DNA from: Agrobacterium vitis
GTDB lineage: Bacteria; Pseudomonadota; Alphaproteobacteria; Rhizobiales; Rhizobiaceae
Reading direction: 5' to 3'
Assembly (NCBI RefSeq): GCF_037039395.1
Contig: NZ_CP146244.1
Span: forward strand, 558,001 to 622,000
DNA: 64,000 nt
Shown: positions 1 to 64,000 of the stretch, piece by piece
How the letters are laid out: the number at the start of each line of letters is the position of its first letter
Numbering within the stretch: the stretch's first letter is position 1
Made by a program: the position numbers and the translations under genes
The notes under the pieces: model-generated
Told to the model about the DNA's origin: nothing
The model's database searches: none
What the model saw: only the letters and a program-made list of their open reading frames with translations

Positions 1-85
1 GCTTGCGCGCGACCATGGTCCGCATCGCAGCCTGATCGCCCGTCGCAACTTGTCTGACCAACTCTTCATCGGGATCGTCGGTCAT
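1..85 (-). CDS. ECF-type RNA polymerase sigma factor, N-terminal fragment (runs off left edge)
   Basis: Only the first 28 codons are inside the window. Read leftward from an ATG at 85 they give MTDDPDEELVRQVATGDQAA and then MRTMVARK. The spacing of D-E-x-L-V, V-A-x-G-D and A-M matches the opening of region 2 in extracytoplasmic-function sigma-70 factors, which recruit core RNA polymerase to stress or surface-signal promoters. A GGAAGAGG ribosome binding site lies directly before the ATG. The piece is too short to assign a sigma group or find its anti-sigma factor, which would lie outside the window. The call is inferred from the N-terminus alone. Confidence 0.6.
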   Translation of the reverse strand, partial: MTDDPDEELVRQVATGDQAAMRTMVARK

Positions 86-331
86 GTCCTCTTCCGCAAC
101 CCATCCACCGCAACTCGGGCAGCTTCGCGGACACGGCTGCTCTGTTTTGCCTCGTTGGAGGTCAAAATGCGCAAGGACCTGGGAAGCATCAAGGTGAGGC
201 GGATCAAATTTTCTCCCGAAGATGAGATAGGACAGCTCAATCGATGGATCTTCAACGCGGGAGAAACGCAATTCCGTCGCTCATTCAGAGATTTTTTTGG
301 TGAATATCCGGCACTTGGCCCGGCGCCAGGG

Positions 332-365
332 CTGGGCGCCTTGGGAGTCTGGGCGCCTTGAGAGT
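332..365. repeat. Two tandem 17-bp units in an intergenic region
   Basis: Two adjacent 17-bp copies beginning CTGGGCGCCTTG differ at one base (332-348 and 349-365). They lie in the 312-bp stretch 86-397 between the sigma factor start and the phnA-like gene. I see no other gene or strong hairpin in that stretch. It probably holds the sigma gene promoter and the 3' end of the phnA-like transcript. The repeat looks like a small slippage duplication. Confidence 0.5.
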
Positions 366-397
366 GCAGGCCGAGTTTTCGCCCGGCCCGCCGATCA

Positions 398-793
398 TCA
401 ACGCTTCTTGACGAATTCCGTCCGCAGCACCAGTCCCTTGATCGCGTCATGACGGCAATCGATCTCTTCCGGGTTGTCCGTGAGGCGGATCGATTTGATG
501 ACGGTGCCCTGTTTCAGCGTCTGGCCAGCGCCCTTGACCTTCAGATCCTTGATGAGGGTGACGGAATCGCCATCCTGCAAAATATTGCCCGAAGCATCAC
601 GGACCTCCGATGCCTGAGCGGCAGCAGTTGCCACTTCGGAGGCGGGGCGCCATTCGCCGGTCGCTTCATCATAAATGTAATCGTCGTTATCGCCAGCCAC
701 GGACCCTGCTCCTGAAGTGAATGTTATCTGATCTTCGTCGCTTACAGGAGCAAGGCCCGGTGTTGCAACGAGAACATCCGTTAATTCGAACAT
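398..793 (-). CDS. PhnA/YjdM-like protein lacking the N-terminal zinc ribbon
   Basis: The 131-residue product ends in a clear PhnA C-terminal domain, about residues 65-131. It carries D-A-S-G-N-I-L-Q-D-G-D-S-V, then T-L-I-K-D-L-K-V-K-G, and finally a K-G-L-V-L-R-T-E-F-V-K-K tail. PhnA (YjdM) proteins are small soluble proteins named from the alkylphosphonate region of E. coli; their role is not settled and they are not needed for C-P lysis. Usual members begin with a four-cysteine zinc ribbon. Here the first 60 residues are acidic and contain no cysteine, so that ribbon is absent. The ATG at 793 is used. No strong ribosome binding site is visible. It is transcribed away from gcd. Confidence 0.75.
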   Translation of the reverse strand: MFELTDVLVATPGLAPVSDEDQITFTSGAGSVAGDNDDYIYDEATGEWRPASEVATAAAQASEVRDASGNILQDGDSVTLIKDLKVKGAGQTLKQGTVIKSIRLTDNPEEIDCRHDAIKGLVLRTEFVKKR

Positions 794-1035
794 GAGGAAC
801 GGTTTCGTCCGCTATAGCGATGACTTTTCCATGCGAGTTTGTTGTCTCTTGTCAAAAAGGCGCGGACGAAGGATAAGCGGGACAGGCAGACATGCCTCCG
901 GCGAACCCTGTGACGGGAGGGCAGTGTCCCCGGAAATCCAACCATAGAAGGCGTTCGGGCTCGTGTCGATCTGGCGAAACCTCATGCGATCCGTTGACTG
1001 TCGATCCGATCAACCTTTCAAGGAGCTGAAATACG

Positions 1036-3465
1036 ATGGTCCAACAAAAAGGCGCCCTCTCGGCGGTTGCCAAACTCTGGCTGATCCTGCTGGGCACGGT
1101 GCTCATTCTCGCCGGTTTATTTCTTGCCATCGGCGGCTATCGACTGATCACGCTGGGCGGTAGCTGGTATTTCATCATCACCGGTATTGCCGTGGTCCTG
1201 TCCGGTCTGCTGGTTTTGATGCGGCGCCCGCTCGGCGCTGTGCTGTTCGTCATCATTACGCTGTTGACCGCCATCTGGGCGATCTGGGATGCCGGTCTGG
1301 ATTTCTGGCCGCTGATCTCGCGCCTGCTGGCCTTCGGTATCGGCTCCACCGTGGTGCTGCTTTCGCTGCCGCTTTTGCGCAAGGCGCGCGGCCTGGCACC
1401 CGGCTATGCCGGTTCGTTCACGTTTGCCGCAGTTCTGGCCTTGGCGTCCGCAGGCGGTGTGGCCGGCATGTTCATGCCCCATCCTTCCGTGCCGTTTACC
1501 GGCACTCCGATTGCCCGTGTGCCGGTCGATCCGGCAAGCGAACAGAAGAACTGGGAACATTACGGCAATACATCAGGCGGTAGCCGCTTTGCCGCGCTCG
1601 ACCAGATCAATATCGATAATGTCAAAGCTCTGACGGTCGCCTGGACCTATCATACCGGCGACACGCCGATCAGCCCCGGCAACAACGGTGCGGAAGATCA
1701 GGAAACCCCGTTGCAGGTTGGCGAAAAGCTGTTCCTCTGCACCCCCCATAACAACGTCATCGCCGTCGATATCGATAGCGGCAAACAGCTTTGGAAGGCC
1801 GAGATCAACGCCAAGTCGTCGGTGTGGATGCGGTGCCGCGGTCTTGCCTATTTCGACGCGACCCGTCCGCTGGATCAGCCAACGGTTCCCGGCTCGACGC
1901 CGGTCTCTGCGGTGACTGTTGCACCGGGTGCGCTTTGCGAACGCCGCATCCTGATGAACACGATCCAGGCTCAGTTGATTGCACTCGATGCAGATACCGG
2001 CGCGTTTTGCCCGGATTTCGGCACCAATGGCCGTGTCGATCTGAAGATCGGCATGGGCGATGCGCCCGATCCGCAATATGTGTTGACATCGGCACCCACG
2101 CTTGCCGGAACCACTGTCGTGGTCGGTGGCCGTATCGCCGATAACGTCCAGGTCGATATGCCGGGTGGTGTCATGCGTGGTTTCGATGCTGTCACCGGTG
2201 AATTGCGCTGGGCATTTGATCCCGGCAATCCTGATATCACCAAACTGCCGCCTCCGGGCCAGACCTACACGCGCTCGACGCCGAATGTCTGGGCTGCGAT
2301 GTCCTACGATCCGGCCTCCAATACGGTGTTCATGCCGGTTGGCAGCCCATCGGTCGATCTTTACGGCAAGACACGCACAGCGCTTGATCATAAATACGGC
2401 GCATCCATGCTGGCGCTTGATGCCACCACGGGCCGTGAAAAATGGGTCTACCAGACGGTCCATAACGACCTCTGGGATTTCGACGTGCCGATGCAGCCGT
2501 CGTTCATCGATTTCCCGAAGGCGGATGGCACCAAGGTTCCGGCCCTGGTTTTCGGCACCAAGGCCGGTCAGCTCTACGTTCTCGACCGGCAAACCGGCCA
2601 GCCGCTGACGGAGGTCAAGGATATCACGGTCAAGGCGGCCAACATTCCGAACGAGCCTTACTCTCTTACCCAGCCCCTGTCGGTCGGCATGCCGCAGATC
2701 GGTACCGGTCCTTTTACCGAGTCCGACATGTGGGGTGCCACGCCGTTTGACCAGCTGATGTGCCGTATCGCCTTCAAATCCATGCGCTATGAAGGCCTGT
2801 ATACGGCTCCCGGCACCGATACCTCGCTTGCATTCCCTGGCTCGCTCGGCGGCATGAACTGGGGTGGTCTTTCCACCGACCCGGTCCACAACATGATTTT
2901 CGTCAACGACATGCGCGTCGGGCTTTGGGTGAAAATGCAGGAAGCGGCACCCACGGCCAAGACGTCAAATGGCGGCGAAAGCGTCAATACCGGCATGGGC
3001 CTCGTGCCGATGAAGGGGACGCCCTATGCGGTTCTCAAGGATCGCTTCCTCTCAGCCGCAGGCATTCCCTGCCAGAAGCCGCCGTTCGGTACGCTGACAG
3101 CGGTGGATATGAAAACCCAGAAGATCGTCTGGCAGGTACCGGTTGGTACCGTCATGGATCAGGGACCGCTTGGCATCAAGATGGGTCTGCCCATTCCAAT
3201 CGGCATGCCGACACTTGGTGGCACGCTTGCCACGCAGGGTGGTCTGGTCTTCATCGCCGGCACGCAGGACTATTATCTGCGTGCCTATAGCGCGGCGACG
3301 GGCGAGGAAGTTTGGAAAGCCCGGTTGCCTGTCGGCAGCCAGGGCGGCCCGATGACCTTCAAGTCACCCAAGACCGGCAAGCAATATGTGGTGATCTCGG
3401 CAGGCGGCGCGCGCCAGTCGACCGATCGTGGCGACTACGTCATCGCTTACGCTTTGCCGAACTGA
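1036..3465 (+). CDS. gcd: Membrane-bound PQQ-dependent glucose dehydrogenase
   Basis: This 809-residue protein has the usual length and layout of quinoprotein glucose dehydrogenase. It oxidises periplasmic aldoses such as glucose to the lactone and passes electrons to ubiquinone. Five hydrophobic segments lie at about residues 13-34, 43-62, 66-84, 92-113 and 124-144. A periplasmic eight-bladed PQQ propeller follows from about residue 165. The active-site-region motif H-N-D-L-W-D is at residues 476-481, and typical propeller tryptophan-docking repeats such as D-A-T-T-G-R-E-K-W are present. The quinate/shikimate branch of the family is an alternative substrate class. The gene stands alone and ends at a strong terminator. 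PQQ synthesis genes are not in the window. A GGAGCTG ribosome binding site precedes the ATG. Confidence 0.93.
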   Translation: MVQQKGALSAVAKLWLILLGTVLILAGLFLAIGGYRLITLGGSWYFIITGIAVVLSGLLVLMRRPLGAVLFVIITLLTAIWAIWDAGLDFWPLISRLLAFGIGSTVVLLSLPLLRKARGLAPGYAGSFTFAAVLALASAGGVAGMFMPHPSVPFTGTPIARVPVDPASEQKNWEHYGNTSGGSRFAALDQINIDNVKALTVAWTYHTGDTPISPGNNGAEDQETPLQVGEKLFLCTPHNNVIAVDIDSGKQLWKAEINAKSSVWMRCRGLAYFDATRPLDQPTVPGSTPVSAVTVAPGALCERRILMNTIQAQLIALDADTGAFCPDFGTNGRVDLKIGMGDAPDPQYVLTSAPTLAGTTVVVGGRIADNVQVDMPGGVMRGFDAVTGELRWAFDPGNPDITKLPPPGQTYTRSTPNVWAAMSYDPASNTVFMPVGSPSVDLYGKTRTALDHKYGASMLALDATTGREKWVYQTVHNDLWDFDVPMQPSFIDFPKADGTKVPALVFGTKAGQLYVLDRQTGQPLTEVKDITVKAANIPNEPYSLTQPLSVGMPQIGTGPFTESDMWGATPFDQLMCRIAFKSMRYEGLYTAPGTDTSLAFPGSLGGMNWGGLSTDPVHNMIFVNDMRVGLWVKMQEAAPTAKTSNGGESVNTGMGLVPMKGTPYAVLKDRFLSAAGIPCQKPPFGTLTAVDMKTQKIVWQVPVGTVMDQGPLGIKMGLPIPIGMPTLGGTLATQGGLVFIAGTQDYYLRAYSAATGEEVWKARLPVGSQGGPMTFKSPKTGKQYVVISAGGARQSTDRGDYVIAYALPN

Positions 3466-3483
3466 AAATAACGCTATGACAGC

Positions 3484-3515
3484 AAACCGCCCGGAGGCAG
3501 CTCCGGGCGGTTTTT
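3484..3515 (+). terminator. Rho-independent terminator of gcd
   Basis: A perfect 10-bp GC stem, CCGCCCGGAG at 3487-3496 and CTCCGGGCGG at 3501-3510, closes a 4-nt loop and is followed by TTTTT. The stem begins 21 bases after the gcd stop codon. The A residues before the stem could pair with the T tract, so some bidirectional activity for the converging ROK gene is possible. Confidence 0.92.
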
Positions 3516-3621
3516 ACATCGACAATGGTTTTAAAGTTGAGCCGGGGCACGGAGCGATTTCAGTTCTCCGCTCGATCAAAACCGGAATGCCTTTCAGGCG
3601 TCCTCCAGGTGTGGAGAGAGA

Positions 3622-4782
3622 TCAGACACCCGGATTGCCCGGCACGCTATGAAGGATCATAGCTGCGGCGCCAAAAGCGACGGCATCGACCGCTGCGATT
3701 TGCGGGAGACATATGTCCGGTTGAATGACCCGTGCTCCATCGAACGGATCCGATGTTGAGAAATCAAGCCAGGGTGCAAGCTGTTCCCGAACCAGTCTGG
3801 GTAGTGTTCCGCCGATATAGATCGCCGATGGTGCAAGAACGGCTGTGACCATAAAGGCGAGCGTGGCTAATTCCGGCCCGGCTCTCTCCAGCCATGCGTG
3901 AAAAACCGCTGGGTTAGCCTCCAGATATGCCGTCCATTGGTCTGAAGACCGGCCTTTCGGTATGTTTCCGTGATGTTCTTTGCACCAAGCCGCAAGATCG
4001 TCAAAAGAGGGGCGCGATAATCCTCGCGCACGAAGCGCACCCACTTCGCCGGCATTTCCCAGATTGCCGCGATAGAGTTCCTTGCCAATGATGATGCCGC
4101 TGCCGATGCCCTCGGACAGGTACAGATACGCAAAATTGTCGTGTTCGGTGGTATTGCCCAAGGCAAGTTCGCCCATGGCCGCAGCATTGGCGTCGTTTTC
4201 AATCATCACTGGGCAGTCAAGTGTCTCGCGCAGGGTCGAGGCAAGATCTGCGCCTGCCCAGGATACGATTTCCTCTGCGAGATCGAGGAATGCCGTGCCA
4301 TGGCGAAAACGGGTCGGCATGGCCACACAAGCGCCGATCAGCAGGCGTTGATCAATACCATTCGATGCCAGTAAGTCGGCCTTGAGAGTTTTGATGGTCG
4401 TTTGAACGTCGGAAAATCTGTCGTAAGGCCCTTCAACCTGCTGTTCGCCAATCCGGTTGCCGCAAAAATCGAGCAGCGTCAGTGTCAGCGAATAGCTGTT
4501 GGCATGGACACCAAGCGCATACCCGATGTTTTCGCAGAGCATGAGGTCGATATGCGGTGCGCCGCGCTGACTCTGTCGCCTGGCTCCCTGCACGATGATA
4601 CCGCGCTCTATCAGGTCACGGGTCATCATGCTGACGGCGGCCTGGGTGACGCCACATAAATCCGCGAGTTCTGCACGCGATGCGATGCCTTTTCGCCGCA
4701 AGTGCTTCAGCACCGCTGCTTGCGTATGGCCGATGCCGTGCAAAGGACCTCGTTTGTTCAGCACAGGCTTTCGTTTCTCCAC
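3622..4782 (-). CDS. ROK-family transcriptional repressor (zinc motif missing)
   Basis: The 386-residue protein has an N-terminal winged helix at about residues 15-75 (L-K-H-L-R-R-K-G-I-A-S-R-A-E-L-A-D-L, then T-Q-A-A-V-S). A ROK sugar-kinase-like domain follows, with E-N-D-A-N-A-A-A-M-G-E near residue 200 and a glycine-rich G-I-G-S-G-I-I-I-G phosphate loop. ROK repressors sense a sugar or sugar phosphate and control the adjacent transport operon. It diverges from the ABC operon starting at 4861 and so most likely regulates it. The C-x-C-G-x-x-G-C zinc motif typical of ROK proteins is absent; a degenerate stretch occupies that region. The start is a GTG at 4782; an upstream ATG frame stops at once. 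Confidence 0.88.
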   Translation of the reverse strand: MEKRKPVLNKRGPLHGIGHTQAAVLKHLRRKGIASRAELADLCGVTQAAVSMMTRDLIERGIIVQGARRQSQRGAPHIDLMLCENIGYALGVHANSYSLTLTLLDFCGNRIGEQQVEGPYDRFSDVQTTIKTLKADLLASNGIDQRLLIGACVAMPTRFRHGTAFLDLAEEIVSWAGADLASTLRETLDCPVMIENDANAAAMGELALGNTTEHDNFAYLYLSEGIGSGIIIGKELYRGNLGNAGEVGALRARGLSRPSFDDLAAWCKEHHGNIPKGRSSDQWTAYLEANPAVFHAWLERAGPELATLAFMVTAVLAPSAIYIGGTLPRLVREQLAPWLDFSTSDPFDGARVIQPDICLPQIAAVDAVAFGAAAMILHSVPGNPGV

Positions 4783-4809
4783 CTCACTGATCCGGCGATG
4801 TCATAAATC

Positions 4810-4832
4810 AGTTACTTAAGCAAGTTAATTAA
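4810..4832. promoter_or_regulatory. Probable ROK operator: two 10-bp direct repeats
   Basis: The 78-bp divergent region between the ROK gene and the ABC operon is AT-rich. It holds AGTTACTTAA at 4810-4819 and AGTTAATTAA at 4823-4832, two near-identical decamers 13 bp apart. ROK repressors commonly bind AT-rich half-sites around the promoters they control. Assignment as the operator is inferred from position and repetition only. Confidence 0.45.
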
Positions 4833-4860
4833 ATAAATACCATCAACTGGATCGACAGTC

Positions 4861-6234
4861 ATGACCAAATGCCTTGCCCTTCTCGCCACCGTGGCGATTT
4901 CTGCGCTTTCCACTGGATGGGCGCATGCAGAAGACATCAAGATCAAGCTTTCGACGCTTGCCGATAAGACGGCTCCGGCGCGCATCACCAATATTGAAGC
5001 CGCCGCAGACATCATGAACCGGCAGTTCAAGGCGGCTGGCGTCGATAAGCATATTGTCATCGAAGCCAACAACAGCACCGTCAAAGGCTGGGACGATCTG
5101 GCGCTCGATACGCTGAAGGCATTTTCTGTCGGTCAGGGGCCGGACATCTATGTCGTGCCGCATGAATGGATCAGCAAATTCGCCGAGGATGGCGATGCGC
5201 TGCCGATGGACGAACGGATCGCTGCTGCCCCTTGGGTCTATGGCGACATCCTGCCGGTTCTCTGGAAGGCCGCCAAGGGCAATGATGGCAAGATCTACGG
5301 CATACCGCAGGATGCCGAGATCCGTATGTTCTTCTATAACAAGGACATGCTGCGCAAGATCGGCAAGGATGAGGCCTTTATCGAAGGATTGCCGGCCAAG
5401 GTTGAGGCCGGCGAATTCACGCTCGATGATCTGACGGCGCTGTCCAAGGAAGTGGTTGATGCGAAGGCCGCTCAATATGGCATGCTGCATCGCCCCAATG
5501 TCGGCATCGACTATCTGATGGTCTTCCAGTCCTATGGCGTCAAATTCCAAGATGAGAAAACTGGCAAGCTGGTGTTTCCGAAAGCGGAAATGACCAAGGC
5601 GCTCGGCTGGTACGAGCGCAATGCCAAGCAAGGCGTGACCCCTGTCGACAACACGGCGATGAGCTGGGACGCGATCCAGGGCGCCTTCAAGCAGGAAAAG
5701 GCATTCATCTTCCATCAGGGTGTCTGGGCGGTTGCCTGGCAGCTCGGCGAGATGAACGGCGCCACCTGGCCGACGGATCGTGCTGGCTACTTCCACAAGA
5801 TCGGCTGGATTCCGGCGCCAGCTGCCGAAAAGGGCGGCAAACCCTCCAATCTGTCCCATCCATTGCTCTATACCGTCAATGCCAAGAGCAAAAATGCTGA
5901 CATTGCCGCTGATCTCGTAGCACTTGCAACATTGCCGTATTTCAACAACCAGCATGCCGTTACGTCTTATCATACGGCCATCAGCAACGCCCAAACGGCG
6001 ATGCCGAAATACAAGGACAATTGGGTTCTGTCTGCGGCATCGCCGATGATGGCCCATGCCGGGTTCGTGCCGAACCATACCCAGTTCGGCAGCTACAACA
6101 AGATCCTTTTCAGCGGCTTACAGGCCGTGGAAACCGGCAAGATGAAGGCGTCCGATGCCGTTGAATTCATCGCCGACGAACTTGAGACGCAGTTCGGTTC
6201 TGACGTCGAAATCCGCGATACCGCCAGCAACTAA
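4861..6234 (+). CDS. ABC transporter periplasmic solute-binding protein, carbohydrate/glycerophospho type
   Basis: This 457-residue protein has a Sec signal peptide (cleavage after A-H-A, about residue 23). Its body is that of a family 1 (maltose/UgpB class) binding protein, with a G-Q-G-P-D-I-Y-V-V-P segment near residue 90 and an extended C-terminal lobe. It would deliver solute to the permeases encoded next. The operon order, binding protein-permease-permease-ATPase-glycerophosphodiesterase, equals ugpBAECQ of E. coli, which suggests glycerol-3-phosphate or glycerophosphodiester uptake. The protein itself is not obviously UgpB-like in its first 100 residues, so the ligand is left open. No strong ribosome binding site precedes the ATG at 4861. 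Confidence 0.85.
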   Translation: MTKCLALLATVAISALSTGWAHAEDIKIKLSTLADKTAPARITNIEAAADIMNRQFKAAGVDKHIVIEANNSTVKGWDDLALDTLKAFSVGQGPDIYVVPHEWISKFAEDGDALPMDERIAAAPWVYGDILPVLWKAAKGNDGKIYGIPQDAEIRMFFYNKDMLRKIGKDEAFIEGLPAKVEAGEFTLDDLTALSKEVVDAKAAQYGMLHRPNVGIDYLMVFQSYGVKFQDEKTGKLVFPKAEMTKALGWYERNAKQGVTPVDNTAMSWDAIQGAFKQEKAFIFHQGVWAVAWQLGEMNGATWPTDRAGYFHKIGWIPAPAAEKGGKPSNLSHPLLYTVNAKSKNADIAADLVALATLPYFNNQHAVTSYHTAISNAQTAMPKYKDNWVLSAASPMMAHAGFVPNHTQFGSYNKILFSGLQAVETGKMKASDAVEFIADELETQFGSDVEIRDTASN

Positions 6235-6250
6235 GCTTGGCCCTGCTGCG

Positions 6251-6282
6251 TGCCGCCCGTCTCTTCGTCGGGCGGCATCTTT
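6251..6282 (+). terminator. Stem-loop after the binding-protein gene, probable attenuator
   Basis: TGCCGCCCG (6251-6259) and CGGGCGGCA (6269-6277) form a 9-bp stem with a 9-nt loop, followed by TCTTTT. It lies 16 bases past the binding-protein stop and before the first permease gene. Such hairpins often cap the abundant binding-protein message in ABC operons while letting some transcription through. Confidence 0.7.
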
Positions 6283-6303
6283 TATTCTCATTGGTAATCC
6301 ACA

Positions 6304-7235
6304 ATGTCCCAATTCCAGCTTCGAGCGCATCGACCGGCCCGGCCAATTTTTTACCTCGCGCCAGCAATCGCGCTGCTTACCGTGTTTTTTCTGGCGCCGA
6401 TCCTGGTCAATGCGGTGATCGCCTTTACCGACATGGGGTCGAACCTTCGGGTTGGCCATTTCACTTTGCAGAACTTCGAACGGATCGTGCAGCGTGATGC
6501 GCGTATCCCCATGGTGTTGTTGACGACGCTGATCTACGTTACCGCGACCCTTTTCATCTTCAATGTTGGCCTCGGCGCGCTTCTGGCGATGACCTCAACC
6601 GCGATTCCCGACCGATTGGGTAATTTCTTCCGTGGACTATGGCTTTTGCCGCGCATGAGCCCGGCTGTGCTCTATGGGATTTTGTGGATCTGGATCGCCG
6701 ATCCGACGCCCTTGGGATTGCTCAACCAGGTGACGGGCGCATTTGGCCTGCCACCGGTCAACCTGCGCAATGATTTTCCGCTGCTGCTGGTCATTCTGGC
6801 AAATGGCGTCGTCGGGGCCTCCTTTGCAATGGTTATCCTGACCTCGGCGATCCGCTCGATCCCTTCGCATCTCGCCCATGCAGCGCGGGTCGATGGCGCC
6901 AGCGAATGGGGTGTGCTGCGCCATGTGGTGGCGCCAGCGCTCTCGCAGCCGATCCGCTTCATCACCATCTATCAAGCACTCTCGCTGATGACGACCTATG
7001 AATATATCCTGCTCATCACCGCTCATCACCGCTCATCACCGGTGGCGGGCCTGTTTACGATTCCACGCCTTACGCGCTCTACATCTACCGGCGGGCCTTC
7101 GAAAGCGGCGCCTATGCCTATGGTGCGGCGCTGGCGCTCGGCCTGATGGTTCTCGGGGTTGTCGTGACCTTGGTGCAATGGCGTTTTGCCAACATGCGCT
7201 CCACCTTTGCCGCTCCAAAAATCGAGGTTCTGTGA
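6304..7235 (+). pseudogene. ABC transporter inner-membrane permease 1, frameshifted by a tandem repeat
   Basis: The reading frame starts well (about residues 18-40 first membrane span; an E-A-A type loop H-A-A-R-V-D-G-A-S-E-W-G at about residues 194-205). At residue 239 it enters three exact copies of GCTCATCACC (7011-7040). After them the original frame gives nonsense and stops at 7146. The other frame reads G-G-G-P-V-Y-D-S-T-P-Y-A-L-Y-I-Y and continues to a stop at 7233-7235, which is the expected last transmembrane region of a MalF/UgpA-type permease. One copy of the unit restores a continuous gene, L-L-I-T-G-G-G-P-V-Y. So a 20-bp expansion has broken it. The two-membrane-protein complex would lose its last helix unless the repeat contracts. 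Confidence 0.88.
7011..7040 (+). repeat. Three perfect tandem copies of a 10-bp unit inside a permease gene
   Basis: GCTCATCACC occurs at 7011-7020, 7021-7030 and 7031-7040 with no mismatch. The unit length is not a multiple of three, so one or four copies keep the frame while two or three break it. The arrangement is what slipped-strand mispairing produces. Confidence 0.97.
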
Positions 7236-8299
7236 TGTCACTGGTCCAGGCCGATACCATGCCGTCCACCGATTGGGCACGCCTTGAACGTCGGGGCATT
7301 GCTCATCGTGCTGGTTTCCTTTCGGCGCTCATCCTCTTCCTGACAATCGTTTCGATCCCAATTCTGCTGCCTTATCTCTGGTTGCTGGTGAAATCGCTCA
7401 CCTCGTCCGACAGCGCCGTCAGCCGGCTGGTGTTATGGCGCAGCACTGCGCTTGCCGGTACCGGTTATCTCGGTGCGATAGCGCTGGCTCTGCTGGCGGA
7501 TCGGCTGCGCAGGCCCGGTCTTTGCTGGGCGGTGCTTGGGGCCGTGATCGTCGTTTTGGTGGCGATTTTTCTCGCTCCGAACCTGACATTCGACAATTAT
7601 CGCTTTCTGTGGAACCCTGATATCGCTAAAATCGGCACTAATCGCATGGACCTGATGCCATCGATCTGGTCGGCGCTCGGCACGTCGCTGGTGTTTGCGA
7701 TTTCCCAGACGGCCATCGTCACACTCGTCGCCACGCCCGCGGCCTACGCGCTGTCACGGTTCGCCTTTGCGGGGCGCGAAAACATTCTGCGCGGCCTGCT
7801 TCTGCTGCATGCCTTTCCGGCGCTGGCGCTCACCGTCGCGATCTTCATCCAGCTGTACTATATGGGCCTGCTCAACAATTTGGTCGGTGTCGTGCTGGTG
7901 TTGAGTGCGCTGGAAATGCCGTTTGCGATCTTCGTCCTTAAAGGGTTCTTTGACGGCGTGCCATGGGACATCGAGATGAGCGCGGTCACAGATGGCGCAA
8001 CGCGCTTCCAGGCGTTTCGCATGGTGATCCTGCCGCAGATCCGCGGTGGCCTGATTGCGGTCGCCACCTTTACCTTTCTCAGAGGCTGGGAAGAATATGT
8101 CTTCGTCCAGACGCTGCTGATCGAAAAGAACCAGATGACGATGAGCCTCTACCTGTTCTTCGTCGCGCAGGATCATATCGGCGCGGACTACGGCATGATC
8201 GCCGCCGTCGGCATCGTCTATCTCCTGCCTGTGCTGGTCCTTTACACCTTCACCCAGAAGTACATCACGCAAATGAGCTTCGGCGGGATCAAAGGATAA
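7235..8299 (+). CDS. ABC transporter inner-membrane permease 2 (MalG/UgpE class)
   Basis: The 354-residue protein has several membrane spans. A hydrophobic N-terminal part at about residues 25-115 is longer than usual for this class. A standard permease core follows (G-T-S-L-V-F-A-I-S-Q-T-A-I-V-T-L near residue 150). The coupling loop has D-G-A-T-R-F-Q-A-F-R-M-V-I-L-P, which contacts the ATPase. Its ATG at 7235 overlaps the TGA of the repaired frame of permease 1 (TGATG), so translation was coupled to the intact gene. It works with the ATPase at 8305. The longer open frame beginning at 6998 is only read-through of the repeat region and is not used as the start. Confidence 0.87.
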   Translation: MSLVQADTMPSTDWARLERRGIAHRAGFLSALILFLTIVSIPILLPYLWLLVKSLTSSDSAVSRLVLWRSTALAGTGYLGAIALALLADRLRRPGLCWAVLGAVIVVLVAIFLAPNLTFDNYRFLWNPDIAKIGTNRMDLMPSIWSALGTSLVFAISQTAIVTLVATPAAYALSRFAFAGRENILRGLLLLHAFPALALTVAIFIQLYYMGLLNNLVGVVLVLSALEMPFAIFVLKGFFDGVPWDIEMSAVTDGATRFQAFRMVILPQIRGGLIAVATFTFLRGWEEYVFVQTLLIEKNQMTMSLYLFFVAQDHIGADYGMIAAVGIVYLLPVLVLYTFTQKYITQMSFGGIKG

Positions 8300-8304
8300 C
8301 CGAA

Positions 8305-9417
8305 ATGGCCAAGATCACTCTCGACAACATCACCAAAAGCTGGGGCGAGACCCAGGTCCTGAAGCCGATGAGCTTGACCATAGAGGATGGCGAGTTGGTC
8401 GCCATCCTTGGACCTTCCGGCTGCGGGAAATCGACGACGCTGTTTCTGCTCGCCGGTCTGTATGCGCCGACATCCGGGCAGATCACCTTCGACGGACACA
8501 TCGTCAACCGCGTCGACGCCCGCGATCGCAATGTCGGCATCGTCTTTCAGTCCTATGCGCTCTATCCAAACCTGACGGTGCGCGAAAACATCGCTTTTCC
8601 GCTTCGCTTCAAAACCATGCGCAAGGACGAGATTGCCAGGCGTGTCGAAGAGGCAGCAAGCCTTGTCCAGATCAGCTCCCTGCTTGACCGCCGTCCCTCG
8701 CAGCTTTCCGGCGGCCAGCAGCAGCGTGTGGCCTTAGCCCGTGCGCTGGTGAAGGAACCGAATATCCTTTTGCTCGACGAACCGCTTTCCAATCTCGACG
8801 CGACCCTGCGCATCACCATGCGGGCCGAGTTGAAAAGCATACAGAAGCGGCTCGGCTTTACCACGCTGATCGTCACCCATGACCAGATCGAGGCGATCAC
8901 CATGGCAGATCGGATCATCTGCATGAACAATGGCGAGATCGCGCAGGTTGGCACGCCGGATGATCTCTATCGCCGCCCCAGCAATCTGTTCGTGGCAGGC
9001 TTTATCGGCACGCCGCCGATGAACCTTCTCAAGGGGCATGCCATGGGGTGCCGATTGCGTATCGGCGAGGCATCCGTGGCGCTCACGGCGCAGTGCGAAG
9101 GGGAGGTGACGCTCGGTCTGAGGCCCGAAGACATCACACTTGTTTCGCATGCAGATGCGCTGCTCGGTGGGGACATTATCAGCGTGGAGCCTATGGGGCG
9201 TGAAGTGTTCTACACGATCGACACGCCCGCAGGCGTCATCCATGCGCTGGAATATGGCGAAGCCGTGCGGCATGCGCCCGGCACCAGGGTCGGCATCGTC
9301 TGTAAGCCGGAACACACGCTTTTGTTCAACGCCTCCGGCAATCGTATCGTTGATCTCAACGCCAGGTTTTTGCATCATTCCGACATAAGGGCGAAAGCAC
9401 TCGAGCCGGCAAACTGA
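8305..9417 (+). CDS. ABC transporter ATP-binding protein, UgpC/MalK class
   Basis: The 370-residue ATPase shows Walker A G-P-S-G-C-G-K-S-T near residue 38, signature L-S-G-G-Q-Q-Q-R near residue 134, Walker [12 protein letters not shown], and the switch histidine in V-T-H-D. A C-terminal TOBE-type regulatory domain spans about residues 240-360. Proteins of this class energise carbohydrate and glycerol-phosphate importers. It begins at ATG 8305, five bases after the permease stop. The longer open frame upstream is the permease read in another frame. It completes the transporter of this operon. Confidence 0.92.
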   Translation: MAKITLDNITKSWGETQVLKPMSLTIEDGELVAILGPSGCGKSTTLFLLAGLYAPTSGQITFDGHIVNRVDARDRNVGIVFQSYALYPNLTVRENIAFPLRFKTMRKDEIARRVEEAASLVQISSLLDRRPSQLSGGQQQRVALARALVKEPNILLLDEPLSNLDATLRITMRAELKSIQKRLGFTTLIVTHDQIEAITMADRIICMNNGEIAQVGTPDDLYRRPSNLFVAGFIGTPPMNLLKGHAMGCRLRIGEASVALTAQCEGEVTLGLRPEDITLVSHADALLGGDIISVEPMGREVFYTIDTPAGVIHALEYGEAVRHAPGTRVGIVCKPEHTLLFNASGNRIVDLNARFLHHSDIRAKALEPAN

Positions 9418-9429
9418 CAGGATTTTTCA

Positions 9430-10152
9430 ATGACCAAAATCGTATCCCATCGCGGGGCCAACCGGTTTGCGCCGGAAAATACCTTTGCGGCAGCCGATCT
9501 TGCCCTCCAGCAAGGGGCAGACTACATTGAGCTTGATGTGCGAGAGAGTGCTGACGGTGTGCTCTACGTCTTCCACGACGAAACCTTGGACCGCACCACC
9601 AATGGCACCGGCCCGATCGGCCATGCAATGTCGGACGAAATCGACACTCTGGACGCAGGAAGCTGGTTCTCCCTCGCCTTCAAGGGCGCGGTCGTGCCAA
9701 GGCTTGATGCCTATCTCCAGCATCTGCGTGGCCGCGCTGGCGTCTATATCGAGCTGAAATATTGCGATCCGGCCAAGGTGGTTGCATTGGTGCGAAGCCT
9801 CGGCATGGTGCGCGACACATTCTATTTTTCGTTTTCCGAAGACATGCGCCGTGATCTGCAATTGATCGCGCCGGAATTCCGTAAGATGATGACGCTCAAT
9901 ATTGCCAAGTCGCCGTCTCTGGTCGGTGCCGTCCATCATGCCACGATCATCGAGATGACTGTTGAGCAAATGCGGCGGCCGGGTCTGTTGAATGCATGCC
10001 GCAAAGCCGGGCTTGAGGTGATGATCTATTACGGAGGGGACGACAGGGCCATTCACCGCGAAATCGCCAAAGCCGGTGTCGATTACATCAATCTTGACCG
10101 TCCGGACCTGTTTGAGGCCGCCCGTTGCGAACGTCAGGAAGCTGCCGCCTGA
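9430..10152 (+). CDS. ugpQ: Glycerophosphodiester phosphodiesterase, cytoplasmic UgpQ type
   Basis: This 240-residue TIM-barrel enzyme hydrolyses glycerophosphodiesters to glycerol-3-phosphate and an alcohol. The family motifs are complete: S-H-R-G-A-N near residue 6, P-E-N-T near residue 16, E-L-D-V-R near residue 36, and H-D-E-T-L-D-R-T-T-N-G near residue 50. There is no signal peptide, so it acts in the cytoplasm on imported substrate, as UgpQ does. It follows the ATPase by 12 bp and its TGA overlaps the ATG of the next gene. Gene symbol by class and position. Confidence 0.9.
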   Translation: MTKIVSHRGANRFAPENTFAAADLALQQGADYIELDVRESADGVLYVFHDETLDRTTNGTGPIGHAMSDEIDTLDAGSWFSLAFKGAVVPRLDAYLQHLRGRAGVYIELKYCDPAKVVALVRSLGMVRDTFYFSFSEDMRRDLQLIAPEFRKMMTLNIAKSPSLVGAVHHATIIEMTVEQMRRPGLLNACRKAGLEVMIYYGGDDRAIHREIAKAGVDYINLDRPDLFEAARCERQEAAA

Positions 10153-11705
10153 TGCAGATCGCAGTTGTCGCCGATGTCCATTTGCATGATTTGTACGGCG
10201 GGTATGGCATGGTGGAGGAGGGCGGTGGACTTGCCCTTCGCACGCTGGCGGATACCATGGCGTCAACCCGCGTGTTCAACGAGAGCCATGCTGCCTTTCG
10301 AGCTGTGCTTGACGATATCGTTCGGCGCGGCATCCGCGATGTCGTGCTTCTCGGCGATTATTCCGATGATGGCCAGGTTGACGCGGTTGCAGCCGTCAAA
10401 CGCCTTCTTTCCGACTATGAAGACAGACACGGCCTGCGGTTTTTCGCAACCTTCGGCAATCATGATTGTTACGGACCGGCGCCGCGTCATCTGGCCAAGC
10501 TGCTGACGCAGGCAGATGGGCTTGATCCTCTGTTGGTGACGAGTGATGAACGTGCTCTGGCACCGGCAATCGTCTGCCCGGGGATGCGTGGCATGTCGAC
10601 AGCTGAGGCTGTGGAGGCCATGGCACCCTATGGCGTCACGCGCCCCGCCACCATTCTCCATTGGGAGTCTCCTTATGACACTCTGGAGGACGGTGCGCCC
10701 CGACACTTGCCAACCGACGAGTGCGTGCATCTTGACGCATCTTATCTTGTCGAGCCGCAGGAAGGGCTCTGGCTTTTGATGCTGGACGCCAATGTTTTTC
10801 ACAAAATTGGCGATATCTGGCAGGTGAGGGCGGATGCCGCATGGGATCATGTTCTGGCGGAACGGCCCTCTCTCCTGACATGGATAGAGGATGTAGCTGA
10901 ACGTGCCAGCCGTTTGGCTAAGACCTTGCTGGCTTTTTCCCATTACCCGGCCTTGCCTTTGGCATTGGCGGGAGAAGGAAACAGCGTGCGGGCGGCGAGT
11001 ACGCCGGACTGGTCGAAGCGTATGCCATCGCCTGAAAGTGGCCGGCGTCTCGCTCGTGCCGGGCTTCGATTGCATTTCAGTGGCCATATGCATGTCGCCG
11101 GGCGGGTTGAACTGGAGGGTCTCGTCAACATCGCCGTGCCGTCGCCCGTCGCCTATCCCGGTGGATACGCTATCGTCACATGTGGCGCCAGGCAGATTGA
11201 CGTAGAGATCGCCCAGCTTGAAGACGTCTCGGGTTTCGACGCCGCGTTCCCGGCCTATGAGGTCCAGTCCGGTGATAAAAACAGCGCATGTTTGGCCAAG
11301 GTGCTTGATTGCGGGACCTATGCAGAGTTTCTGCGGGTCCATTTGCAAAATCTGATCGAAGCGAAACATATTCCCGATGATTGGCCACCTGAGTTTCAGG
11401 CATGCCTCGACGTGCCGATAGGGCGCATATTCCATGAAGATGCCGGTCTGGAAGGCCTTAACGTCGGATACTCGGAGGTTATGTCCCAGCCGTTTCGGCA
11501 GATGGTCGAGGATTATTACCTCTTCCGGGCTGCCGGACGACATGCCTTGGGAGACATTCCGGCAGAGAGGGTGGCGTTCTACCGCGATCTCGCCAAGCAT
11601 CTCAGTTCGCAAGAGCGTGTTGGGACCGGAATGTCCGGAAAGATTGCCAAATTTCTGGAATTATTCGCCGCTTGCACACATTTTGATAGCTGGCTGGATG
11701 CGTGA
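10152..11705 (+). CDS. Calcineurin-like metallophosphoesterase
   Basis: The 517-residue protein has the metallophosphoesterase motif set. D-V-H-L-H-D comes near residue 8, then L-L-G-D-Y-S-D-D near residue 65, F-G-N-H-D-C near residue 100, and S-G-H-M-H-V near residue 310. These are the ligands of a dinuclear metal centre that cleaves phosphomono- or diesters. There is no signal peptide. The last 150 residues lie outside the catalytic fold and I do not recognise them. The start at 10152 overlaps the preceding stop (TGATG), so it is translationally coupled to the glycerophosphodiesterase. It may process the same imported phosphodiester or a sugar phosphate derived from it. Confidence 0.82.
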   Translation: MQIAVVADVHLHDLYGGYGMVEEGGGLALRTLADTMASTRVFNESHAAFRAVLDDIVRRGIRDVVLLGDYSDDGQVDAVAAVKRLLSDYEDRHGLRFFATFGNHDCYGPAPRHLAKLLTQADGLDPLLVTSDERALAPAIVCPGMRGMSTAEAVEAMAPYGVTRPATILHWESPYDTLEDGAPRHLPTDECVHLDASYLVEPQEGLWLLMLDANVFHKIGDIWQVRADAAWDHVLAERPSLLTWIEDVAERASRLAKTLLAFSHYPALPLALAGEGNSVRAASTPDWSKRMPSPESGRRLARAGLRLHFSGHMHVAGRVELEGLVNIAVPSPVAYPGGYAIVTCGARQIDVEIAQLEDVSGFDAAFPAYEVQSGDKNSACLAKVLDCGTYAEFLRVHLQNLIEAKHIPDDWPPEFQACLDVPIGRIFHEDAGLEGLNVGYSEVMSQPFRQMVEDYYLFRAAGRHALGDIPAERVAFYRDLAKHLSSQERVGTGMSGKIAKFLELFAACTHFDSWLDA

Positions 11706-11753
11706 TTGCGTCGTCAACGAGAGAAACCAGAATATGGCGGGTTCAATCAGAGC

Positions 11754-12302
11754 CTACCGTCCCACTCCATTGACTCCGGACATTTCCTTTCGATCAGGAT
11801 GACCAGGAGGAAACCATGCCATATGAATCATCGGCGGCTGTGCCTGGACGACCTGAAACCCAAGCCGCTGGTACATAGGAAAGCCGTTTGAACCAAAGAC
11901 CGGCGTTGAAAGCGTCAGTGGAATGTTGCCGTTCAAAGCAGCCGCCTGCAACCCTCTGATGACATTGGAGCCTATTCCTGCGCCTCTGGCCTGCTTTAAA
12001 ACCTGCAACTCGGAAATCCGCCAATCTGCATATCCCAGGTCGATGATGGTGCGTCCGACTGCGGAACCAAGCCGCTCAATGATAAAGTCGAGATGATCGG
12101 GATAGACGCTTTCAACACCGGTACGCATGGTCTTGAATTGCTGTTCATAGAGATCACGAATAAAATCGGGTTTTCCTTCCGCCCATGCGAGCCAGGGGCG
12201 GGTTTCGATAAACAGTTTGAAAATCAGATCCTGATCGCTCGGCCGAACAAGACGCAAATTCAAACCGTTTCCGAATGCGAAAGAGCCGGTAAAACCATTC
12301 AT
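11754..12302 (-). CDS. GNAT-family N-acetyltransferase of the tail-collar gene group
   Basis: The 182-residue protein has the acetyl-CoA-binding motif of GNAT enzymes, Q-A-R-G-A-G-I-G-S near residue 108. The last strand contains G-F-P-M-Y-Q-R-L-G-F. The N-terminus L-R-L-V-R-P-S-D-Q-D and the W-A-E-G-K region are typical of short GNAT proteins found beside microcystin-dependent (tail-collar) proteins. The substrate is unknown. I start at ATG 12302 because the longer frame to 12536 reads through the neighbouring gene. It lies 25 bp behind the DUF6916-like gene on the same strand and is probably cotranscribed. Confidence 0.78.
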   Translation of the reverse strand: MNGFTGSFAFGNGLNLRLVRPSDQDLIFKLFIETRPWLAWAEGKPDFIRDLYEQQFKTMRTGVESVYPDHLDFIIERLGSAVGRTIIDLGYADWRISELQVLKQARGAGIGSNVIRGLQAAALNGNIPLTLSTPVFGSNGFPMYQRLGFQVVQAQPPMIHMAWFPPGHPDRKEMSGVNGVGR

Positions 12303-12327
12303 ATATGTCTCGTCCACCTCACCACGA

Positions 12328-12639
12328 TCAATTGAAAGCAACTTCCAAACGGATAACGCCGGGCTGAGGGCTGAGGATACGCTCAATATACGCAAACCCG
12401 ATCTTATCCAGACTGCGATGCTCGATGACGTAGTCTCCGCTTTGAATCTCGGGAAAAGCGTTGTGCTGGACGCAGAGAAAAAGGCTGAAAGCCGTTCGCG
12501 CTGCTCCCGGTGCGGTACTGGCAGGATATTCGACAACCTTGGCCAACACCGCGTTGATCACTGTCTCCTGCGCGGTCAGTGTGAAATCGTCGCCGATATA
12601 GGGCGTGAATTTTGCTGCATTCAGAATGAGACCAGTCAT
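12328..12639 (-). CDS. Small DUF6916-like protein
   Basis: This 103-residue protein starts M-T-G-L-I-L-N-A-A-K-F-T-P-Y-I-G-D-D-F and ends with P-Q-P-G-V-I-R-L-E-V-A-F-N. It resembles the small proteins (DUF6916 type) that sit next to phage-tail-collar genes in many bacteria. Its role is unknown. No signal peptide or membrane span is visible. Its ATG overlaps the stop of the collar gene by four bases, which implies coupled translation and a joint function. Confidence 0.65.
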   Translation of the reverse strand: MTGLILNAAKFTPYIGDDFTLTAQETVINAVLAKVVEYPASTAPGAARTAFSLFLCVQHNAFPEIQSGDYVIEHRSLDKIGFAYIERILSPQPGVIRLEVAFN

Positions 12640-13310
12640 TGACGAACCGGGTAGAGGCCTTGAACGCAGAAAATGAAGTTGATCGCCAGGTAAGGAGGCC
12701 TGGCGTCAATCGCCGCACCGGCGCCAAATGGCTGCACGGCGACAGCTCCGCCAGTTATCGCATTGGTGGCAATGCTCTGCGCCGCCGTCGGCGCATTTCC
12801 GGAAATCGCAACGCTGCTACTATCGAGGGTGATCGGGGCGCTTGAAGCAGCGCCGTAGATCCTTGTCGCAGCCGTATTTCCACCTGCAAGGGCAGAGCCC
12901 GTCGTTGGCAACTGAGACGTTCCCGCAGCGGGGCTTGCCTTCAAGGTTGCAGTCTGGCTTCCTGTCTGCGCGGGTATATTCACTGTTGCCTGGCCAGTGG
13001 GCGTAAAGACAGCTGCATGGGTATGGGCAGGAATCTGGCTCGAATTCAACGAAATGGTGTCGTTTCCGCCTTTGCTACCAATCCCGTAATCGGGGCTGGT
13101 GGGCAAGCGTTGTCCATATCCAATGGGCATTTTGCCGCGCAGGTCCGGTAGGTTAAAATAGGTTTGCTGGTCGCCACCGTAATAATTTGAAACAAGAGAA
13201 TAAACGGCAGTATATTGATTTACCGTCAGTTTTTGACCCCAGCACATGAGCCAGCCTTCGGTCGCATAATTGAAGCCTACCGGCAAAATAGTCGCAAGAT
13301 ATGCATCCAT
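12636..13310 (-). CDS. Phage tail collar domain protein (microcystin-dependent protein family)
   Basis: The 224-residue product has the tail-collar fold signature. An early G-W-L-M-C-W-G-Q segment is followed by Y-F-N-L-P-D-L-R-G-K near residue 52. A central H-T-H-A segment comes near residue 95, and the end P-P-Y-L-A-I-N-F-I-F-C-V-Q-G is typical. Homologs outside phages are called MdpB-like; their biology is poorly known. The middle, about residues 100-190, is low-complexity Ala/Thr/Gly and probably forms an extended shaft. The start ATG 13310 has a GAGGATTATT ribosome binding site; the frame extends to 13337 but without one. No other tail genes are nearby, so this is not a prophage. Confidence 0.85.
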   Translation of the reverse strand: MDAYLATILPVGFNYATEGWLMCWGQKLTVNQYTAVYSLVSNYYGGDQQTYFNLPDLRGKMPIGYGQRLPTSPDYGIGSKGGNDTISLNSSQIPAHTHAAVFTPTGQATVNIPAQTGSQTATLKASPAAGTSQLPTTGSALAGGNTAATRIYGAASSAPITLDSSSVAISGNAPTAAQSIATNAITGGAVAVQPFGAGAAIDARPPYLAINFIFCVQGLYPVRQ

Positions 13311-13707
13311 AATAATCCTCCATGGGGACCGGAACATCGCTGATCAACGGCCGATTCGGGCTGATGAGATTTGAGCATATTTATTAACTTTAACTTAGTA
13401 AAATAAACTATTGCAATTTTTTGAGGGAGCTCGCAAGGACAAATTTCGAAAGCATCATCCCATGTCTGCTTCTGCCGAAAACTCTACCTAGGCGTTTAGA
13501 GCGATGTGTTTTAGCCACAGTCGAGACAAAACAGTGGAGGACATCGACTCTTCGCATTTGATGAGATTGTCATTCAACCAACGCTCGAATAATGCTCGAA
13601 TGACGGGCGTCTTGTGGTGAGCGCTCGCTTTAGGGGCGGTATATCTTTGTTCGTCAAACGACAAGATTGATTATCGCTGCCTTGATTGAGCAGGGGTTTA
13701 GATAAGC
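13311..13707. other. 397-bp divergent intergenic region
   Basis: This lies between the collar operon (minus) and the giant surface protein (plus) and should hold both promoters. The half nearest the collar gene (13375-13420) is AT-rich. A short direct repeat GCTCGAAT occurs twice near 13586 and 13598. I see no open reading frame with coding character, no terminator and no RNA gene. Confidence 0.5.
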
Positions 13708-16700
13708 ATGCAATGCGGTAAATCGTTTCGTGTCACGCCTGCTCTGGCAAAGACAAAAAAGGCGGCATGGACTTGGCTCAAGCGATCAGCTAACGCCGTC
13801 TTCCGGGCTTTCATCGGCATCCTCACCATCCTGATTACCGGCTTGAGCTTTGCGACGGCGGCCAATGCCGCACTTTCAGCGTCATGCAGCCAAGTCAATT
13901 CAGACTTCAGCTCACCACGCTATCTCACCAATACCGACAACTTTTCCCCTGATTATCAAGGCTTGAGCGCTGGAGAGTATATCTCCTGGAGCTTTTCCAC
14001 TACTGGAACAGCAGCTGGCGGCACCTCATCGGCAATTGTCATATACAGCGACAATTATAACAATCTTCTCGTCAACGAGAGTAATCTTGGTGGAAATATC
14101 AATAAATCCGGCAATTTTACAGCCAGTGCTTCGGTAGACAATCTACAGATGATCCTTGATGTCACTCAGGATTCATCAGCTAGTCCTTCCAATTACAACA
14201 CACTCACATTCAGTGCCGCGTGTTACGCTAGTGCGCCGACTGTTCCCGGTGCGCCGACAATCGGAACGGCCACACCTGGTAACGCCCAAGCCACGGTATC
14301 CTTCACCGCCCCGGCCAGCAATGGTGGCGCGGCGATCACCAGCTATACCGTGACGGCAAGCCCGGGTGGGGCGACGGCAAGCGGATCGGCAAGCCCGATT
14401 ACCGTGACTGGCCTGACCAATGGTACGGCCTATACATTTACCGTCACCGCCACCAACAGCATCGGAACCGGTGCGGCTTCGGCAGCAACGAGCGCGGTCA
14501 CCCCGACAGCGCCAACCTTTACCTTCTCCCCGGCTTCCGGCTCTTTGACAGCGGCAACCGTGGGGACAGCCTATAGCGAGACAATCACCGCTTCAGGTGG
14601 AACGTCGCCCTATACCTATGCAGTCACATCGGGGACACTTCCCGCCGGTTTGAGCCTCAACACGACGACCGGGGAGATTTCCGGCACACCGACGACGGCC
14701 GGAAGCGCCAGCTTCACCATCTCAGCCACGGATGCCAATAGTGCGACGAGCTCGGCAAGTTATTCCCTTGCCGTAGCCGCAGGCCTTCCTGGTGCGCCGA
14801 CAATCGGAACGGCTACAGCTGGCAACAGCCAGGCCACGGTGTCCTTCACCGCCCCGGCCAGCAATGGCGGCGCGGCAATCACCAGCTATACCGTGACAGC
14901 AAGCCCGGGTGGCGCGACGGCAAGCGGCTCGGCAAGCCCGATCACCGTGACCGGCCTGACCAATGGCACGGCCTATACGTTTACCGTCACCGCCACCAAC
15001 AGTGCCGGAACCGGTGCGGCTTCGGCGGCAACGAGCGCAGTCACCCCGACAGCGCCAACCTTTACCTTTTCGCCTGCCTCCGGCGCTTTGACAGCGGCAA
15101 CCGCGGGGACGGCCTATAGCGAGACAGTCACCGCTTCGGGCGGAACGTCGCCCTATAGCTATGCAGTCACATCAGGGACACTTCCCGCCGGTTTGAGCCT
15201 CAACACATCGACCGGCGAGATCTCCGGCACGCCAACAGCCGCAGCCAATACTAGCTTCACCGTCACAGCCACCGATGCCAATAGCGCAACGGGATCGGCG
15301 AGCTATTCGCTTGCCGTGGCAGCAGACCTTCCAGGCGCACCGACGATTGGGACGGCGTCCGCCGGAGATACCCAGGCGACCGTTTCGTTTACCGCTCCGG
15401 CCAACGATGGTGGCGCGGCGATCACCAGCTATACCGTGACGGCAAGTCCGGGCGGCGCAACGGCAAGCGGATCAGCAAGCCCGATCACCGTGACCGGCCT
15501 CACCAATGGCACGGCCTATACGTTTACAGTGACCGCCACCAACAGTGCCGGAACCGGTGCGGCTTCGGCGGCAACGAGCGCGGTCACCCCAACAGCGCCA
15601 ACCTTTACCTTTTCGCCTGCCTCCGGCGCTTTGACAGCGGCAACCGTGGGGACGGCCTATAGCGAGACAGTCACCGCTTCGGGCGGAACGTCGCCCTATA
15701 GTTATGCAGTCACATCAGGGACACTTCCCGCCGGTTTGAGCCTCAACACATCGACCGGCGAGATCTCCGGCACGCCAACAGCCGCTGCCAATACCAGCTT
15801 CACCATCACAGCCACCGATGCCAATAGCGCAACGGGATCGGCGAGCTATTCGCTTGCCGTGGCAGCAGACCTTCCGGGCGCACCGACGATTGGGACGGCA
15901 TCCGCCGGTGATACCCAGGCGACCGTTTCGTTTATCGCCCCGGCCAGCGATGGTGGCGCGGCGATCACCAGCTATACCGTGACGGCAAGTCCGGGCGGCG
16001 CAACGGCAAGCGGCTCGGCAAGCCCGATCACGGTGACCGGCCTCACCAATGGCACGGCCTATACGTTTACCGTGACCGCGACCAACAGTGCCGGAACCGG
16101 GACGGCTTCGGTCGCTTCGAACTCGGTCACCCCGTCTGCCGTTCTCCAGGCCCCGGTTGCCAACGCCGTCTCCGAAACAGTTGCGGCCAATTCGTCGGCC
16201 AGCGCAGTTACGCTGAACATTACCGGCGGCACGGCCTCTTCCGTTGCGGTCGCCTCAGCGGCATCGCATGGAACGGCCACAGCCTCCGGCACGTCGATCA
16301 CCTATATGCCGACGCCGGGCTATTCCGGCTCCGACAGCTTTACGTATACTGCCACCAATGCCACAGGAACATCCTCGCCAGCTACGGTGACCATAACGGT
16401 CACAGTGCCAACCCTGGTCCTCTCGCCCTCGGCTGGTACCCTTGCAGCAGGCACGGTTGGTGCGGCCTATAGCCAAACCATTGCGGTCTCCGGTGGCGCA
16501 GAGCCGTATGATTACGAATTCCTGTCTGGATCCTTGCCAGCCGGCCTGTCCGTAACGTCAAGCGGCGCCGCCGCTGCCAGGGTTCTCTCCGGCTCGCCGT
16601 CGGCTGCCGGAACGAGTAACTTCACGGTTAAAATTACCGATGCATATGGCGCAACGGTCACCGCATCTTATTCCATCACCATCAATGCAGCAGCGCCAAT

Positions 16701-19080
16701 CGCCAATGCGCTGTCGGCAACGGTGACGGCAAACTCTGCGGATAACGTTCTGGCACCCTCCATCACCGGTGGTGCCGCGACGTCGGTTGCCATTGCCTCC
16801 TCGCCAAGCCATGGGGCAGCAACGGTATCCGGCACCACCCTTATCTATACGCCAACGGCTGGCTACTCTGGCTCAGACAGTTTTACCTACACGGCAACCA
16901 ATGCCACGGGAACATCCTCGCCAGCCACGGTGACCGTCACCGTCACAGACCCGACCTTCACCCTATCGCCGGCCTCCGGCACATTGACAGCGGCAACCGT
17001 GGGAACGGCCTATAGCGAGACGGTCACCGCTTCGGGTGGCACGTCTCCCTATAGCTATGCCGTCAGTTCCGGCACGCTTCCATCTGGTCTGACGTTGAAC
17101 ACTGCGACCGGCTCGATTTCCGGCACGCCGACGACCGCTGCCAATACCAGCTTCACCATCACGGCCACCGATGCCAACGGCGCCACAGGATCGGCAAGCT
17201 ATTCGCTTGCCGTCACGGAGCCATCGGTAACGCTGACTCTGTCTCCTTCTTCAGGAACGCTCACCACGGCAACAGTGGGCACGGCCTATAGCCAGTCCGT
17301 CACGACAACCAGTGGTACCGCTCCTTATACCTACGCTGGAACCGGCCTGCCGGATGGCCTTGTCCTTGATACGAGTACCGGAACCATCAGCGGAACGCCG
17401 ACGACGGCAGGAAGCTATGCTGTCGCTGTGACGGTCACCGATAGCGCGTCGCCCGCCAATAATGGCTCGGGCAACTATACGCTGACGGTTAACGCCGCGG
17501 CATCCATCGCCTTCTCGCCGGCTGGCGGAGCGCTAAAAGAAGCCATGGCGGGCGAGGCTTATAGCCAGCAGATATCGGCAACAGGCGGAACGGGATCGCT
17601 GATCTACAGCCTAGCCTCTGGAAGCCTGCCGAAAGGCATGGTGCTGAATATCTCGACCGGTGCGCTCAATGGTCCGCTCGATGCGGGGACGGAAGGCGAC
17701 TATTCCTTTTCCATCCAGGCCCGTGACAGCAATGGTGTGACCGGTGCGGCAAGCTATACTGTCAAAGTGACCACGCGCGCGGTAACTGTGGCGGATCATG
17801 TGGTCGAGGTTCCCGCAGGCTCCACGCCGAATAACGTCTATCTCAACAAAGACGCCACCGGGGGCCCGTTTACCGAGGCCGATATTGTCTCCGTCGAGCC
17901 TCCCGAGGCAGGGACGGCGACCCTTATTCAAGGTGAGGTTGCAGCCGTCTCTTCAGCTTCGCCTGTCGGCTGGTATTTGAAATTCACCCCGAACCCCGCC
18001 TATTCAGGACAAGCCCGCATCAGCTATCGCCTTGCCAGTTCGCTTGGAAATTCCAACACGGGCACTGTCACCTACAACATCAATTATAATGCCGAGCAGG
18101 TCGCAACGGATATCGACAACCTCGTACACAGCTTCGTAGAGACCCGCCAAAACCTGATCTCCTCTGCGATCAAGGTGCCAGGCCTGATGGAACGAGGCAG
18201 AATGGCCAGGGCGACGACCCCGGTGACAACCAAAATGTCTCCTTCCGCGCAGGGAATGACATTCGGCTTTTCCACCAGTCTTGCACAGATGGAATCGGCC
18301 CGTGACAGTGCTGACGGCATTGCTGGCGGCTATTCTTCGCCGTTCAATATCTGGATTGATGGCGTCTTTTTGGCCCATAACGACAAGGATACCAATGGCA
18401 GCAAGTGGGGGAGCTTTGCCATGATCAACATGGGAGCCGACTATCTGCTGACCGACAAGGCGCTGCTGGGTCTTTCGTTTCACTACGACCGGATGACGGA
18501 CCCGACGGATGAGGACGCCACGCTGACCGGCAATGGCTGGCTGGCTGGCCCCTATACCTCTTTCGAAGTAAGCAAAGGCCTGTTCTGGGATGCAAGCCTG
18601 CTTTATGGCGGGTCCTCAAACACCATCGATACCCAGCTCTGGGATGGCAATTTTGAGACCCGGCGCTGGATGTTGGATACGTCCATCAAGGGAAAATGGG
18701 CTTTAGACGAAGCGACCGTGGTGACACCGAAGCTAAGAGCGGTTTATTTTTCCGAAACCGTCGACGATTACGCCGTGGAAAACAGCTCCGGCGACACGAT
18801 CGATCTGGACGGTTTTACCTCGGAGCAGTTCAGGGTGAGCCTCGGCGCTGAAATCGCCCGTTCCTTTACGCTTGCAAGCGGCTCGACCCTGACGCCAAAA
18901 CTTGGTCTCACCACCGGCTTTTCTGGCCTTGACGGCTCCGGTTTGTTCGGATCGGTCACGGCTGGGGCATCACTGCAAACCTCCGAGGCTTGGGCGATTG
19001 AAGGCAATCTTCTGTTCAATATTGAAGGTGAGGGTGAAAAATCGGTCGGTGCGAAAGTCGGATTGTCGCGGAAATTTTGA
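13708..19080 (+). CDS. Giant repetitive autotransporter adhesin (FN3, Ig-like and putative-Ig modules)
   Basis: The 1790-residue protein starts with a long signal sequence ending near A-A-N-A (residue 54). After a unique region come four fibronectin type III modules (beginning P-G-A-P-T-I-G-T-A near residues 180, 361, 542 and 723). Three of these are each followed by a putative-Ig (He_PIG) module with L-P-A-G-L-S-L-N and E-I-S-G-T-P. Two cadherin/Ig-like plus PIG pairs follow (G-Y-S-G-S-D-S-F-T-Y-T-A near residues 870 and 1052), then further PIG modules. The last 250 residues, from about 1542, alternate as beta strands and end in phenylalanine, as expected for an autotransporter barrel. It should be surface-exposed and mediate adhesion or biofilm. 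Copy number of the repeats may vary. Confidence 0.87.
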   Translation: MQCGKSFRVTPALAKTKKAAWTWLKRSANAVFRAFIGILTILITGLSFATAANAALSASCSQVNSDFSSPRYLTNTDNFSPDYQGLSAGEYISWSFSTTGTAAGGTSSAIVIYSDNYNNLLVNESNLGGNINKSGNFTASASVDNLQMILDVTQDSSASPSNYNTLTFSAACYASAPTVPGAPTIGTATPGNAQATVSFTAPASNGGAAITSYTVTASPGGATASGSASPITVTGLTNGTAYTFTVTATNSIGTGAASAATSAVTPTAPTFTFSPASGSLTAATVGTAYSETITASGGTSPYTYAVTSGTLPAGLSLNTTTGEISGTPTTAGSASFTISATDANSATSSASYSLAVAAGLPGAPTIGTATAGNSQATVSFTAPASNGGAAITSYTVTASPGGATASGSASPITVTGLTNGTAYTFTVTATNSAGTGAASAATSAVTPTAPTFTFSPASGALTAATAGTAYSETVTASGGTSPYSYAVTSGTLPAGLSLNTSTGEISGTPTAAANTSFTVTATDANSATGSASYSLAVAADLPGAPTIGTASAGDTQATVSFTAPANDGGAAITSYTVTASPGGATASGSASPITVTGLTNGTAYTFTVTATNSAGTGAASAATSAVTPTAPTFTFSPASGALTAATVGTAYSETVTASGGTSPYSYAVTSGTLPAGLSLNTSTGEISGTPTAAANTSFTITATDANSATGSASYSLAVAADLPGAPTIGTASAGDTQATVSFIAPASDGGAAITSYTVTASPGGATASGSASPITVTGLTNGTAYTFTVTATNSAGTGTASVASNSVTPSAVLQAPVANAVSETVAANSSASAVTLNITGGTASSVAVASAASHGTATASGTSITYMPTPGYSGSDSFTYTATNATGTSSPATVTITVTVPTLVLSPSAGTLAAGTVGAAYSQTIAVSGGAEPYDYEFLSGSLPAGLSVTSSGAAAARVLSGSPSAAGTSNFTVKITDAYGATVTASYSITINAAAPIANALSATVTANSADNVLAPSITGGAATSVAIASSPSHGAATVSGTTLIYTPTAGYSGSDSFTYTATNATGTSSPATVTVTVTDPTFTLSPASGTLTAATVGTAYSETVTASGGTSPYSYAVSSGTLPSGLTLNTATGSISGTPTTAANTSFTITATDANGATGSASYSLAVTEPSVTLTLSPSSGTLTTATVGTAYSQSVTTTSGTAPYTYAGTGLPDGLVLDTSTGTISGTPTTAGSYAVAVTVTDSASPANNGSGNYTLTVNAAASIAFSPAGGALKEAMAGEAYSQQISATGGTGSLIYSLASGSLPKGMVLNISTGALNGPLDAGTEGDYSFSIQARDSNGVTGAASYTVKVTTRAVTVADHVVEVPAGSTPNNVYLNKDATGGPFTEADIVSVEPPEAGTATLIQGEVAAVSSASPVGWYLKFTPNPAYSGQARISYRLASSLGNSNTGTVTYNINYNAEQVATDIDNLVHSFVETRQNLISSAIKVPGLMERGRMARATTPVTTKMSPSAQGMTFGFSTSLAQMESARDSADGIAGGYSSPFNIWIDGVFLAHNDKDTNGSKWGSFAMINMGADYLLTDKALLGLSFHYDRMTDPTDEDATLTGNGWLAGPYTSFEVSKGLFWDASLLYGGSSNTIDTQLWDGNFETRRWMLDTSIKGKWALDEATVVTPKLRAVYFSETVDDYAVENSSGDTIDLDGFTSEQFRVSLGAEIARSFTLASGSTLTPKLGLTTGFSGLDGSGLFGSVTAGASLQTSEAWAIEGNLLFNIEGEGEKSVGAKVGLSRKF
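14242..16134 (+). repeat. 543-bp tandem repeat, three full copies and one FN3-only copy
   Basis: Near-identical units start at 14242, 14785, 15328 and 15871, each exactly 543 bp (181 codons) apart. A full unit encodes one FN3 and one putative-Ig module. The fourth copy stops after its FN3 part. Copies two and three agree over long runs even at third codon positions, which points to recent duplication or gene conversion. The array is a substrate for recombination. Confidence 0.92.
16159..17244 (+). repeat. Second 543-bp repeat pair (Ig-like plus putative-Ig)
   Basis: Two more units, starting at 16159 and 16702, are again exactly 543 bp apart although the first module is a cadherin/Ig-like domain rather than FN3. 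They share the segment encoding G-S-D-S-F-T-Y-T-A-T-N-A-T-G-T-S-S-P-A-T but are more diverged than the first array, so this duplication looks older. Confidence 0.8.
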
Positions 19081-19422
19081 CGCAAGTCAGAGAGACAGGA
19101 TTTTGAGCTGAGCATGGCTGCGGATAGCCAGTCTCGGCTCATTATCCGCTGTCGCGTTGGTTTGAAACAGCATTGGTTTGCCGGGTCAGGCAGTAATTTA
19201 CCGCCCTCTCATAGGCCGTAGAGAGCTGTTGTTTGGATGACGGGGCAGGCTCAGCGATACCCTGATTTGTCAGATGACCGATGGGTGTCAGCACTTTTTA
19301 CTAGGGGGTTGAGGGGCGCTGACGGAGGGCCGTCATTCAAGGCAAGGATAGCTTTAAGTTGCTTATTTTATAAATATTCTTCTTATAAGTGTAATTTGTT
19401 GGCAATTGAGGAGGAAAGCGCC
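19081..19422. other. 342-bp intergenic region before the oxidase pair
   Basis: No gene with coding character is seen. The part from about 19355 to 19400 is AT-rich (TTATTTTATAAATATTC and neighbours) and is the likely promoter zone of the lodA-like gene. A strong GAGGAGGA ribosome binding site at 19408-19415 decides the lodA-like start. I find no convincing terminator for the adhesin gene. Confidence 0.5.
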
Positions 19423-21441
19423 ATGGATCACATGAAATCATCTGCTGAGAGTAACGCGCCAAAGGTCGGTGACACGGTCATCGTGCGCGCCGCAATCCAT
19501 CCAGCCATCGGCATTGCCCGTATTGGTGATGCCAAAACAGAATATTTCATCGGCCCCGAAGTTACCGATGCCCCTCCGGAAAATGCACCGCCGCCATCAT
19601 TTTACCGAGACAAGACGGGCGCCATCAAGCGGCAGGCTGCCCGGTTTCGTATCTATGGCTATAATGCTGCCGGCGATGTCGTCAGCGAACTGACCAGCGG
19701 CAATGCCGATATCCATTGGACTGTGCATGTCGCCAATCGTAAAGCGCAATGGTACCAGTTCCAGTATGCTCTGGATATTCCAGAGGCAATCAATGCGCCT
19801 GACAATGCCTTTCCCCTGCGCAATCCAAAAGTCATGGATCGTTCGACCCTTGCCATCGATCCCGGCCCCCGCAGCATTTCAGGCTGCGATGTATCTGGAC
19901 CGGCCTATGCCTTCGACACTGGCACCTTCAAGGCGGCCGCCGCCGAGCCGGTTGTCGTGCCGCTGGGTGAACTCAAGACGGATGCGGAAGGGCGACTGAT
20001 CTTCCTGGGTGGGCATGGTAAATCGGCCTCGCCGACCAATGCCCCGGTCTTTGATCCGGCTAACCCGCCGAGCTTCAACAATGCCAATGATTGGTATGAC
20101 GATACGTCCGACGGCCCTGTGATGGCGCAGGTTTCCATCAATGGTCAATCGATCCCGGTGGAATCGGCCTGGGTGGTGGTGGCTCCGCCAAATTACGCGC
20201 CCGACATCATCAGTTGGCGCACGATGTATGACCTGATGTGCGATGTATCGGTTCAGGCGGGCTGGATGCCGATGCCCAGTGAACCATCCTTTACGCAAGA
20301 CATCCTGCCGATATTGCAGCGTCTCAGCAATCTGCAATGGGTCAACAAGGGCTTTGCGGCTTATTTCGGCAAAGGCTGCCCGCTGGATTTCAATAATCCC
20401 GATCTGCTTGCCAAGCTGTCGCAGAAACCGGCAGGGTTGAGGGATGGCGATGATCCCTACGGCGAATTGCGCCGCGCACTGTTCAACAGTTTCCGCCCGT
20501 CGGCGCCTATTGTGGCCGAGCCGGTGCAATGGCCGCATGTGCAGCCTTGGATCTATGGAGATGCTTTCGGCAGTTTCTCCGAAACTGGCCCCGGCAACAT
20601 GCTGACCATGACGGGTCTGCAAGAAGCCATTCTGCGCAAATGGGTGGGAGGCAGCTTTATCGACGACTGGCCGGAGGCGATAAAACCGGTCTCGAAGATT
20701 GAAGAGGTTCCGCTTGCTGGGCAGCCACATATGCTGGATAAGGCCGCCTTGCATTATTGCCTCTCCGACACATTCCATCCGGGCTGCGAGATGACCTGGC
20801 CAATGCGCCACGCCAGTCTTTACTCCGCCCCCTTCCGCATCCGTCTGCGTCCTGCCAGTACCCCTGAGCCGGACTATGGATCGACCATGACGCCCATTCT
20901 GGTGGAAAAGGTTGGCGGACCGCTCTACGCCCAGCCGCCGGGCGGCATTACCCGTTGGATGGCCATACCCTGGCAGGGCGACACGGCTTTCTGCCGCTCG
21001 GGTTACGATCCAGAATTTGATCCTTATTTGCCGACTTTCTGGGCGGCGCGCGTGCCCAATCAGGTGCTGAGCGAGGAGGATTACAACAAGGTCATCGACA
21101 CCTCCCTGCCACGCGCGGAGCGTCTTGCGGCCTATAGCCGCCGCGTCAACTGGCTGCGTGCAATCATGAACCACGATACGGCGCAGGTCATGATGGATAT
21201 GATCGCGGAATTCGGGCAGCTCGGCATTGTCGAGGCACGGCCGGGCGTAAAGGATGATCCTGATTTCCCCGAGTATATCTATGTCGAGACATTGGCCGTC
21301 AGCAAACTCAAGCATGCCGCCGATCATGCGGTTCGCTTGCTTGCAGAGGCTCCGCAGCCGCTGACCAAGCTGGAAAAGGCCGGTTGGGCAAGCCGCGAGC
21401 AGTTTGAAGCGTTTCGGGCTGTCCGTGTTCAAAAGCGTTAA
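19423..21441 (+). CDS. LodA/GoxA-family cysteine tryptophylquinone amino-acid oxidase
   Basis: The 672-residue protein matches the LodA family. These enzymes oxidatively deaminate an amino acid (lysine epsilon-amine in LodA, glycine in GoxA) and release hydrogen peroxide and ammonia. It opens with A-A-I-H-P-A-I-G-I-A-R-I-G-D, a family hallmark. It has P-G-C-E-M-T-W-P-M-R-H around Cys455 and I-P-W-Q-G-D-T-A-F-C around Trp517. Their 62-residue spacing is close to that of the Cys and Trp that cross-link to form the quinone cofactor in LodA. There is no Sec signal, as in known members. The ATG at 19423 has a GAGGAGGA site. The LodB-type flavoprotein gene follows directly. The substrate cannot be told from sequence. 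Confidence 0.88.
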   Translation: MDHMKSSAESNAPKVGDTVIVRAAIHPAIGIARIGDAKTEYFIGPEVTDAPPENAPPPSFYRDKTGAIKRQAARFRIYGYNAAGDVVSELTSGNADIHWTVHVANRKAQWYQFQYALDIPEAINAPDNAFPLRNPKVMDRSTLAIDPGPRSISGCDVSGPAYAFDTGTFKAAAAEPVVVPLGELKTDAEGRLIFLGGHGKSASPTNAPVFDPANPPSFNNANDWYDDTSDGPVMAQVSINGQSIPVESAWVVVAPPNYAPDIISWRTMYDLMCDVSVQAGWMPMPSEPSFTQDILPILQRLSNLQWVNKGFAAYFGKGCPLDFNNPDLLAKLSQKPAGLRDGDDPYGELRRALFNSFRPSAPIVAEPVQWPHVQPWIYGDAFGSFSETGPGNMLTMTGLQEAILRKWVGGSFIDDWPEAIKPVSKIEEVPLAGQPHMLDKAALHYCLSDTFHPGCEMTWPMRHASLYSAPFRIRLRPASTPEPDYGSTMTPILVEKVGGPLYAQPPGGITRWMAIPWQGDTAFCRSGYDPEFDPYLPTFWAARVPNQVLSEEDYNKVIDTSLPRAERLAAYSRRVNWLRAIMNHDTAQVMMDMIAEFGQLGIVEARPGVKDDPDFPEYIYVETLAVSKLKHAADHAVRLLAEAPQPLTKLEKAGWASREQFEAFRAVRVQKR

Positions 21442-21481
21442 AAATCAGGAGCCAACGGCCCCGCCGGAGGGCGGCGGGGCT

Positions 21482-22582
21482 GTGTTCGATATTGTTGTGG
21501 CCGGGGCGGGACCGGCAGGGGCCATTGCCGCCCGTCACCTTGCTCGCGCAGGCCGGTCTGTCGTCATGCTCGACCGGCTGCGTTCCCATACACCGCGTCT
21601 AGGCGAAACATTGCCGGGCGCGGCGCAAAGGCTTTTGGTTCAGCAGGGTCTTGCCGATCTTGCCGTGCCAGGGCCGCACCATGCTCCGGTTGGCGGCGGC
21701 CTGACGGTCTGGGGCGATGAGCATGTGGTGGCAAGCGATACTTTGCGTGATCCCTATGGGCCTGGTCTGCGCCTGGATCGTGCCCAGTTCGATGCGGATC
21801 TTCGCAATGCCAGCCTTGAAGCCAATGGCCTTTGGTGGAAGGTGAATGTCAGCGACATCAAAAGGCAAGACGGGTTGTGGGTGATCGGGCTGGATGACGG
21901 GCGTATCATCCGCGCTCCCTATATTATCGATGCGACGGGGCGTTCGGCGCGGATTGTCCGCCTGCTTAGTGTTGCACAGCAACGCGGGGCTGCGCTGGTC
22001 TCTCTATATCAAGTCGCAAAGCCCCAAAAAAATGCTGATCTGGAGCGGACGCTGATCGAGGCCACGCCTGATGGCTGGATTTATGCGGGCCGGCTTGCAA
22101 ATGGCTTTTGGGCCGTTGGCTATCACACATCGCCCCAGGAGGCTGTGCGGCTGCGGCGATTGCCCGATCGCCGTATTGCAATTTTTACTGAAGCGCCCCA
22201 TTTGACCTCCTGTCTGGGGGCGCTGGAATGGGAGGGGCCGGTCTTTGCCCGTGATGCCCGCAGTCTGAGCGCCATCGCACCGTGCGGTGAAGGTTGGTAT
22301 GCTGTCGGGGATGCCGCCCTGGCTTTTGATCCGATTGCAGGCCAAGGCCTGTTCAATGCCCTTCGCACTGGAATGGCAGCAGCCGAGGGCATTCTTGCTT
22401 CTTCAGCGACGGGCTTGTCGTCTTACACGCAGGAACTGGCGCGCGTCCGGGCAATCTATAGCACCCGGCGGCAAAGCCTCTATTGCTCTGAAAGCCGTTG
22501 GCTGGAAAATGATTTCTGGAGAGTGCAGCAAGATCGGGAGACTGGACCTATTGATGTGGCTCGCCAACGCATCGCCACATGA
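21482..22582 (+). CDS. LodB-type FAD flavoprotein needed for quinone cofactor maturation
   Basis: This is a tryptophan-halogenase-like or p-hydroxybenzoate-hydroxylase-fold flavoprotein. The dinucleotide motif V-V-A-G-A-G-P-A-G-A-I-A-A opens the protein. Further on come L-D-R-A-Q-F-D and the second FAD motif V-G-D-A-A-L-A-F-D-P-I-A-G-Q-G. LodB and GoxB are required to build the cysteine tryptophylquinone in their partner oxidases. I place the start at GTG 21482, just before the FAD motif and after a GGAGGG site. A TTG at 21404 and a GTG at 21425 in the same frame would overlap lodA and are alternatives. From 21482 the product has 366 residues. The gene converges on the mnh operon. Confidence 0.85.
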   Translation: MFDIVVAGAGPAGAIAARHLARAGRSVVMLDRLRSHTPRLGETLPGAAQRLLVQQGLADLAVPGPHHAPVGGGLTVWGDEHVVASDTLRDPYGPGLRLDRAQFDADLRNASLEANGLWWKVNVSDIKRQDGLWVIGLDDGRIIRAPYIIDATGRSARIVRLLSVAQQRGAALVSLYQVAKPQKNADLERTLIEATPDGWIYAGRLANGFWAVGYHTSPQEAVRLRRLPDRRIAIFTEAPHLTSCLGALEWEGPVFARDARSLSAIAPCGEGWYAVGDAALAFDPIAGQGLFNALRTGMAAAEGILASSATGLSSYTQELARVRAIYSTRRQSLYCSESRWLENDFWRVQQDRETGPIDVARQRIAT

Positions 22583-22600
22583 AGGGCTGCCAAGCGGGTT

Positions 22601-22969
22601 TTACTCCCCTTGAGATTTTGCAATCTGTTTGGGCGGCACATTTCCATTTCTCTCGACCCGGTCACGGTGAAGCGCCGCACGGGCCAGCATCATCAGCGTG
22701 ACTGGTGTTGTGACCGTAACGAAAATGCCGATCAGGATTTCATGGATCGCCAGGCGCGACGATGCAATTGAAAAAAAGATCATCGATCCAAGCATGATCC
22801 CACCGACGCCCCAGCTGGTTCCAAGCGTTGGCGCGTGGATGCGCTCATAGAAGGTTGGCAAGCGCAGGAATCCGATTGCGCCAATCAGCGCCAGCGTCGC
22901 GCCAACCAGCAGGAAAAAGGCAATGCAGATGGCGGCCCAGACCGGAATATCCGTTGCGGAATAGATCAT
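22601..22969 (-). CDS. mnhG: Na+(K+)/H+ antiporter subunit G
   Basis: This 122-residue protein has three hydrophobic spans at about residues 8-32, 45-64 and 70-93. It carries the MnhG/PhaG signature I-G-F-L-R-L-P-T-F-Y-E-R-I-H-A-P-T. It is the last gene of the six-gene minus-strand operon encoding a multisubunit monovalent cation/proton antiporter of the inner membrane. The tail after residue 100 is basic and variable. Its ATG overlaps the stop of subunit F by four bases. Confidence 0.92.
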   Translation of the reverse strand: MIYSATDIPVWAAICIAFFLLVGATLALIGAIGFLRLPTFYERIHAPTLGTSWGVGGIMLGSMIFFSIASSRLAIHEILIGIFVTVTTPVTLMMLARAALHRDRVERNGNVPPKQIAKSQGE

Positions 22970-23247
22970 TCGATCACCTCCCCACGCATCAGAAATTTAC
23001 CCAGGGCTACGGAGGCCACAAATCCCAACATGCCGATCACCAGGGCGGCTTCAAAATAAATCACCCGGCCCGTGCCGATACCGAAAGTCACCAGGAGCAA
23101 CATGGCATTGATGTAGAACGTGTCGAGGCCGATGATCCGGTCCTGAGCGCGGGGTCCGATGAACATTCGCACCGAAACGATAGCCATGGAGGCGACGAGC
23201 ATCAATTGGGCGAGCGAGACGGCGCTGAAGAGAATAATTGCACTCAT
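22966..23247 (-). CDS. mnhF: Na+(K+)/H+ antiporter subunit F
   Basis: The 93-residue protein has three membrane spans and the family segment R-M-F-I-G-P-R-A-Q-D-R-I-I-G-L-D-T, characteristic of MnhF/PhaF. Subunit F is part of the antiporter complex; Mrp homologs of it have been linked to cholate efflux. It overlaps both neighbours by four bases, so the operon is translationally coupled. Confidence 0.93.
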   Translation of the reverse strand: MSAIILFSAVSLAQLMLVASMAIVSVRMFIGPRAQDRIIGLDTFYINAMLLLVTFGIGTGRVIYFEAALVIGMLGFVASVALGKFLMRGEVIE

Positions 23248-23720
23248 GCGAATATCTCCAATAGCAGTTTTTCGTAGCGGTTCTTGATCGTATCGCGCCA
23301 GACGGATTCGTCTTTGATATCGAGCACATGAAGAAGCACGGAATTGTCGTTGGAATCATATTCAAGCCAGGCCGAACCCGGTGTGCTTGTCAGGATCACC
23401 GCCAGCACTGCTAGTGCGAATTGGCTCTTGATTTCCAGCTGAATAATCACAAATCCCGGATCGTGCTGCCGCGATCCGCTCCTGATGATGATGGCGGCCA
23501 CGGCAATGTTCGACTTGGCGATATCGTAGAGCACGACAAGAAACAGCTTGGGCAGAAGATACCATTTTTTCAGGTGCGGCTTTTCAGGACGCAGCGATGC
23601 CATGGCCCAGCCTGCGAAGACAGCGACGAATATGCCCAGGATCAAATGGCCAAGGGTGAAACCATTGAGCAGCAGCCACATGACGACCAGCGACAGGGTG
23701 AGAACCGGATAGGGCAACAT
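23244..23720 (-). CDS. mnhE: Na+(K+)/H+ antiporter subunit E
   Basis: The 158-residue protein has N-terminal spans at about residues 5-40, then L-P-K-L-F-L-V-V-L-Y-D-I-A-K-S-N. The late segment S-T-P-G-S-A-W-L-E-Y-D is typical of MnhE/PhaE, followed by a soluble tail. It is thought to help assemble the antiporter complex. Its ATG shares one base with the TAA of subunit D. Confidence 0.92.
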   Translation of the reverse strand: MLPYPVLTLSLVVMWLLLNGFTLGHLILGIFVAVFAGWAMASLRPEKPHLKKWYLLPKLFLVVLYDIAKSNIAVAAIIIRSGSRQHDPGFVIIQLEIKSQFALAVLAVILTSTPGSAWLEYDSNDNSVLLHVLDIKDESVWRDTIKNRYEKLLLEIFA

Positions 23721-25351
23721 TACTCGCTCTCCTTTCCGGCGCTGGGCTCGATTTTAAAGGCGGGAATTTGCGTCGCATTGCGAACCGCATCGATGTAATT
23801 TGCCGGCTTGCTCAATGCGCGGATCGTCGTGTCCATATATTGCATTGCCGGTCCGGCCTGGATGGTCAGAGCGAGCGTGAGCGCCAGCAAAAACATCACG
23901 GGTACGATTTCGATGACGAGGACACGCGGAACGGTGCCTTCGATAGAGCTCCAGAACGTGCGGATGCCAGCGCGGGTCATGGAAATCAGCGCGGCGATAC
24001 CCGAGAGAATGACCAGCACGATCAGCGCCCAGATCGCTATGGTCGGTGGCGACCCGATGGCACCGGTGCCCATCATCGCCGACAGCATCGCAAATTTGGC
24101 GATGAAGCCGGACAGCGGCGGCAGGCCGGAGAGCAATATTCCGCAGGCAGCAAAACAAACGCCGAGGATCGCCATGGTGCCGGGCATTGTGACGCCCTCT
24201 TCTTCATAGGGCGCCTGCTCATCCGCATCGCCATAGGCATCCATCGTCACCGCAAGAACATTGGCGCCGGCATCCTGCCCCCGTTCGACAAGCTCGATCA
24301 GCATGAAGAATGCGCTGATGGTCAGTGTCGAGCTGACAAGATAAAGCAGAGCGCCAGAGGAGACGGCCCCGTCATTGATCCCGACAACCATCAACAAGGT
24401 ACCCGAAGACACTAGAACCGAAAACCCGGCCAGCCGCCCAAGGGCCTGGGAGGCGAGGACACCAATCGTCCCGAAAATAAGCGTTGCCATGCCGCCATAG
24501 AGCAGCACGCCCGCGCCAAAGCCCGCCGATGGGCCTTCCCCGAACAACAGCATGGTCAGCCGCAGGATGACATAGATCCCGAGCTTGCTCATGATGGCGA
24601 AAATGCCGGCCACGGGAGCCGCCGCGGCGCTATAGGCGGTCGGTAGCCAGAAGCAGAGCGGCCACATGCCCGCCTTAATGAGGAAGACGACACCCAATAT
24701 GCCAGCGCCTGCTTCCATCAACATGCGACGGTCCGGTTCCATTTCAGGAATGCGGGCCGCAAGATCGGCCATGTTGAGGGTGCCAGCCGTGCCATAAATC
24801 AAGCTGACGCCGATCAGGAACAGCAGGGCGGCGACCAGGTTGACGGCAATGTAATGCAGCCCCGCCTTGACCCGAAGCGGTCCGGACCCATGCAGCAGGA
24901 GACCATAGGATGCGGCCAGCATCACCTCGAAAAACACGAAGAGATTGAAGAGGTCTCCCGTCAGGAAAGCGCCGTTGACGCCCATCAGCAGCAGTTGGAA
25001 CATGCTGTGAAAATGTGCGCCGACCGCATGCCAGCGGGCAAACGAAAACACCAGGGCCGGGATGGCGAGCAATGCCGTCAACAGCAGCATCAGGGCCGAC
25101 AAACCATCCAGCACCAGCACGATGCCGAACGGCGCGGCCCAGTTGCCAACCAGATAGACGCCCTCGAAGCTGTTCGGTCCGCTCTCGATGCGAAACAGAA
25201 TAATGGCGATGGCAGTCAGCACGACCGCGGAGACAAGGCTGATCATCGCCTTGGTCAGCCTTCGGCGCTCATCGACGAGCAGAAGCACCGCACTGGCAAC
25301 CAACGGCACCAGCACGGGTGCAATGATCAGATGGTGGGCCCAACCATTCAT
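23720..25351 (-). CDS. mnhD: Na+(K+)/H+ antiporter subunit D
   Basis: This 543-residue membrane protein is homologous to proton-pumping NADH dehydrogenase subunits NuoM/NuoN. It has about 14 hydrophobic helices. The conserved lysine helix is G-V-V-F-L-I-K-A-G-M-W-P-L-C-F-W-L-P near residue 225. F-E-V-M-L-A-A-S-Y-G-L holds the conserved glutamate near residue 140. Together with subunit A it forms the ion-conducting core. A hydrophilic loop at about residues 365-390 is long and acidic (D-A-Y-G-D-A-D-E-Q-A-P-Y-E-E-E). The ATG overlaps the mnhC stop. Confidence 0.94.
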   Translation of the reverse strand: MNGWAHHLIIAPVLVPLVASAVLLLVDERRRLTKAMISLVSAVVLTAIAIILFRIESGPNSFEGVYLVGNWAAPFGIVLVLDGLSALMLLLTALLAIPALVFSFARWHAVGAHFHSMFQLLLMGVNGAFLTGDLFNLFVFFEVMLAASYGLLLHGSGPLRVKAGLHYIAVNLVAALLFLIGVSLIYGTAGTLNMADLAARIPEMEPDRRMLMEAGAGILGVVFLIKAGMWPLCFWLPTAYSAAAAPVAGIFAIMSKLGIYVILRLTMLLFGEGPSAGFGAGVLLYGGMATLIFGTIGVLASQALGRLAGFSVLVSSGTLLMVVGINDGAVSSGALLYLVSSTLTISAFFMLIELVERGQDAGANVLAVTMDAYGDADEQAPYEEEGVTMPGTMAILGVCFAACGILLSGLPPLSGFIAKFAMLSAMMGTGAIGSPPTIAIWALIVLVILSGIAALISMTRAGIRTFWSSIEGTVPRVLVIEIVPVMFLLALTLALTIQAGPAMQYMDTTIRALSKPANYIDAVRNATQIPAFKIEPSAGKESE

Positions 25352-25683
25352 TTCGGTTCGTTCCTCCCATCGACATGGTCGCTTCCCGTCAGACCGCGCG
25401 AGGCCAGCAACACCACCAGAAACAAGGCGGTCGTTGCAAAGCCGATGACGATAGCCGTTAAAACGAGCGCTTGCGGCACCGGGTCCGCCAGATGTCCAGC
25501 CCCGTCATCGCCAAGGATGGGTGGCACATTGGCCTTGACGCCGCCGACACCGAAGATGAACAGGTTCACGGCATAGGACAGCAGCGAAAGCCCGACGATT
25601 ACCTGATAAGTGCGAGGACGCAGGATAAGCCAGACGCCGCAGCCGGTCATGACGCCGATGGCGATCGATAGAACAAGCTCCAT
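25348..25683 (-). CDS. mnhC: Na+(K+)/H+ antiporter subunit C
   Basis: The 111-residue NuoK-like protein has three helices and the family run S-Y-A-V-N-L-F-I-F-G-V-G-G, followed by P-Q-A-L-V-L-T-A-I-V-I-G-F-A. I take ATG 25683, whose A is shared with the TGA of the A/B gene. The frame also has a GTG one codon earlier. It is part of the antiporter core. Confidence 0.93.
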   Translation of the reverse strand: MELVLSIAIGVMTGCGVWLILRPRTYQVIVGLSLLSYAVNLFIFGVGGVKANVPPILGDDGAGHLADPVPQALVLTAIVIGFATTALFLVVLLASRGLTGSDHVDGRNEPK

Positions 25684-28571
25684 CACCCTTCCTCCGATTT
25701 CGAAGCATCGATCGTGCGCAGACGATTGATGCGCAAGGACTGATGCGCGAGAGCGACGAGAATAAGAACCGTGGAGCCGACCACGAGAGAAAACACGCCG
25801 AGATCAAACAGCAGCGCCGTTGCCGCCGGGATCTTTCCAATCAACGGTAAGTCGATATAGCGGGAATGGGAGGTGAGGAAAGGATATCCCAGCAACCAGG
25901 CGCCGATGCCGGTGGCGACAGCGGTTAGCAGGCCTGCACCCATCCAGCGCAGCGGCAGAATACGGATACGATCTTCCGCCCAGCGTGTGCCACCCGCCAG
26001 ATATTGCAGCAGAAACGCAATCGACAGCGTCAATCCGGCAGAAAAACCACCGCCCGGCAGGTCATGTCCACGCATGAACAGGTAGACCGACAACGTGACG
26101 ATGACTGGAAACAGCCATTGCATGATGACCGAGGGAACCAGAAGATAGTCACGCACCGTATCGCCCGCCGACCGTTCCGGCCGTTCCTCATCGAAGCGGT
26201 TTTGCGCCTGCTGCTGTTCCGGCATGCCCATGCTGTCTTCGGCAGGGCGGAAGCGGCGCAAAAGCCCGTAAACCGTCAGTGCCACGACCCCGAGAACGGC
26301 GATCTCGCCCAGCGTATCGAAACCACGGAAATCCACCAGTATGACATTGACCACATTGCGGCCACCGCCCTGCGAATAGGCGTTTTCCAGGAAATAGCTG
26401 GCGATAGCATCGGGAACCGGCATGGTCATCACCGCATAGGCGGTGAACGACATGGCGACACCGCAGAGAACCGCGAGGGCAAAATCCCGAAACCGGCGAA
26501 ACCTCGCCCTCAAGGTCATGGTCTCACCAAGTCCTTCGGACCGCTTGGGCAGCCAGCGCAGGCCGAGAAGGATGAGGACCGTGGTGACGATTTCGACCAG
26601 CAATTGGGTGATGGCGAGATCAGGGGCCGAGAGCCAGACGAAGGTGAGGCAGACGATAAGACCGACGCCACCGAGCATCACCAATGATGCGAGACGGTGG
26701 TATTTCGCCAGATAGGCGGTGCCGAGGGCAAGGCAGATGCCGATGGCCCAAAGGGCTGCAAACACCGGATCGGCGCCGGAATAGACAAGCGGGCGAACCT
26801 CGAAGCCTCTGAGGTAAAGAGGCAGCATTCCCGCCGCAAAACCCACTGTCACCAGCCAGCGGAGTTGCGGCTGTAGCTTGCGGGTGCCGAGACGACGTTC
26901 GGCGATACGTGCCCAGTGCCAGGAGACTTCAACGATAACGCGCTCGAAAATGCGCTGGCCTTTGAACTTGTGAAAAAACGGCGGACCATCGTGGCAGCGG
27001 GCGAAATAATCCTTCAACAGGAAATAGATCAGTCCGCCGCCGACAAGGGCGATCATGCTCATCACCAGGGGCAGATTGATGCCATGCCAGATTGCCAGAC
27101 TGTATTCCGGCGTATCGGCTCTGAGAACACTGACGACGGCGACGTGAAGAAAGGGACCGATCGAGATTGCCGGGATGACGCCGACGATCAGGCAGACCAG
27201 CACAAGAAACTCGACGGGAAACCGCATCCAGCGCGGCGGCTCGTGTGGACGGGTAACCGGGAGATCCTGAGGCGGCGGGCCAAAGAACACGGTATGAATG
27301 AACCGCAGGGAATAGGCGACGCTGAAAGCGCCAGCAAGCGTAGCGACATAGGGCAGGATGATATCCAGGATCGAATCCGCATGGGTTTCAACCGCTTCGG
27401 CAAAGAACATTTCCTTGGACAGAAAACCGTTGAGAAGCGGAACGCCTGCCATGGCGGCACTGGCGACGATGGCAAGCGTTGCGGTGAACGGCATGAAACG
27501 GAACAGGCCGCTCAGCCGTCGCATGTCGCGGGTTCCCGTCTCGTGATCGATGATCCCAGCTGCCATGAAGAGCGACGCCTTGAAGGTCGCATGGTTCAGC
27601 ATGTGGAAAATGGCCGCCACTGTTGCCAATGGGCTTCCCAGGCTGAGCAATGTGGTGATCAGTCCGAGATGACTGATGGTCGAATAGGCAAGCAGCCCTT
27701 TGAGATCCTGCTGGAACATCGCAAAATAGGCGCCGAGCAACAAGGTCGTGATCCCAGCCGCTCCGACGATCCAGAACCATTCATAGGTGCCTGATAGCAC
27801 AGGCCAGAAACGAACCAGCAGAAACACCCCGGCTTTGACCATGGTTGCCGAATGCAGAAAGGCCGAAACCGGGGTTGGAGCGGCCATGGCGTTTGGAAGC
27901 CAGAAATGAAACGGAAACTGGGCGCTTTTCGTCAATGCGCCGAGCAATATGAACACTAGGGCGGGGACATAAAGAGAATGTTCGCGAATGACATTGCCGG
28001 AATCGAGAATGGTATCGAGATCATAGCTGCCGACGATATTGCCGAGCAGAATAAGGCCGATCAACAGGCAGAAACCGCCAATCCCGGTAATGGTCAGCGC
28101 CATTCGGGCGCCGTCGCGCGCATTAGGGTTGTTGTGCCAATAGCTGATCAGCAGGAATGAAAAGATACTTGTCAGTTCCCAGAAGACCGACAGGAGGATG
28201 ACATTTCCCGAAAGCACGATGCCAAGCATCGCGCCCATGAAGGCCAGCAGAAAGGAGAAGAACCGGGGAACAGGATCTTCTTCAGACATATAATAGCGGG
28301 CATAGAGCACGACCAGAAAGCCGATGGCTGCGATCAGCATGGTGAAGATCCATGCCAGGCCATCCATCCGCAGCGTAAAATCCAGACCAAGCTGCGGCAG
28401 CCATGGCATGTTGAACTTTACGACGCCGCCATCGGCGACCGCCGGATAGAGACTTGCCGTCAGCGCCAGCGAAATGAGCATGACAATAGCGGCCGAGCCT
28501 GCCGGAAGGCGGCGAGATGGCGTATTCAGCAAAAATACAGATAAGAGACTTCCGACGAACGGCAGAAGCAA
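25683..28571 (-). CDS. mnhA: Na+(K+)/H+ antiporter fused subunits A and B (PhaAB type)
   Basis: The 962-residue membrane protein joins a NuoL-like subunit A to subunit B at its C-terminus. The A part shows L-L-I-S-Y-W-H-N-N near residue 140 and helices with the conserved lysines. The B part, about residues 815-950, shows M-R-G-H-D-L-P-G-G-G-F-S-A-G. The fusion is the rule in the rhizobial Pha systems, which move K+ or Na+ against protons and aid alkaline or salt tolerance. The start is uncertain. The in-frame TTG at 28571 is the only standard candidate after the last stop, and it has no ribosome binding site. A well-placed AAGGAAATAATG at about 28626-28615 is in another frame. Confidence 0.9.
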   Translation of the reverse strand: MLLPFVGSLLSVFLLNTPSRRLPAGSAAIVMLISLALTASLYPAVADGGVVKFNMPWLPQLGLDFTLRMDGLAWIFTMLIAAIGFLVVLYARYYMSEEDPVPRFFSFLLAFMGAMLGIVLSGNVILLSVFWELTSIFSFLLISYWHNNPNARDGARMALTITGIGGFCLLIGLILLGNIVGSYDLDTILDSGNVIREHSLYVPALVFILLGALTKSAQFPFHFWLPNAMAAPTPVSAFLHSATMVKAGVFLLVRFWPVLSGTYEWFWIVGAAGITTLLLGAYFAMFQQDLKGLLAYSTISHLGLITTLLSLGSPLATVAAIFHMLNHATFKASLFMAAGIIDHETGTRDMRRLSGLFRFMPFTATLAIVASAAMAGVPLLNGFLSKEMFFAEAVETHADSILDIILPYVATLAGAFSVAYSLRFIHTVFFGPPPQDLPVTRPHEPPRWMRFPVEFLVLVCLIVGVIPAISIGPFLHVAVVSVLRADTPEYSLAIWHGINLPLVMSMIALVGGGLIYFLLKDYFARCHDGPPFFHKFKGQRIFERVIVEVSWHWARIAERRLGTRKLQPQLRWLVTVGFAAGMLPLYLRGFEVRPLVYSGADPVFAALWAIGICLALGTAYLAKYHRLASLVMLGGVGLIVCLTFVWLSAPDLAITQLLVEIVTTVLILLGLRWLPKRSEGLGETMTLRARFRRFRDFALAVLCGVAMSFTAYAVMTMPVPDAIASYFLENAYSQGGGRNVVNVILVDFRGFDTLGEIAVLGVVALTVYGLLRRFRPAEDSMGMPEQQQAQNRFDEERPERSAGDTVRDYLLVPSVIMQWLFPVIVTLSVYLFMRGHDLPGGGFSAGLTLSIAFLLQYLAGGTRWAEDRIRILPLRWMGAGLLTAVATGIGAWLLGYPFLTSHSRYIDLPLIGKIPAATALLFDLGVFSLVVGSTVLILVALAHQSLRINRLRTIDASKSEEG

Positions 28572-28730
28572 CAGAACAACGAGCAGAGACGGTCCAGCTG
28601 TTATCCCAACGCATTATTTCCTTTTGATTCGAGCCCGGATTGCATACGCAGCTCAATGGATTGGCATCTAGCGATCCGCGCTTTATTGCGCTATATGATG
28701 GATATCAATCAATATGGGTGATACTTGGCG

Positions 28731-28979
28731 ATGGGTCAAGGAAATGAGTCCAAGTTTTTAACACCAGCGCTGTGTCGCGCAGCACGCGGCCTTCTGGATT
28801 GGACGCAACAGGACCTTGCCGAGCGCGCGGGTGTCTCGCGCAGCACCATCAAGGATTACGAAAACTGTCGTCACGATCTTCATCGTGCCACCGCAGCCCA
28901 GTTGAGCCTTGCTTTGGAAGGGGGAGGTGTCGTCTTCCTTCGCCTTGATGATGGCAAAGTTGGGCTATGCTCCAAATGA
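28731..28979 (+). CDS. Small XRE-family helix-turn-helix protein
   Basis: The 82-residue protein is almost entirely one DNA-binding domain. It has L-D-W-T-Q-Q-D-L-A-E-R-A-G-V-S-R-S-T-I-K-D-Y-E as the helix-turn-helix (about residues 24-46) and ends L-S-L-A-L-E-G-G-G-V-V-F. Such short single-domain regulators are common in rhizobia; their targets are usually unknown. I use ATG 28731 rather than the TTG two codons before. It is divergent from the antiporter operon and upstream of the BMP operon, so either could be its target. Confidence 0.85.
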   Translation: MGQGNESKFLTPALCRAARGLLDWTQQDLAERAGVSRSTIKDYENCRHDLHRATAAQLSLALEGGGVVFLRLDDGKVGLCSK

Positions 28980-29136
28980 TAATGGAATGTATGCTGCCAG
29001 AAGGCTTTCTTCCCGATGTGCGTTAGAATTATTGCGCAAGTGGCTGGCTGACGTTTCGTTGTTCAAGCGTCTTGCATGCTATGTCCGTCCGGTTCCAGAA
29101 ACGCGAAATTGCTCATTTTATAATCGCCCCGCGTGC

Positions 29137-29181
29137 TTGACACATTTTTAGGCCACCCTTAACAATTTCTACCAAATGGTA
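29137..29181 (+). promoter_or_regulatory. Promoter and RutR-like palindromic operator of the BMP operon
   Basis: TTGACA at 29137-29142 is a good -35 hexamer. The matching -10 (AACAAT at 29161-29166, 18-bp spacing) is weak, which would suit an activated or derepressed promoter. Just downstream is the palindrome TACCA-AA-TGGTA at 29170-29181, followed by the ribosome binding site AAGGGG. Its core ACCA-NN-TGGT equals the core of the known RutR (pyrimidine-sensing TetR) operator. No regulator gene for it lies next door. The assignment is inferred from the motif. Confidence 0.5.
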
Positions 29182-29197
29182 AAAAAAGGGGTTCAGA

Positions 29198-30184
29198 ATG
29201 GGTAAGCAGTTTTTGATGTCGCGTCGGTCCATACTGGCGTCGGGTATGGCTCTGGGTGTCAGCGCTTTTGCGCCATCCTTGCGGGCGGCAGCGCCGATCA
29301 AGGTGGCTGGCATTCATGGTTCGCCTGTGGAAAATGCATGGAACTCGGTGCTGCACAAGGCTTTGCAGGATGCAGCCAAGGAAGGCGTGATTGAATATGT
29401 GTTTTCCGAGGGCGTGTCCGGCACAGATTATCCGCGCGCGATGCGCGAATATGCCGAGCAGAATGCCAAATTGATCATTGGCGAAACTTTCCCCGTCGAA
29501 AAGCAGGCGCGCGAAGTTGCTGCCGATTATCCGAAGACGGCCTTTGTCATGGGCTCCAGCGGCAAGCTGTCCGGCGATAATTTTGGTGTTTTCGGCACAT
29601 GGAATTTTGACGGTGCCTATCTGGCCGGGATGCTGGCTGGCAAGATGACCAAATCCAACATCGTCGGCTCTGTAGGTGCCATGCCGATCCCGGAAGTGAA
29701 TATGCTGATCAACGCATTTGGCGCAGGCGTAAAAGCCGTCAACCCCAATGCCAAGCACCTTGTGACCTTCATCGGCACGTTCTTTGATCCGCCAAAAGCA
29801 CGCGAAGCGGGCCTTGCCCAGATTGATGCAGGCGCAGACATTCTGTTTGGTGAACGCATTGGCACGGCAGATGCAGCCAAAGAACGCGGCATCAAATCCG
29901 TTGGCTCGTTGATCGATTACACTCCCCGTTATCCCAACACAGTGTTTGCCAACGCGCTGTGGAACTTCCGCCCAATCCTCAATGCCGCTCTGGCCGATGT
30001 TGCAGCCGGTAAACCAACCGGCCGCGATTACACCGCCTATGGCCTGATGAAGGAAGGTGGCAGCGACATTGTTTTCGTCAAGGGTGTGGCTCCCGCTGAT
30101 GCCGAAGCGGCCATGGAAGCCAAGCGCGCCGAGATCAAGGCCGGAACGTTTGAAGTGCCAAAAATCATGACCGAGCCAAAGTAA
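29198..30184 (+). CDS. BMP-family ABC transporter substrate-binding lipoprotein-like protein
   Basis: The 328-residue protein belongs to the basic membrane protein (Bmp/PnrA) family. Its members bind nucleosides or nucleobases in the periplasm. The features are P-I-K-V-A-G-I-H-G-S-P-V-E-N-A-W-N after the signal, A-F-G-A-G-V-K-A-V-N-P near residue 174, and a late W-N-F-R-P-I-L-N-A-A. The N-terminus M-S-R-R-S-I-L-A-S-G is a twin-arginine-like export signal rather than a lipobox. It heads an operon with an amidase, a two-domain ATPase, two permeases and a CodA-like deaminase, which suggests uptake of a base or cyclic amide. An AAGGGG site precedes the ATG. Confidence 0.9.
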   Translation: MGKQFLMSRRSILASGMALGVSAFAPSLRAAAPIKVAGIHGSPVENAWNSVLHKALQDAAKEGVIEYVFSEGVSGTDYPRAMREYAEQNAKLIIGETFPVEKQAREVAADYPKTAFVMGSSGKLSGDNFGVFGTWNFDGAYLAGMLAGKMTKSNIVGSVGAMPIPEVNMLINAFGAGVKAVNPNAKHLVTFIGTFFDPPKAREAGLAQIDAGADILFGERIGTADAAKERGIKSVGSLIDYTPRYPNTVFANALWNFRPILNAALADVAAGKPTGRDYTAYGLMKEGGSDIVFVKGVAPADAEAAMEAKRAEIKAGTFEVPKIMTEPK

Positions 30185-30191
30185 GCCAACC

Positions 30192-31601
30192 ATGCAAGCT
30201 GATGCTACTGCTCTGGCCCAAGCAATCGCACGCGGTCGCTTGTCTGCAACCGAGGCAATGCAGGCCGCAATCTCTGCCACTGAGGCGCTCAATGATCTGG
30301 GTGCCATTGCCTATATCGATGCGGAAAAAGGCCTTGAGGCGGCGAGGACACTCGATGCCCTGCCGCTGGACGCCACGCCGCGCTCTGCCATGGCCTTTGC
30401 AGGCGTGCCAACGCTCGCCAAGGATCTGGGCGGGCCGTTTGCGGGTTTTCCGGTGGTGGCGGGATCAAGGCTCATGGCGCGCCGTGGCGGGCTGGTTGAT
30501 TCCGATCTGGCGGTGCGTTTTCGAGCTGAGGGCTTTTGCGTTTTCGGCCTGACCACCAGCCCGGAATTTGGCCTTTCGCTGGCAAGCGAGCCGCAGATTG
30601 GCCCCATCTGCCGTAATCCGCTGGATAGTGCCCGCACGGCTGGCGGATCTTCTGGTGGTGCTGCGGCCGCTGTTGCTGCTGGCATTGTGGCCATTGCCCA
30701 TGCCACCGATGCGGGCGGCTCCATCCGCGTGCCCGCCGCTTGCTGCGGCCTTGTTGGCCTGAAACCCAGCCGAGGGGCCATGCCCTCTGGGCCCAGCTTT
30801 GGCAATCATTTGGGCGGTATTGCCAGCGAGTTGGTCATTTCCCGATCCGTGCGCGACACGGCAACTAGCTTTTCTGTGCTCAGTGGCAATGTGAAAGGTC
30901 CATTCCCGCCATTTTCGCCCACGCCGCCAAAGGCTGGCCGCTTGCGCATCGGCATTCTCACCGACACTGGCGATCAATACGCCACCGACAGTGACCGCTT
31001 GGTGGCAATTGATGAGGCAGGGCAAGCATTGGAAGCCGATGGCCATCAGCTTGTGCCCATTGCCTTTTCACAAATCGCCCAGCCAGCGGCGGCAAGCAAC
31101 GATGCCTTTGTCAATATCGTCTGTGCTAATCTCGCCGAAACGTTTTCGAAATTCAACCTTGATGCATCCAAGACCGAAACACTGACACAGGCGACCATTG
31201 AGCGCGGACTGGCACTGCCCGCCGCCCATCTCTGGCGCAGCCTTAACGCCATGGTGCTTGTCAGCCGCGATCTATGGCGGTTGTTCGAGGATGTTGATTG
31301 TCTGTTGTGCCCGATGCTGTCATCAGCACCCTTGCCAATCGGCTCTTTCCCCAGCGATCATCGCGATACCGATCTGCATTTCGACCGTATGGCGCGCTTT
31401 GCACCGCTCGCAGCCCTTGCCAATGCGTCAGGCTGCCCGGCCATCACCCTGCCATATGGAAGCGATGCTTCCGGCTTGCCACTTCCGGTGCAAATGCTGG
31501 CCCCGATGGGCAGTGAGCCGCTGCTTTTACAACTGGCGGACCGCCTTGAGCAGGACGAGCGATTCCAGCAAAGATTTCCGATTGCTGGATTTGCACCATG
31601 A
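30192..31601 (+). CDS. Amidase signature family hydrolase
   Basis: The 469-residue enzyme has the Ser-cisSer-Lys apparatus of the amidase signature family. The lysine is in V-P-T-L-A-K-D-L-G-G near residue 80, and G-G-S-S-G-G-A-A-A-A-V-A-A-G is at about residues 152-165. D-A-G-G-S-I-R-V-P-A-A-C-C-G-L-V-G-L-K-P-S-R-G comes at about residues 174-196. It cleaves a carboxamide in the cytoplasm and releases ammonia. The substrate is unknown, but its place between the binding-protein and ATPase genes says it acts on the imported compound or a breakdown product. Its stop overlaps the ATPase start. Confidence 0.9.
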   Translation: MQADATALAQAIARGRLSATEAMQAAISATEALNDLGAIAYIDAEKGLEAARTLDALPLDATPRSAMAFAGVPTLAKDLGGPFAGFPVVAGSRLMARRGGLVDSDLAVRFRAEGFCVFGLTTSPEFGLSLASEPQIGPICRNPLDSARTAGGSSGGAAAAVAAGIVAIAHATDAGGSIRVPAACCGLVGLKPSRGAMPSGPSFGNHLGGIASELVISRSVRDTATSFSVLSGNVKGPFPPFSPTPPKAGRLRIGILTDTGDQYATDSDRLVAIDEAGQALEADGHQLVPIAFSQIAQPAAASNDAFVNIVCANLAETFSKFNLDASKTETLTQATIERGLALPAAHLWRSLNAMVLVSRDLWRLFEDVDCLLCPMLSSAPLPIGSFPSDHRDTDLHFDRMARFAPLAALANASGCPAITLPYGSDASGLPLPVQMLAPMGSEPLLLQLADRLEQDERFQQRFPIAGFAP

Positions 31602-33118
31602 CCGTGCCAGTGCTCGACATCATTGGGGTCAGCAAACGGTTTGGCAGCAATCGGGCCAATGATGACATTTCGCTATCACTGGCGAAGGGCGAAATTCTGG
31701 CGCTACTGGGGGAAAACGGGGCGGGAAAAACCACCCTGATGAGCATCCTTTTTGGCCATTATGTGCCAGATACCGGCAAGGTTCTGGTGGAGGGCAAGGA
31801 GTTGCCACCCGGCAAACCGCGCGCCGCCATTCGGGCAGGCATTGGCATGGTGCATCAGCATTTTTCGCTGGCCCCAAACCTGACCGTTTTGGAAAACGTC
31901 ACAACGGGAACAGAGAGCCTATGGTCCCCGCGGTCACGGCGTGCGCAGGCACGGGAAAAGCTCATGGCCATTTCCAGCCGCTTTGGCCTGAAAGTCGATC
32001 CCGATGCCCGTCTCGGTGATCTCTCGGTGGGCGAGCAGCAGCGTGTCGAAATCCTCAAGGCGCTCTACAATGATGCCCGCATTCTGGTGCTGGATGAACC
32101 GACCGCCGTTCTCACCCAAGTTGAGGCGGAAACACTGTTTGCCACCTTGAAAGACATGGCAGCACAGGGCCTGTCGCTGATTTTCATTTCCCACAAGCTG
32201 GATGAGGTGATGTCTGCCGCCGACCGGATCGTGGTGCTGCGGGGCGGGCGGCGGGTGGCGGAACGCAAGGCAGCAGATACCAGCAAGGCAGAGCTTGCCG
32301 AGCTTATGGTGGGGCGCACTGTGACCCGACCCGTGCGAGAGGCCTCCAAACCCGGTGATATTGTTCTGGAAGCAGCACACCTGAGCGTCCGCAAAGACGG
32401 GGTCGATGTGCTGAAGGCAATCGATTTCCGGCTGCGGGCTGGCGAGGTTCTCGGCATCATTGGCGTTTCCGGCAATGGTCAGGGCGCTTTGGCGCAAGTG
32501 CTCTCCGGCACCATGCCGCATACGGCTGGCAACCTTCTGGTGTTCGGCACCCCGATGGATAGTCTCTCGGTGGCAGATGCCGTGACGGCTGGCATCGGTC
32601 GCATTCCTGAAGACCGCAATAAGGAAGGCGTGATCGGCGAGATGGCGATCTGGGAAAATGCTATCCTTGAGCGCCTCCCTGCCTTTTCACGGCGCGGTCT
32701 TGTTAATCGCAAGGCGGGGATGGAATTCGCCCGCACCATCATCGAACAATTCGATGTACGCGGTGGCACGCCCGCCAGCCGCATCCGGCTGCTGTCCGGC
32801 GGCAATATGCAGAAACTTATTCTGGGCCGCAACCTCATCAATCGACCCCGTATTCTTCTGGCGGCCCAGCCCGCGCGGGGTCTGGACGAAGGGGCGGTGG
32901 CGGCGGTACATGAGCGCATTCTCGAAGCACGCAGGGCCGGAACCGCTGTGCTGCTGATTTCCGAGGATCTGGACGAGGTTATGGCGCTAGCCGACCGCAT
33001 TCAGGCCATTGTTGGTGGAAAGCTCTCGCCGCCGATCAACGCGGAGGACGCCAATGCCCGCAAACTCGGCCTGATGATGGCAGGTGAATGGCAGACGGAG
33101 ATGTCCCATGCGGTTTGA
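31598..33118 (+). CDS. ABC transporter ATP-binding protein with two nucleotide-binding domains (BMP/nucleoside class)
   Basis: The 506-residue protein carries two ABC domains. The first has Walker A G-E-N-G-A-G-K-T-T near residue 38, signature L-S-V-G-E-Q-Q-R and Walker B V-L-D-E-P-T-A-V-L. The second is degenerate, with G-V-S-G-N-G-Q-G-A for Walker A and L-S-G-G-N-M-Q-K for the signature. Its A-A-Q-P-A-R-G-L-D replaces the Walker B glutamate region. This asymmetry is normal in the BMP-associated ATPases. It energises the permeases encoded next. Its ATG overlaps the amidase stop by four bases. Confidence 0.93.
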   Translation: MTVPVLDIIGVSKRFGSNRANDDISLSLAKGEILALLGENGAGKTTLMSILFGHYVPDTGKVLVEGKELPPGKPRAAIRAGIGMVHQHFSLAPNLTVLENVTTGTESLWSPRSRRAQAREKLMAISSRFGLKVDPDARLGDLSVGEQQRVEILKALYNDARILVLDEPTAVLTQVEAETLFATLKDMAAQGLSLIFISHKLDEVMSAADRIVVLRGGRRVAERKAADTSKAELAELMVGRTVTRPVREASKPGDIVLEAAHLSVRKDGVDVLKAIDFRLRAGEVLGIIGVSGNGQGALAQVLSGTMPHTAGNLLVFGTPMDSLSVADAVTAGIGRIPEDRNKEGVIGEMAIWENAILERLPAFSRRGLVNRKAGMEFARTIIEQFDVRGGTPASRIRLLSGGNMQKLILGRNLINRPRILLAAQPARGLDEGAVAAVHERILEARRAGTAVLLISEDLDEVMALADRIQAIVGGKLSPPINAEDANARKLGLMMAGEWQTEMSHAV

Positions 33119-34157
33119 GCGACGCGAACATCGTCCGCTTGTGCTGGTTATCGCCACGCCGATCATGGCCATTGTCGCCGCGTTGGCGATCTCAGGCATT
33201 CTCATTGCCATAGCCGGTGCACCGGTTCTGGAAGCCTATTGGCGGATTCTCACCGGTGCTTTCGGCTCGCGACTTTCAACCACAGAAACACTGACCCGCG
33301 CGACACCCCTGATACTGACAGGTCTTTCGGCGGCAGTGGCGTTTCGGGCGCGGCTGTGGAACATTGGGGCCGAGGGCCAGCTTTATCTCGGTGCCATCAC
33401 CGTTGCGGCGGCAAGTTCGCATCTTTTGGGTGATTTACCCCCAGTGATCCAGATTCCCGCCCTGCTGATCCTCGGCGCACTTGCGGGCATGGTTTTGTTG
33501 CTCCTGCCGCTTTGGCTGCGCCTGCGCTTTTCCGTGGACGAAGTGGTGACAACCCTGCTGCTCAATTTCGTTGCCGTGCTGTTTGTCTCAATGCTGATTG
33601 ATACCGTGTTGAAAGACCCGATGGCTTTCGGTTGGCCGCAATCGCAATCGGTGGCCGATGCTGCCATGTTGCCAAAGCTGCTTTCGCGCTCACGCCTGCA
33701 TTTGGGCCTCGTCATTGCCGTGCTGCTGGCTCTTGTGCTGCATTTTGTCCAGCAGCGTACGGTGTTTGGCATTCGCTCAAGAGCGGCTGGCCTCAACCCG
33801 GCAGGGGCCGTTTTTGCTGGCGTGCCGCTTGGCCGCACGCTGGTCACAGTTGCCTGCATTTCCGGTGGTCTTGCGGGGCTTGCAGGGGCTGTGGAAGTCA
33901 TGGGCGTCAAGGGCTATGTGACGACGGACCTTTCTCCCGGCTATGGCTATTCGGGCATTGTGGTGGCCATGCTGGCCAATCTTAATCCGCTGGGCGTTGT
34001 GCTGGCGGCGCTGTTTACGGCCACCATGTTCGTCGGTGCCGACGGCATGAGCCGCGCCATGGGCATTCCCAGCTATATTGCCGATGTGACGGTGGCGCTC
34101 TCGCTACTGACCATGCTGACCGCGCTGTTTTTCACCCAATACAGGATTGTCCGATGA
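33108..34157 (+). CDS. ABC transporter permease 1, nucleoside/BMP class
   Basis: The 349-residue membrane protein (BPD_transp_2 family) has an N-terminal span at about residues 14-40. The characteristic run L-W-N-I-G-A-E-G-Q-L-Y-L-G-A lies at about residues 84-97, and G-Y-G-Y-S-G-I-V-V-A-M-L near residue 280. It forms the channel with the next gene product. I use ATG 33108, which overlaps the ATPase stop by eleven bases; a GTG at 33084 is in frame but less likely. Its stop overlaps the start of permease 2. Confidence 0.9.
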   Translation: MRFERREHRPLVLVIATPIMAIVAALAISGILIAIAGAPVLEAYWRILTGAFGSRLSTTETLTRATPLILTGLSAAVAFRARLWNIGAEGQLYLGAITVAAASSHLLGDLPPVIQIPALLILGALAGMVLLLLPLWLRLRFSVDEVVTTLLLNFVAVLFVSMLIDTVLKDPMAFGWPQSQSVADAAMLPKLLSRSRLHLGLVIAVLLALVLHFVQQRTVFGIRSRAAGLNPAGAVFAGVPLGRTLVTVACISGGLAGLAGAVEVMGVKGYVTTDLSPGYGYSGIVVAMLANLNPLGVVLAALFTATMFVGADGMSRAMGIPSYIADVTVALSLLTMLTALFFTQYRIVR

Positions 34158-35098
34158 GTGCCATGATGGACATCCTTGTTTCAACGGGTCTTTGGGCCGC
34201 AGTCCTCAGGATTGCGACGCCACTGATTTTCGGCACGCTGGGCGCTTTATTGTGCGAACGGGCGGGCGTGCTTAATCTCGGCATCGAAGGCATTATGACG
34301 TTCGGTGCCATGATTGGCTGGTTATCGGTCTATCACGGTGCTGATCTGTGGACTGGCCTTTTGATTGCGGCACTTGCGGGCGGTGTTTTCGGCACTTTAC
34401 ATGCGCTTTTGACGGTCACGCTCGGACTATCCCAGCATGTCTGTGGCCTCGGGATTACGCTGTTTGCGTCCAGCTTCAGCTATTACACCTTCCGTCTGGC
34501 GGTTCCAGTCGCAGGCTCCCCGCCCACCATCGTTCCGTTCAAGCCGATAGCCATTCCGGGTCTCAGCGATCTGCCCTTTGTCGGCCCTGCCTTTTTCGTG
34601 CAGACACCGCCAACCTATCTTGCCATTCTGCTGGCGGTCATTCTCGCCTATGTCATCTTTCGCACCCCACTGGGCCTTGCCATCCGCATGACCGGCGAAA
34701 ACCCCCATGCGGCGGAAGCGCAAGGAATTAACCCAATGGCGGTGCGCTACGGTGCCGTGATTGCTGGCTCGGCCCTGATGGGCATGGCCGGGGCTTTCCT
34801 GACGCTGTCGGCGTTCAACAGCTTTTTCCCCACCATGGTGCAGGGACGCGGCTGGATTTGCATTGCACTCGTGGTGTTTTCATCGTGGCGTCCGGGGCGG
34901 GCGCTGCTGGGTGCACTGCTTTTTGCATTTTTCGATGGCTTTCAACTGCGCCTGCAAACGGCGCTGGGCGGGGCAGTGCCCTACCAACTGTTTCTGATGA
35001 CCCCCTACATCCTGTCCATCGCCGCCCTTGCGGTGATGGCGCGCCGCGCCCGCGTACCGCAGGCGCTGATGCAACCCTATCGGCGCGGCGAGCGCTGA
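34154..35098 (+). CDS. ABC transporter permease 2, nucleoside/BMP class
   Basis: The 314-residue partner permease has the family segment E-R-A-G-V-L-N-L-G-I-E-G-I-M at about residues 31-44. It also has a late M-G-M-A-G-A-F-L-T-L-S and about eight to ten hydrophobic spans. With permease 1 it forms a heterodimeric channel for the BMP-bound solute. It starts four bases before the preceding stop. Confidence 0.91.
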   Translation: MSAMMDILVSTGLWAAVLRIATPLIFGTLGALLCERAGVLNLGIEGIMTFGAMIGWLSVYHGADLWTGLLIAALAGGVFGTLHALLTVTLGLSQHVCGLGITLFASSFSYYTFRLAVPVAGSPPTIVPFKPIAIPGLSDLPFVGPAFFVQTPPTYLAILLAVILAYVIFRTPLGLAIRMTGENPHAAEAQGINPMAVRYGAVIAGSALMGMAGAFLTLSAFNSFFPTMVQGRGWICIALVVFSSWRPGRALLGALLFAFFDGFQLRLQTALGGAVPYQLFLMTPYILSIAALAVMARRARVPQALMQPYRRGER

Positions 35099-35114
35099 GC
35101 GAAGGAAACACGCC

Positions 35115-36404
35115 ATGTTCGATCTCATCATCCGCAATGCCAACCTGCCAGATGGCCGCAAGGGTTTCGATATTGGCCTTTCCGGCGGAAAGATCACCGC
35201 CATCGAAAAGCGGCTGGATGCTGTGTGCGGCGAGGAGATCGATGCAACGGGCCGCCTCGTTAGCCCACCCTTTTGCGATCCGCATTTTCACATGGATGCA
35301 ACGCTGTCACTTGGCATGCCGCGCATGAATGTGTCAGGCACATTGCTGGAAGGCATCGCGCTCTGGGGCGAGCTGCGACCGCTGCTGACCAAGGAGGCGC
35401 TGGTTGAACGCGCCTTGCGCTACTGCGATCTCGCGGTCTCTCAAGGCCTGCTGTTTATCCGAAGCCACGTCGATACGTCCGATCCAAGACTGGTCACAGC
35501 AGAAGCTTTGATTGAGGTGCGCGAACGGGTGGCACCCTATATCCAGTTGCAGCTCGTGGCCTTTCCGCAGGATGGCTATTACCGTGCTGAAGGCGGCGTT
35601 TCCTCGCTCAACCGCGCACTGGATATGGGCATAGACATCGTCGGCGGCATTCCGCATTTCGAGCGGACGATGGATGAGGGGCGATTGTCGCTGGAGGCTC
35701 TCTGCCGTATCGCTGCCGAGCGGGGCCTGCCAGTCGATATCCATTGCGACGAGACTGACGATCCGATGTCACGCCATATCGAGACGCTGGCGGCGGAAAC
35801 CATTCGCCATGGGCTGCAAGGCCGCGTGGCGGGATCGCATCTCACCTCCATGCATTCCATGGATAATTATTACGTCTCCAAGCTTATTCCGCTGATGGCG
35901 GAAGCGCAGATCAATGTCATCCCCAACCCGCTGATCAACATCATGCTCCAGGGCCGCCACGACACCTATCCGAAACGTCGCGGCATGACACGGGTGCGCG
36001 AGTTGATGGCGGCGGGCCTCAACGTCTCCTTCGGTCAGGATTGCACCATGGACCCTTGGTATTCTATGGGATCAGCCGACATGCTGGAGGTGGGCCATAT
36101 GGCCATCCATGTGGCGCAGATGGGTGGGCTGGACGACAAGCGACAGATTTTTGACGCTCTCACCGTCAATTCCGCGAAAACCATGGGTCTCGAAGGCTAT
36201 GGCCTAGAGATTGGCTGCAAGGCCGATCTCGTGGTGTTGCAGGCCGCTGACGTGTTTGAGGCGCTACGCCTCAAGCCCTCGCGCCTGTTCGTGGTCAAGG
36301 GCGGCAAGGTGATTTCCCGCACAGCACCCCGCATTGGAGAGCTGTTTCTGGAAGGTCGCCCTGCGGCTATTGATAGCGGGCGCGATTACGTGCCGGTTTA
36401 CTGA
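35115..36404 (+). CDS. CodA-like metal-dependent deaminase (pyrimidine/triazine-type base deaminase)
   Basis: The 429-residue TIM-barrel amidohydrolase aligns by eye along its length with E. coli cytosine deaminase. Metal ligands are H57-F-H59, H210-C-D-E213 (acid/base Glu), H242 in S-H-L-T-S-M-H, and D309. The substrate-reading glutamine lies in L-Q-L-V-A-F-P-Q. In CodA the residue after the metal Asp is a second Asp (D314), which shapes specificity; here it is Cys310 (G-Q-D-C-T-M-D-P-W-Y). The enzyme is therefore probably not a plain cytosine deaminase but acts on a related base. It is the last gene of the BMP operon and ends with a 7-bp tail-to-tail overlap with the opposing amidohydrolase gene. 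Confidence 0.87.
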   Translation: MFDLIIRNANLPDGRKGFDIGLSGGKITAIEKRLDAVCGEEIDATGRLVSPPFCDPHFHMDATLSLGMPRMNVSGTLLEGIALWGELRPLLTKEALVERALRYCDLAVSQGLLFIRSHVDTSDPRLVTAEALIEVRERVAPYIQLQLVAFPQDGYYRAEGGVSSLNRALDMGIDIVGGIPHFERTMDEGRLSLEALCRIAAERGLPVDIHCDETDDPMSRHIETLAAETIRHGLQGRVAGSHLTSMHSMDNYYVSKLIPLMAEAQINVIPNPLINIMLQGRHDTYPKRRGMTRVRELMAAGLNVSFGQDCTMDPWYSMGSADMLEVGHMAIHVAQMGGLDDKRQIFDALTVNSAKTMGLEGYGLEIGCKADLVVLQAADVFEALRLKPSRLFVVKGGKVISRTAPRIGELFLEGRPAAIDSGRDYVPVY

Positions 36405-38005
36405 TCCGACATTGAATTGTAGCGGTAACGACGATAACCAGCCCCAAGGCCAAGCTGGCGCAGGCTGGATTCGAGATGCGGTAGCAGCGTTTCTACCGCC
36501 TGCCAGGCGTCTCGTTCCGCTGATGTTTCCGGGCGTGATAAAATGGCCTCGATTTCCGCCATCACGGCATCGCGGTCCACGGTTGTCACGCGACCGCCAT
36601 CGACGACCAGTCTTCCACCAACGAAAACCTGTTCTATGGCGTGACGCCCACCGCGATGCAGCAGGGCTTCCACGGGCGGAGTGCGTGGGTTGATGGCTGG
36701 GCGGGCGATGCGGTTCATGTCCATCAGCACGATATCGGCTTGCCAGCCGGGTTCGAGGCGTCCGGTAAATCCACCGAACCCGGCAGAGGCCGCGCCATGT
36801 TCGCTGGCCATTTGCAGTACCGCGCCCGCATCCGGCCTATCGTTCCAAAGCCCGGTTTCCCGATGCAGCGCCCAGACCAGTTTCATTTCCAGCGTCATGT
36901 CGCGGTCGTCGGCAATATTCGACTGGTCGATGCCGAGGGCCACCGGAATACCACGCCGCCGCATCTCGTTGAGAGGCGCGATGCCACTGCCGAGCCTGAG
37001 GCCGGAAGAGGCATTGTGGCAGATGGTACAGCCGCAGGAGGCGATGATGTCGAGATCCTCGCCGCTCGTCCAGTTGCCGTGGCCAAGCGTCACATTGGCA
37101 TCAAGGCATTGCAGTTTTTGCAGATGCTTGACCGCGCTGCGGCCATAGGTGCGCCGGGCAAATTCCGCCTGCCGCTCGGTTTCGAGAAGATGCATGTGAA
37201 CCTGGCCACCAGCCGCCTTGGCCGTCTCGAAAATCGTCTGCAAGGCATCATCGCTGCACCAGTGCAGATTGGCGGGCGCCAGATTCATGCGGATATGCTG
37301 CGGGTCGTTTTTCATAAAACGATTGCGCAGGTCCTGGTAGAATTCCATCAGCCGGGCTACCGGAATATCGGCATTCGCCAGCTGTGGCGCAATCCAGTCA
37401 CGCGCCTTGGCAGGCAGGCGGCTCAAGATATCGGCATCCGGCTCGTAGGACAGAATATTGCGGTCGCGGATCATGAAGCAATAGCCGAGCCGCATGCCGA
37501 TTTCGCCATAGGCCGAGATGGTTGCTTCTGCCGTCTGCATCCAGCTATCCGGCGTGCCGGAAAAGCCGCTATGGATGTGCTGCACGGTGGTCGTGCCGCT
37601 TTCCAGCATTTCGATCGCCGAATAAAGCGTATCCAGCCGCTGGTCGATGCGGCGCATGGCGCGAAATTGCGGCAGCCAGAGTTCCAGTGGCGCAAAAGGC
37701 ACGCCTTGCATCAGCGGCGTCACACCGAAATGGTGGTGCGCGTTGACGAGGCCCGGCATGGCAATCATCCGGCGCGAGCCAAAGCGTGGCAGGTGGTCAT
37801 TGCCATAGCCGACCGCTTCCATCGGCCCGATTTGGGCAATCATCCCCTTCTCGACGCGGATACCGACATCGTGACGCATGGTCATTTTGCCATCCGCGCC
37901 AAGGCCGGTCAGCCCGGTGCCGGCCTCAAGGCCGGTCAGCACGGTGCCGGCCTCGATGATGCAATCTGCGCCGGGATTGTCCGGCATCGCAATGGCCTGT
38001 GTCAT
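36398..38005 (-). CDS. Amidohydrolase, TrzA/AtzB/guanine-deaminase-like (ATZ_TRZ family)
   Basis: The 535-residue enzyme has the metal-binding set of the cytosine deaminase-related hydrolases. P-G-L-V-N-A-H-H-H-F lies near residue 84, V-H-M-H-L-L-E-T-E near residue 265, and G-H-G-N-W-T-S-G-E near residue 305. C-H-N-A-S-S-G-L-R-L-G-S-G comes near residue 328 and the catalytic Asp is in A-L-G-I-D-Q-S. These enzymes deaminate or dechlorinate N-heterocyclic rings, including guanine and s-triazines. The N-terminus holds a 9-residue tandem duplication (A-G-T-V-L-T-G-L-E then A-G-T-G-L-T-G-L-G). It is the last gene of the long minus-strand operon, overlapping the preceding gene by four bases. Confidence 0.88.
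   Translation of the reverse strand: MTQAIAMPDNPGADCIIEAGTVLTGLEAGTGLTGLGADGKMTMRHDVGIRVEKGMIAQIGPMEAVGYGNDHLPRFGSRRMIAMPGLVNAHHHFGVTPLMQGVPFAPLELWLPQFRAMRRIDQRLDTLYSAIEMLESGTTTVQHIHSGFSGTPDSWMQTAEATISAYGEIGMRLGYCFMIRDRNILSYEPDADILSRLPAKARDWIAPQLANADIPVARLMEFYQDLRNRFMKNDPQHIRMNLAPANLHWCSDDALQTIFETAKAAGGQVHMHLLETERQAEFARRTYGRSAVKHLQKLQCLDANVTLGHGNWTSGEDLDIIASCGCTICHNASSGLRLGSGIAPLNEMRRRGIPVALGIDQSNIADDRDMTLEMKLVWALHRETGLWNDRPDAGAVLQMASEHGAASAGFGGFTGRLEPGWQADIVLMDMNRIARPAINPRTPPVEALLHRGGRHAIEQVFVGGRLVVDGGRVTTVDRDAVMAEIEAILSRPETSAERDAWQAVETLLPHLESSLRQLGLGAGYRRYRYNSMSDQ
37899..37952 (-). repeat. 27-bp in-frame tandem duplication in the amidohydrolase start region
   Basis: Two adjacent, slightly imperfect 27-bp copies (beginning GGCCGGTCAG on the plus strand) encode the two 9-residue repeats at residues 18-36 of the amidohydrolase. 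The copies are GC-rich and in frame, so the protein stays open. Coordinates are approximate by a few bases. Confidence 0.7.
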
Positions 38006-39048
38006 GTCCGATAGTCTCCAATCAGGCCGAGACGCCGCGCTGCGGCCACGCGACAGAGCGGGTCTGCATAGATCGTCATTTCCTGCGCTGCCGAATAGGC
38101 AAGGCTGATATCATGTTCGTCATAGCTGCTGGCTGCCGCCGCAAAAATCTCCGGCCAATCCGGTACGGGCAGCGCACGCCAGCGCGAGATCTCCTCCTCC
38201 AGCGGCAGGGTCGGAAAGTCCAGTTCACGCATCAGCGCCGCAATCGCCTGCCAGAATACCCGCAGCAGGGTGCCCTGGGTTTGCCGGTCGCAAGTGGGGC
38301 TGAGCAGGCGTATCCAATGCAGGCCTGTGACCACATGAAGGGCGGCGAAATGCTGAGTGGCCGCAAATAAGCGGATGGCGACATCAGCCATTTTTTCCAT
38401 CGTATCGGAGCCGATCTCTAGCCAGTCTACAACAGGAACAAAATCCGGCAGGGCGGCAGCGTCACGCATGTTCTGCCACAGAAGATCATGAAGCGTCAGC
38501 GTGTGCATGGGGGCGATCAGCGTGACCCGGCGCAGCACTTCTGCCGGATCATCGGTGACAGGGCTTGCGCCGGTCGCAGGCGGCAGTGCCAGATAGGTCG
38601 CCGCCCAATAGGCAAGCGCAATGGCGATATCATCTTCGTTTTGGCGCAACACGCCATAGGCCGTGCGCATCAGGGCGTGGAAGGCGCTTGCCGCTACGCC
38701 TGGTGCAAGATCCGGCAGATAGTGCTTGAGCGCTGCCTCTATTCCGAGCCGGGAGACTTCAGCGGAAAAAAACAGCCGCAGATCCGGCTCCCGCTCGCGT
38801 TGACCGAGAACGGAGCGCCAGCTTGCTGCATCAAGCGGCGTGGATGGCTGGCCGAAGGGCAGCAGTTTTTTATAGCTTTTATAGTGGTTGAAAAAACGGC
38901 GCATCTGGGCAGGTGTGCCGCCAATTTCGGCCAGGGCGCAGAGCACCATGGGCGCATGGTTGGCGAAGGTACCGGTAAATTCCGATCCCCAGACGGGCAT
39001 TTCGGCAAGCAGTGCCTCGACCTCCGCTGCTTTGGCTGGTGCCATCAT
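38002..39048 (-). CDS. Questin-oxidase-family protein (AflY/DUF4243-like)
   Basis: The 348-residue, largely helical protein matches the questin oxidase family. Fungal members such as AflY are proposed to carry out Baeyer-Villiger-type ring cleavage without a known cofactor. Visible family marks are F-A-N-H-A-P-M-V-L near residue 30, A-S-A-F-H-A-L-M-R-T-A-Y-G near residue 130, and H-V-V-T-G-L-H-W-I-R-L-L. Several conserved histidines in these motifs could bind metal. Bacterial members are rarely studied. ATG 39048 follows a GAGGAG site; the frame extends to a GTG at 39069 but that is less likely. Its place between creatininase- and amidohydrolase-like genes suggests a ring-opening step. Confidence 0.75.
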   Translation of the reverse strand: MMAPAKAAEVEALLAEMPVWGSEFTGTFANHAPMVLCALAEIGGTPAQMRRFFNHYKSYKKLLPFGQPSTPLDAASWRSVLGQREREPDLRLFFSAEVSRLGIEAALKHYLPDLAPGVAASAFHALMRTAYGVLRQNEDDIAIALAYWAATYLALPPATGASPVTDDPAEVLRRVTLIAPMHTLTLHDLLWQNMRDAAALPDFVPVVDWLEIGSDTMEKMADVAIRLFAATQHFAALHVVTGLHWIRLLSPTCDRQTQGTLLRVFWQAIAALMRELDFPTLPLEEEISRWRALPVPDWPEIFAAAASSYDEHDISLAYSAAQEMTIYADPLCRVAAARRLGLIGDYRT

Positions 39049-39062
39049 GGTGTTCTCCTCGC

Positions 39063-39881
39063 TCAGCACAGGTTCGAAAAGCGCGTCTGCGATGTAAGTT
39101 GCGAAAGATCGAAGGCCTGCGTCGCAGCAATCAGGTTGACAAGTCCGTCGGCGGCACGATCAAGCACGATCTGGCCCTTCTGCGCCGTTGCATTGCTGGC
39201 ATTTCCGCAGACGCCAGCCGGATGCAGATCCTGCGCCTGCCAGCCGAAACCCACGGCACCTTCTGCCGTCAACATGCTACCGGCCTCGGCAATCGCCACC
39301 GTCAGGGGGATGAAATCCTCGGCTTTGTCCATGGCCACCCGCTCCGGCGCAATTGCCAGCATCATGCTGGTTTCGATGTCGCCACCATGGATGCCGTGGT
39401 CGATTTCCTCGCGTGAAAACAGATCCTCCACCGGCGCGATGCGGAACCAGGAAAAGGAAACCGCCAACATGCCAAGCTCGATACGGATATCGCGGCAGAT
39501 GATGTCCATCAGCGCCATCTGGCCGCCATGGGAATTGAACAGAATCAATTTCGCCGCACCCGCACGTTTGACGCTGCGGGCCAGATCCAGCCAGACGTGG
39601 CGCAGGGTTTCGCCGGAGATCGCCAACGTGCCGGGGAAGGCGATGTGCTCGTCGGATTTCCCGACCACCATGGGCGGCAGGAACAGGACGTCGGTGTCCG
39701 GCTGCAAGCGTTCCACCGTGCGCCGGATGATCTCCGCATTGATGGCCGCATCGACATCGACGGGCAGATGCGGGCCGTGTTGCTCGACAGCGGCGATGGG
39801 AAGCACCACCACGGTTTTTGAGAGATCCCGATCGGCAAAGGCCTGGGTTGAATGATCGACCCAGTAGAAAGACCTGATCAT
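39063..39881 (-). CDS. Creatininase-family amidohydrolase
   Basis: The 272-residue enzyme has the creatininase metal site. V-E-Q-H-G-P-H-L-P-V-D-V-D (Glu, His and Asp ligands) lies at about residues 32-44, and N-S-H-G-G-Q at about residues 115-120. G-G-D-I-E-T-S-M-M comes near residue 165. Family members open cyclic amides such as creatinine or cleave formamide intermediates of riboflavin and mycofactocin chemistry. Here the setting is a transport and catabolic operon, so a lactam or cyclic-urea substrate is likely. Its ATG overlaps the oxidoreductase stop by four bases. Confidence 0.87.
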   Translation of the reverse strand: MIRSFYWVDHSTQAFADRDLSKTVVVLPIAAVEQHGPHLPVDVDAAINAEIIRRTVERLQPDTDVLFLPPMVVGKSDEHIAFPGTLAISGETLRHVWLDLARSVKRAGAAKLILFNSHGGQMALMDIICRDIRIELGMLAVSFSWFRIAPVEDLFSREEIDHGIHGGDIETSMMLAIAPERVAMDKAEDFIPLTVAIAEAGSMLTAEGAVGFGWQAQDLHPAGVCGNASNATAQKGQIVLDRAADGLVNLIAATQAFDLSQLTSQTRFSNLC

Positions 39882-41359
39882 GATGCTTTTTCCATCATCC
39901 GTGCCGCATTTCGGGCAGCAATATCAGCTTCGAAATCATCACTGACCGGCAGGTCCTGCGAGCAATAGGCCTCCAGCCCCGGCAGGATAGCCTGTTCCTG
40001 ATCCAGCAACATTCGGCGCTCGATACCGCGCACCACCCTTGGCAGCGCATAGCGATGGCCGCTGATCGAGGTGGAATGCGGGCCATGGCTGACGAAACTC
40101 GCGCTGTTGAAGGCAAAAACCCGGCTGACCCAGCTGTCTTCCGGCACCTTCGGTAGGAACGCATAATAGGGGTCGAGATAGGGCAATTGCGACAGCCGCG
40201 CATCTTCCTCTCCGGCGGGAGGCGTGAAGTGCTCACTCCAAAGCGCAACTTTTGGGGCCAGGGTTTTCAGTTCCGGGCGTGCTGAGAGATCGACATCCAT
40301 GCCGGTTGCCAGCAAAAGGTGATCGAAAACCAGCACGCCATCGGGCGTTTTCACCGACACGGCGCCGTCCTTTTCAAAAACCTCCAGCCACGGTGTGGCG
40401 GGGCGCAGGGTAAAGCCCGGCAGGGCCATGGCCGTCTCAAAGGCGCGCACCGGCGGTGGCTGATCGGTACTGCGGAAAAACCGGGCGATTTGCCAGCGAG
40501 TATGGTCGGAAAGCGCCCCAAAACCACTGAGAAGCGGCGGTGCTTCCAAAGCGCGGTGCGGATTGGTGCGGGGCAGACGTGTCCGGCGAAAGCAGAGATC
40601 GACCGAGGCAGCGCCGCTGTTCAGCGCGGTGACGGCATTGTCGAAGGCTGAGGCGCCGTGACCGAGAATGCCGATCCGCTTGCCCTTCAAGCGATGGAAA
40701 TCCACCGGTCCGTTGGTATGGTCATAGAACTCTGGTGGCAAAGCGTCTGAAATGAAGCGCGGCACCCGCCAGGCACCGGCACCGTCAAATCCGGTGGCCA
40801 GAACCACGGCCCGCGCCAGATGGCGCTCGACATGTCCCTGCCGCAGAGTGATGACGGCCATAAGGTCGCCTTCGGGCGACACATCCGTAACGCTTGTTTC
40901 ATTGGTAATGGCAATGTCGAAAACCTCGGCATACCAGTCCAGATAGGCCTTCCAATCGGTGCGGGGGATGCGGCCCAGCGTCTGCCAGGCCTCGAGCCCA
41001 TAGCGGGTTTCGAACCAGCGGCGCACCGAGAGATTGGCGACGTTGAATTCGTTGCCGACCGCCGTTTTGGGGGTGCGCAATTCTTCCATGCGGGCAAAGG
41101 TGATCCATGGCCCTTCCGCGCCAGCCGGGGCGCTGTCGAACAGGCGGATCTGCTGGACCCCATCCCATTTCAGCGCCGCCGCAATGGTGATCGCCGACTG
41201 TCCCCCGCCAACGATGGCGACATCGCAGACGGATGGGGCAGAGACGGACAGTGGCGCAAGCCAGGGAGCCGCCGGATAGGCGAGGGCGGCAAGATCGGCT
41301 CTTGCAGCGTCCTTTAAACGGGCAAGTGCTGCGACGGCGTCGGGGAGAGGGTCAAGCAT
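39878..41359 (-). CDS. FAD/NAD(P)-dependent monooxygenase-like flavoprotein
   Basis: The 493-residue protein has an FAD motif V-A-I-V-G-G-G-Q-S-A near residue 48. A second dinucleotide motif, I-L-G-H-G-A-S-A-F-D-N-A, lies near residue 240. It also shows V-L-A-T-G-F-D and L-L-A-T-G-M-D glycine turns. This is the layout of class B flavin monooxygenases and ornithine-hydroxylase-like enzymes, but the strict Baeyer-Villiger fingerprint is not seen. It could hydroxylate or N-oxidise the imported substrate. I use ATG 41359, which overlaps the permease stop by eight bases. Confidence 0.83.
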   Translation of the reverse strand: MLDPLPDAVAALARLKDAARADLAALAYPAAPWLAPLSVSAPSVCDVAIVGGGQSAITIAAALKWDGVQQIRLFDSAPAGAEGPWITFARMEELRTPKTAVGNEFNVANLSVRRWFETRYGLEAWQTLGRIPRTDWKAYLDWYAEVFDIAITNETSVTDVSPEGDLMAVITLRQGHVERHLARAVVLATGFDGAGAWRVPRFISDALPPEFYDHTNGPVDFHRLKGKRIGILGHGASAFDNAVTALNSGAASVDLCFRRTRLPRTNPHRALEAPPLLSGFGALSDHTRWQIARFFRSTDQPPPVRAFETAMALPGFTLRPATPWLEVFEKDGAVSVKTPDGVLVFDHLLLATGMDVDLSARPELKTLAPKVALWSEHFTPPAGEEDARLSQLPYLDPYYAFLPKVPEDSWVSRVFAFNSASFVSHGPHSTSISGHRYALPRVVRGIERRMLLDQEQAILPGLEAYCSQDLPVSDDFEADIAARNAARMMEKAS

Positions 41360-42149
41360 GGTCTGAGGGTCCTGAAACACTGTGTTTGTGCCGATTGCGG
41401 CGATAAAGCTCGCTGGCAATGACAATCAAGGCTGTCAGCAAAAGCACCACGACCTGCATGGCGTTGAGGTCGGGCTTCAGCTCGCGCCGGAATTGCGATG
41501 CGACGATCAACGACAGCGGCTGGGTGCGACCGGCGAGAAACATCGAAATGGTCAGATCTGCGAGCGACAGGATGACACCGATGGAATAGGCCGCGCCGAT
41601 GGCGCCCTTCAACTGCGGCAGCACGATACGGCGAAAACTTTGCCAGGGGGTGGCCCCCAAATCGCGAGCGGCATCTTCCAGCCGTTTGTCGAGACGGATG
41701 ACGGTGGCGGCAATGATGGTGGTAGCAAACGGGATGGCGACCAATGTTTGCGCAGCGATCAGCGCACCGGCCCCGCGTCCCAGCCCTACCCAGTTCATCA
41801 GCATGGCCTGGGCAATCGACAGCACCGTTTTCGGTACCAGAAACGGCAGGACAATCAGAAAGATGAAGACCGGACGAAGGGCGAGCTTTGACGAAGCAAG
41901 GGCCAGGGCCGCGCAAAGACCGATCAAGGCCGCCAGCAGGCCAACGGGCTGTGAGATCAGGAAACTGGTCAGGAAGCCATTCAGAAAGGTCGCATTGCCG
42001 AACAGGTCTTTGTACCAGGACAGCGTGAAACCGCTTAACGGAAAAGCCATCAGGCTGGAGGCATTGAAGGAAAAAAGCGCCAGCACGATGATCGGCAGGT
42101 AGAAGAAGCCGACAGCCAAGCCAAGTGTCAGGATGATCCGCCGGTTCAT
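41352..42149 (-). CDS. Polyamine-type ABC transporter permease (PotC class)
   Basis: The 265-residue protein has six hydrophobic spans. The PotC-type segment is F-N-A-S-S-L-M-A-F-P-L-S-G-F-T-L-S-W-Y near residue 30. The coupling loop D-A-A-R-D-L-G-A-T-P-W-Q-S-F-R-R-I-V-L-P lies near residue 165. The start is ATG 42149, overlapping the previous gene by four bases; the longer frame to 42245 runs back into that gene. Confidence 0.91.
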   Translation of the reverse strand: MNRRIILTLGLAVGFFYLPIIVLALFSFNASSLMAFPLSGFTLSWYKDLFGNATFLNGFLTSFLISQPVGLLAALIGLCAALALASSKLALRPVFIFLIVLPFLVPKTVLSIAQAMLMNWVGLGRGAGALIAAQTLVAIPFATTIIAATVIRLDKRLEDAARDLGATPWQSFRRIVLPQLKGAIGAAYSIGVILSLADLTISMFLAGRTQPLSLIVASQFRRELKPDLNAMQVVVLLLTALIVIASELYRRNRHKHSVSGPSDHA

Positions 42150-43024
42150 TTCAAGCTCCCCTGAAGGACGGCCCGCGCCCCTTTCAGCCGCAGCAGCAGC
42201 CAGGCCATAGTGCTTGCCGTTGCAAACAGCGCAATTAACAGGCACAGCGCCAGGGCTGAGGCGAGCGGCCAGTCGAAAGCCGTGCCGAACAGGTTGTCGA
42301 TCATCGTCATCGGGGTTGCGCCGGAGGTGCCACCCAGCATGCTTGGTGTCAGCATGTCACCGGCGGCGAGGGCGAAGACTGCCAGCAAGCCGACAGCAAG
42401 GCCCGGCACCGTCAGCGGAAAGATCACCCTTGTGAAGGCATCGAGTGGGCGGGCGCCGAGATCGCGGGCGGCTTCGATCAAGCGTCGATCGATCAATTCC
42501 GTCGAAATCCAGATTGGCAGCACCATGAAGGGCAGCGTGTCGTAGAGAAGAACGAGATGGGTGGTGAAAGGCGAAAACAACAGGAATTTGACGGGCTGAT
42601 CAATCAGACCAAGCCATTTCAACACCGCATTGACCAGCCCTTCGGAGCCCAGAACCACACGCCAAGCATAGATGCGGACGATTTCGCCGGTATAAAGCGG
42701 CGTCAACAGCACGATCTGGGCAATGCCCTTCCAGGCGATAGGCAGCCGGGAAATGGCGAGCGCGATGGGATAACCGAGCACCGCCGCCAGAAGGGCGGTG
42801 ACCAGCCCGGACAGAACCGCCTTGCCGATCAACAGGGCAAAGACCGGATTGGAGATCATCTGCCCCCAGCTATGCAGGGAAAGGTCCGGCACCATGACGA
42901 AAGCATCCAGATCCACCGTGAACAGGCTGAAGGCCACCAGCAGCATCAGCGGCAAGAGACAGCCCAGGACCAGCAGCAGTGAGACGGGAAGCGCCAGATG
43001 CGCACGGTTGAGGGCGAGCGTCAT
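42146..43024 (-). CDS. Polyamine-type ABC transporter permease (PotB class)
   Basis: The 292-residue protein has six spans and the loop E-A-A-R-D-L-G-A-R-P-L-D-A-F-T-R-V-I-F-P-L-T that docks to the ATPase. The L-T-P-L-Y-T-G-E-I-V-R segment near residue 105 is typical of PotB-like permeases for polyamines and other small organic cations. Overlaps of four bases on both sides make it part of one translational unit. Confidence 0.91.
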   Translation of the reverse strand: MTLALNRAHLALPVSLLLVLGCLLPLMLLVAFSLFTVDLDAFVMVPDLSLHSWGQMISNPVFALLIGKAVLSGLVTALLAAVLGYPIALAISRLPIAWKGIAQIVLLTPLYTGEIVRIYAWRVVLGSEGLVNAVLKWLGLIDQPVKFLLFSPFTTHLVLLYDTLPFMVLPIWISTELIDRRLIEAARDLGARPLDAFTRVIFPLTVPGLAVGLLAVFALAAGDMLTPSMLGGTSGATPMTMIDNLFGTAFDWPLASALALCLLIALFATASTMAWLLLRLKGARAVLQGSLK

Positions 43025-44136
43025 GATGCAAGCCTCGTGATGAAGCAGGAAGCGCAGTCGAGCGTCATCGTGATTGTCGAGTCCGGTTCCGCTGGCCGGT
43101 CAGCCATCAGCCGCGCCGTCACGCCTGATATGTCCGCCTCGATCAGATAACGGTCGCCCTTGAAGACGGCATGTCGGACCTTCCCTGTGAGAGCTAGAGA
43201 TGGCGGAGCATGTCCATCCGTTGCGCCGAGCCGCAAATGTTCAGGCCGGATCACCAGGGCGGCGCGTTCGCCTTTCGCAAGACCATGGATGGCTGAAGTG
43301 GTGATGGTTCCAAGCGGCGTCCCGATGGTTGCCGTCTCCGTATCAATCGCCAGAATTTCGCCCTCCACCAGGCTCGCCGAGCCGATAAAATCGGCGACGA
43401 ACGTGTCGGCAGGTCGCGCATACAGCGTCACCGGGTCGGCTTTCTGGGCGATCTTGCCCTTGTTCATCACCACGACGATATCCGACAGCGCAAACGCTTC
43501 CTCCTGGTCATGGGTGACATAGACGAAAGCAATGCCGAGGCGCCGTTGCAGGTCTTTCAGCTCGATCTGCAAATGCCCGCGCATCTTGCGATCCAATGCC
43601 GAAAGCGGCTCATCAAGCAACAGCAGATGCGGCTCGGCGATGATGGCGCGGGCCACCGCCACCCGTTGCTGCTGGCCACCCGACAGCTGGTGCGGATAGC
43701 GGCTGCTGAATTCGCCCATGTGTACGGCGTCCAGCGCGCGCTTCACACGCGGTGCCGGGTCCTGTGCGCCACGGCGCAAGGTGAGGGAAAAGGCGACATT
43801 CTCGAACACGGTCAGATGCGGAAACAGGGCGTAATTCTGGAACACCGTGTTGACCGGCCGCCGCTCGGGCGGCACGCCCGCCAATGAGCGTCCGTCGAGA
43901 ACCAGCGACCCGGCATCCGGGGCCTCGAAACCGCCGATCATCCGCAGGATCGTCGTTTTGCCGCAGCCGGAGGGGCCGAGAAAGGTGGTGAAGGCGCGCT
44001 CTGGAATCTCCAGGTCCACGCCATCGACCGCACGGTTGCGGCCATAGGACTTGACGAGGCCTCTTGCGGACAAGAGCATCGGCAAACCGGTTCCGAGGTT
44101 TTGGTCCGGTGCTGTCGTATCCCATGCCTGCGTCAT
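43021..44136 (-). CDS. Polyamine-type ABC transporter ATP-binding protein (PotA class)
   Basis: The 371-residue ATPase has Walker [10 protein letters not shown] near residue 55, signature L-S-G-G-Q-Q-Q-R, Walker [12 protein letters not shown] and a switch V-T-H-D-Q. A C-terminal TOBE domain spans about residues 260-360. It powers the PotB/PotC-like channel encoded after it. It starts three bases beyond the binding-protein stop. Confidence 0.93.
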
Positions 44137-44139
44137 GCC

Positions 44140-45222
44140 TCAGCTCGCCTTGACTTCGTTCCAGATTTTCAGCCAGTCGGAATAATTGGGCGGAGCTACC
44201 GGCCACATGAAGGATTTCATCACGTCCATATCGTCAACGAAGATCGTTGCCTGTTCTTCATGCGAAAGCTTGTCACGGATAACCGAGGAGGTGGTGGCGT
44301 AATGACCGATCCGGGCCACATCGGTGGAATAGCTCGGCCCAAGCAGATAATTGATGAATTTATAGCCGATTTCGGTTTTTTCCGGCGAAAGATCGGCAGG
44401 CATGCCGAAGCAGTCGCACCAGCCCATCACGCCAGCTTTCGGCTTGGCCATGCCCATTGGCAGCTTGGCCTGTAGCTCGTCATAGGGTACGCGCCAGGAG
44501 AAGGCGCAGGAGACTTCGCCTGTGGCGAAAAGATTGGTCAGGTCGCCGATGGTCTGCCAGTAGGTGCGCAGCAGCGGCTTCTGGGTGATCAGCAGTTTCT
44601 TCGCCTCGGCCAGTTCCTTGGCCTCCATCACGAACACTTTGTCGCGCGGCACACCGGCAACCAGACCGGCGATGGCGATGGATTCCAGGGCGTAATCGCG
44701 CATGGCGAGCTGGCCGGAATATTTCGCATCGAAGAGCGTGGTATAATCAGGCTCCTTGTCGAACTTGTCCTTGCGGTAGACGATCGGGTTCAGGCCCCAG
44801 AGATAGGGAATGGCAAAGGTCTTGCCAGCCTCGTCCATTACCTTGGGTGTGGATTTGAAGACATCATACATCAGGCTGGCATTGGGAATTTTCGACAGGT
44901 CCAGCTCCTTCAGCAGACCGGCCTTGATATAGCGCCAACTGCCGTTCAGCGACGGATTGATCATGTCCCAATCGGCAGCGGCCCCGGTTTTCAGCGCGGC
45001 AAACTGTGCGTCTTCGCTGGAGAGATAGGAAAGCTTGACCTTGACGCCGGTTTCCTTTTCAAAGGCGGCAACATATTCAGGATGGCCGTTGGAGTCCCAG
45101 GTTGCCCAGACCATGTCGGAGACTGCGGCGCGTGCGATGCCCGCATTTGAAACCACCCCTGCGGCAGCACCCGCCGCCATTCCCGCCAGCACGTCACGCC
45201 GTGTGATACCTGTCCGTTTCAT
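44140..45222 (-). CDS. Polyamine-type ABC transporter periplasmic binding protein (PotD class), Tat-exported
   Basis: The 360-residue protein has a twin-arginine signal (T-R-R-D-V-L-A-G-M-A near residue 8). The body is of PotD class, with W-A-T-W-D-S-N-G-H-P at the mature start, F-A-I-P-Y-L-W-G-L-N-P-I near residue 140, and N-Y-L-L-G-P near residue 285. The ligand is unlikely to be proven putrescine or spermidine, because the operon carries amide- and ring-cleaving enzymes rather than polyamine catabolism genes. ATG 45222 is chosen; the longer frame to 45285 adds residues before the signal. Confidence 0.88.
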   Translation of the reverse strand: MKRTGITRRDVLAGMAAGAAAGVVSNAGIARAAVSDMVWATWDSNGHPEYVAAFEKETGVKVKLSYLSSEDAQFAALKTGAAADWDMINPSLNGSWRYIKAGLLKELDLSKIPNASLMYDVFKSTPKVMDEAGKTFAIPYLWGLNPIVYRKDKFDKEPDYTTLFDAKYSGQLAMRDYALESIAIAGLVAGVPRDKVFVMEAKELAEAKKLLITQKPLLRTYWQTIGDLTNLFATGEVSCAFSWRVPYDELQAKLPMGMAKPKAGVMGWCDCFGMPADLSPEKTEIGYKFINYLLGPSYSTDVARIGHYATTSSVIRDKLSHEEQATIFVDDMDVMKSFMWPVAPPNYSDWLKIWNEVKAS

Positions 45223-45327
45223 GGAGCCCCATCCGGTTCTTGTTGCGATGAGGACAGTGTGCGGACTTTCGATCGAAACGGCCATAAGGCAAAGGCAATA
45301 GTGTCTATTGCGTTGATCGAACCACCT

Positions 45328-46317
45328 TCAGCTGAGCTGCATGTGGCGCACCGGCGGAAGAGGCAAGGGGCCGGGGCGGTCGAGCGCTTGCATCTCGGTG
45401 GAGGCATTCTTGATCATCCGGCGCAGCCACGCCTGGTCTGGCGCGTGATGTTTGCGGTCGTGCCAGAGCGTATAGAAGTGCATCTGCCCCAATTCAACCG
45501 GAGCGTCCAGAACCGCGAAGGGGAAGGTTTGCGCCACCTGTTCGGCAAAGTGCCGTCCGGTGGTGAAGACGAGGTCGGAGCGGGCCAGCACGTAGGGCGC
45601 GATGGAATATTCCGGCACCGTGGCGCGGATATGCCGCTTGACGCCGAGATCGAGCAATCGTCCGTCGATGGGGCTGAATTGCGCGTCCCGTTCTGACGTC
45701 GGGGACAGATGGCTTTCCTCGAGATATTCATCGAGCCGGATGCGATCCCGGTTGCGTCGCGCAAAACGATGCGTGGATCTGACCATGCAGACGATATCGG
45801 TCTTCAGCATCGGCGCGATGCGCAGGTGCTCCGGCGGGTGGGGCCAATTGCCGATCACTGCGTCGATCCGGCCCTCAGACAATCCCGATAGCAGGTCATC
45901 CTGGGATGGCATTGGCGAGGCATCGATGGAAATGCCGGGGGCCATGTCGGTGATCGCGCCGATCAGTTGCGGCATGAACACGGTGCCGAGACAATTGCTG
46001 GCAACAATGCGAAAATGACGAACGGATGCGGCGGGATCGAAAGCGGTCGGAGAAATCAGGTGGGTATCGATCCGTCCGAGAATGTCATTCATAGCCGAGC
46101 GCAGCGCCAGCCCGCGCTCGGTCGGCACCAGCGCGCTGCCGGAACGCACCAGCAGCGGGTCCTGAAAAATATCGCGCAGCCGCTTCAGGGTCAGGCTGAC
46201 GGTCGGCTGCGCCTGGCCCAGCAGATCGGCTGTGCGCGACACGCTGCATTCCGTCAGCAGCAAGCGCAGGGTGCGCATCATACGGATATCGAGATTTGCA
46301 TAGGCCTGCTCCGACAT
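45328..46317 (-). CDS. LysR-family transcriptional regulator
   Basis: The 329-residue protein has an N-terminal helix-turn-helix at about residues 18-75 (L-L-T-E-C-S-V-S-R-T-A-D-L-L-G-Q-A-Q-P-T-V-S-L-T-L-K-R-L). A periplasmic-binding-like effector domain follows. It resembles the NodD/TrpI-like LysR group in its L-V-P-T-E-R-G-L segment. It lies 105 bp upstream of the transporter operon in the same direction and is the likely activator. ATG 46317 has an AAGGAG site; the longer frame to 46494 does not. Confidence 0.9.
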   Translation of the reverse strand: MSEQAYANLDIRMMRTLRLLLTECSVSRTADLLGQAQPTVSLTLKRLRDIFQDPLLVRSGSALVPTERGLALRSAMNDILGRIDTHLISPTAFDPAASVRHFRIVASNCLGTVFMPQLIGAITDMAPGISIDASPMPSQDDLLSGLSEGRIDAVIGNWPHPPEHLRIAPMLKTDIVCMVRSTHRFARRNRDRIRLDEYLEESHLSPTSERDAQFSPIDGRLLDLGVKRHIRATVPEYSIAPYVLARSDLVFTTGRHFAEQVAQTFPFAVLDAPVELGQMHFYTLWHDRKHHAPDQAWLRRMIKNASTEMQALDRPGPLPLPPVRHMQLS

Positions 46318-46586
46318 GCTCGTACTCCTTTGACGGTGAGTAACTTGATGAAAAGCATTTTCTATGCCAGTTGCCGGCTGGGTAACGGGGGCCTTTCCGC
46401 TTTCGAGCCTATGCCAGGCGACCCCGCCGCCAGCACAGGTCCCAAGCACAATGAGGCGGTTTCGCCCGGTCATTGGGTCTTGGCGCATAGTCATATGTAA
46501 CGGATTGGGGACCCTGCGGCGTTACGGCACCTTTCTTGCATCTCTGTTTTCAAAAGAGCGTCAAGCGCAACAATAAGGGGAAACTC

Positions 46587-48236
46587 ATGGCGAAAACTGT
46601 TCAAGACGATGCTAGCGAGGCAGGTAAGCTGCTGTCCGTACGAGGATTGACTGTCGGCTTGCCGCCGGGCATGGACCGCCGATATGCGGTGGAAGATATG
46701 TCCTTCGACCTGAAGGCTGGAGAAATTCTCTGCATTATCGGCGAATCCGGCTCGGGCAAATCCGTGACGGCCAATGCCACGATGGGACTTCTGGCACAGT
46801 CTCTCCACATTGTATCCGGCAGCATTATGCTGGAGGGCCAGGAACTGGTGGGGGCCGATGACGCCACCTTGCGCGCGTTGCGTGGCCGGGTCGTTTCGAT
46901 GATTTTCCAAGACCCTTTGTCGGCGCTCAACCCGCTGATGACCGTAGGCGATCAGATCGCCGAGGTCATGGAAGCTCACGGCATTGGCACGCAGCAGGAG
47001 CGCAGGGTCCGCGTTCTCGAGTTGATCACCGAAGTGGGGCTGCCGGACCCGGAACTGATGCAGCATCAATATCCCTTCCGATTGTCCGGCGGTCAACGAC
47101 AGCGCGTGATGATTGCCATGGCGCTGGCGCTTGAACCGAAGGTGTTGATCGCCGACGAGCCGACCACCGCCCTCGACGTGACAACACAGGCGCAGATCCT
47201 TGAACTGATCGCGTCTATCCAACGCCGCAAGCAGATGAGTGTAATGTTCATTACCCATGATTTCGGCGTGGTGGCCGAGATTGCCGACCGTGTGATTGTC
47301 ATGGAAAAGGGGCATGTCGTCGAACAAGGGCCGGCATCCGTGGTGCTGAAAAACCCTGATCATCCCTATACGCAAAGGCTGCTTGCCGCCGTGCCGCGTA
47401 TGCGCGCCACCGACCGCGACAATGAGGCGGATACCCCCGTTGTTCTGGAGGCCCGAAATCTCTGCAAGACCTATGGCACAAGTTCAGGTTTCCTGTCGAA
47501 AGGACGCGTGATCAAGGCGGTCGATGATGTCTCGTTCACGATCGCCAAAGGCCGGACGCTGGGTATTGTTGGGGAATCCGGGTCGGGGAAATCATCGCTT
47601 GGGCGTCTTCTCGTCAAGCTGATGAACAGCGATTCCGGCGAAATCCTCTTCGGTGGCCGTGATATTGCACCCCTGTCGGAAGAGGCCTTCCGCCCGATGC
47701 GGCCCTATATCCAGATGATCTTTCAAGACCCTTTCGCCTCCCTCAATCCCCGTCAGACCATCGGCCGCATCTTGACCGTCGGTCCGGTGGCGCAGGCGAC
47801 GCCCATCCATGAGGCGAGAACACGGGCGATGCGGCTTCTGGAGCGGGTCGGTCTCGATGCAGGCGCTTATGACCGGTATCCGCATGAATTTTCAGGCGGC
47901 CAGCGGCAGCGTATCGGCATAGCCCGCGCATTGATGTTCAATCCCATGCTGATCGTTGCGGATGAAGCCGTTTCGGCGCTCGATGTTTCGATCCAGGCGC
48001 AGATCCTTCAGCTTCTGACGGAAGTGCAACAGGAAATGAAACTGGCCATGGCCTTTATCACCCATGATCTGCGCGTCGCCAGCCAGATCTGCGATGAGAT
48101 CGCGGTGATGTATAAGGGCCGTATTGTTGAATACGGACCACCCTCGCAGATCTTCCGCAACCCTACCCATGACTATACCCGCCAACTCGTCTCCGCTATT
48201 CCCGGCAGCGAATGGGAACCTGCCGTGATGGCATAA
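46587..48236 (+). CDS. Fused oligopeptide-type ABC transporter ATPase (DppD-DppF fusion)
   Basis: The 549-residue protein joins two full nucleotide-binding domains. The first (about residues 10-260) has G-E-S-G-S-G-K-S and L-S-G-G-Q-R-Q-R. The second (about residues 285-540) has G-E-S-G-S-G-K-S-S-L-G-R and F-S-G-G-Q-R-Q-R, with a D-P-x-x-S-L-N-P-R segment. Each is followed by the P-x-H-x-Y-T-x-x-L/R-L tail typical of peptide importers. It should energise the binding protein and permeases encoded from 50798 to 54512. It is separated from them by a MarR gene and an oxidase gene. The ATG has an AAGGGGA site. Confidence 0.92.
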   Translation: MAKTVQDDASEAGKLLSVRGLTVGLPPGMDRRYAVEDMSFDLKAGEILCIIGESGSGKSVTANATMGLLAQSLHIVSGSIMLEGQELVGADDATLRALRGRVVSMIFQDPLSALNPLMTVGDQIAEVMEAHGIGTQQERRVRVLELITEVGLPDPELMQHQYPFRLSGGQRQRVMIAMALALEPKVLIADEPTTALDVTTQAQILELIASIQRRKQMSVMFITHDFGVVAEIADRVIVMEKGHVVEQGPASVVLKNPDHPYTQRLLAAVPRMRATDRDNEADTPVVLEARNLCKTYGTSSGFLSKGRVIKAVDDVSFTIAKGRTLGIVGESGSGKSSLGRLLVKLMNSDSGEILFGGRDIAPLSEEAFRPMRPYIQMIFQDPFASLNPRQTIGRILTVGPVAQATPIHEARTRAMRLLERVGLDAGAYDRYPHEFSGGQRQRIGIARALMFNPMLIVADEAVSALDVSIQAQILQLLTEVQQEMKLAMAFITHDLRVASQICDEIAVMYKGRIVEYGPPSQIFRNPTHDYTRQLVSAIPGSEWEPAVMA

Positions 48237-48623
48237 TGCCCACATTGGCCTGGCCCGGCTTCAGCTCGAAATGACCTTGGGTGCTTGTCCTCAATCGAGG
48301 TTCGGTTGCCTGCCAATCGTGCAGGAATGGGTATGTCTTCTGGCTGATCGGCTATATATTGGGCGATATTGCGAGATGCGTAAATTTGCATCTTCAATCT
48401 CAAAAAAATAGTTGCAAATGTCCATTAATGGGCGTTCAATCCTATCAAGAAGAGAGTAGGCCATAGAATGGTCCCACGTCCTTTCGTCACTATCACGGGT
48501 TCAACAAACTGAAAAAATTGTGCTTTCGGGCGTAAACCGAAAATCGGTTAATTGTGTCTTTCGCTTGAGTAGCTGTACGGCGGGGTGTTTTTTGTTGATG
48601 GCGGTGGGGCAGGGGGCGACCAG
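48237..48623. other. 387-bp intergenic region before the MarR gene
   Basis: I see no coding sequence here. It holds a short inverted repeat AGATGC (48374-48379) and GCATCT (48388-48393), which could be an operator for the MarR regulator. An AT-rich zone follows at about 48400-48440. No terminator with a T tract is evident after the ATPase gene. Confidence 0.4.
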
Positions 48624-49073
48624 ATGGCGGCGGTAGAACTGGATGTTCTGGAAAATGTCCTTAGCTATTACATCCGCACGATCAACATGGCGGTTTCCCG
48701 TGATCTCGATCAGAAACTTGGTAAGCTCGAAGTTGCCAAGGGGACCGGCAAGATCACCACGCTGCTGCTGGTCGATAGCCATCCGGGCATCCGGTCTTCT
48801 GTCATCGCGCAACTGATCTTCAAGGACCGGTCGGCCATGGTGCGGCTGGTGGATCAGATGGAAGAGCAGGAACTGCTGCGCCGTGAGGCGGATGATGACG
48901 ATAACCGCGCTCAGGGGCTGTTCATCACACCCAAGGGTGCTGCGCTGGCAAAACGTGTTCGTCCCCTCGTGGTGAAGCAATCGCGGGATTTCTTTCCCGA
49001 TATTACCGACGAAGAACATCAGATGCTGATTTCAGTACTCGGACGTACTTATCGGCGCATCGTGGGGCTTTAG
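48624..49073 (+). CDS. MarR-family transcriptional regulator
   Basis: The 149-residue protein has the MarR winged helix: I-R-S-S-V-I-A-Q-L-I-F-K-D-R-S-A-M-V-R-L-V-D as recognition helices. The wing is L-L-R-R-E-A-D-D-D-D-N-R-A-Q-G-L-F-I-T-P-K-G (about residues 56-108). Proteins of this family usually repress nearby genes and release DNA on binding a small ligand. It sits between the ATPase and the oxidase of the peptide-type system, so it most likely controls that system. ATG 48624 follows a GGGGG-rich site; a GTG at 48585 is an alternative start. Confidence 0.87.
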   Translation: MAAVELDVLENVLSYYIRTINMAVSRDLDQKLGKLEVAKGTGKITTLLLVDSHPGIRSSVIAQLIFKDRSAMVRLVDQMEEQELLRREADDDDNRAQGLFITPKGAALAKRVRPLVVKQSRDFFPDITDEEHQMLISVLGRTYRRIVGL

Positions 49074-49085
49074 GGCTTGCCCTAC

Positions 49086-49225
49086 TGCATAATTCCTTAA
49101 ATCGGAATCGATTTCAGGAGAAAATTATGCAGCAGATATAAAGAGCTACAGCGCCGTGCGCCATATATGGCGCACGGCGCTGTAGAGTTTGTCAGAGAAA
49201 AGTGGAACCCGCATTTCCCGAAACA
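49086..49225 (+). repeat. Mosaic palindromic intergenic element, copy 1
   Basis: Three parts lie end to end. The first is an imperfect palindrome, 49086-49131, bounded by TGCATAATT and AATTATGCA. The second is a perfect 40-bp palindrome, 49146-49185, centred on CCATATATGG. The third is a segment with GTTTGTCAGAGAAAAGTGG at 49187-49205. Parts recur at 52471 (first and second) and at 54528 and 60820 (third). The pattern resembles rhizobial intergenic mosaic elements. It falls between the MarR and oxidase genes. Confidence 0.8.
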
Positions 49226-49262
49226 ACAAACAACAACTGCCAGCTTGAGGAGTTTTTCTGCC

Positions 49263-50594
49263 ATGCCAGGTCCCTATGTCGTTCCCGTCCACGGGGATGC
49301 GGAACTACCGAGCCATGTGGATGTCGTTGTTATCGGCGGCGGCATTATCGGTACATCCACGGCGCTCGAACTTGCCGATCAGGGACTGAGAGTGGCGCTC
49401 TGCGAAAAAGGCGGCATCGGCCACGAACAGTCCAGCCGCAACTGGGGTTGGGTGCGGATTTCCAGGCGCGATCCGCGCGAAGTGCCGCTGATGGCCGAGT
49501 CGCTGCGCATCTGGGCCGATCTTAACCGCCGCACGGGCCGGGAAACCGGATTCAAGCGCTCTGGCATCGTGTTTACCTGCGCCACCGAGAAGGAATTTGC
49601 CGAACACGAGCGCTGGAACAGCAATCTGGACGGCTACCAGATCGAAAGCCGGATGCTGAGCGCCAAGGAGTTCCGGGAGAAATATCCAGGCTCCGACATG
49701 AACATTGCCGGTGCGCTTTACACAGTGGGCGATTGCCGCGCCGAACCGCAGAAGGCCGCACCCGCTATTGCCGAGGCGGCCCGCGACCGGGGCGCTTTCA
49801 TCCTCACCGAATGCGCGGTGCGGGGTCTTCAGCTTTCCGGCGGCAAGGTGTCGGGTGTGGTGACGGAGCGCGGCGAGATCGCCTGTCAGTCCGTCGTTCT
49901 GGCGGGTGGTGCATGGTCCAACCTGTTCTGCGGCAATAACGGCCTCGACCTTCCGCAGTTGAAAGTGATGAATTCCGTGCTGCGCACCAAGCCGCTGGAG
50001 GGTGGACCGGAGGAGGCCATCTGGTCGAATGGATTTGCCATTCGCAAGCGGTCGGATGGCGGCTACACGATTGCCAACGGCTTTCAGAACATCGTCGATA
50101 TCGTACCGGCCTCTTTCCGGTATGCCCGCAATTTCCTGCCCGCGCTGCGCCACGAATGGCGCTCCCTCGATCTGCGGCTGACGGGCCGGTTCTTCGATGA
50201 GTGGCGCATTCCGCGCCGCTGGTCGCTCGATGAGGCGTCTCCTTTCGAATACAACCGCGTGCTGGACCCGGTGCCGTCAAAGGCGATGACCGACGGAGCG
50301 CTCGCCCAACTCAAGAAGGCCTTCCCGATCTTCGAAAAGGCGGAGATTTCACAGCGCTGGGCCGGCATGATCGATGTGACGCCCGATGCCATTCCGGTCA
50401 TCGATGCCATCAATGCAATCCCAGGCTTTCACGTCGCCACCGGCTTTTCCGGCCATGGTTTCGGTATCGGGCCAGCTGCCGGTCGGCTGATGGCCGATAT
50501 CGTCACGGGACGCAACCCGATCGTCGATCGCAAGGATTTCCGGTTCAGCCGCTTTAGCGATGGCTCGAAAATCGAACTGATCAGCGGCTTTTGA
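49263..50594 (+). CDS. FAD-dependent amine/D-amino-acid oxidoreductase (DadA/DAO family)
   Basis: The 443-residue protein has the FAD motif V-V-V-I-G-G-G-I-I-G-T-S near residue 21. The DAO-family segment is R-N-W-G-W-V-R near residue 60, and the C-terminal signature is G-F-S-G-H-G-F-G-I-G-P-A-A-G near residue 398. Such enzymes oxidise the C-N bond of D-amino acids, sarcosine-like compounds or opines. It probably degrades what the adjacent transporter imports. ATG 49263 has a GAGGAG site. The longer frame runs into the repeat element upstream. The element shortly before the gene could affect its expression. Confidence 0.9.
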   Translation: MPGPYVVPVHGDAELPSHVDVVVIGGGIIGTSTALELADQGLRVALCEKGGIGHEQSSRNWGWVRISRRDPREVPLMAESLRIWADLNRRTGRETGFKRSGIVFTCATEKEFAEHERWNSNLDGYQIESRMLSAKEFREKYPGSDMNIAGALYTVGDCRAEPQKAAPAIAEAARDRGAFILTECAVRGLQLSGGKVSGVVTERGEIACQSVVLAGGAWSNLFCGNNGLDLPQLKVMNSVLRTKPLEGGPEEAIWSNGFAIRKRSDGGYTIANGFQNIVDIVPASFRYARNFLPALRHEWRSLDLRLTGRFFDEWRIPRRWSLDEASPFEYNRVLDPVPSKAMTDGALAQLKKAFPIFEKAEISQRWAGMIDVTPDAIPVIDAINAIPGFHVATGFSGHGFGIGPAAGRLMADIVTGRNPIVDRKDFRFSRFSDGSKIELISGF

Positions 50595-50651
50595 ACGCGG
50601 CATGGCTTATGCGAAGGCTTCGAAGATGCTCACGCATCCTCGCCTTCATAC

Positions 50652-50692
50652 TTCGAATATCTCAAATGCATCAGAGGCTTGAGATATTCGAA
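50652..50692. promoter_or_regulatory. Inverted repeat before the binding-protein gene
   Basis: Arms of 14 bp, TTCGAATATCTCAA (50652-50665) and TTGAGATATTCGAA (50679-50692), are perfect and separated by 13 bp. They lie in the 203-bp gap between the oxidase and binding-protein genes. With no T tract it is more likely an operator or an RNA-stability stem than a terminator. Confidence 0.6.
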
Positions 50693-50797
50693 AATGCAAT
50701 ACGGCGCACCATTTTCAATGGTTTGCCATATTAAATCGCTCCGGCAGAGAGCGAGCAGGATGAAGGTCGATAACCACCAGAAAAAAGGGAACATGCA

Positions 50798-52462
50798 ATG
50801 TCCGATAAGGAACGCAATTCGATACCGCATCCCACGCGTCGCCAGACGCTTGGTCTCATGGCGCTTGGAGCGTCCGGCGTGCTTCTCTCGGGACTCTCAG
50901 GCATTCGCGCGGCCAGTGCCGCGACCAAATCGATCAAGGGGCAACTGACTGTCGGCTTTTCGCAGGAGCCGACGGTTTTCAATCCGCATATGCCTCATAT
51001 CGAAGTGGATGAAGGCATTCATTTCAGCATATTCGATACGCTGTTCAGCGTTGACGCCGCTGGCAAATTCGTTCCGGGGTTGGCCGTGGAAGTGCCGAGC
51101 GTCGAAAACGGCGGTATTTCCGCCGATGGCCTGAAGTGGAAGGTCAAGCTGCGCGACGGCGTGACATGGCATGACGGCAAACCGTTCACCGCTGAAGACG
51201 TCAAGGCAACGCTCGAACTGTTGGTCGATGCCAATTTCCGCAGCTGGCGTAAGACCGGACATGAATTCGTCCGCGACCTGACCGTTGTTTCGCCCACGGA
51301 AATTACCTGGCGGATGGACAAGCCCTTCGCGCCCTATCCGTCCATCCTCGCCTCGACCTTCATCACGCCGAAACATCTTCTGTCTGCCAGCGCCGATCCG
51401 AACAATGCGCCGTTTAACACCGCGCCGGTTGGCACCGGTCCGTTCAAATGGGCTGAGCGGGTCGCTGGAGATCATATCCTGCTGGCTGCCAACCCGGACT
51501 ATTTTGGTGACGGCCCCTATGTCGAAAAGCTGATTTACAAATACGTTCCCGATCTGAATGTCATGTACACCCAGTTCAAGACGGGTGACATCGATGTGGT
51601 CGGCCTGCAATGGATCACGCCCGATCACTACGAGGAAGCCAAGGGGCTGGATGGCAAGGTGGTCAATGTGGTGCCGGGTTCGACGGTGGAATCCTTCACC
51701 TTCAACATGGAGCGCCCGCAGTTCAAGGAAGCGGCGGTGCGCGAAGCGCTGTATGCCGCCATCGACAAGCAGTCGATTATCGAAGCGCTCTATTACGGAC
51801 TGCCGACCCCCACCGAAAGCTACGTTCCGCAGCAGTCCTTCTACTTCAATCCTGATTTGCCGAAGCATGAATATGATATCGCCAAGGCCAAGAAGCTGCT
51901 GGATGACGCTGGCTGGATGGCCGGTAGCGACGGCATTCGCGCCAAGGGTGGGGTTAAACTATCTTTCACCTGCTCGACGACAGCAGGCAACCATATCCGC
52001 GAACAGGTGCAGCAATTCCTGCAACAATCCTTCAAGGATATCGGCGTGGAAATGACTATTTCCAACTTGCCGCCAGCGGTGATGTGGGGGGATTACTGGA
52101 CGCTGTCGAAGTTCGATGCCGTTATCGTCGGTCTGGATTTCCTGACGGGGTCCGATCCTGACACCTCCAATTTCTTCCGGTCTACGGCCATCCCGGCCAA
52201 GGGCGGTTCCGGCCAGAACACCTGGCAGTTTTCCAACCAGCAAGTAGACGAGTTGCTCACCACGGGTGGCGAATTGTTCGTTCCGGAGGAGCGCAAGGCC
52301 GTTTACCTGAAGATCCAGGAGATCATGCGCAAGGAACTGCCGCTTCTGCCAATGTTCCAGTATGCGACCGTGCGCGGCCACAAGCAGGGCGTCGAGAACG
52401 TGACGCCCAACGTGAATGTGCGCATCGACACCTGGAACGTCGCCACCTGGCGCTGGGCCTAA
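50798..52462 (+). CDS. Peptide/opine-type ABC transporter substrate-binding protein (family 5), Tat-exported
   Basis: The 554-residue protein has a twin-arginine signal (T-R-R-Q-T-L-G-L near residue 13). A family 5 (DppA/OppA class) body follows. It shows W-K-V-K-L-R-D-G-V-T-W-H-D-G-K-P-F-T-A-E-D-V near residues 112-133, and the late P-L-L-P-M-F-Q-Y segment. Such proteins carry peptides, opines or nickel chelates. The oxidase next door favours an opine or amino-acid derivative, which is inference. An AAAAAAGGGA stretch precedes the ATG. Confidence 0.92.
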   Translation: MSDKERNSIPHPTRRQTLGLMALGASGVLLSGLSGIRAASAATKSIKGQLTVGFSQEPTVFNPHMPHIEVDEGIHFSIFDTLFSVDAAGKFVPGLAVEVPSVENGGISADGLKWKVKLRDGVTWHDGKPFTAEDVKATLELLVDANFRSWRKTGHEFVRDLTVVSPTEITWRMDKPFAPYPSILASTFITPKHLLSASADPNNAPFNTAPVGTGPFKWAERVAGDHILLAANPDYFGDGPYVEKLIYKYVPDLNVMYTQFKTGDIDVVGLQWITPDHYEEAKGLDGKVVNVVPGSTVESFTFNMERPQFKEAAVREALYAAIDKQSIIEALYYGLPTPTESYVPQQSFYFNPDLPKHEYDIAKAKKLLDDAGWMAGSDGIRAKGGVKLSFTCSTTAGNHIREQVQQFLQQSFKDIGVEMTISNLPPAVMWGDYWTLSKFDAVIVGLDFLTGSDPDTSNFFRSTAIPAKGGSGQNTWQFSNQQVDELLTTGGELFVPEERKAVYLKIQEIMRKELPLLPMFQYATVRGHKQGVENVTPNVNVRIDTWNVATWRWA

Positions 52463-52470
52463 CGACATGT

Positions 52471-52600
52471 TGCATAAATCTTTAAACCGGAATCGGTTTA
52501 AAGAGAGAATTATGCAACGAATATAAGGAGCTACAGCGAACCTTTGTGCGCCATATATGGCGCACGGCGCTGTAGTGCGCCGGACGCCTCGGCGTCCGGC
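52471..52600 (+). repeat. Mosaic palindromic intergenic element, copy 2, with an added hairpin
   Basis: The first palindrome spans 52471-52516 (TGCATA to TATGCA, with inner arms TTTAAACCG and CGGTTTAAA). The second is 52546-52565 (GTGCGCCATA and its complement); its outer left arm has diverged from copy 1. A separate perfect hairpin GCCGGACGCC-TC-GGCGTCCGGC lies at 52579-52600. The element fills the gap between the binding-protein and permease genes and could set their relative expression. Confidence 0.8.
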
Positions 52601-52638
52601 ATGCCTGAGCCCGTTCACCCATGAACCGGAGCCTGCCT

Positions 52639-53589
52639 ATGCTCTCTTATCTTTTCAATCGGCTGATGCAGAGCCTGGTTCTGCTGCTGCTCGTTTCGAT
52701 CATCGGCTTTGCCATCCTCAATCTCGCGCCTGGCGGCCCGCTTTCGCAATATGCGCTGACGCCGGGCACGACGCGCGAGGCGATGGACCGGATCGCCCAT
52801 CAGATGGGTCTCGACCGGCCCCTGCCCATCCAGTATCTCGATTGGGTCTGGCGCCTGCTGCAAGGCGACTGGGGGAAATCCTACCGCGACCAGCAGCCGG
52901 TGCTGTCGATCATATCAAGCCATTTCTTCGCCACCCTGCTTCTGATGGGAACATCGACCGTCATTGCCGTCATTGTCGGTGTCTGGATCGGTATCAAGGG
53001 CGCCACCCGTCGCTATTCCATGTTCGACTATGCGGCGACTGTCGGCGCCATGGTGGCGCTCTCGATCCCGACATTCTGGTTTGGTCTTGTGGCGATCTAT
53101 GTGTTTGCCTTGAAGCTGAAATGGTTGCCCGCTGGCAACATGTATACGATCGGCAATGGCTCCCTGTCCGACTATGCCATCCATCTGGTCATGCCGAGCC
53201 TTGTGCTGGCGCTGGTCGATATCGCTGTGTGGAGCCGCTATATGCGGTCTGCCACGCTGGAGGTGATCAACCAGGATTTCGTGCGGACCGCCAAGGCCAA
53301 AGGCGTATCACCCCGCCGCGTGCTGATGAAACATGTCGTTGGCAATGCGTTGCTGCCGATGATTACGCTTGCCGGCATGCAGCTTCCCATCGTGCTCGGC
53401 GGCGCGCTCGTCACCGAGACGGTGTTTACCTGGCCGGGTATGGGTCGGCTGTTCCTCGACAGCCTTGGCTATCATGACTATCCGGTCGTGATGGGCCTGC
53501 TGATGTTTACAGCCGTCTTCGCGCTGATCGGCAGCCTTGCCGCCGATCTTCTTGTCGCATTCGTTGATCCCCGCATTCGGCTCGGTTGA
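52639..53589 (+). CDS. Peptide-type ABC transporter permease 1 (DppB class)
   Basis: The 316-residue protein has six spans. It shows the DppB marks P-G-x-P near residue 31, D-R-P-L-P-I-Q-Y near residue 59, and the coupling loop R-T-A-K-A-K-G-V-S-P-R-R-V-L-M-K-H-V-V-G-N-A-L near residue 215. ATG 52639 has a GGAG site; an in-frame ATG at 52621 lacks one. It pairs with the next permease. Confidence 0.92.
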   Translation: MLSYLFNRLMQSLVLLLLVSIIGFAILNLAPGGPLSQYALTPGTTREAMDRIAHQMGLDRPLPIQYLDWVWRLLQGDWGKSYRDQQPVLSIISSHFFATLLLMGTSTVIAVIVGVWIGIKGATRRYSMFDYAATVGAMVALSIPTFWFGLVAIYVFALKLKWLPAGNMYTIGNGSLSDYAIHLVMPSLVLALVDIAVWSRYMRSATLEVINQDFVRTAKAKGVSPRRVLMKHVVGNALLPMITLAGMQLPIVLGGALVTETVFTWPGMGRLFLDSLGYHDYPVVMGLLMFTAVFALIGSLAADLLVAFVDPRIRLG

Positions 53590-53621
53590 CGAAACCCTGT
53601 CGCGAACCGAAGGAGAAGCCC

Positions 53622-54512
53622 ATGTCCATTGCCATTCCGTCTCCGGTGCCGCCCACGCGGCCTTCGCGCTGGTGGCGGAGCCGCGTCGCGCGCCGGTTCT
53701 TTCGTCACAAACTCGCCCTTGTCGGCCTGGTGATGATCACACTGTTGATCTTTGCCTGTGCGGTCGGTCCCTCTCTTTTGCCCTATGACGAGTTGTTTAT
53801 CGACCTGCGCGCCCGCTTTGCGCCACCCCTGACCGGGGCGCACATTTTCGGCACAGATCCGCTGGGGCGTGATATCGCCGCGCGACTGTTCAATGCCGGA
53901 CGTATTTCGCTGCTGATCGGCTTCTTCGCCATGTTGATGTCCACCGCTATCGGTGCCGTCGTCGGTGTGGTCGCGGGGTATCGCGGTGGATTGATCGGCA
54001 CGGTGCTGATGCGCTTTGTCGATGCCTTCCTGTCGTTTCCGTCGATCTTTCTGCTGCTGGCACTTGCCGCCTTTATCAGGCCAAGCCCGTTGATGATCAC
54101 GGTCATCATCGCGGTGACATGCTGGATGGAAGTCGCCCGGATCGTGGAAGCGGAGGTGCGTTCGCTGCGCGAGCGCGATTTCGTGCTGGCCGCCCGAATG
54201 CTGGGGCTGCGCAACACCCATATCATGATCCACGAGCTTTTGCCCAATTCGGTCGGTCCAATCATCGTTGCCGCCACGCTGACAGTGGCCCGTGCCATCC
54301 TGCTCGAAGCCTATGTCAGCTTCCTCGGCTACGGCATCCAGCCGCCCTTGCCGAGTTGGGGCAATATGCTCAACAGCGCGCAGCAATATCTGGGAAGCGC
54401 GCCCTGGCTTGCCATCGTGCCAGGTGTCGCCATCACGCTTGCCGTCACCAGTTTCAACTTCATTGGCGATGGCTTGCGTGATGCGCTCGACGCGCGCAGC
54501 GACAGCGAGTGA
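53622..54512 (+). CDS. Peptide-type ABC transporter permease 2 (DppC class)
   Basis: The 296-residue protein has an N-terminal span at about residues 28-52, then F-G-T-D-P-L-G-R-D near residue 78, the signature of DppC/OppC permeases. The loop A-A-R-M-L-G-L-R-N-T-H-I-M-I-H-E-L-L-P-N lies near residue 190. ATG 53622 follows AAGGAG. The frame to 53586 would start at a TTG inside the preceding stop region and is not used. It ends the operon. Confidence 0.93.
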   Translation: MSIAIPSPVPPTRPSRWWRSRVARRFFRHKLALVGLVMITLLIFACAVGPSLLPYDELFIDLRARFAPPLTGAHIFGTDPLGRDIAARLFNAGRISLLIGFFAMLMSTAIGAVVGVVAGYRGGLIGTVLMRFVDAFLSFPSIFLLLALAAFIRPSPLMITVIIAVTCWMEVARIVEAEVRSLRERDFVLAARMLGLRNTHIMIHELLPNSVGPIIVAATLTVARAILLEAYVSFLGYGIQPPLPSWGNMLNSAQQYLGSAPWLAIVPGVAITLAVTSFNFIGDGLRDALDARSDSE

Positions 54513-54527
54513 GCGAGAGTCTGTCTG

Positions 54528-54570
54528 TTTGGGAAAACCGGTGACCACTTTTCCCTGACAAACTCTAGCT
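54528..54570 (-). repeat. GTTTGTCAGGGAAAAGTGG-type intergenic element, inverted copy
   Basis: Read on the minus strand, this segment gives GAGTTTGTCAGGGAAAAGTG and then ACCGGTTTTCCC. It matches the third part of the element at 49187 and the copy at 60820. The two halves GGGAAAA and TTTTCCC can pair, so it may fold into a stem after the permease stop and act as a transcript end. Confidence 0.72.
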
Positions 54571-54698
54571 TTTGCCTTTTATGACGCTCCCGGAAGACGT
54601 CATCCTGCGACCGCAGAAATAGCGGGATTCTTTTTTGAAAACCGTTTGACTAAATAAAAGACCGGTGTCACTCTTCTGTCATCCAGGGGGCTTTCAAC

Positions 54699-55838
54699 AT
54701 GGCTTTGCGTGGCACCAATCAAGAATCGGGAAGGCCGTATAATCGGCGGATCGTTTTGGAATCGATCCGGCTGCACGGGCCGACAACACGCGGCGATGTT
54801 GCCGAACGGGTGGGCCTGACGGTCCAGACCGTGTCCACCATTGTGCGCGAACTTGAGGATCAGGGGCTTCTCCTTTCGGTACGGGAAAAACCGAAGGGGC
54901 GTGGCATTCCTCCATCGGCACTGACCATCAACCCGGAAGGCGGCCATGCTGTCGGCATTCACCTGACGCCGCTCGGCATTGAAGCGGCACTCGTCAATCT
55001 TCGTGGCGAAGTGGTCGAAAGCCGCCAGCGCCCGGCGCCGAATGCCATGCCGGACGAGGCTTTTGCCTTGATTGGCGAGATGGTCGCAGACCTGAAGGCA
55101 AGCCCGCGCCAGGGCCGGTTGCTCGGTGCAGGTCTGGCTCTGCCAGGGCCGTTCGATGTGGACTCCATGAGCTTTGTCGGGCCGACCACCATGGCGGGCT
55201 GGAAGAATGTCGATATCCGTCAGCGGCTTGCCGATGCGACGGGTCTGCCAGCCTTCATGGAAAACGACATGGCAGCGGCTGCTTTGGGCGAGCAGCTTTA
55301 TGGTCTCGGACAGCAGTTCTCTGATTATTTCTATCTGTTCTTCAGCGTCGGCCTGGGTGGTGCCATGATGCATGACGGTGTCGTCATGCGGGGAGCCTGG
55401 GGCAATGCCGGCGAAATCGGCCATATCGCCGCCATTCCCGATGGTGAACTGTGTCATTGCGGAAATCGTGGCTGCCTGGAGCGCTATCTGTCGCTCGATG
55501 CATTCAAGAGAAGTGGTTTGTCTGAGGAAGCTTGGGTCGATGCGATTGCGCCGATTTTCCGCAGCGCTGTCCGCACGATCGAGAACCTGTTCGACCCAGA
55601 AACCATCGTGCTGGGCGGTCTTGCGCCGCAGTCCCTGATTGAACGGCTGGCGACGCTGAGCAACGGTCTCACCAACTCGATTTCCGCCCGCACCAATCGC
55701 ACCGTTCCACGGGTTGTTGTCGCCAGCGACTGTCAGCGCTCGGCGCTGCGAGGGGCTGCTGCACTCGCGGTCTTCGGCGTTCTGTCGCCGCGCTTTGGTC
55801 AGATGTTTGAAACCTCAGATAAAGGGATTGCCGTATGA
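54699..55838 (+). CDS. ROK-family transcriptional repressor of a sugar transport operon
   Basis: The 379-residue protein has an N-terminal winged helix (about residues 15-75, with T-R-G-D-V-A-E-R-V-G-L-T-V-Q-T-V-S). The ROK domain includes E-N-D-M-A-A-A-A-L-G-E near residue 188 and the zinc motif C-H-C-G-N-R-G-C-L-E near residue 252. Its setting, directly before a single-domain CUT2 ATPase gene with a four-base overlap, is like that of FrcR in rhizobial fructose operons. It likely controls its own operon by sensing a sugar. The AT-rich TTTGACTAAATAAAAG at about 54645-54661 is a possible binding site. Confidence 0.92.
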   Translation: MALRGTNQESGRPYNRRIVLESIRLHGPTTRGDVAERVGLTVQTVSTIVRELEDQGLLLSVREKPKGRGIPPSALTINPEGGHAVGIHLTPLGIEAALVNLRGEVVESRQRPAPNAMPDEAFALIGEMVADLKASPRQGRLLGAGLALPGPFDVDSMSFVGPTTMAGWKNVDIRQRLADATGLPAFMENDMAAAALGEQLYGLGQQFSDYFYLFFSVGLGGAMMHDGVVMRGAWGNAGEIGHIAAIPDGELCHCGNRGCLERYLSLDAFKRSGLSEEAWVDAIAPIFRSAVRTIENLFDPETIVLGGLAPQSLIERLATLSNGLTNSISARTNRTVPRVVVASDCQRSALRGAAALAVFGVLSPRFGQMFETSDKGIAV

Positions 55839-56602
55839 CCGAAAACCTCCTCGTCCTCGACGATATCCGCATGAATTTCGGCGCAATCGAAGCCCTGAAG
55901 GGCATCAGTTTCTCCATCGGCAAGGGCGAAGTTGTGGCCTTGCTCGGGGATAATGGTGCGGGAAAATCGACGCTGGTGAAAATCATTTCGGGCGGCTTGC
56001 AGCCGACCTCGGGACGCATGCTGTTTGAAGGCGAGCCTTTTCAGGCAAAGACGCCCGCCGAGGCCAAGGGTGCCGGTATCGAAACCGTCTACCAGGACCT
56101 GTCGCTCTGCACCAATGTCGATGTGGTCGGCAATTTCTTCATGGGCCGCGAGCTGACCCGCAAGGTGGCGGGCATTCCCTTTCTGGATGAACGCGCCATG
56201 GAGAACATTACCGCCAAGGCGCTGGCCAGCGCCGGCACCCGTATTCCCTCCATGCGCACCAAGGTCGAGCATCTGTCCGGCGGCCAGCGCCAGGCCATCG
56301 AGCTCAACCGCTTCGTGCATTGGGGTGGCAAGCTGGTCTTGCTCGATGAACCCTTTGCAGCGCTTGGCGTCGAACAGACCCGGCGTGGGCTGGACATGAT
56401 CCGTCATGTCGCCAGCCAGGGCATCGGCATCGTCATCATCACCCATATCATGCAGCAGGCCTTTCAGGTCGCAGATCGCATTGTCGTTATCCGCCACGGC
56501 GTTGTTGCCGGAGATGTGGAACGAAGCCAGACAAGCCCGGATGCAGTGATCGAGATGATCACAGGGCAAACCCTCGCCGGAGCCGGACCGGTGAGCCAAT
56601 AA
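55835..56602 (+). CDS. CUT2 sugar ABC transporter ATPase, single-domain FrcA type
   Basis: The 255-residue ATPase has Walker A G-D-N-G-A-G-K-S-T near residue 40, signature L-S-G-G-Q-R-Q near residue 148, and Walker B L-V-L-L-D-E-P-F-A-A-L-G. It has one nucleotide-binding domain rather than the two of RbsA-like proteins, so it must act as a homodimer, as FrcA does. The ATG overlaps the ROK stop. The switch region V-I-I-T-H is intact. Confidence 0.92.
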   Translation: MTENLLVLDDIRMNFGAIEALKGISFSIGKGEVVALLGDNGAGKSTLVKIISGGLQPTSGRMLFEGEPFQAKTPAEAKGAGIETVYQDLSLCTNVDVVGNFFMGRELTRKVAGIPFLDERAMENITAKALASAGTRIPSMRTKVEHLSGGQRQAIELNRFVHWGGKLVLLDEPFAALGVEQTRRGLDMIRHVASQGIGIVIITHIMQQAFQVADRIVVIRHGVVAGDVERSQTSPDAVIEMITGQTLAGAGPVSQ

Positions 56603-56623
56603 AAATGAAAAGGGGTCCGGTGA

Positions 56624-57697
<1,074 letters not shown>

Positions 57698-57708
57698 ACG
57701 GCTTTCAT

Positions 57709-57730
57709 TCCGGGGCCTGATGGCCCCGGA
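57709..57730 (+). terminator. Hairpin between binding-protein and permease genes, probable attenuator
   Basis: TCCGGGGCC (57709-57717) and GGCCCCGGA (57722-57730) form a perfect 9-bp stem with a TGAT loop. The stem is 12 bases past the binding-protein stop and is followed by TTTCCCTTCT. Its strength without a full T tract suggests partial termination or protection of the upstream message. Confidence 0.7.
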
Positions 57731-57758
57731 TTTCCCTTCTCCAATCCGGATTTGCCGC

Positions 57759-58754
57759 ATGACGCCTCATACACGAAAAACTCTTGAATTCGTCCTCGAC
57801 AATCTCGTCTGGTTCATGCTCATCCTCGTGCTGGCCATGTTCTCGGCGCTGATCCCGAACTATTTCCAGATGGGCATCTTCACCAATATCATCGAAGCAT
57901 CGAGCGTATTGGGGGTGATGTCGATTGGTCTCGCCCTGGTGATCATCACCGGCCATATGGATCTGTCCGTCGAGTCGGTCGCAGCACTGTCGGCCATGGC
58001 GGTCGGCATTCTGTTCTGCTCGGCAGGCATCGGGCTTGGCATCAAGCTCTCGCCAGAGTGGTTGATGGTGCCTGTCTCGCTGCTGGTGGCCTGCGCCATC
58101 GGCGGATTGATCGGCCTGATCAACGGCGTTCTCGTCGTCAAACTGAAGATGAGCGCTTTCATCATCACGCTCGCCTCCTTCATCTGGGTGCGAGGCATCG
58201 TGCTGGCCGTTTCCGGCGGACGTTCAGCCCAGGATCTCGCCCCTGCCATCCGCTGGTTCGCCATCGAGCGCTTTCTCGGCATCCCCATGACAGCCTGGAT
58301 CGCTATCGCCTGCTTTCTGATCTTTTCGGTGATGATGGCAAAGACGCCGTTTGGCCGCCATCTGGTGATGATCGGCGGCAATGAGACGGCAACCTTTCGG
58401 GCGGGCATTCGTGTTACCCGCAATCTGATCATCGCCTTCGTCATGGCTGGCGCCATTGCCGGTCTTGCCGGCTGGCTGCTGGCGGTTCGCACATCGGGTG
58501 CGACGGCCAATCTCGGTGTCGGCCTGCTGTTCAATGCCTTTGCAGCGGTGGTGATCGGCGGTGTCAGCCTCAAGGGCGGGGTTGGCGCTTTGCCGGGCGT
58601 CTATGCCGGGGTGCTGCTGCTGTCTTCCATCAATACAGCCATCAACCTGATGGGGCTGCCGGCGAATTACACCCAGGTCATTCACGGCTTCCTGGTGCTC
58701 GCAGCCGTTCTTCTCGATACGTTCAAACAAAGGCTCCGCCAGAGGCTCGCATGA
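57759..58754 (+). CDS. CUT2 sugar ABC transporter permease
   Basis: The 331-residue membrane protein (BPD_transp_2 family) has eight to ten spans. It shows I-T-G-H-M-D-L-S-V-E-S-V near residue 63 and a late N-A-F-A-A-V-V-I-G-G-V-S-L-K-G-G-V-G, both typical of RbsC/FrcC permeases. I take ATG 57759 because the alternative at 57720 lies inside the hairpin. The stop overlaps the SDR start by four bases. Confidence 0.91.
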   Translation: MTPHTRKTLEFVLDNLVWFMLILVLAMFSALIPNYFQMGIFTNIIEASSVLGVMSIGLALVIITGHMDLSVESVAALSAMAVGILFCSAGIGLGIKLSPEWLMVPVSLLVACAIGGLIGLINGVLVVKLKMSAFIITLASFIWVRGIVLAVSGGRSAQDLAPAIRWFAIERFLGIPMTAWIAIACFLIFSVMMAKTPFGRHLVMIGGNETATFRAGIRVTRNLIIAFVMAGAIAGLAGWLLAVRTSGATANLGVGLLFNAFAAVVIGGVSLKGGVGALPGVYAGVLLLSSINTAINLMGLPANYTQVIHGFLVLAAVLLDTFKQRLRQRLA

Positions 58755-59521
58755 CAGACAGATTGAAAGACAAGGTCGCACTGGTGATCGGTGCATCGCG
58801 TGGTATCGGCAAGGCGATTGCCGTGCGCTTCAAAGAGGAGGGCGCGAAACTCGTGCTCGCCGATTTCAATGCGGAAGAAGGCAAGGCAGCAGCTGACGAA
58901 CTCGGCATCGATTTTATCCGCACCGACATCGCCAGTATGGAGGACGCGGTGGCTGCCGTGGAATTCACCATTGAACGCCATGGGCGGATCGATATCATCG
59001 TGCAGAATGCCGGCATCTATCCCTGGCAATTGATTGAACATACCAGTCCGGATGATTGGGATCAGGTGATGGCCGTCAACCTGCGCGGTTGTTTCAATGC
59101 CGCGCGTGCGGCTCTTACGCCGATGAAGGCGCAAGGATCGGGGCGCATCCTCTTTACCTCATCGATCACCGGTCCGCACGTCACTAGTCCCGGTCATGGC
59201 CATTATGCGGCAAGCAAGGCTGGTATCAACGGGTTCATTCGCTCGGCCGCACTGGAGTTTTCGTCCTATGGCATCAACGTGAATGGGGTCGAGCCGGGCA
59301 ATATCATGACAGAGGCCATCCAGCTGCACCGAAGCGCTGCCTTCATCAAGAATATGGAAGACGCGATCCCGCTCGCGCGTCTTGGGTCTCCCCGGGATGT
59401 TGCCAATGCTTTCCTGTTCCTCGCCTCTGATGATGCGAGCTACGTGACCGGCACGACCATCGTTGTCGATGGGGGACAACTTCTGCCTGAGGGTGCCGAC
59501 TTCAGGATATTGCCATCCTGA
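58751..59521 (+). CDS. Short-chain dehydrogenase/reductase, sugar or polyol type
   Basis: The 256-residue enzyme has the SDR cofactor motif G-A-S-R-G-I-G near residue 15, N-A-G near residue 88, a catalytic serine in F-T-S-S-I-T, and Y-A-A-S-K near residue 155. D-F near residue 38 points to NAD(H) rather than NADP(H). It probably oxidises the sugar or polyol brought in by the transporter encoded just before. It is the last gene of this operon. Confidence 0.92.
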   Translation: MTDRLKDKVALVIGASRGIGKAIAVRFKEEGAKLVLADFNAEEGKAAADELGIDFIRTDIASMEDAVAAVEFTIERHGRIDIIVQNAGIYPWQLIEHTSPDDWDQVMAVNLRGCFNAARAALTPMKAQGSGRILFTSSITGPHVTSPGHGHYAASKAGINGFIRSAALEFSSYGINVNGVEPGNIMTEAIQLHRSAAFIKNMEDAIPLARLGSPRDVANAFLFLASDDASYVTGTTIVVDGGQLLPEGADFRILPS

Positions 59522-59565
59522 TCGTATTTCCGGCTGCTCTGATGCCCATTCTTACAGGATGGGCG

Positions 59566-60063
59566 TCACAGAACCTGGATCAATTTGGCAAGAAGCCGGT
59601 CCAGGCGGGTGCGTTCAGGCGCGGAAAGGCTGCGAATGCCGTCCAGAAAATGCGAGGACCTGGCCACCTGAACCCGCGTCTCTCGCAACAGCTTTTCTCC
59701 GCTTTCGGTCATTTGCACATAGACCGTGCGTTTATCTGACAGAGACGGGACGCGCTCGACGAACCCTTTGTCTTCCAATCTGGTGATACGGCCTGTTATA
59801 GCCCCGGTCGTGACCATGCAAAGCTCGGCAAGATCGCTCGGCCGCAAACGGTAGGGTGGGGATTGATGCCGAAGATGGGTGAGAACATCGACTTCCCCGA
59901 TGCCGATATCGAATGCCACCAGCACTTCCTCCAGGGAGGCCTGGTCCAGGATATAGAGATGCCGAAGTCTCATGGCAATCGCGATGGGACTGCTGTCTTC
60001 TCCCGGGAAGTCCTTTTCCCATTGGCTGATCAGGTCCGAAAACAATCCTTCGGCTTGTGGCAT
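59566..60063 (-). CDS. MarR-family transcriptional regulator of the flavin monooxygenase cluster
   Basis: The 165-residue protein has the MarR winged helix: L-R-P-S-D-L-A-E-L-C-M-V-T-T-G-A-I-T-G-R-I-T-R-L, then E-R-V-P-S-L-S-D-K-R-T-V-Y-V-Q-M-T as the wing. It is divergent from a flavin reductase gene with a perfect palindrome between them. Aromatic-compound operons are often controlled this way, with the substrate as inducer. The gene converges on the SDR gene. Confidence 0.91.
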   Translation of the reverse strand: MPQAEGLFSDLISQWEKDFPGEDSSPIAIAMRLRHLYILDQASLEEVLVAFDIGIGEVDVLTHLRHQSPPYRLRPSDLAELCMVTTGAITGRITRLEDKGFVERVPSLSDKRTVYVQMTESGEKLLRETRVQVARSSHFLDGIRSLSAPERTRLDRLLAKLIQVL

Positions 60064-60194
60064 TGCGCTTCACTTTTATCTCATGACGAACACACGTCAT
60101 TTTCCGACGTCCTAAACTTCTTAATGTTTTCGGGCGCTTCACGCAATGCGCCATAAGAACGCGACCCTTCCAAACATTTTCAATTGACGAAAGT

Positions 60195-60212
60195 TATCTT
60201 AGTGCTAAGATA
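60195..60212. promoter_or_regulatory. Probable MarR operator palindrome
   Basis: TATCTTAG-TG-CTAAGATA is a perfect 18-bp palindrome in the divergent gap between the MarR gene and the flavin reductase gene. It lies 29 bases before the reductase ATG, close to where a core promoter would sit. The size and position match MarR-family operators. The GGAGGAG ribosome binding site follows at about 60226-60232. Confidence 0.72.
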
Positions 60213-60240
60213 CTTCTAAGGAATATGGAGGAGATATTCG

Positions 60241-60786
60241 ATGGTTTCGAGTTCGGCGAAGCTGCATGATCCGGAGGAGGGATCAGCAGCAAATTTTCCT
60301 GATATTGATAATTTGAAGACCGCGTTTGGCCAGCTTCCATCAGGCGTTGTCATTGTGACAAGCAAGGGTTGCGACGGTGAAATGGTCGGTGCAACTGTGA
60401 GCAGTTTCACCTCTCTGTCATTCACGCCCCCTCTCGTCATGCTCGGTTTGGCGCAAAGTTCCACAACGCTGTCTGCCATTCTGGATCATGGGCATTTTGC
60501 AGTCCATGTCGTTGCTGAGCCGCAGCAGGATATCGCTATGCGCTTTGCTTCCAGCCGTGCAGACAAGTTCAGCGATATCGATTTTAAATTATCGCCCTCC
60601 GGCGTGCCGATTCTGAGTGAATTTGACACGTGTTTTCATTGTGCCCTTGAGCGAGCCCAGTCGGCAGGGGATCATCAATTGCTGATCGGCCGAATTGTCG
60701 ATGTATCGACAGTAGAGCGGGACACAACGCCCGTCGCATGGTTTAATCGGCGTTTTCACATCTGCGAGCCGCGCGCTCTCGTCTAG
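60241..60786 (+). CDS. Flavin reductase, small component of a two-component monooxygenase
   Basis: The 181-residue protein belongs to the HpaC-like flavin reductase family. F-G-Q-L-P-S-G-V-V-I-V-T-S comes near residue 29, S-S-F-T-S-L-S-F-T-P-P-L-V-M-L-G near residue 52, and the H-F-A-V-H-V segment near residue 84. It reduces FMN or FAD with NAD(P)H and supplies it by diffusion to an oxygenase. The oxygenase gene at 61020 is downstream. The MarR gene is divergent. Confidence 0.91.
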   Translation: MVSSSAKLHDPEEGSAANFPDIDNLKTAFGQLPSGVVIVTSKGCDGEMVGATVSSFTSLSFTPPLVMLGLAQSSTTLSAILDHGHFAVHVVAEPQQDIAMRFASSRADKFSDIDFKLSPSGVPILSEFDTCFHCALERAQSAGDHQLLIGRIVDVSTVERDTTPVAWFNRRFHICEPRALV

Positions 60787-60819
60787 TTTTGGCGCCTAAT
60801 TTTGGCGTCCTGATTTTCT

Positions 60820-60876
60820 TCAGGAAAAGTGCAGCCAAGTTTTCCTGAAAAGACAAGCGAAAACAACAGAGTTTAG
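60820..60876 (+). repeat. GTCAGGAAAAGTG-type intergenic element, direct copy
   Basis: TCAGGAAAAGTGCAGCC is followed by AGTTTTCCTGA and AAGACAAGCGAAAAC. The GGAAAA and TTTTCC halves can pair. It matches the third part of the element at 49187 and the inverted copy at 54528. It occupies part of the 233-bp gap between the reductase and oxygenase genes. Confidence 0.65.
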
Positions 60877-61019
60877 TGCATTGATCCGAACCCGGCTGTC
60901 GCCGCGCTTGGAGACATTCGCTCAAAAACATCAGGTACACGATGGTTTGGATGGCGCGCTTGCGTCAGCGCCATGGTCGTGTGCACTCAAAAATTCCTGT
61001 TTTAAAGTGAGGAAATCCC

Positions 61020-62304
61020 ATGGAAATGAACGCAAAGCAGTTTGACTATGTACTGCCCAATCCACCCATCTCTCCTTATAGCACCGAGGTTGGCCGTGAG
61101 ATCCGCGCCAAGGCCGCGGCATTGGTGCCGCTGTTGCGCAAGCACGCCCAGGAAGGCGAGGAATTGGGTGCCCTGGCGCCGGAAAGCTTGAAAGCCCTAA
61201 GCGATATTGGTGCGTTCAAGCTTACATTGCCAACGGATTTTGGCGGACATGCGCTTGGAGCGCGCGATGTGGTCGAAATCGTCACCGAATTTGGCAGAGG
61301 CGATGGTGCGGCAGGCTGGATGGCCTTTGTCGCCGGTGGCCTGCGCAATATCCTGGCGTTTCCCGATCAGGCTGTGAATGAAATCTTTGCGGATGGACGC
61401 GATTGGGTCGGCCCTCTGGCTGCCGGCGCATCGATCTTTGCCACCAAGGTTGGTTCCGCGCGCCGGGTCGATGGCGGCTGGATGGTCAGCGGCTCCTGGC
61501 ATTTCGGCAGCGGTTGCAAACATGCCAAATGGATTGCCGTTGGCGTCGATTATGAGGTTGCGCCGGGCCATATGGGCCGCGCCATGGCGGTTTTGAAGGC
61601 CGAGCAGGTCAAAATCATCGACAACTGGCATGTCATGGGCATGAAGGCCACGTCTTCCAACAGCCTGACGGTGACCGAAGAGCAGTTCGTTCCCGACCAC
61701 CGTTTTATGGACATGGCCGATTTCCCCGTTCGCATGGATGGGACACGCAAGCGGTTCCAGGGCTTTGCCAGCAAGTTCGATGGCCGTGGTCTGATGATCA
61801 TGACCAATCTCACCCATATGGCGATTGTGCTGGGGATGGCCCGCGGTGCGCTGGAATCCTACATCGATATGGCCAGAAAGCAGCAGCCCTTCAATCTGCC
61901 TTATCCTCGGGTGGCCGAAATGGCATCGACGCAGGTCTGTGCTGCAAAAGCCTATGCGATGATCAAGATGGCGGAAACCACCGCCCTTTGCGCCGCCGAT
62001 CTTCTGGATCGCCATGCAACGGAAGGACGCGAGGTCTCGGAAGAAGCTGGAACAGGCCACGATGATGGAAAACGTCTACGCCGCGCACACCTTGGACAAT
62101 GCCGTCAGCATCCTGCAGCTCAATATCGGCTCGGCAACCGCCCATGAGAGCAATCCGTTCCAACGGTTCGTGCGCGATATCCGGGTGGCAATGCTGCATG
62201 GGGCGGTCAGGTTGGAGCCAACGGCTGAGATTTTCGGTCGGCGGATGATGGGCCTTGCTCCATTCTCGATGTTTGCAGGTGGATTGCCTGATCGCGCTGC
62301 TTAG
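61020..62304 (+). pseudogene. Flavin-dependent monooxygenase of acyl-CoA dehydrogenase fold, frameshifted
   Basis: The frame from 61020 encodes an acyl-CoA-dehydrogenase-type oxygenase, as in HpaB-C2, DszC or IacA-like enzymes. It has A-L-S-D-I-G-A-F-K-L-T-L-P near residue 60 and G-W-M-V-S-G-S-W-H-F-G-S-G near residue 155. The homologous C-terminus lies in the +1 frame from about 62045 to 62304 (Q-A-T-M-M-E-N-V, then F-R-R-M-like ending). Removing one G near 62051-62053 gives a continuous protein of about 427 residues reading S-E-E-A-E-Q-A-T. Without this the product ends at 62147 with a false tail. Either a real mutation or a sequencing error. The adjacent flavin reductase gene supports a two-component monooxygenase. 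Confidence 0.85.
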
Positions 62305-62376
62305 CCCGCGACGGATTTGAGCTGTAGGCGGGCTGTGGAGGCGGCCCGTCGACGGTTAACAAGAGGAGGATTTTTT

Positions 62377-63699
62377 ATGCAGTCGAATAAGACGCATGCC
62401 CCTGCCAATTTTCGGGTAAATAAAGGTTTCGAATACAGTTTTCAGGCTGCCAAGGTGTTGGGCGCGCTATGGGCAATCGTGCTGCTGGTCGTGGCTGTGC
62501 CAAGTATCGGTACCGCCGTCGTCAACGCCCGAATGATCACCGATCTCAATATGGATCGAGCGGTCTTCGGCATAGGCTTTGGCCTTTTTGTGATGATGAT
62601 GGGTTTTCAGGCCCCAGTCGTCGCGGTGCTGATCCGCAAATTCGGGTATCGGTCAACAGTTGCTTTCGGATGCCTTGTGTTGTGCCTGGGGTCGGTTGCC
62701 ATGGCGACTGTCGTGCATAATGGCTGGCAATATGCCGTGGCTTTTGGCCTGTTGGCCGGTTCCGGCGTCTGCATTGCCGGCATGCTGCCAGCCCAGACAA
62801 TCGTGACGAGATGGTTTCACGCCCGCCGGGCCCTGGCTGTCTCCATCGTATTTTCAGCAGTCGAAATTGGTGGTTTCTTTTCTCCACCGGCGCTGGAAAG
62901 ACTGATGGCGATATCAGGCGATTGGCGCACAGCCTGGTGGCTTATTGCCGGATCGGCGCTCATTGCGATGATAACGGCCTATGTCGCGCTGGATGAGCGG
63001 CGGGTCGAAAATTACATTTCCCGAAATCCTGCTCCATCCTTCGCACGCGAAAACAGCAAGGTTTTCAAGAGTTCGGTTCATTGGACGCTCCGCGAAGCAC
63101 TGGGAACGAAGGCTTACTGGCTTATTCTGACCTATATGAGCATTGCAGGGGTCGCCTGGATCTTCCTGATGGCTCATGGTGTGGTGCATCTGCGTGATGT
63201 CGGCTATTCGCCTGCTGAAGCGGCTAACGCCGTCGCGGTCATTATCGTCGCCTCGTTCATTGGCAACATGACCGCTGGTTTTCTGGGTGATCGCATTTCA
63301 CCATCGCTGATCTCAGCAGCAAGCATGGTATTGATTGTTTTCGGCTTTTGCATGGTGATCAAGCCCGTAGGCTTTACCGGAATCCTGCTCTATGCGCTTC
63401 CTGCCGGCATTGGCTACGGTGCCTCGCAAGTCTGCCTGATGGCACTCCTGGGCAATTATTTTGGCAAGGCATCCTTTTCCGCCATTCTGGGTTCAATGAT
63501 GCCGGTATCGACGCTCTGCGCGGCGATTGGCGCGGGGTCGGCAGGGGCCGTTTTCGATCAAACCGGCACATATCAATGGGTGTTTATCACGATCATCATC
63601 CTGTGCGTGGTCGCGTTCCTTGCCATTCTTGCAGCATCACCACCGCAAAACCGGGGAGACAAGGAGGAGGTCTCCGGGAGTCCAATCGCAGCGGAATAA
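62377..63699 (+). CDS. MFS transporter (organic anion/aromatic acid type)
   Basis: The 440-residue protein has about twelve membrane spans and the MFS loop motif in V-L-I-R-K-F-G-Y-R-S near residue 88. A matching G-D-R-I-S-P loop lies in the second half. Such permeases often import the acid degraded by neighbouring enzymes. ATG 62377 follows AAGAGGAGGA. The frame extends back to 62317 without a ribosome binding site. It follows the oxygenase gene and probably belongs to the same operon. Confidence 0.9.
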   Translation: MQSNKTHAPANFRVNKGFEYSFQAAKVLGALWAIVLLVVAVPSIGTAVVNARMITDLNMDRAVFGIGFGLFVMMMGFQAPVVAVLIRKFGYRSTVAFGCLVLCLGSVAMATVVHNGWQYAVAFGLLAGSGVCIAGMLPAQTIVTRWFHARRALAVSIVFSAVEIGGFFSPPALERLMAISGDWRTAWWLIAGSALIAMITAYVALDERRVENYISRNPAPSFARENSKVFKSSVHWTLREALGTKAYWLILTYMSIAGVAWIFLMAHGVVHLRDVGYSPAEAANAVAVIIVASFIGNMTAGFLGDRISPSLISAASMVLIVFGFCMVIKPVGFTGILLYALPAGIGYGASQVCLMALLGNYFGKASFSAILGSMMPVSTLCAAIGAGSAGAVFDQTGTYQWVFITIIILCVVAFLAILAASPPQNRGDKEEVSGSPIAAE

Positions 63700-63725
63700 C
63701 GAATGATAAAAATGGGAGGGTGATA

Positions 63726-64000
63726 ATGCGAACTTTAAATCTGCTGGCAGTGCCTTTGCTGCTCGTATCCCTGATGCCGGCCGCAGCAGCCGATACAGCG
63801 GAACCGCCGTCAAGCGATACGCCACCTGGCGAGGGAGCCATGCCCGGTCCGGTCTATTCCGGCCCCTTGGCCAGCGTGGGGAGAACTCTGCATGACAATG
63901 GTATCGACCTTCAACTCGATTTTGTCGATTTCTATCAGAATGCCCCCTCCTTTGGGGCGGCAGGTGGCTCATCGGCCAATTACGGGATGTTTATTTTAGG
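63726..64000 (+). CDS. Carbohydrate-selective porin, OprB-like (runs off right edge)
   Basis: The first 91 codons are visible. They encode a signal peptide (L-L-A-V-P-L-L-L-V-S-L-M-P-A-A-A-A, cleaved near residue 21), a proline-rich linker, and S-V-G-R-T-L-H-D-N-G-I-D-L-Q-L-D-F-V-D-F-Y-Q-N. That last stretch resembles the opening strand of OprB porins. It would be an outer-membrane channel working with the MFS permease. ATG 63726 has a GGGAGG site. The rest lies outside the window. Confidence 0.72.
   Translation, partial: MRTLNLLAVPLLLVSLMPAAAADTAEPPSSDTPPGEGAMPGPVYSGPLASVGRTLHDNGIDLQLDFVDFYQNAPSFGAAGGSSANYGMFIL

Follow-up and report, generated by a model that had tools for sequence, protein, structure and literature searches.

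Which compound is handled by a bacterial operon that encodes a DUF4243 protein together with an importer, a flavoprotein and two hydrolases is the question raised by a locus of Agrobacterium vitis, whose genome comprises 6.04 Mb in five contigs. Most work on the DUF4243 family to date concerns fungi and producers of antibiotics, and the DUF4243 oxygenases known to us make or modify secondary metabolites. The locus lies within a stretch of 64,000 nucleotides (the window, to which coordinates refer unless stated otherwise), and a preliminary description had read it as a minus-strand operon of nine genes, coupled tightly enough to imply one pathway. All nine minus-strand open frames were found to be present (36398..46317) and the Pfam scan placed every one of their products over the curated cut-off. 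In the order of transcription these are a LysR-type regulator (45328..46317, 329 amino acids from the ATG at 46317; PF00126 and PF03466), a PotD-type substrate-binding protein (SBP_bac_8, 44140..45285; PF13416) for which an internal ATG may be the start, an ABC transporter ATPase with ABC_tran and TOBE_2 domains (43021..44136; PF00005 and PF08402), two permeases of the BPD_transp_1 family (PF00528), the first PotB-like (42146..43024) and the second PotC-like (41352..42149), a FAD/NAD(P) monooxygenase (39878..41359, 493 amino acids), a creatininase-family metallohydrolase (39063..39881; PF02633), a DUF4243 or questin-oxidase-like protein (38002..39069; PF14027) and an ATZ/TRZ-type amidohydrolase, i.e., a deaminase or hydrolase (36398..38005; PF01979, Amidohydro_1). 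According to the open-frame coordinates, four bases each are shared between ATPase and first permease, between the two permeases, between the FAD and creatininase-family genes and between the DUF4243 and amidohydrolase genes, while the second permease and the FAD gene, read from the ATG at 41359, share eight. The creatininase-family and DUF4243 genes overlap by seven bases if the latter starts with the GTG at 39069; an alternative ATG at 39048, suggested by a relative of 348 amino acids (P0001), would leave a gap of 14 bases instead. The binding-protein and ATPase genes are three bases apart and the regulator and binding-protein genes at least 42, so that, depending on the DUF4243 start, five or six of the eight junctions overlap, as had been described for most of them. 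The promoter scan returned one site (3.2 expected from shuffles) and the terminator scan 13 terminator-like sites (8.8 expected); Rfam gave nothing at the gathering threshold within 28000-48000.

Conservation was assessed on 53 loci from a contig scan with DUF4243, built on 20 aligned proteins and two peptide patterns, a set in which some contigs are short and near relatives are overrepresented owing to this very mode of searching. All nine genes, at identities of at least 50% and with order and strand kept, were identified in 24 of them, and as single proteins within these loci are down to about 60% identical, the gene order is kept to a greater extent than expected by chance. Fourteen of the 24 full-order loci carry a CocE/S15 hydrolase gene between the creatininase-family and DUF4243 genes and 13 a cytidine-deaminase-fold (CDA) gene at this place, with seven loci, the A. 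vitis type among them, possessing neither. Within the host operon no CocE or CDA gene occurs; elsewhere in the host genome, a CocE/S15 search gave a weak match only (E 6.5e-4), and a CDA-fold gene matching at 61% locates to the same contig outside the operon (G000:C4:382581-383030). Open-frame clustering identified the FAD enzyme in 37/53 loci, the amidohydrolase likewise in 37/53 and both in 35/53, which is also the number of loci with the core trio of FAD enzyme, DUF4243 protein and amidohydrolase; the creatininase homologue was clustered in 29/53, and order comparison added one more (L053). The importer of distant loci is of another type, namely NMT1, OpuAC (L049), BMP (L074) or sugar-type (L090, L097). 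The conserved part is hence formed by the enzymes and not by the importer, the opposite of the scattered enzymes beside a conserved transporter that had been named as speaking against a common pathway.

The best named relatives of the DUF4243 protein come from Agrobacterium vitis (93% and 97%). Its profile was found in four of 398 genomes drawn across the phylum (E 1e-15), while the single protein as query identified ten of 289 genomes in the class draw (E 1e-3) and 14 of 100 relatives, with 12 among the 60 genomes of the genus, the own one included, nine of these 12 at identities of at least 67%. As a separate observation, a locus of Methylorubrum zatmanii (L040) encodes regulator, FAD enzyme, DUF4243 protein and amidohydrolase at 60-69% identity, with neither a Pot-type importer nor a creatininase homologue in 21 kb; this set was possibly acquired by horizontal transfer.

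The DUF4243 protein scores 92.2 bits against PF14027 (Questin_oxidase; cut-off 27), and its model (pLDDT 90.5) matches the fold of solved members of that family (BTG13, PaD and 8yxs), all six significant fold matches being titled BTG13 questin oxidase, hydroquinone dioxygenase PaD or non-heme iron dioxygenase. Identity to the fungal fold matches amounts to 14-17%, and five histidines are invariant in the 20 aligned rows, which is compatible with His-bound iron and O2-dependent ring cleavage. By family and modelled fold, the protein is a probable non-heme-iron ring-cleaving oxygenase. It differs from these solved proteins in being bacterial, in its low identity and in residing in a catabolic-looking operon together with importer, flavoprotein and amidohydrolases. 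OzmD, from minimycin/oxazinomycin biosynthesis, is a non-heme-iron enzyme. For the same biosynthesis MinC is described as a DUF4243 protein (PMC8724604). Here as there, a DUF4243 domain would take part in a route acting on a nitrogen heterocycle, but the MinC/OzmD routes are biosynthetic, and the domain joined to MinC is a HAD phosphatase, whereas the partner at the present locus is a FAD monooxygenase.

For this partner Pfam identified a FAD/NAD(P) oxidoreductase with Lys_Orn_oxgnase as best family (PF13434, 40.4 bits; cut-off 21.3), and Foldseek with its model (pLDDT 83.4) returned PvdA as best match (E 1.6e-20). The nearest folds are ornithine, putrescine and cadaverine hydroxylases, and a search of PDB sequences at E 0.001 gave no match. 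Fold and Pfam family hence assign the enzyme to the SidA/PvdA-type flavoproteins, from whose N-hydroxylating members it is set apart by identities of 14-19% in the matches listed and by a catabolic-looking context, siderophore genes being absent among the genes read. In genomes G357, G440 and G432, representing two families, FAD and DUF4243 matches both fell into long open frames, which were fetched together with three others. Three natural fusions, each one protein, were documented this way (L103:2418-5027, minus strand, 870 amino acids; L104:8188-10806, plus strand, 873 amino acids; L105:8652-11165, plus strand, 838 amino acids; coordinates of the respective loci), all in the order FAD then DUF4243 and with each half over its Pfam cut-off. 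When the segment around the join served as query, 17 proteins were retrieved, of which 11 are FAD-only; P0241 is the L105 protein, P0243 a full fusion of 822 amino acids (Methylocapsa according to NCBI) and P0242 a partial one. Apparent DUF4243-amidohydrolase fusions (P0244, P0246) and a long frame (P0245) were discarded, as they resemble frameshifted metagenome translations. Gene fusions usually join consecutive steps of a pathway. The existence of natural fusions therefore argues for the FAD step being directly followed by the DUF4243 step, an arrangement that would suit the handover of an unstable intermediate. Conserved order, the core trio and these fusions together support the earlier notion that the coupled genes serve one pathway.

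The amidohydrolase scores 125.8 bits against PF01979 (cut-off 25), and H90, H92, H270, H272, E275, H309 and D360, presumably its metal and catalytic residues, are invariant in 14 rows; family and residues together place it in the ATZ/TRZ-type amidohydrolase superfamily. Among the 25 NCBIfam models listed, 8-oxoguanine deaminase and MTA/SAH deaminase included, no cut-off of a named deaminase was reached (best 170.4 bits, cut-off 543). In the creatininase homologue (PF02633, 232.3 bits) E33, H35, D44, H118 and E170 are invariant in ten rows. It stays below all four NCBIfam models that match it and shares PF02633 with creatininase (TIGR04448, 89.3 bits, cut-off 235), MftE (TIGR03964, 121.9 versus 172 bits) and IolN (NF041098, 54.1 versus 245 bits) without reaching their equivalog cut-offs. 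By this measure it is not a true creatininase, and creatinine breakdown, which would moreover leave the oxygenases without a role, was rejected as the function of the operon.

A comparable picture was obtained for the importer, which has the families and gene composition of PotABCD, with PotD and PotF as closest solved relatives of the binding protein and PotA, PotB and PotC as best NCBIfam models for ATPase, permease 1 and permease 2, but which remains below the equivalog cut-offs (PotD 85.6 of 582, PotA 361.1 of 482, PotB 154.6 of 348 and PotC 133.6 of 326 bits). For creatininase and PotABCD alike, the identities given in the preliminary description thus hold at the level of the family and not at that of the equivalog. 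Six putative ligand positions, which we take to correspond to PotD ligand residues including E171, D257 and tryptophans, are invariant in 25/25 binding-protein orthologues; Y37, Y85 and D168 of PotD, presumably ligand positions as well, are replaced by N, N and Y in 25/25. With six positions kept and three replaced, the ligand is expected to be related to, yet different from, that of PotD. Plausibly it bears an amino group, whereas the cationic nature proposed earlier is suggested only, by the partly kept PotD residues.

The class of substrate can be approached through neighbouring genes in relatives. The CDA-fold gene has CMP/dCMP, tRNA-adenosine and guanine deaminases as nearest solved relatives, and cytosine-deaminase-like genes accompany relatives of the operon, adjoining the DUF4243 gene in several Roseomonas-type loci. 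The scanned representatives of L046-L048 encode HpxZ over its cut-off, gamma-glutamyltransferase-like proteins and an isochorismatase-type hydrolase that stays under the RutB and BiuH cut-offs. In L090 and L097 the DUF4243 gene stands with genes for a cytosine-deaminase-like enzyme, an FGGY kinase and a DeoR regulator, in L097 also BtpA, and similar clusters occur in L051, L066, L070 and L075; with kinase, DeoR and BtpA genes alongside, these clusters look as if they served a ring that is glycosylated and arrives with its sugar. Among FAD homologues P0188 includes a PF04115 (ureidoglycolate lyase) domain, and in L088 and L089 the FAD gene is immediately followed by a PF04115 gene. The occurrence of deaminase, HpxZ and ureidoglycolate-lyase-family genes near relatives of the operon supports the earlier assignment to cyclic nitrogen compounds and, as far as gene content can tell, favours a nucleobase-like N-heterocycle. 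Vicine-type pyrimidines, pterins, flavins and creatinine were considered as specific substrates, and no result picks any of them.

Considering these data, we assign a probability of about one half to a pathway of import, flavin-dependent hydroxylation, iron-dependent ring opening and hydrolysis of a small N-heterocycle, which most likely resembles a nucleobase and bears amino/oxo substituents. The operon would be induced by LysR and the compound brought in by the PotD-type ABC importer, as suggested by its family and with a ligand site unlike that of PotD. Next, the flavoprotein, whose model has the SidA/PvdA fold, would hydroxylate the compound at the expense of NAD(P)H and O2. The product, a hydroquinone-like ring rich in electrons and labile towards O2, would then be opened with O2 by the DUF4243 protein, judged by family and fold. 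The ATZ/TRZ- and creatininase-type hydrolases, in many relatives along with the cytidine-deaminase-fold enzyme and the CocE-type hydrolase, may cleave C-N bonds of the amino or amide kind, either in the substrate itself or after the ring has been opened, and ureide- or amidate-like acids would finally enter general nitrogen catabolism. Several findings stand against this pathway. The order survey identified the FAD enzyme in 72/397 genomes and DUF4243 in 29/397, numbers which may be low as scoring was limited to the first few candidates of each genome, and a FAD gene within 10 kb of DUF4243 on the same contig was present in 17 of the 29 DUF4243 genomes and not in the other 12. Among 12 FAD loci fetched without DUF4243 nearby (L078-L089), eight (L078-L083, L086, L087) revealed no deaminase or hydrolase of the operon's families in the stretch read, L082 and L086 encoding Pot-like importers, so that the FAD family appears wider than the pathway of the operon. 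L088 and L089 retain importer, FAD, CocE and deaminase genes, creatininase in L088 only, and carry an AMP-binding ligase gene, while neither DUF4243 nor ATZ was seen in them; L084 has LysR and NMT1-type importer genes that also occur in DUF4243 loci, and L085 an isochorismatase-type gene. Finally, the host-type operon itself does without CocE and CDA genes. More tentatively, and with somewhat less than even odds, FAD monooxygenase and DUF4243 oxygenase, sometimes one polypeptide, may form an undescribed module passing an O2-labile heterocycle between active sites, a shared core of several nucleobase-like catabolic routes in Rhizobiales and other Alphaproteobacteria with importer and deaminase being route-specific.

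Three other explanations were weighed. Catabolism of polyamines or their conjugates, in which an imported amine is N-hydroxylated by the SidA/PvdA-like flavoprotein and hydrolases strip acyl or ring groups, would agree with an importer of the PotABCD kind, with the hydroxylases of ornithine, putrescine and cadaverine as closest folds and with the equivalents of PotD E171, D257 and tryptophans, whose roles are presumed, being kept. It is nevertheless unlikely, as the importer type is swapped while the enzymes persist, the three PotD positions are replaced in all orthologues and a ring-cleaving fold with deaminase-type neighbours would have no evident role. An accessory purine route, degrading urate or a close purine by means of a relative of HpyO, is improbable too. 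HpyO is a FAD/NAD(P)H urate hydroxylase (PMC4562309), and a likeness to it exists by automated names on some homologues only: P0134, P0137, P0203, P0204, P0223 and P0227 carry the JGI name FAD-dependent urate hydroxylase, and further ones go by CzcO or SidA/IucD/PvdA. The presence of PF04115 and HpxZ in relatives would fit such a route, whereas the host has separate genes for PuuD, OHCU decarboxylase and ureidoglycolate lyase on a different contig (C2), and the selection of neighbours scanned held no HIU hydrolase or OHCU decarboxylase. Plain urate oxidation was rejected as an unlikely function of the operon in view of the same C2 genes. The fold matches, six of six, would also suit a pathway that breaks down a phenol or quinone with a carbocyclic ring, with DUF4243 cleaving a hydroquinone like its fungal relatives and the amide enzymes removing an amide or amine side group; identity to the fungal enzymes is only 14-17%, ATZ occurs with DUF4243 in 37/53 loci and cytosine-deaminase-like genes in others, which makes this reading quite improbable.

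The N-heterocycle pathway would be of interest in two respects. In the literature searched, outside which most subscription journals lie, neither a characterised operon with such a gene set, as stated earlier, nor any catabolic DUF4243 operon was found, and a conserved catabolic-looking operon with a sometimes fused flavin partner would link DUF4243 to the way in which plant-associated bacteria obtain their nitrogen. Furthermore, the predicted two-enzyme ring-opening cascade is testable on few classes, i.e., amino-/hydroxy-pyridines, pyrimidines, purines and pterins.

As to the surroundings, the amidohydrolase gene is convergent with a plus-strand cytosine-deaminase-like gene, seven bases being shared (36398 versus 36404). 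The latter belongs to a convergent operon (29198-36404, plus strand) encoding a BMP-type binding protein, an amidase, an ATPase, two permeases and the cytosine-deaminase-like enzyme. CodA, permease and ATPase genes adjoin the nine-gene operon also in A. vitis loci L025, L032 and L056, and a related amidase adjoins ATZ in L027 and L040. At lower coordinates of the window (22601-28571, minus strand), large membrane proteins are encoded which by eye resemble a multi-subunit Mrp-type Na+/H+ antiporter.
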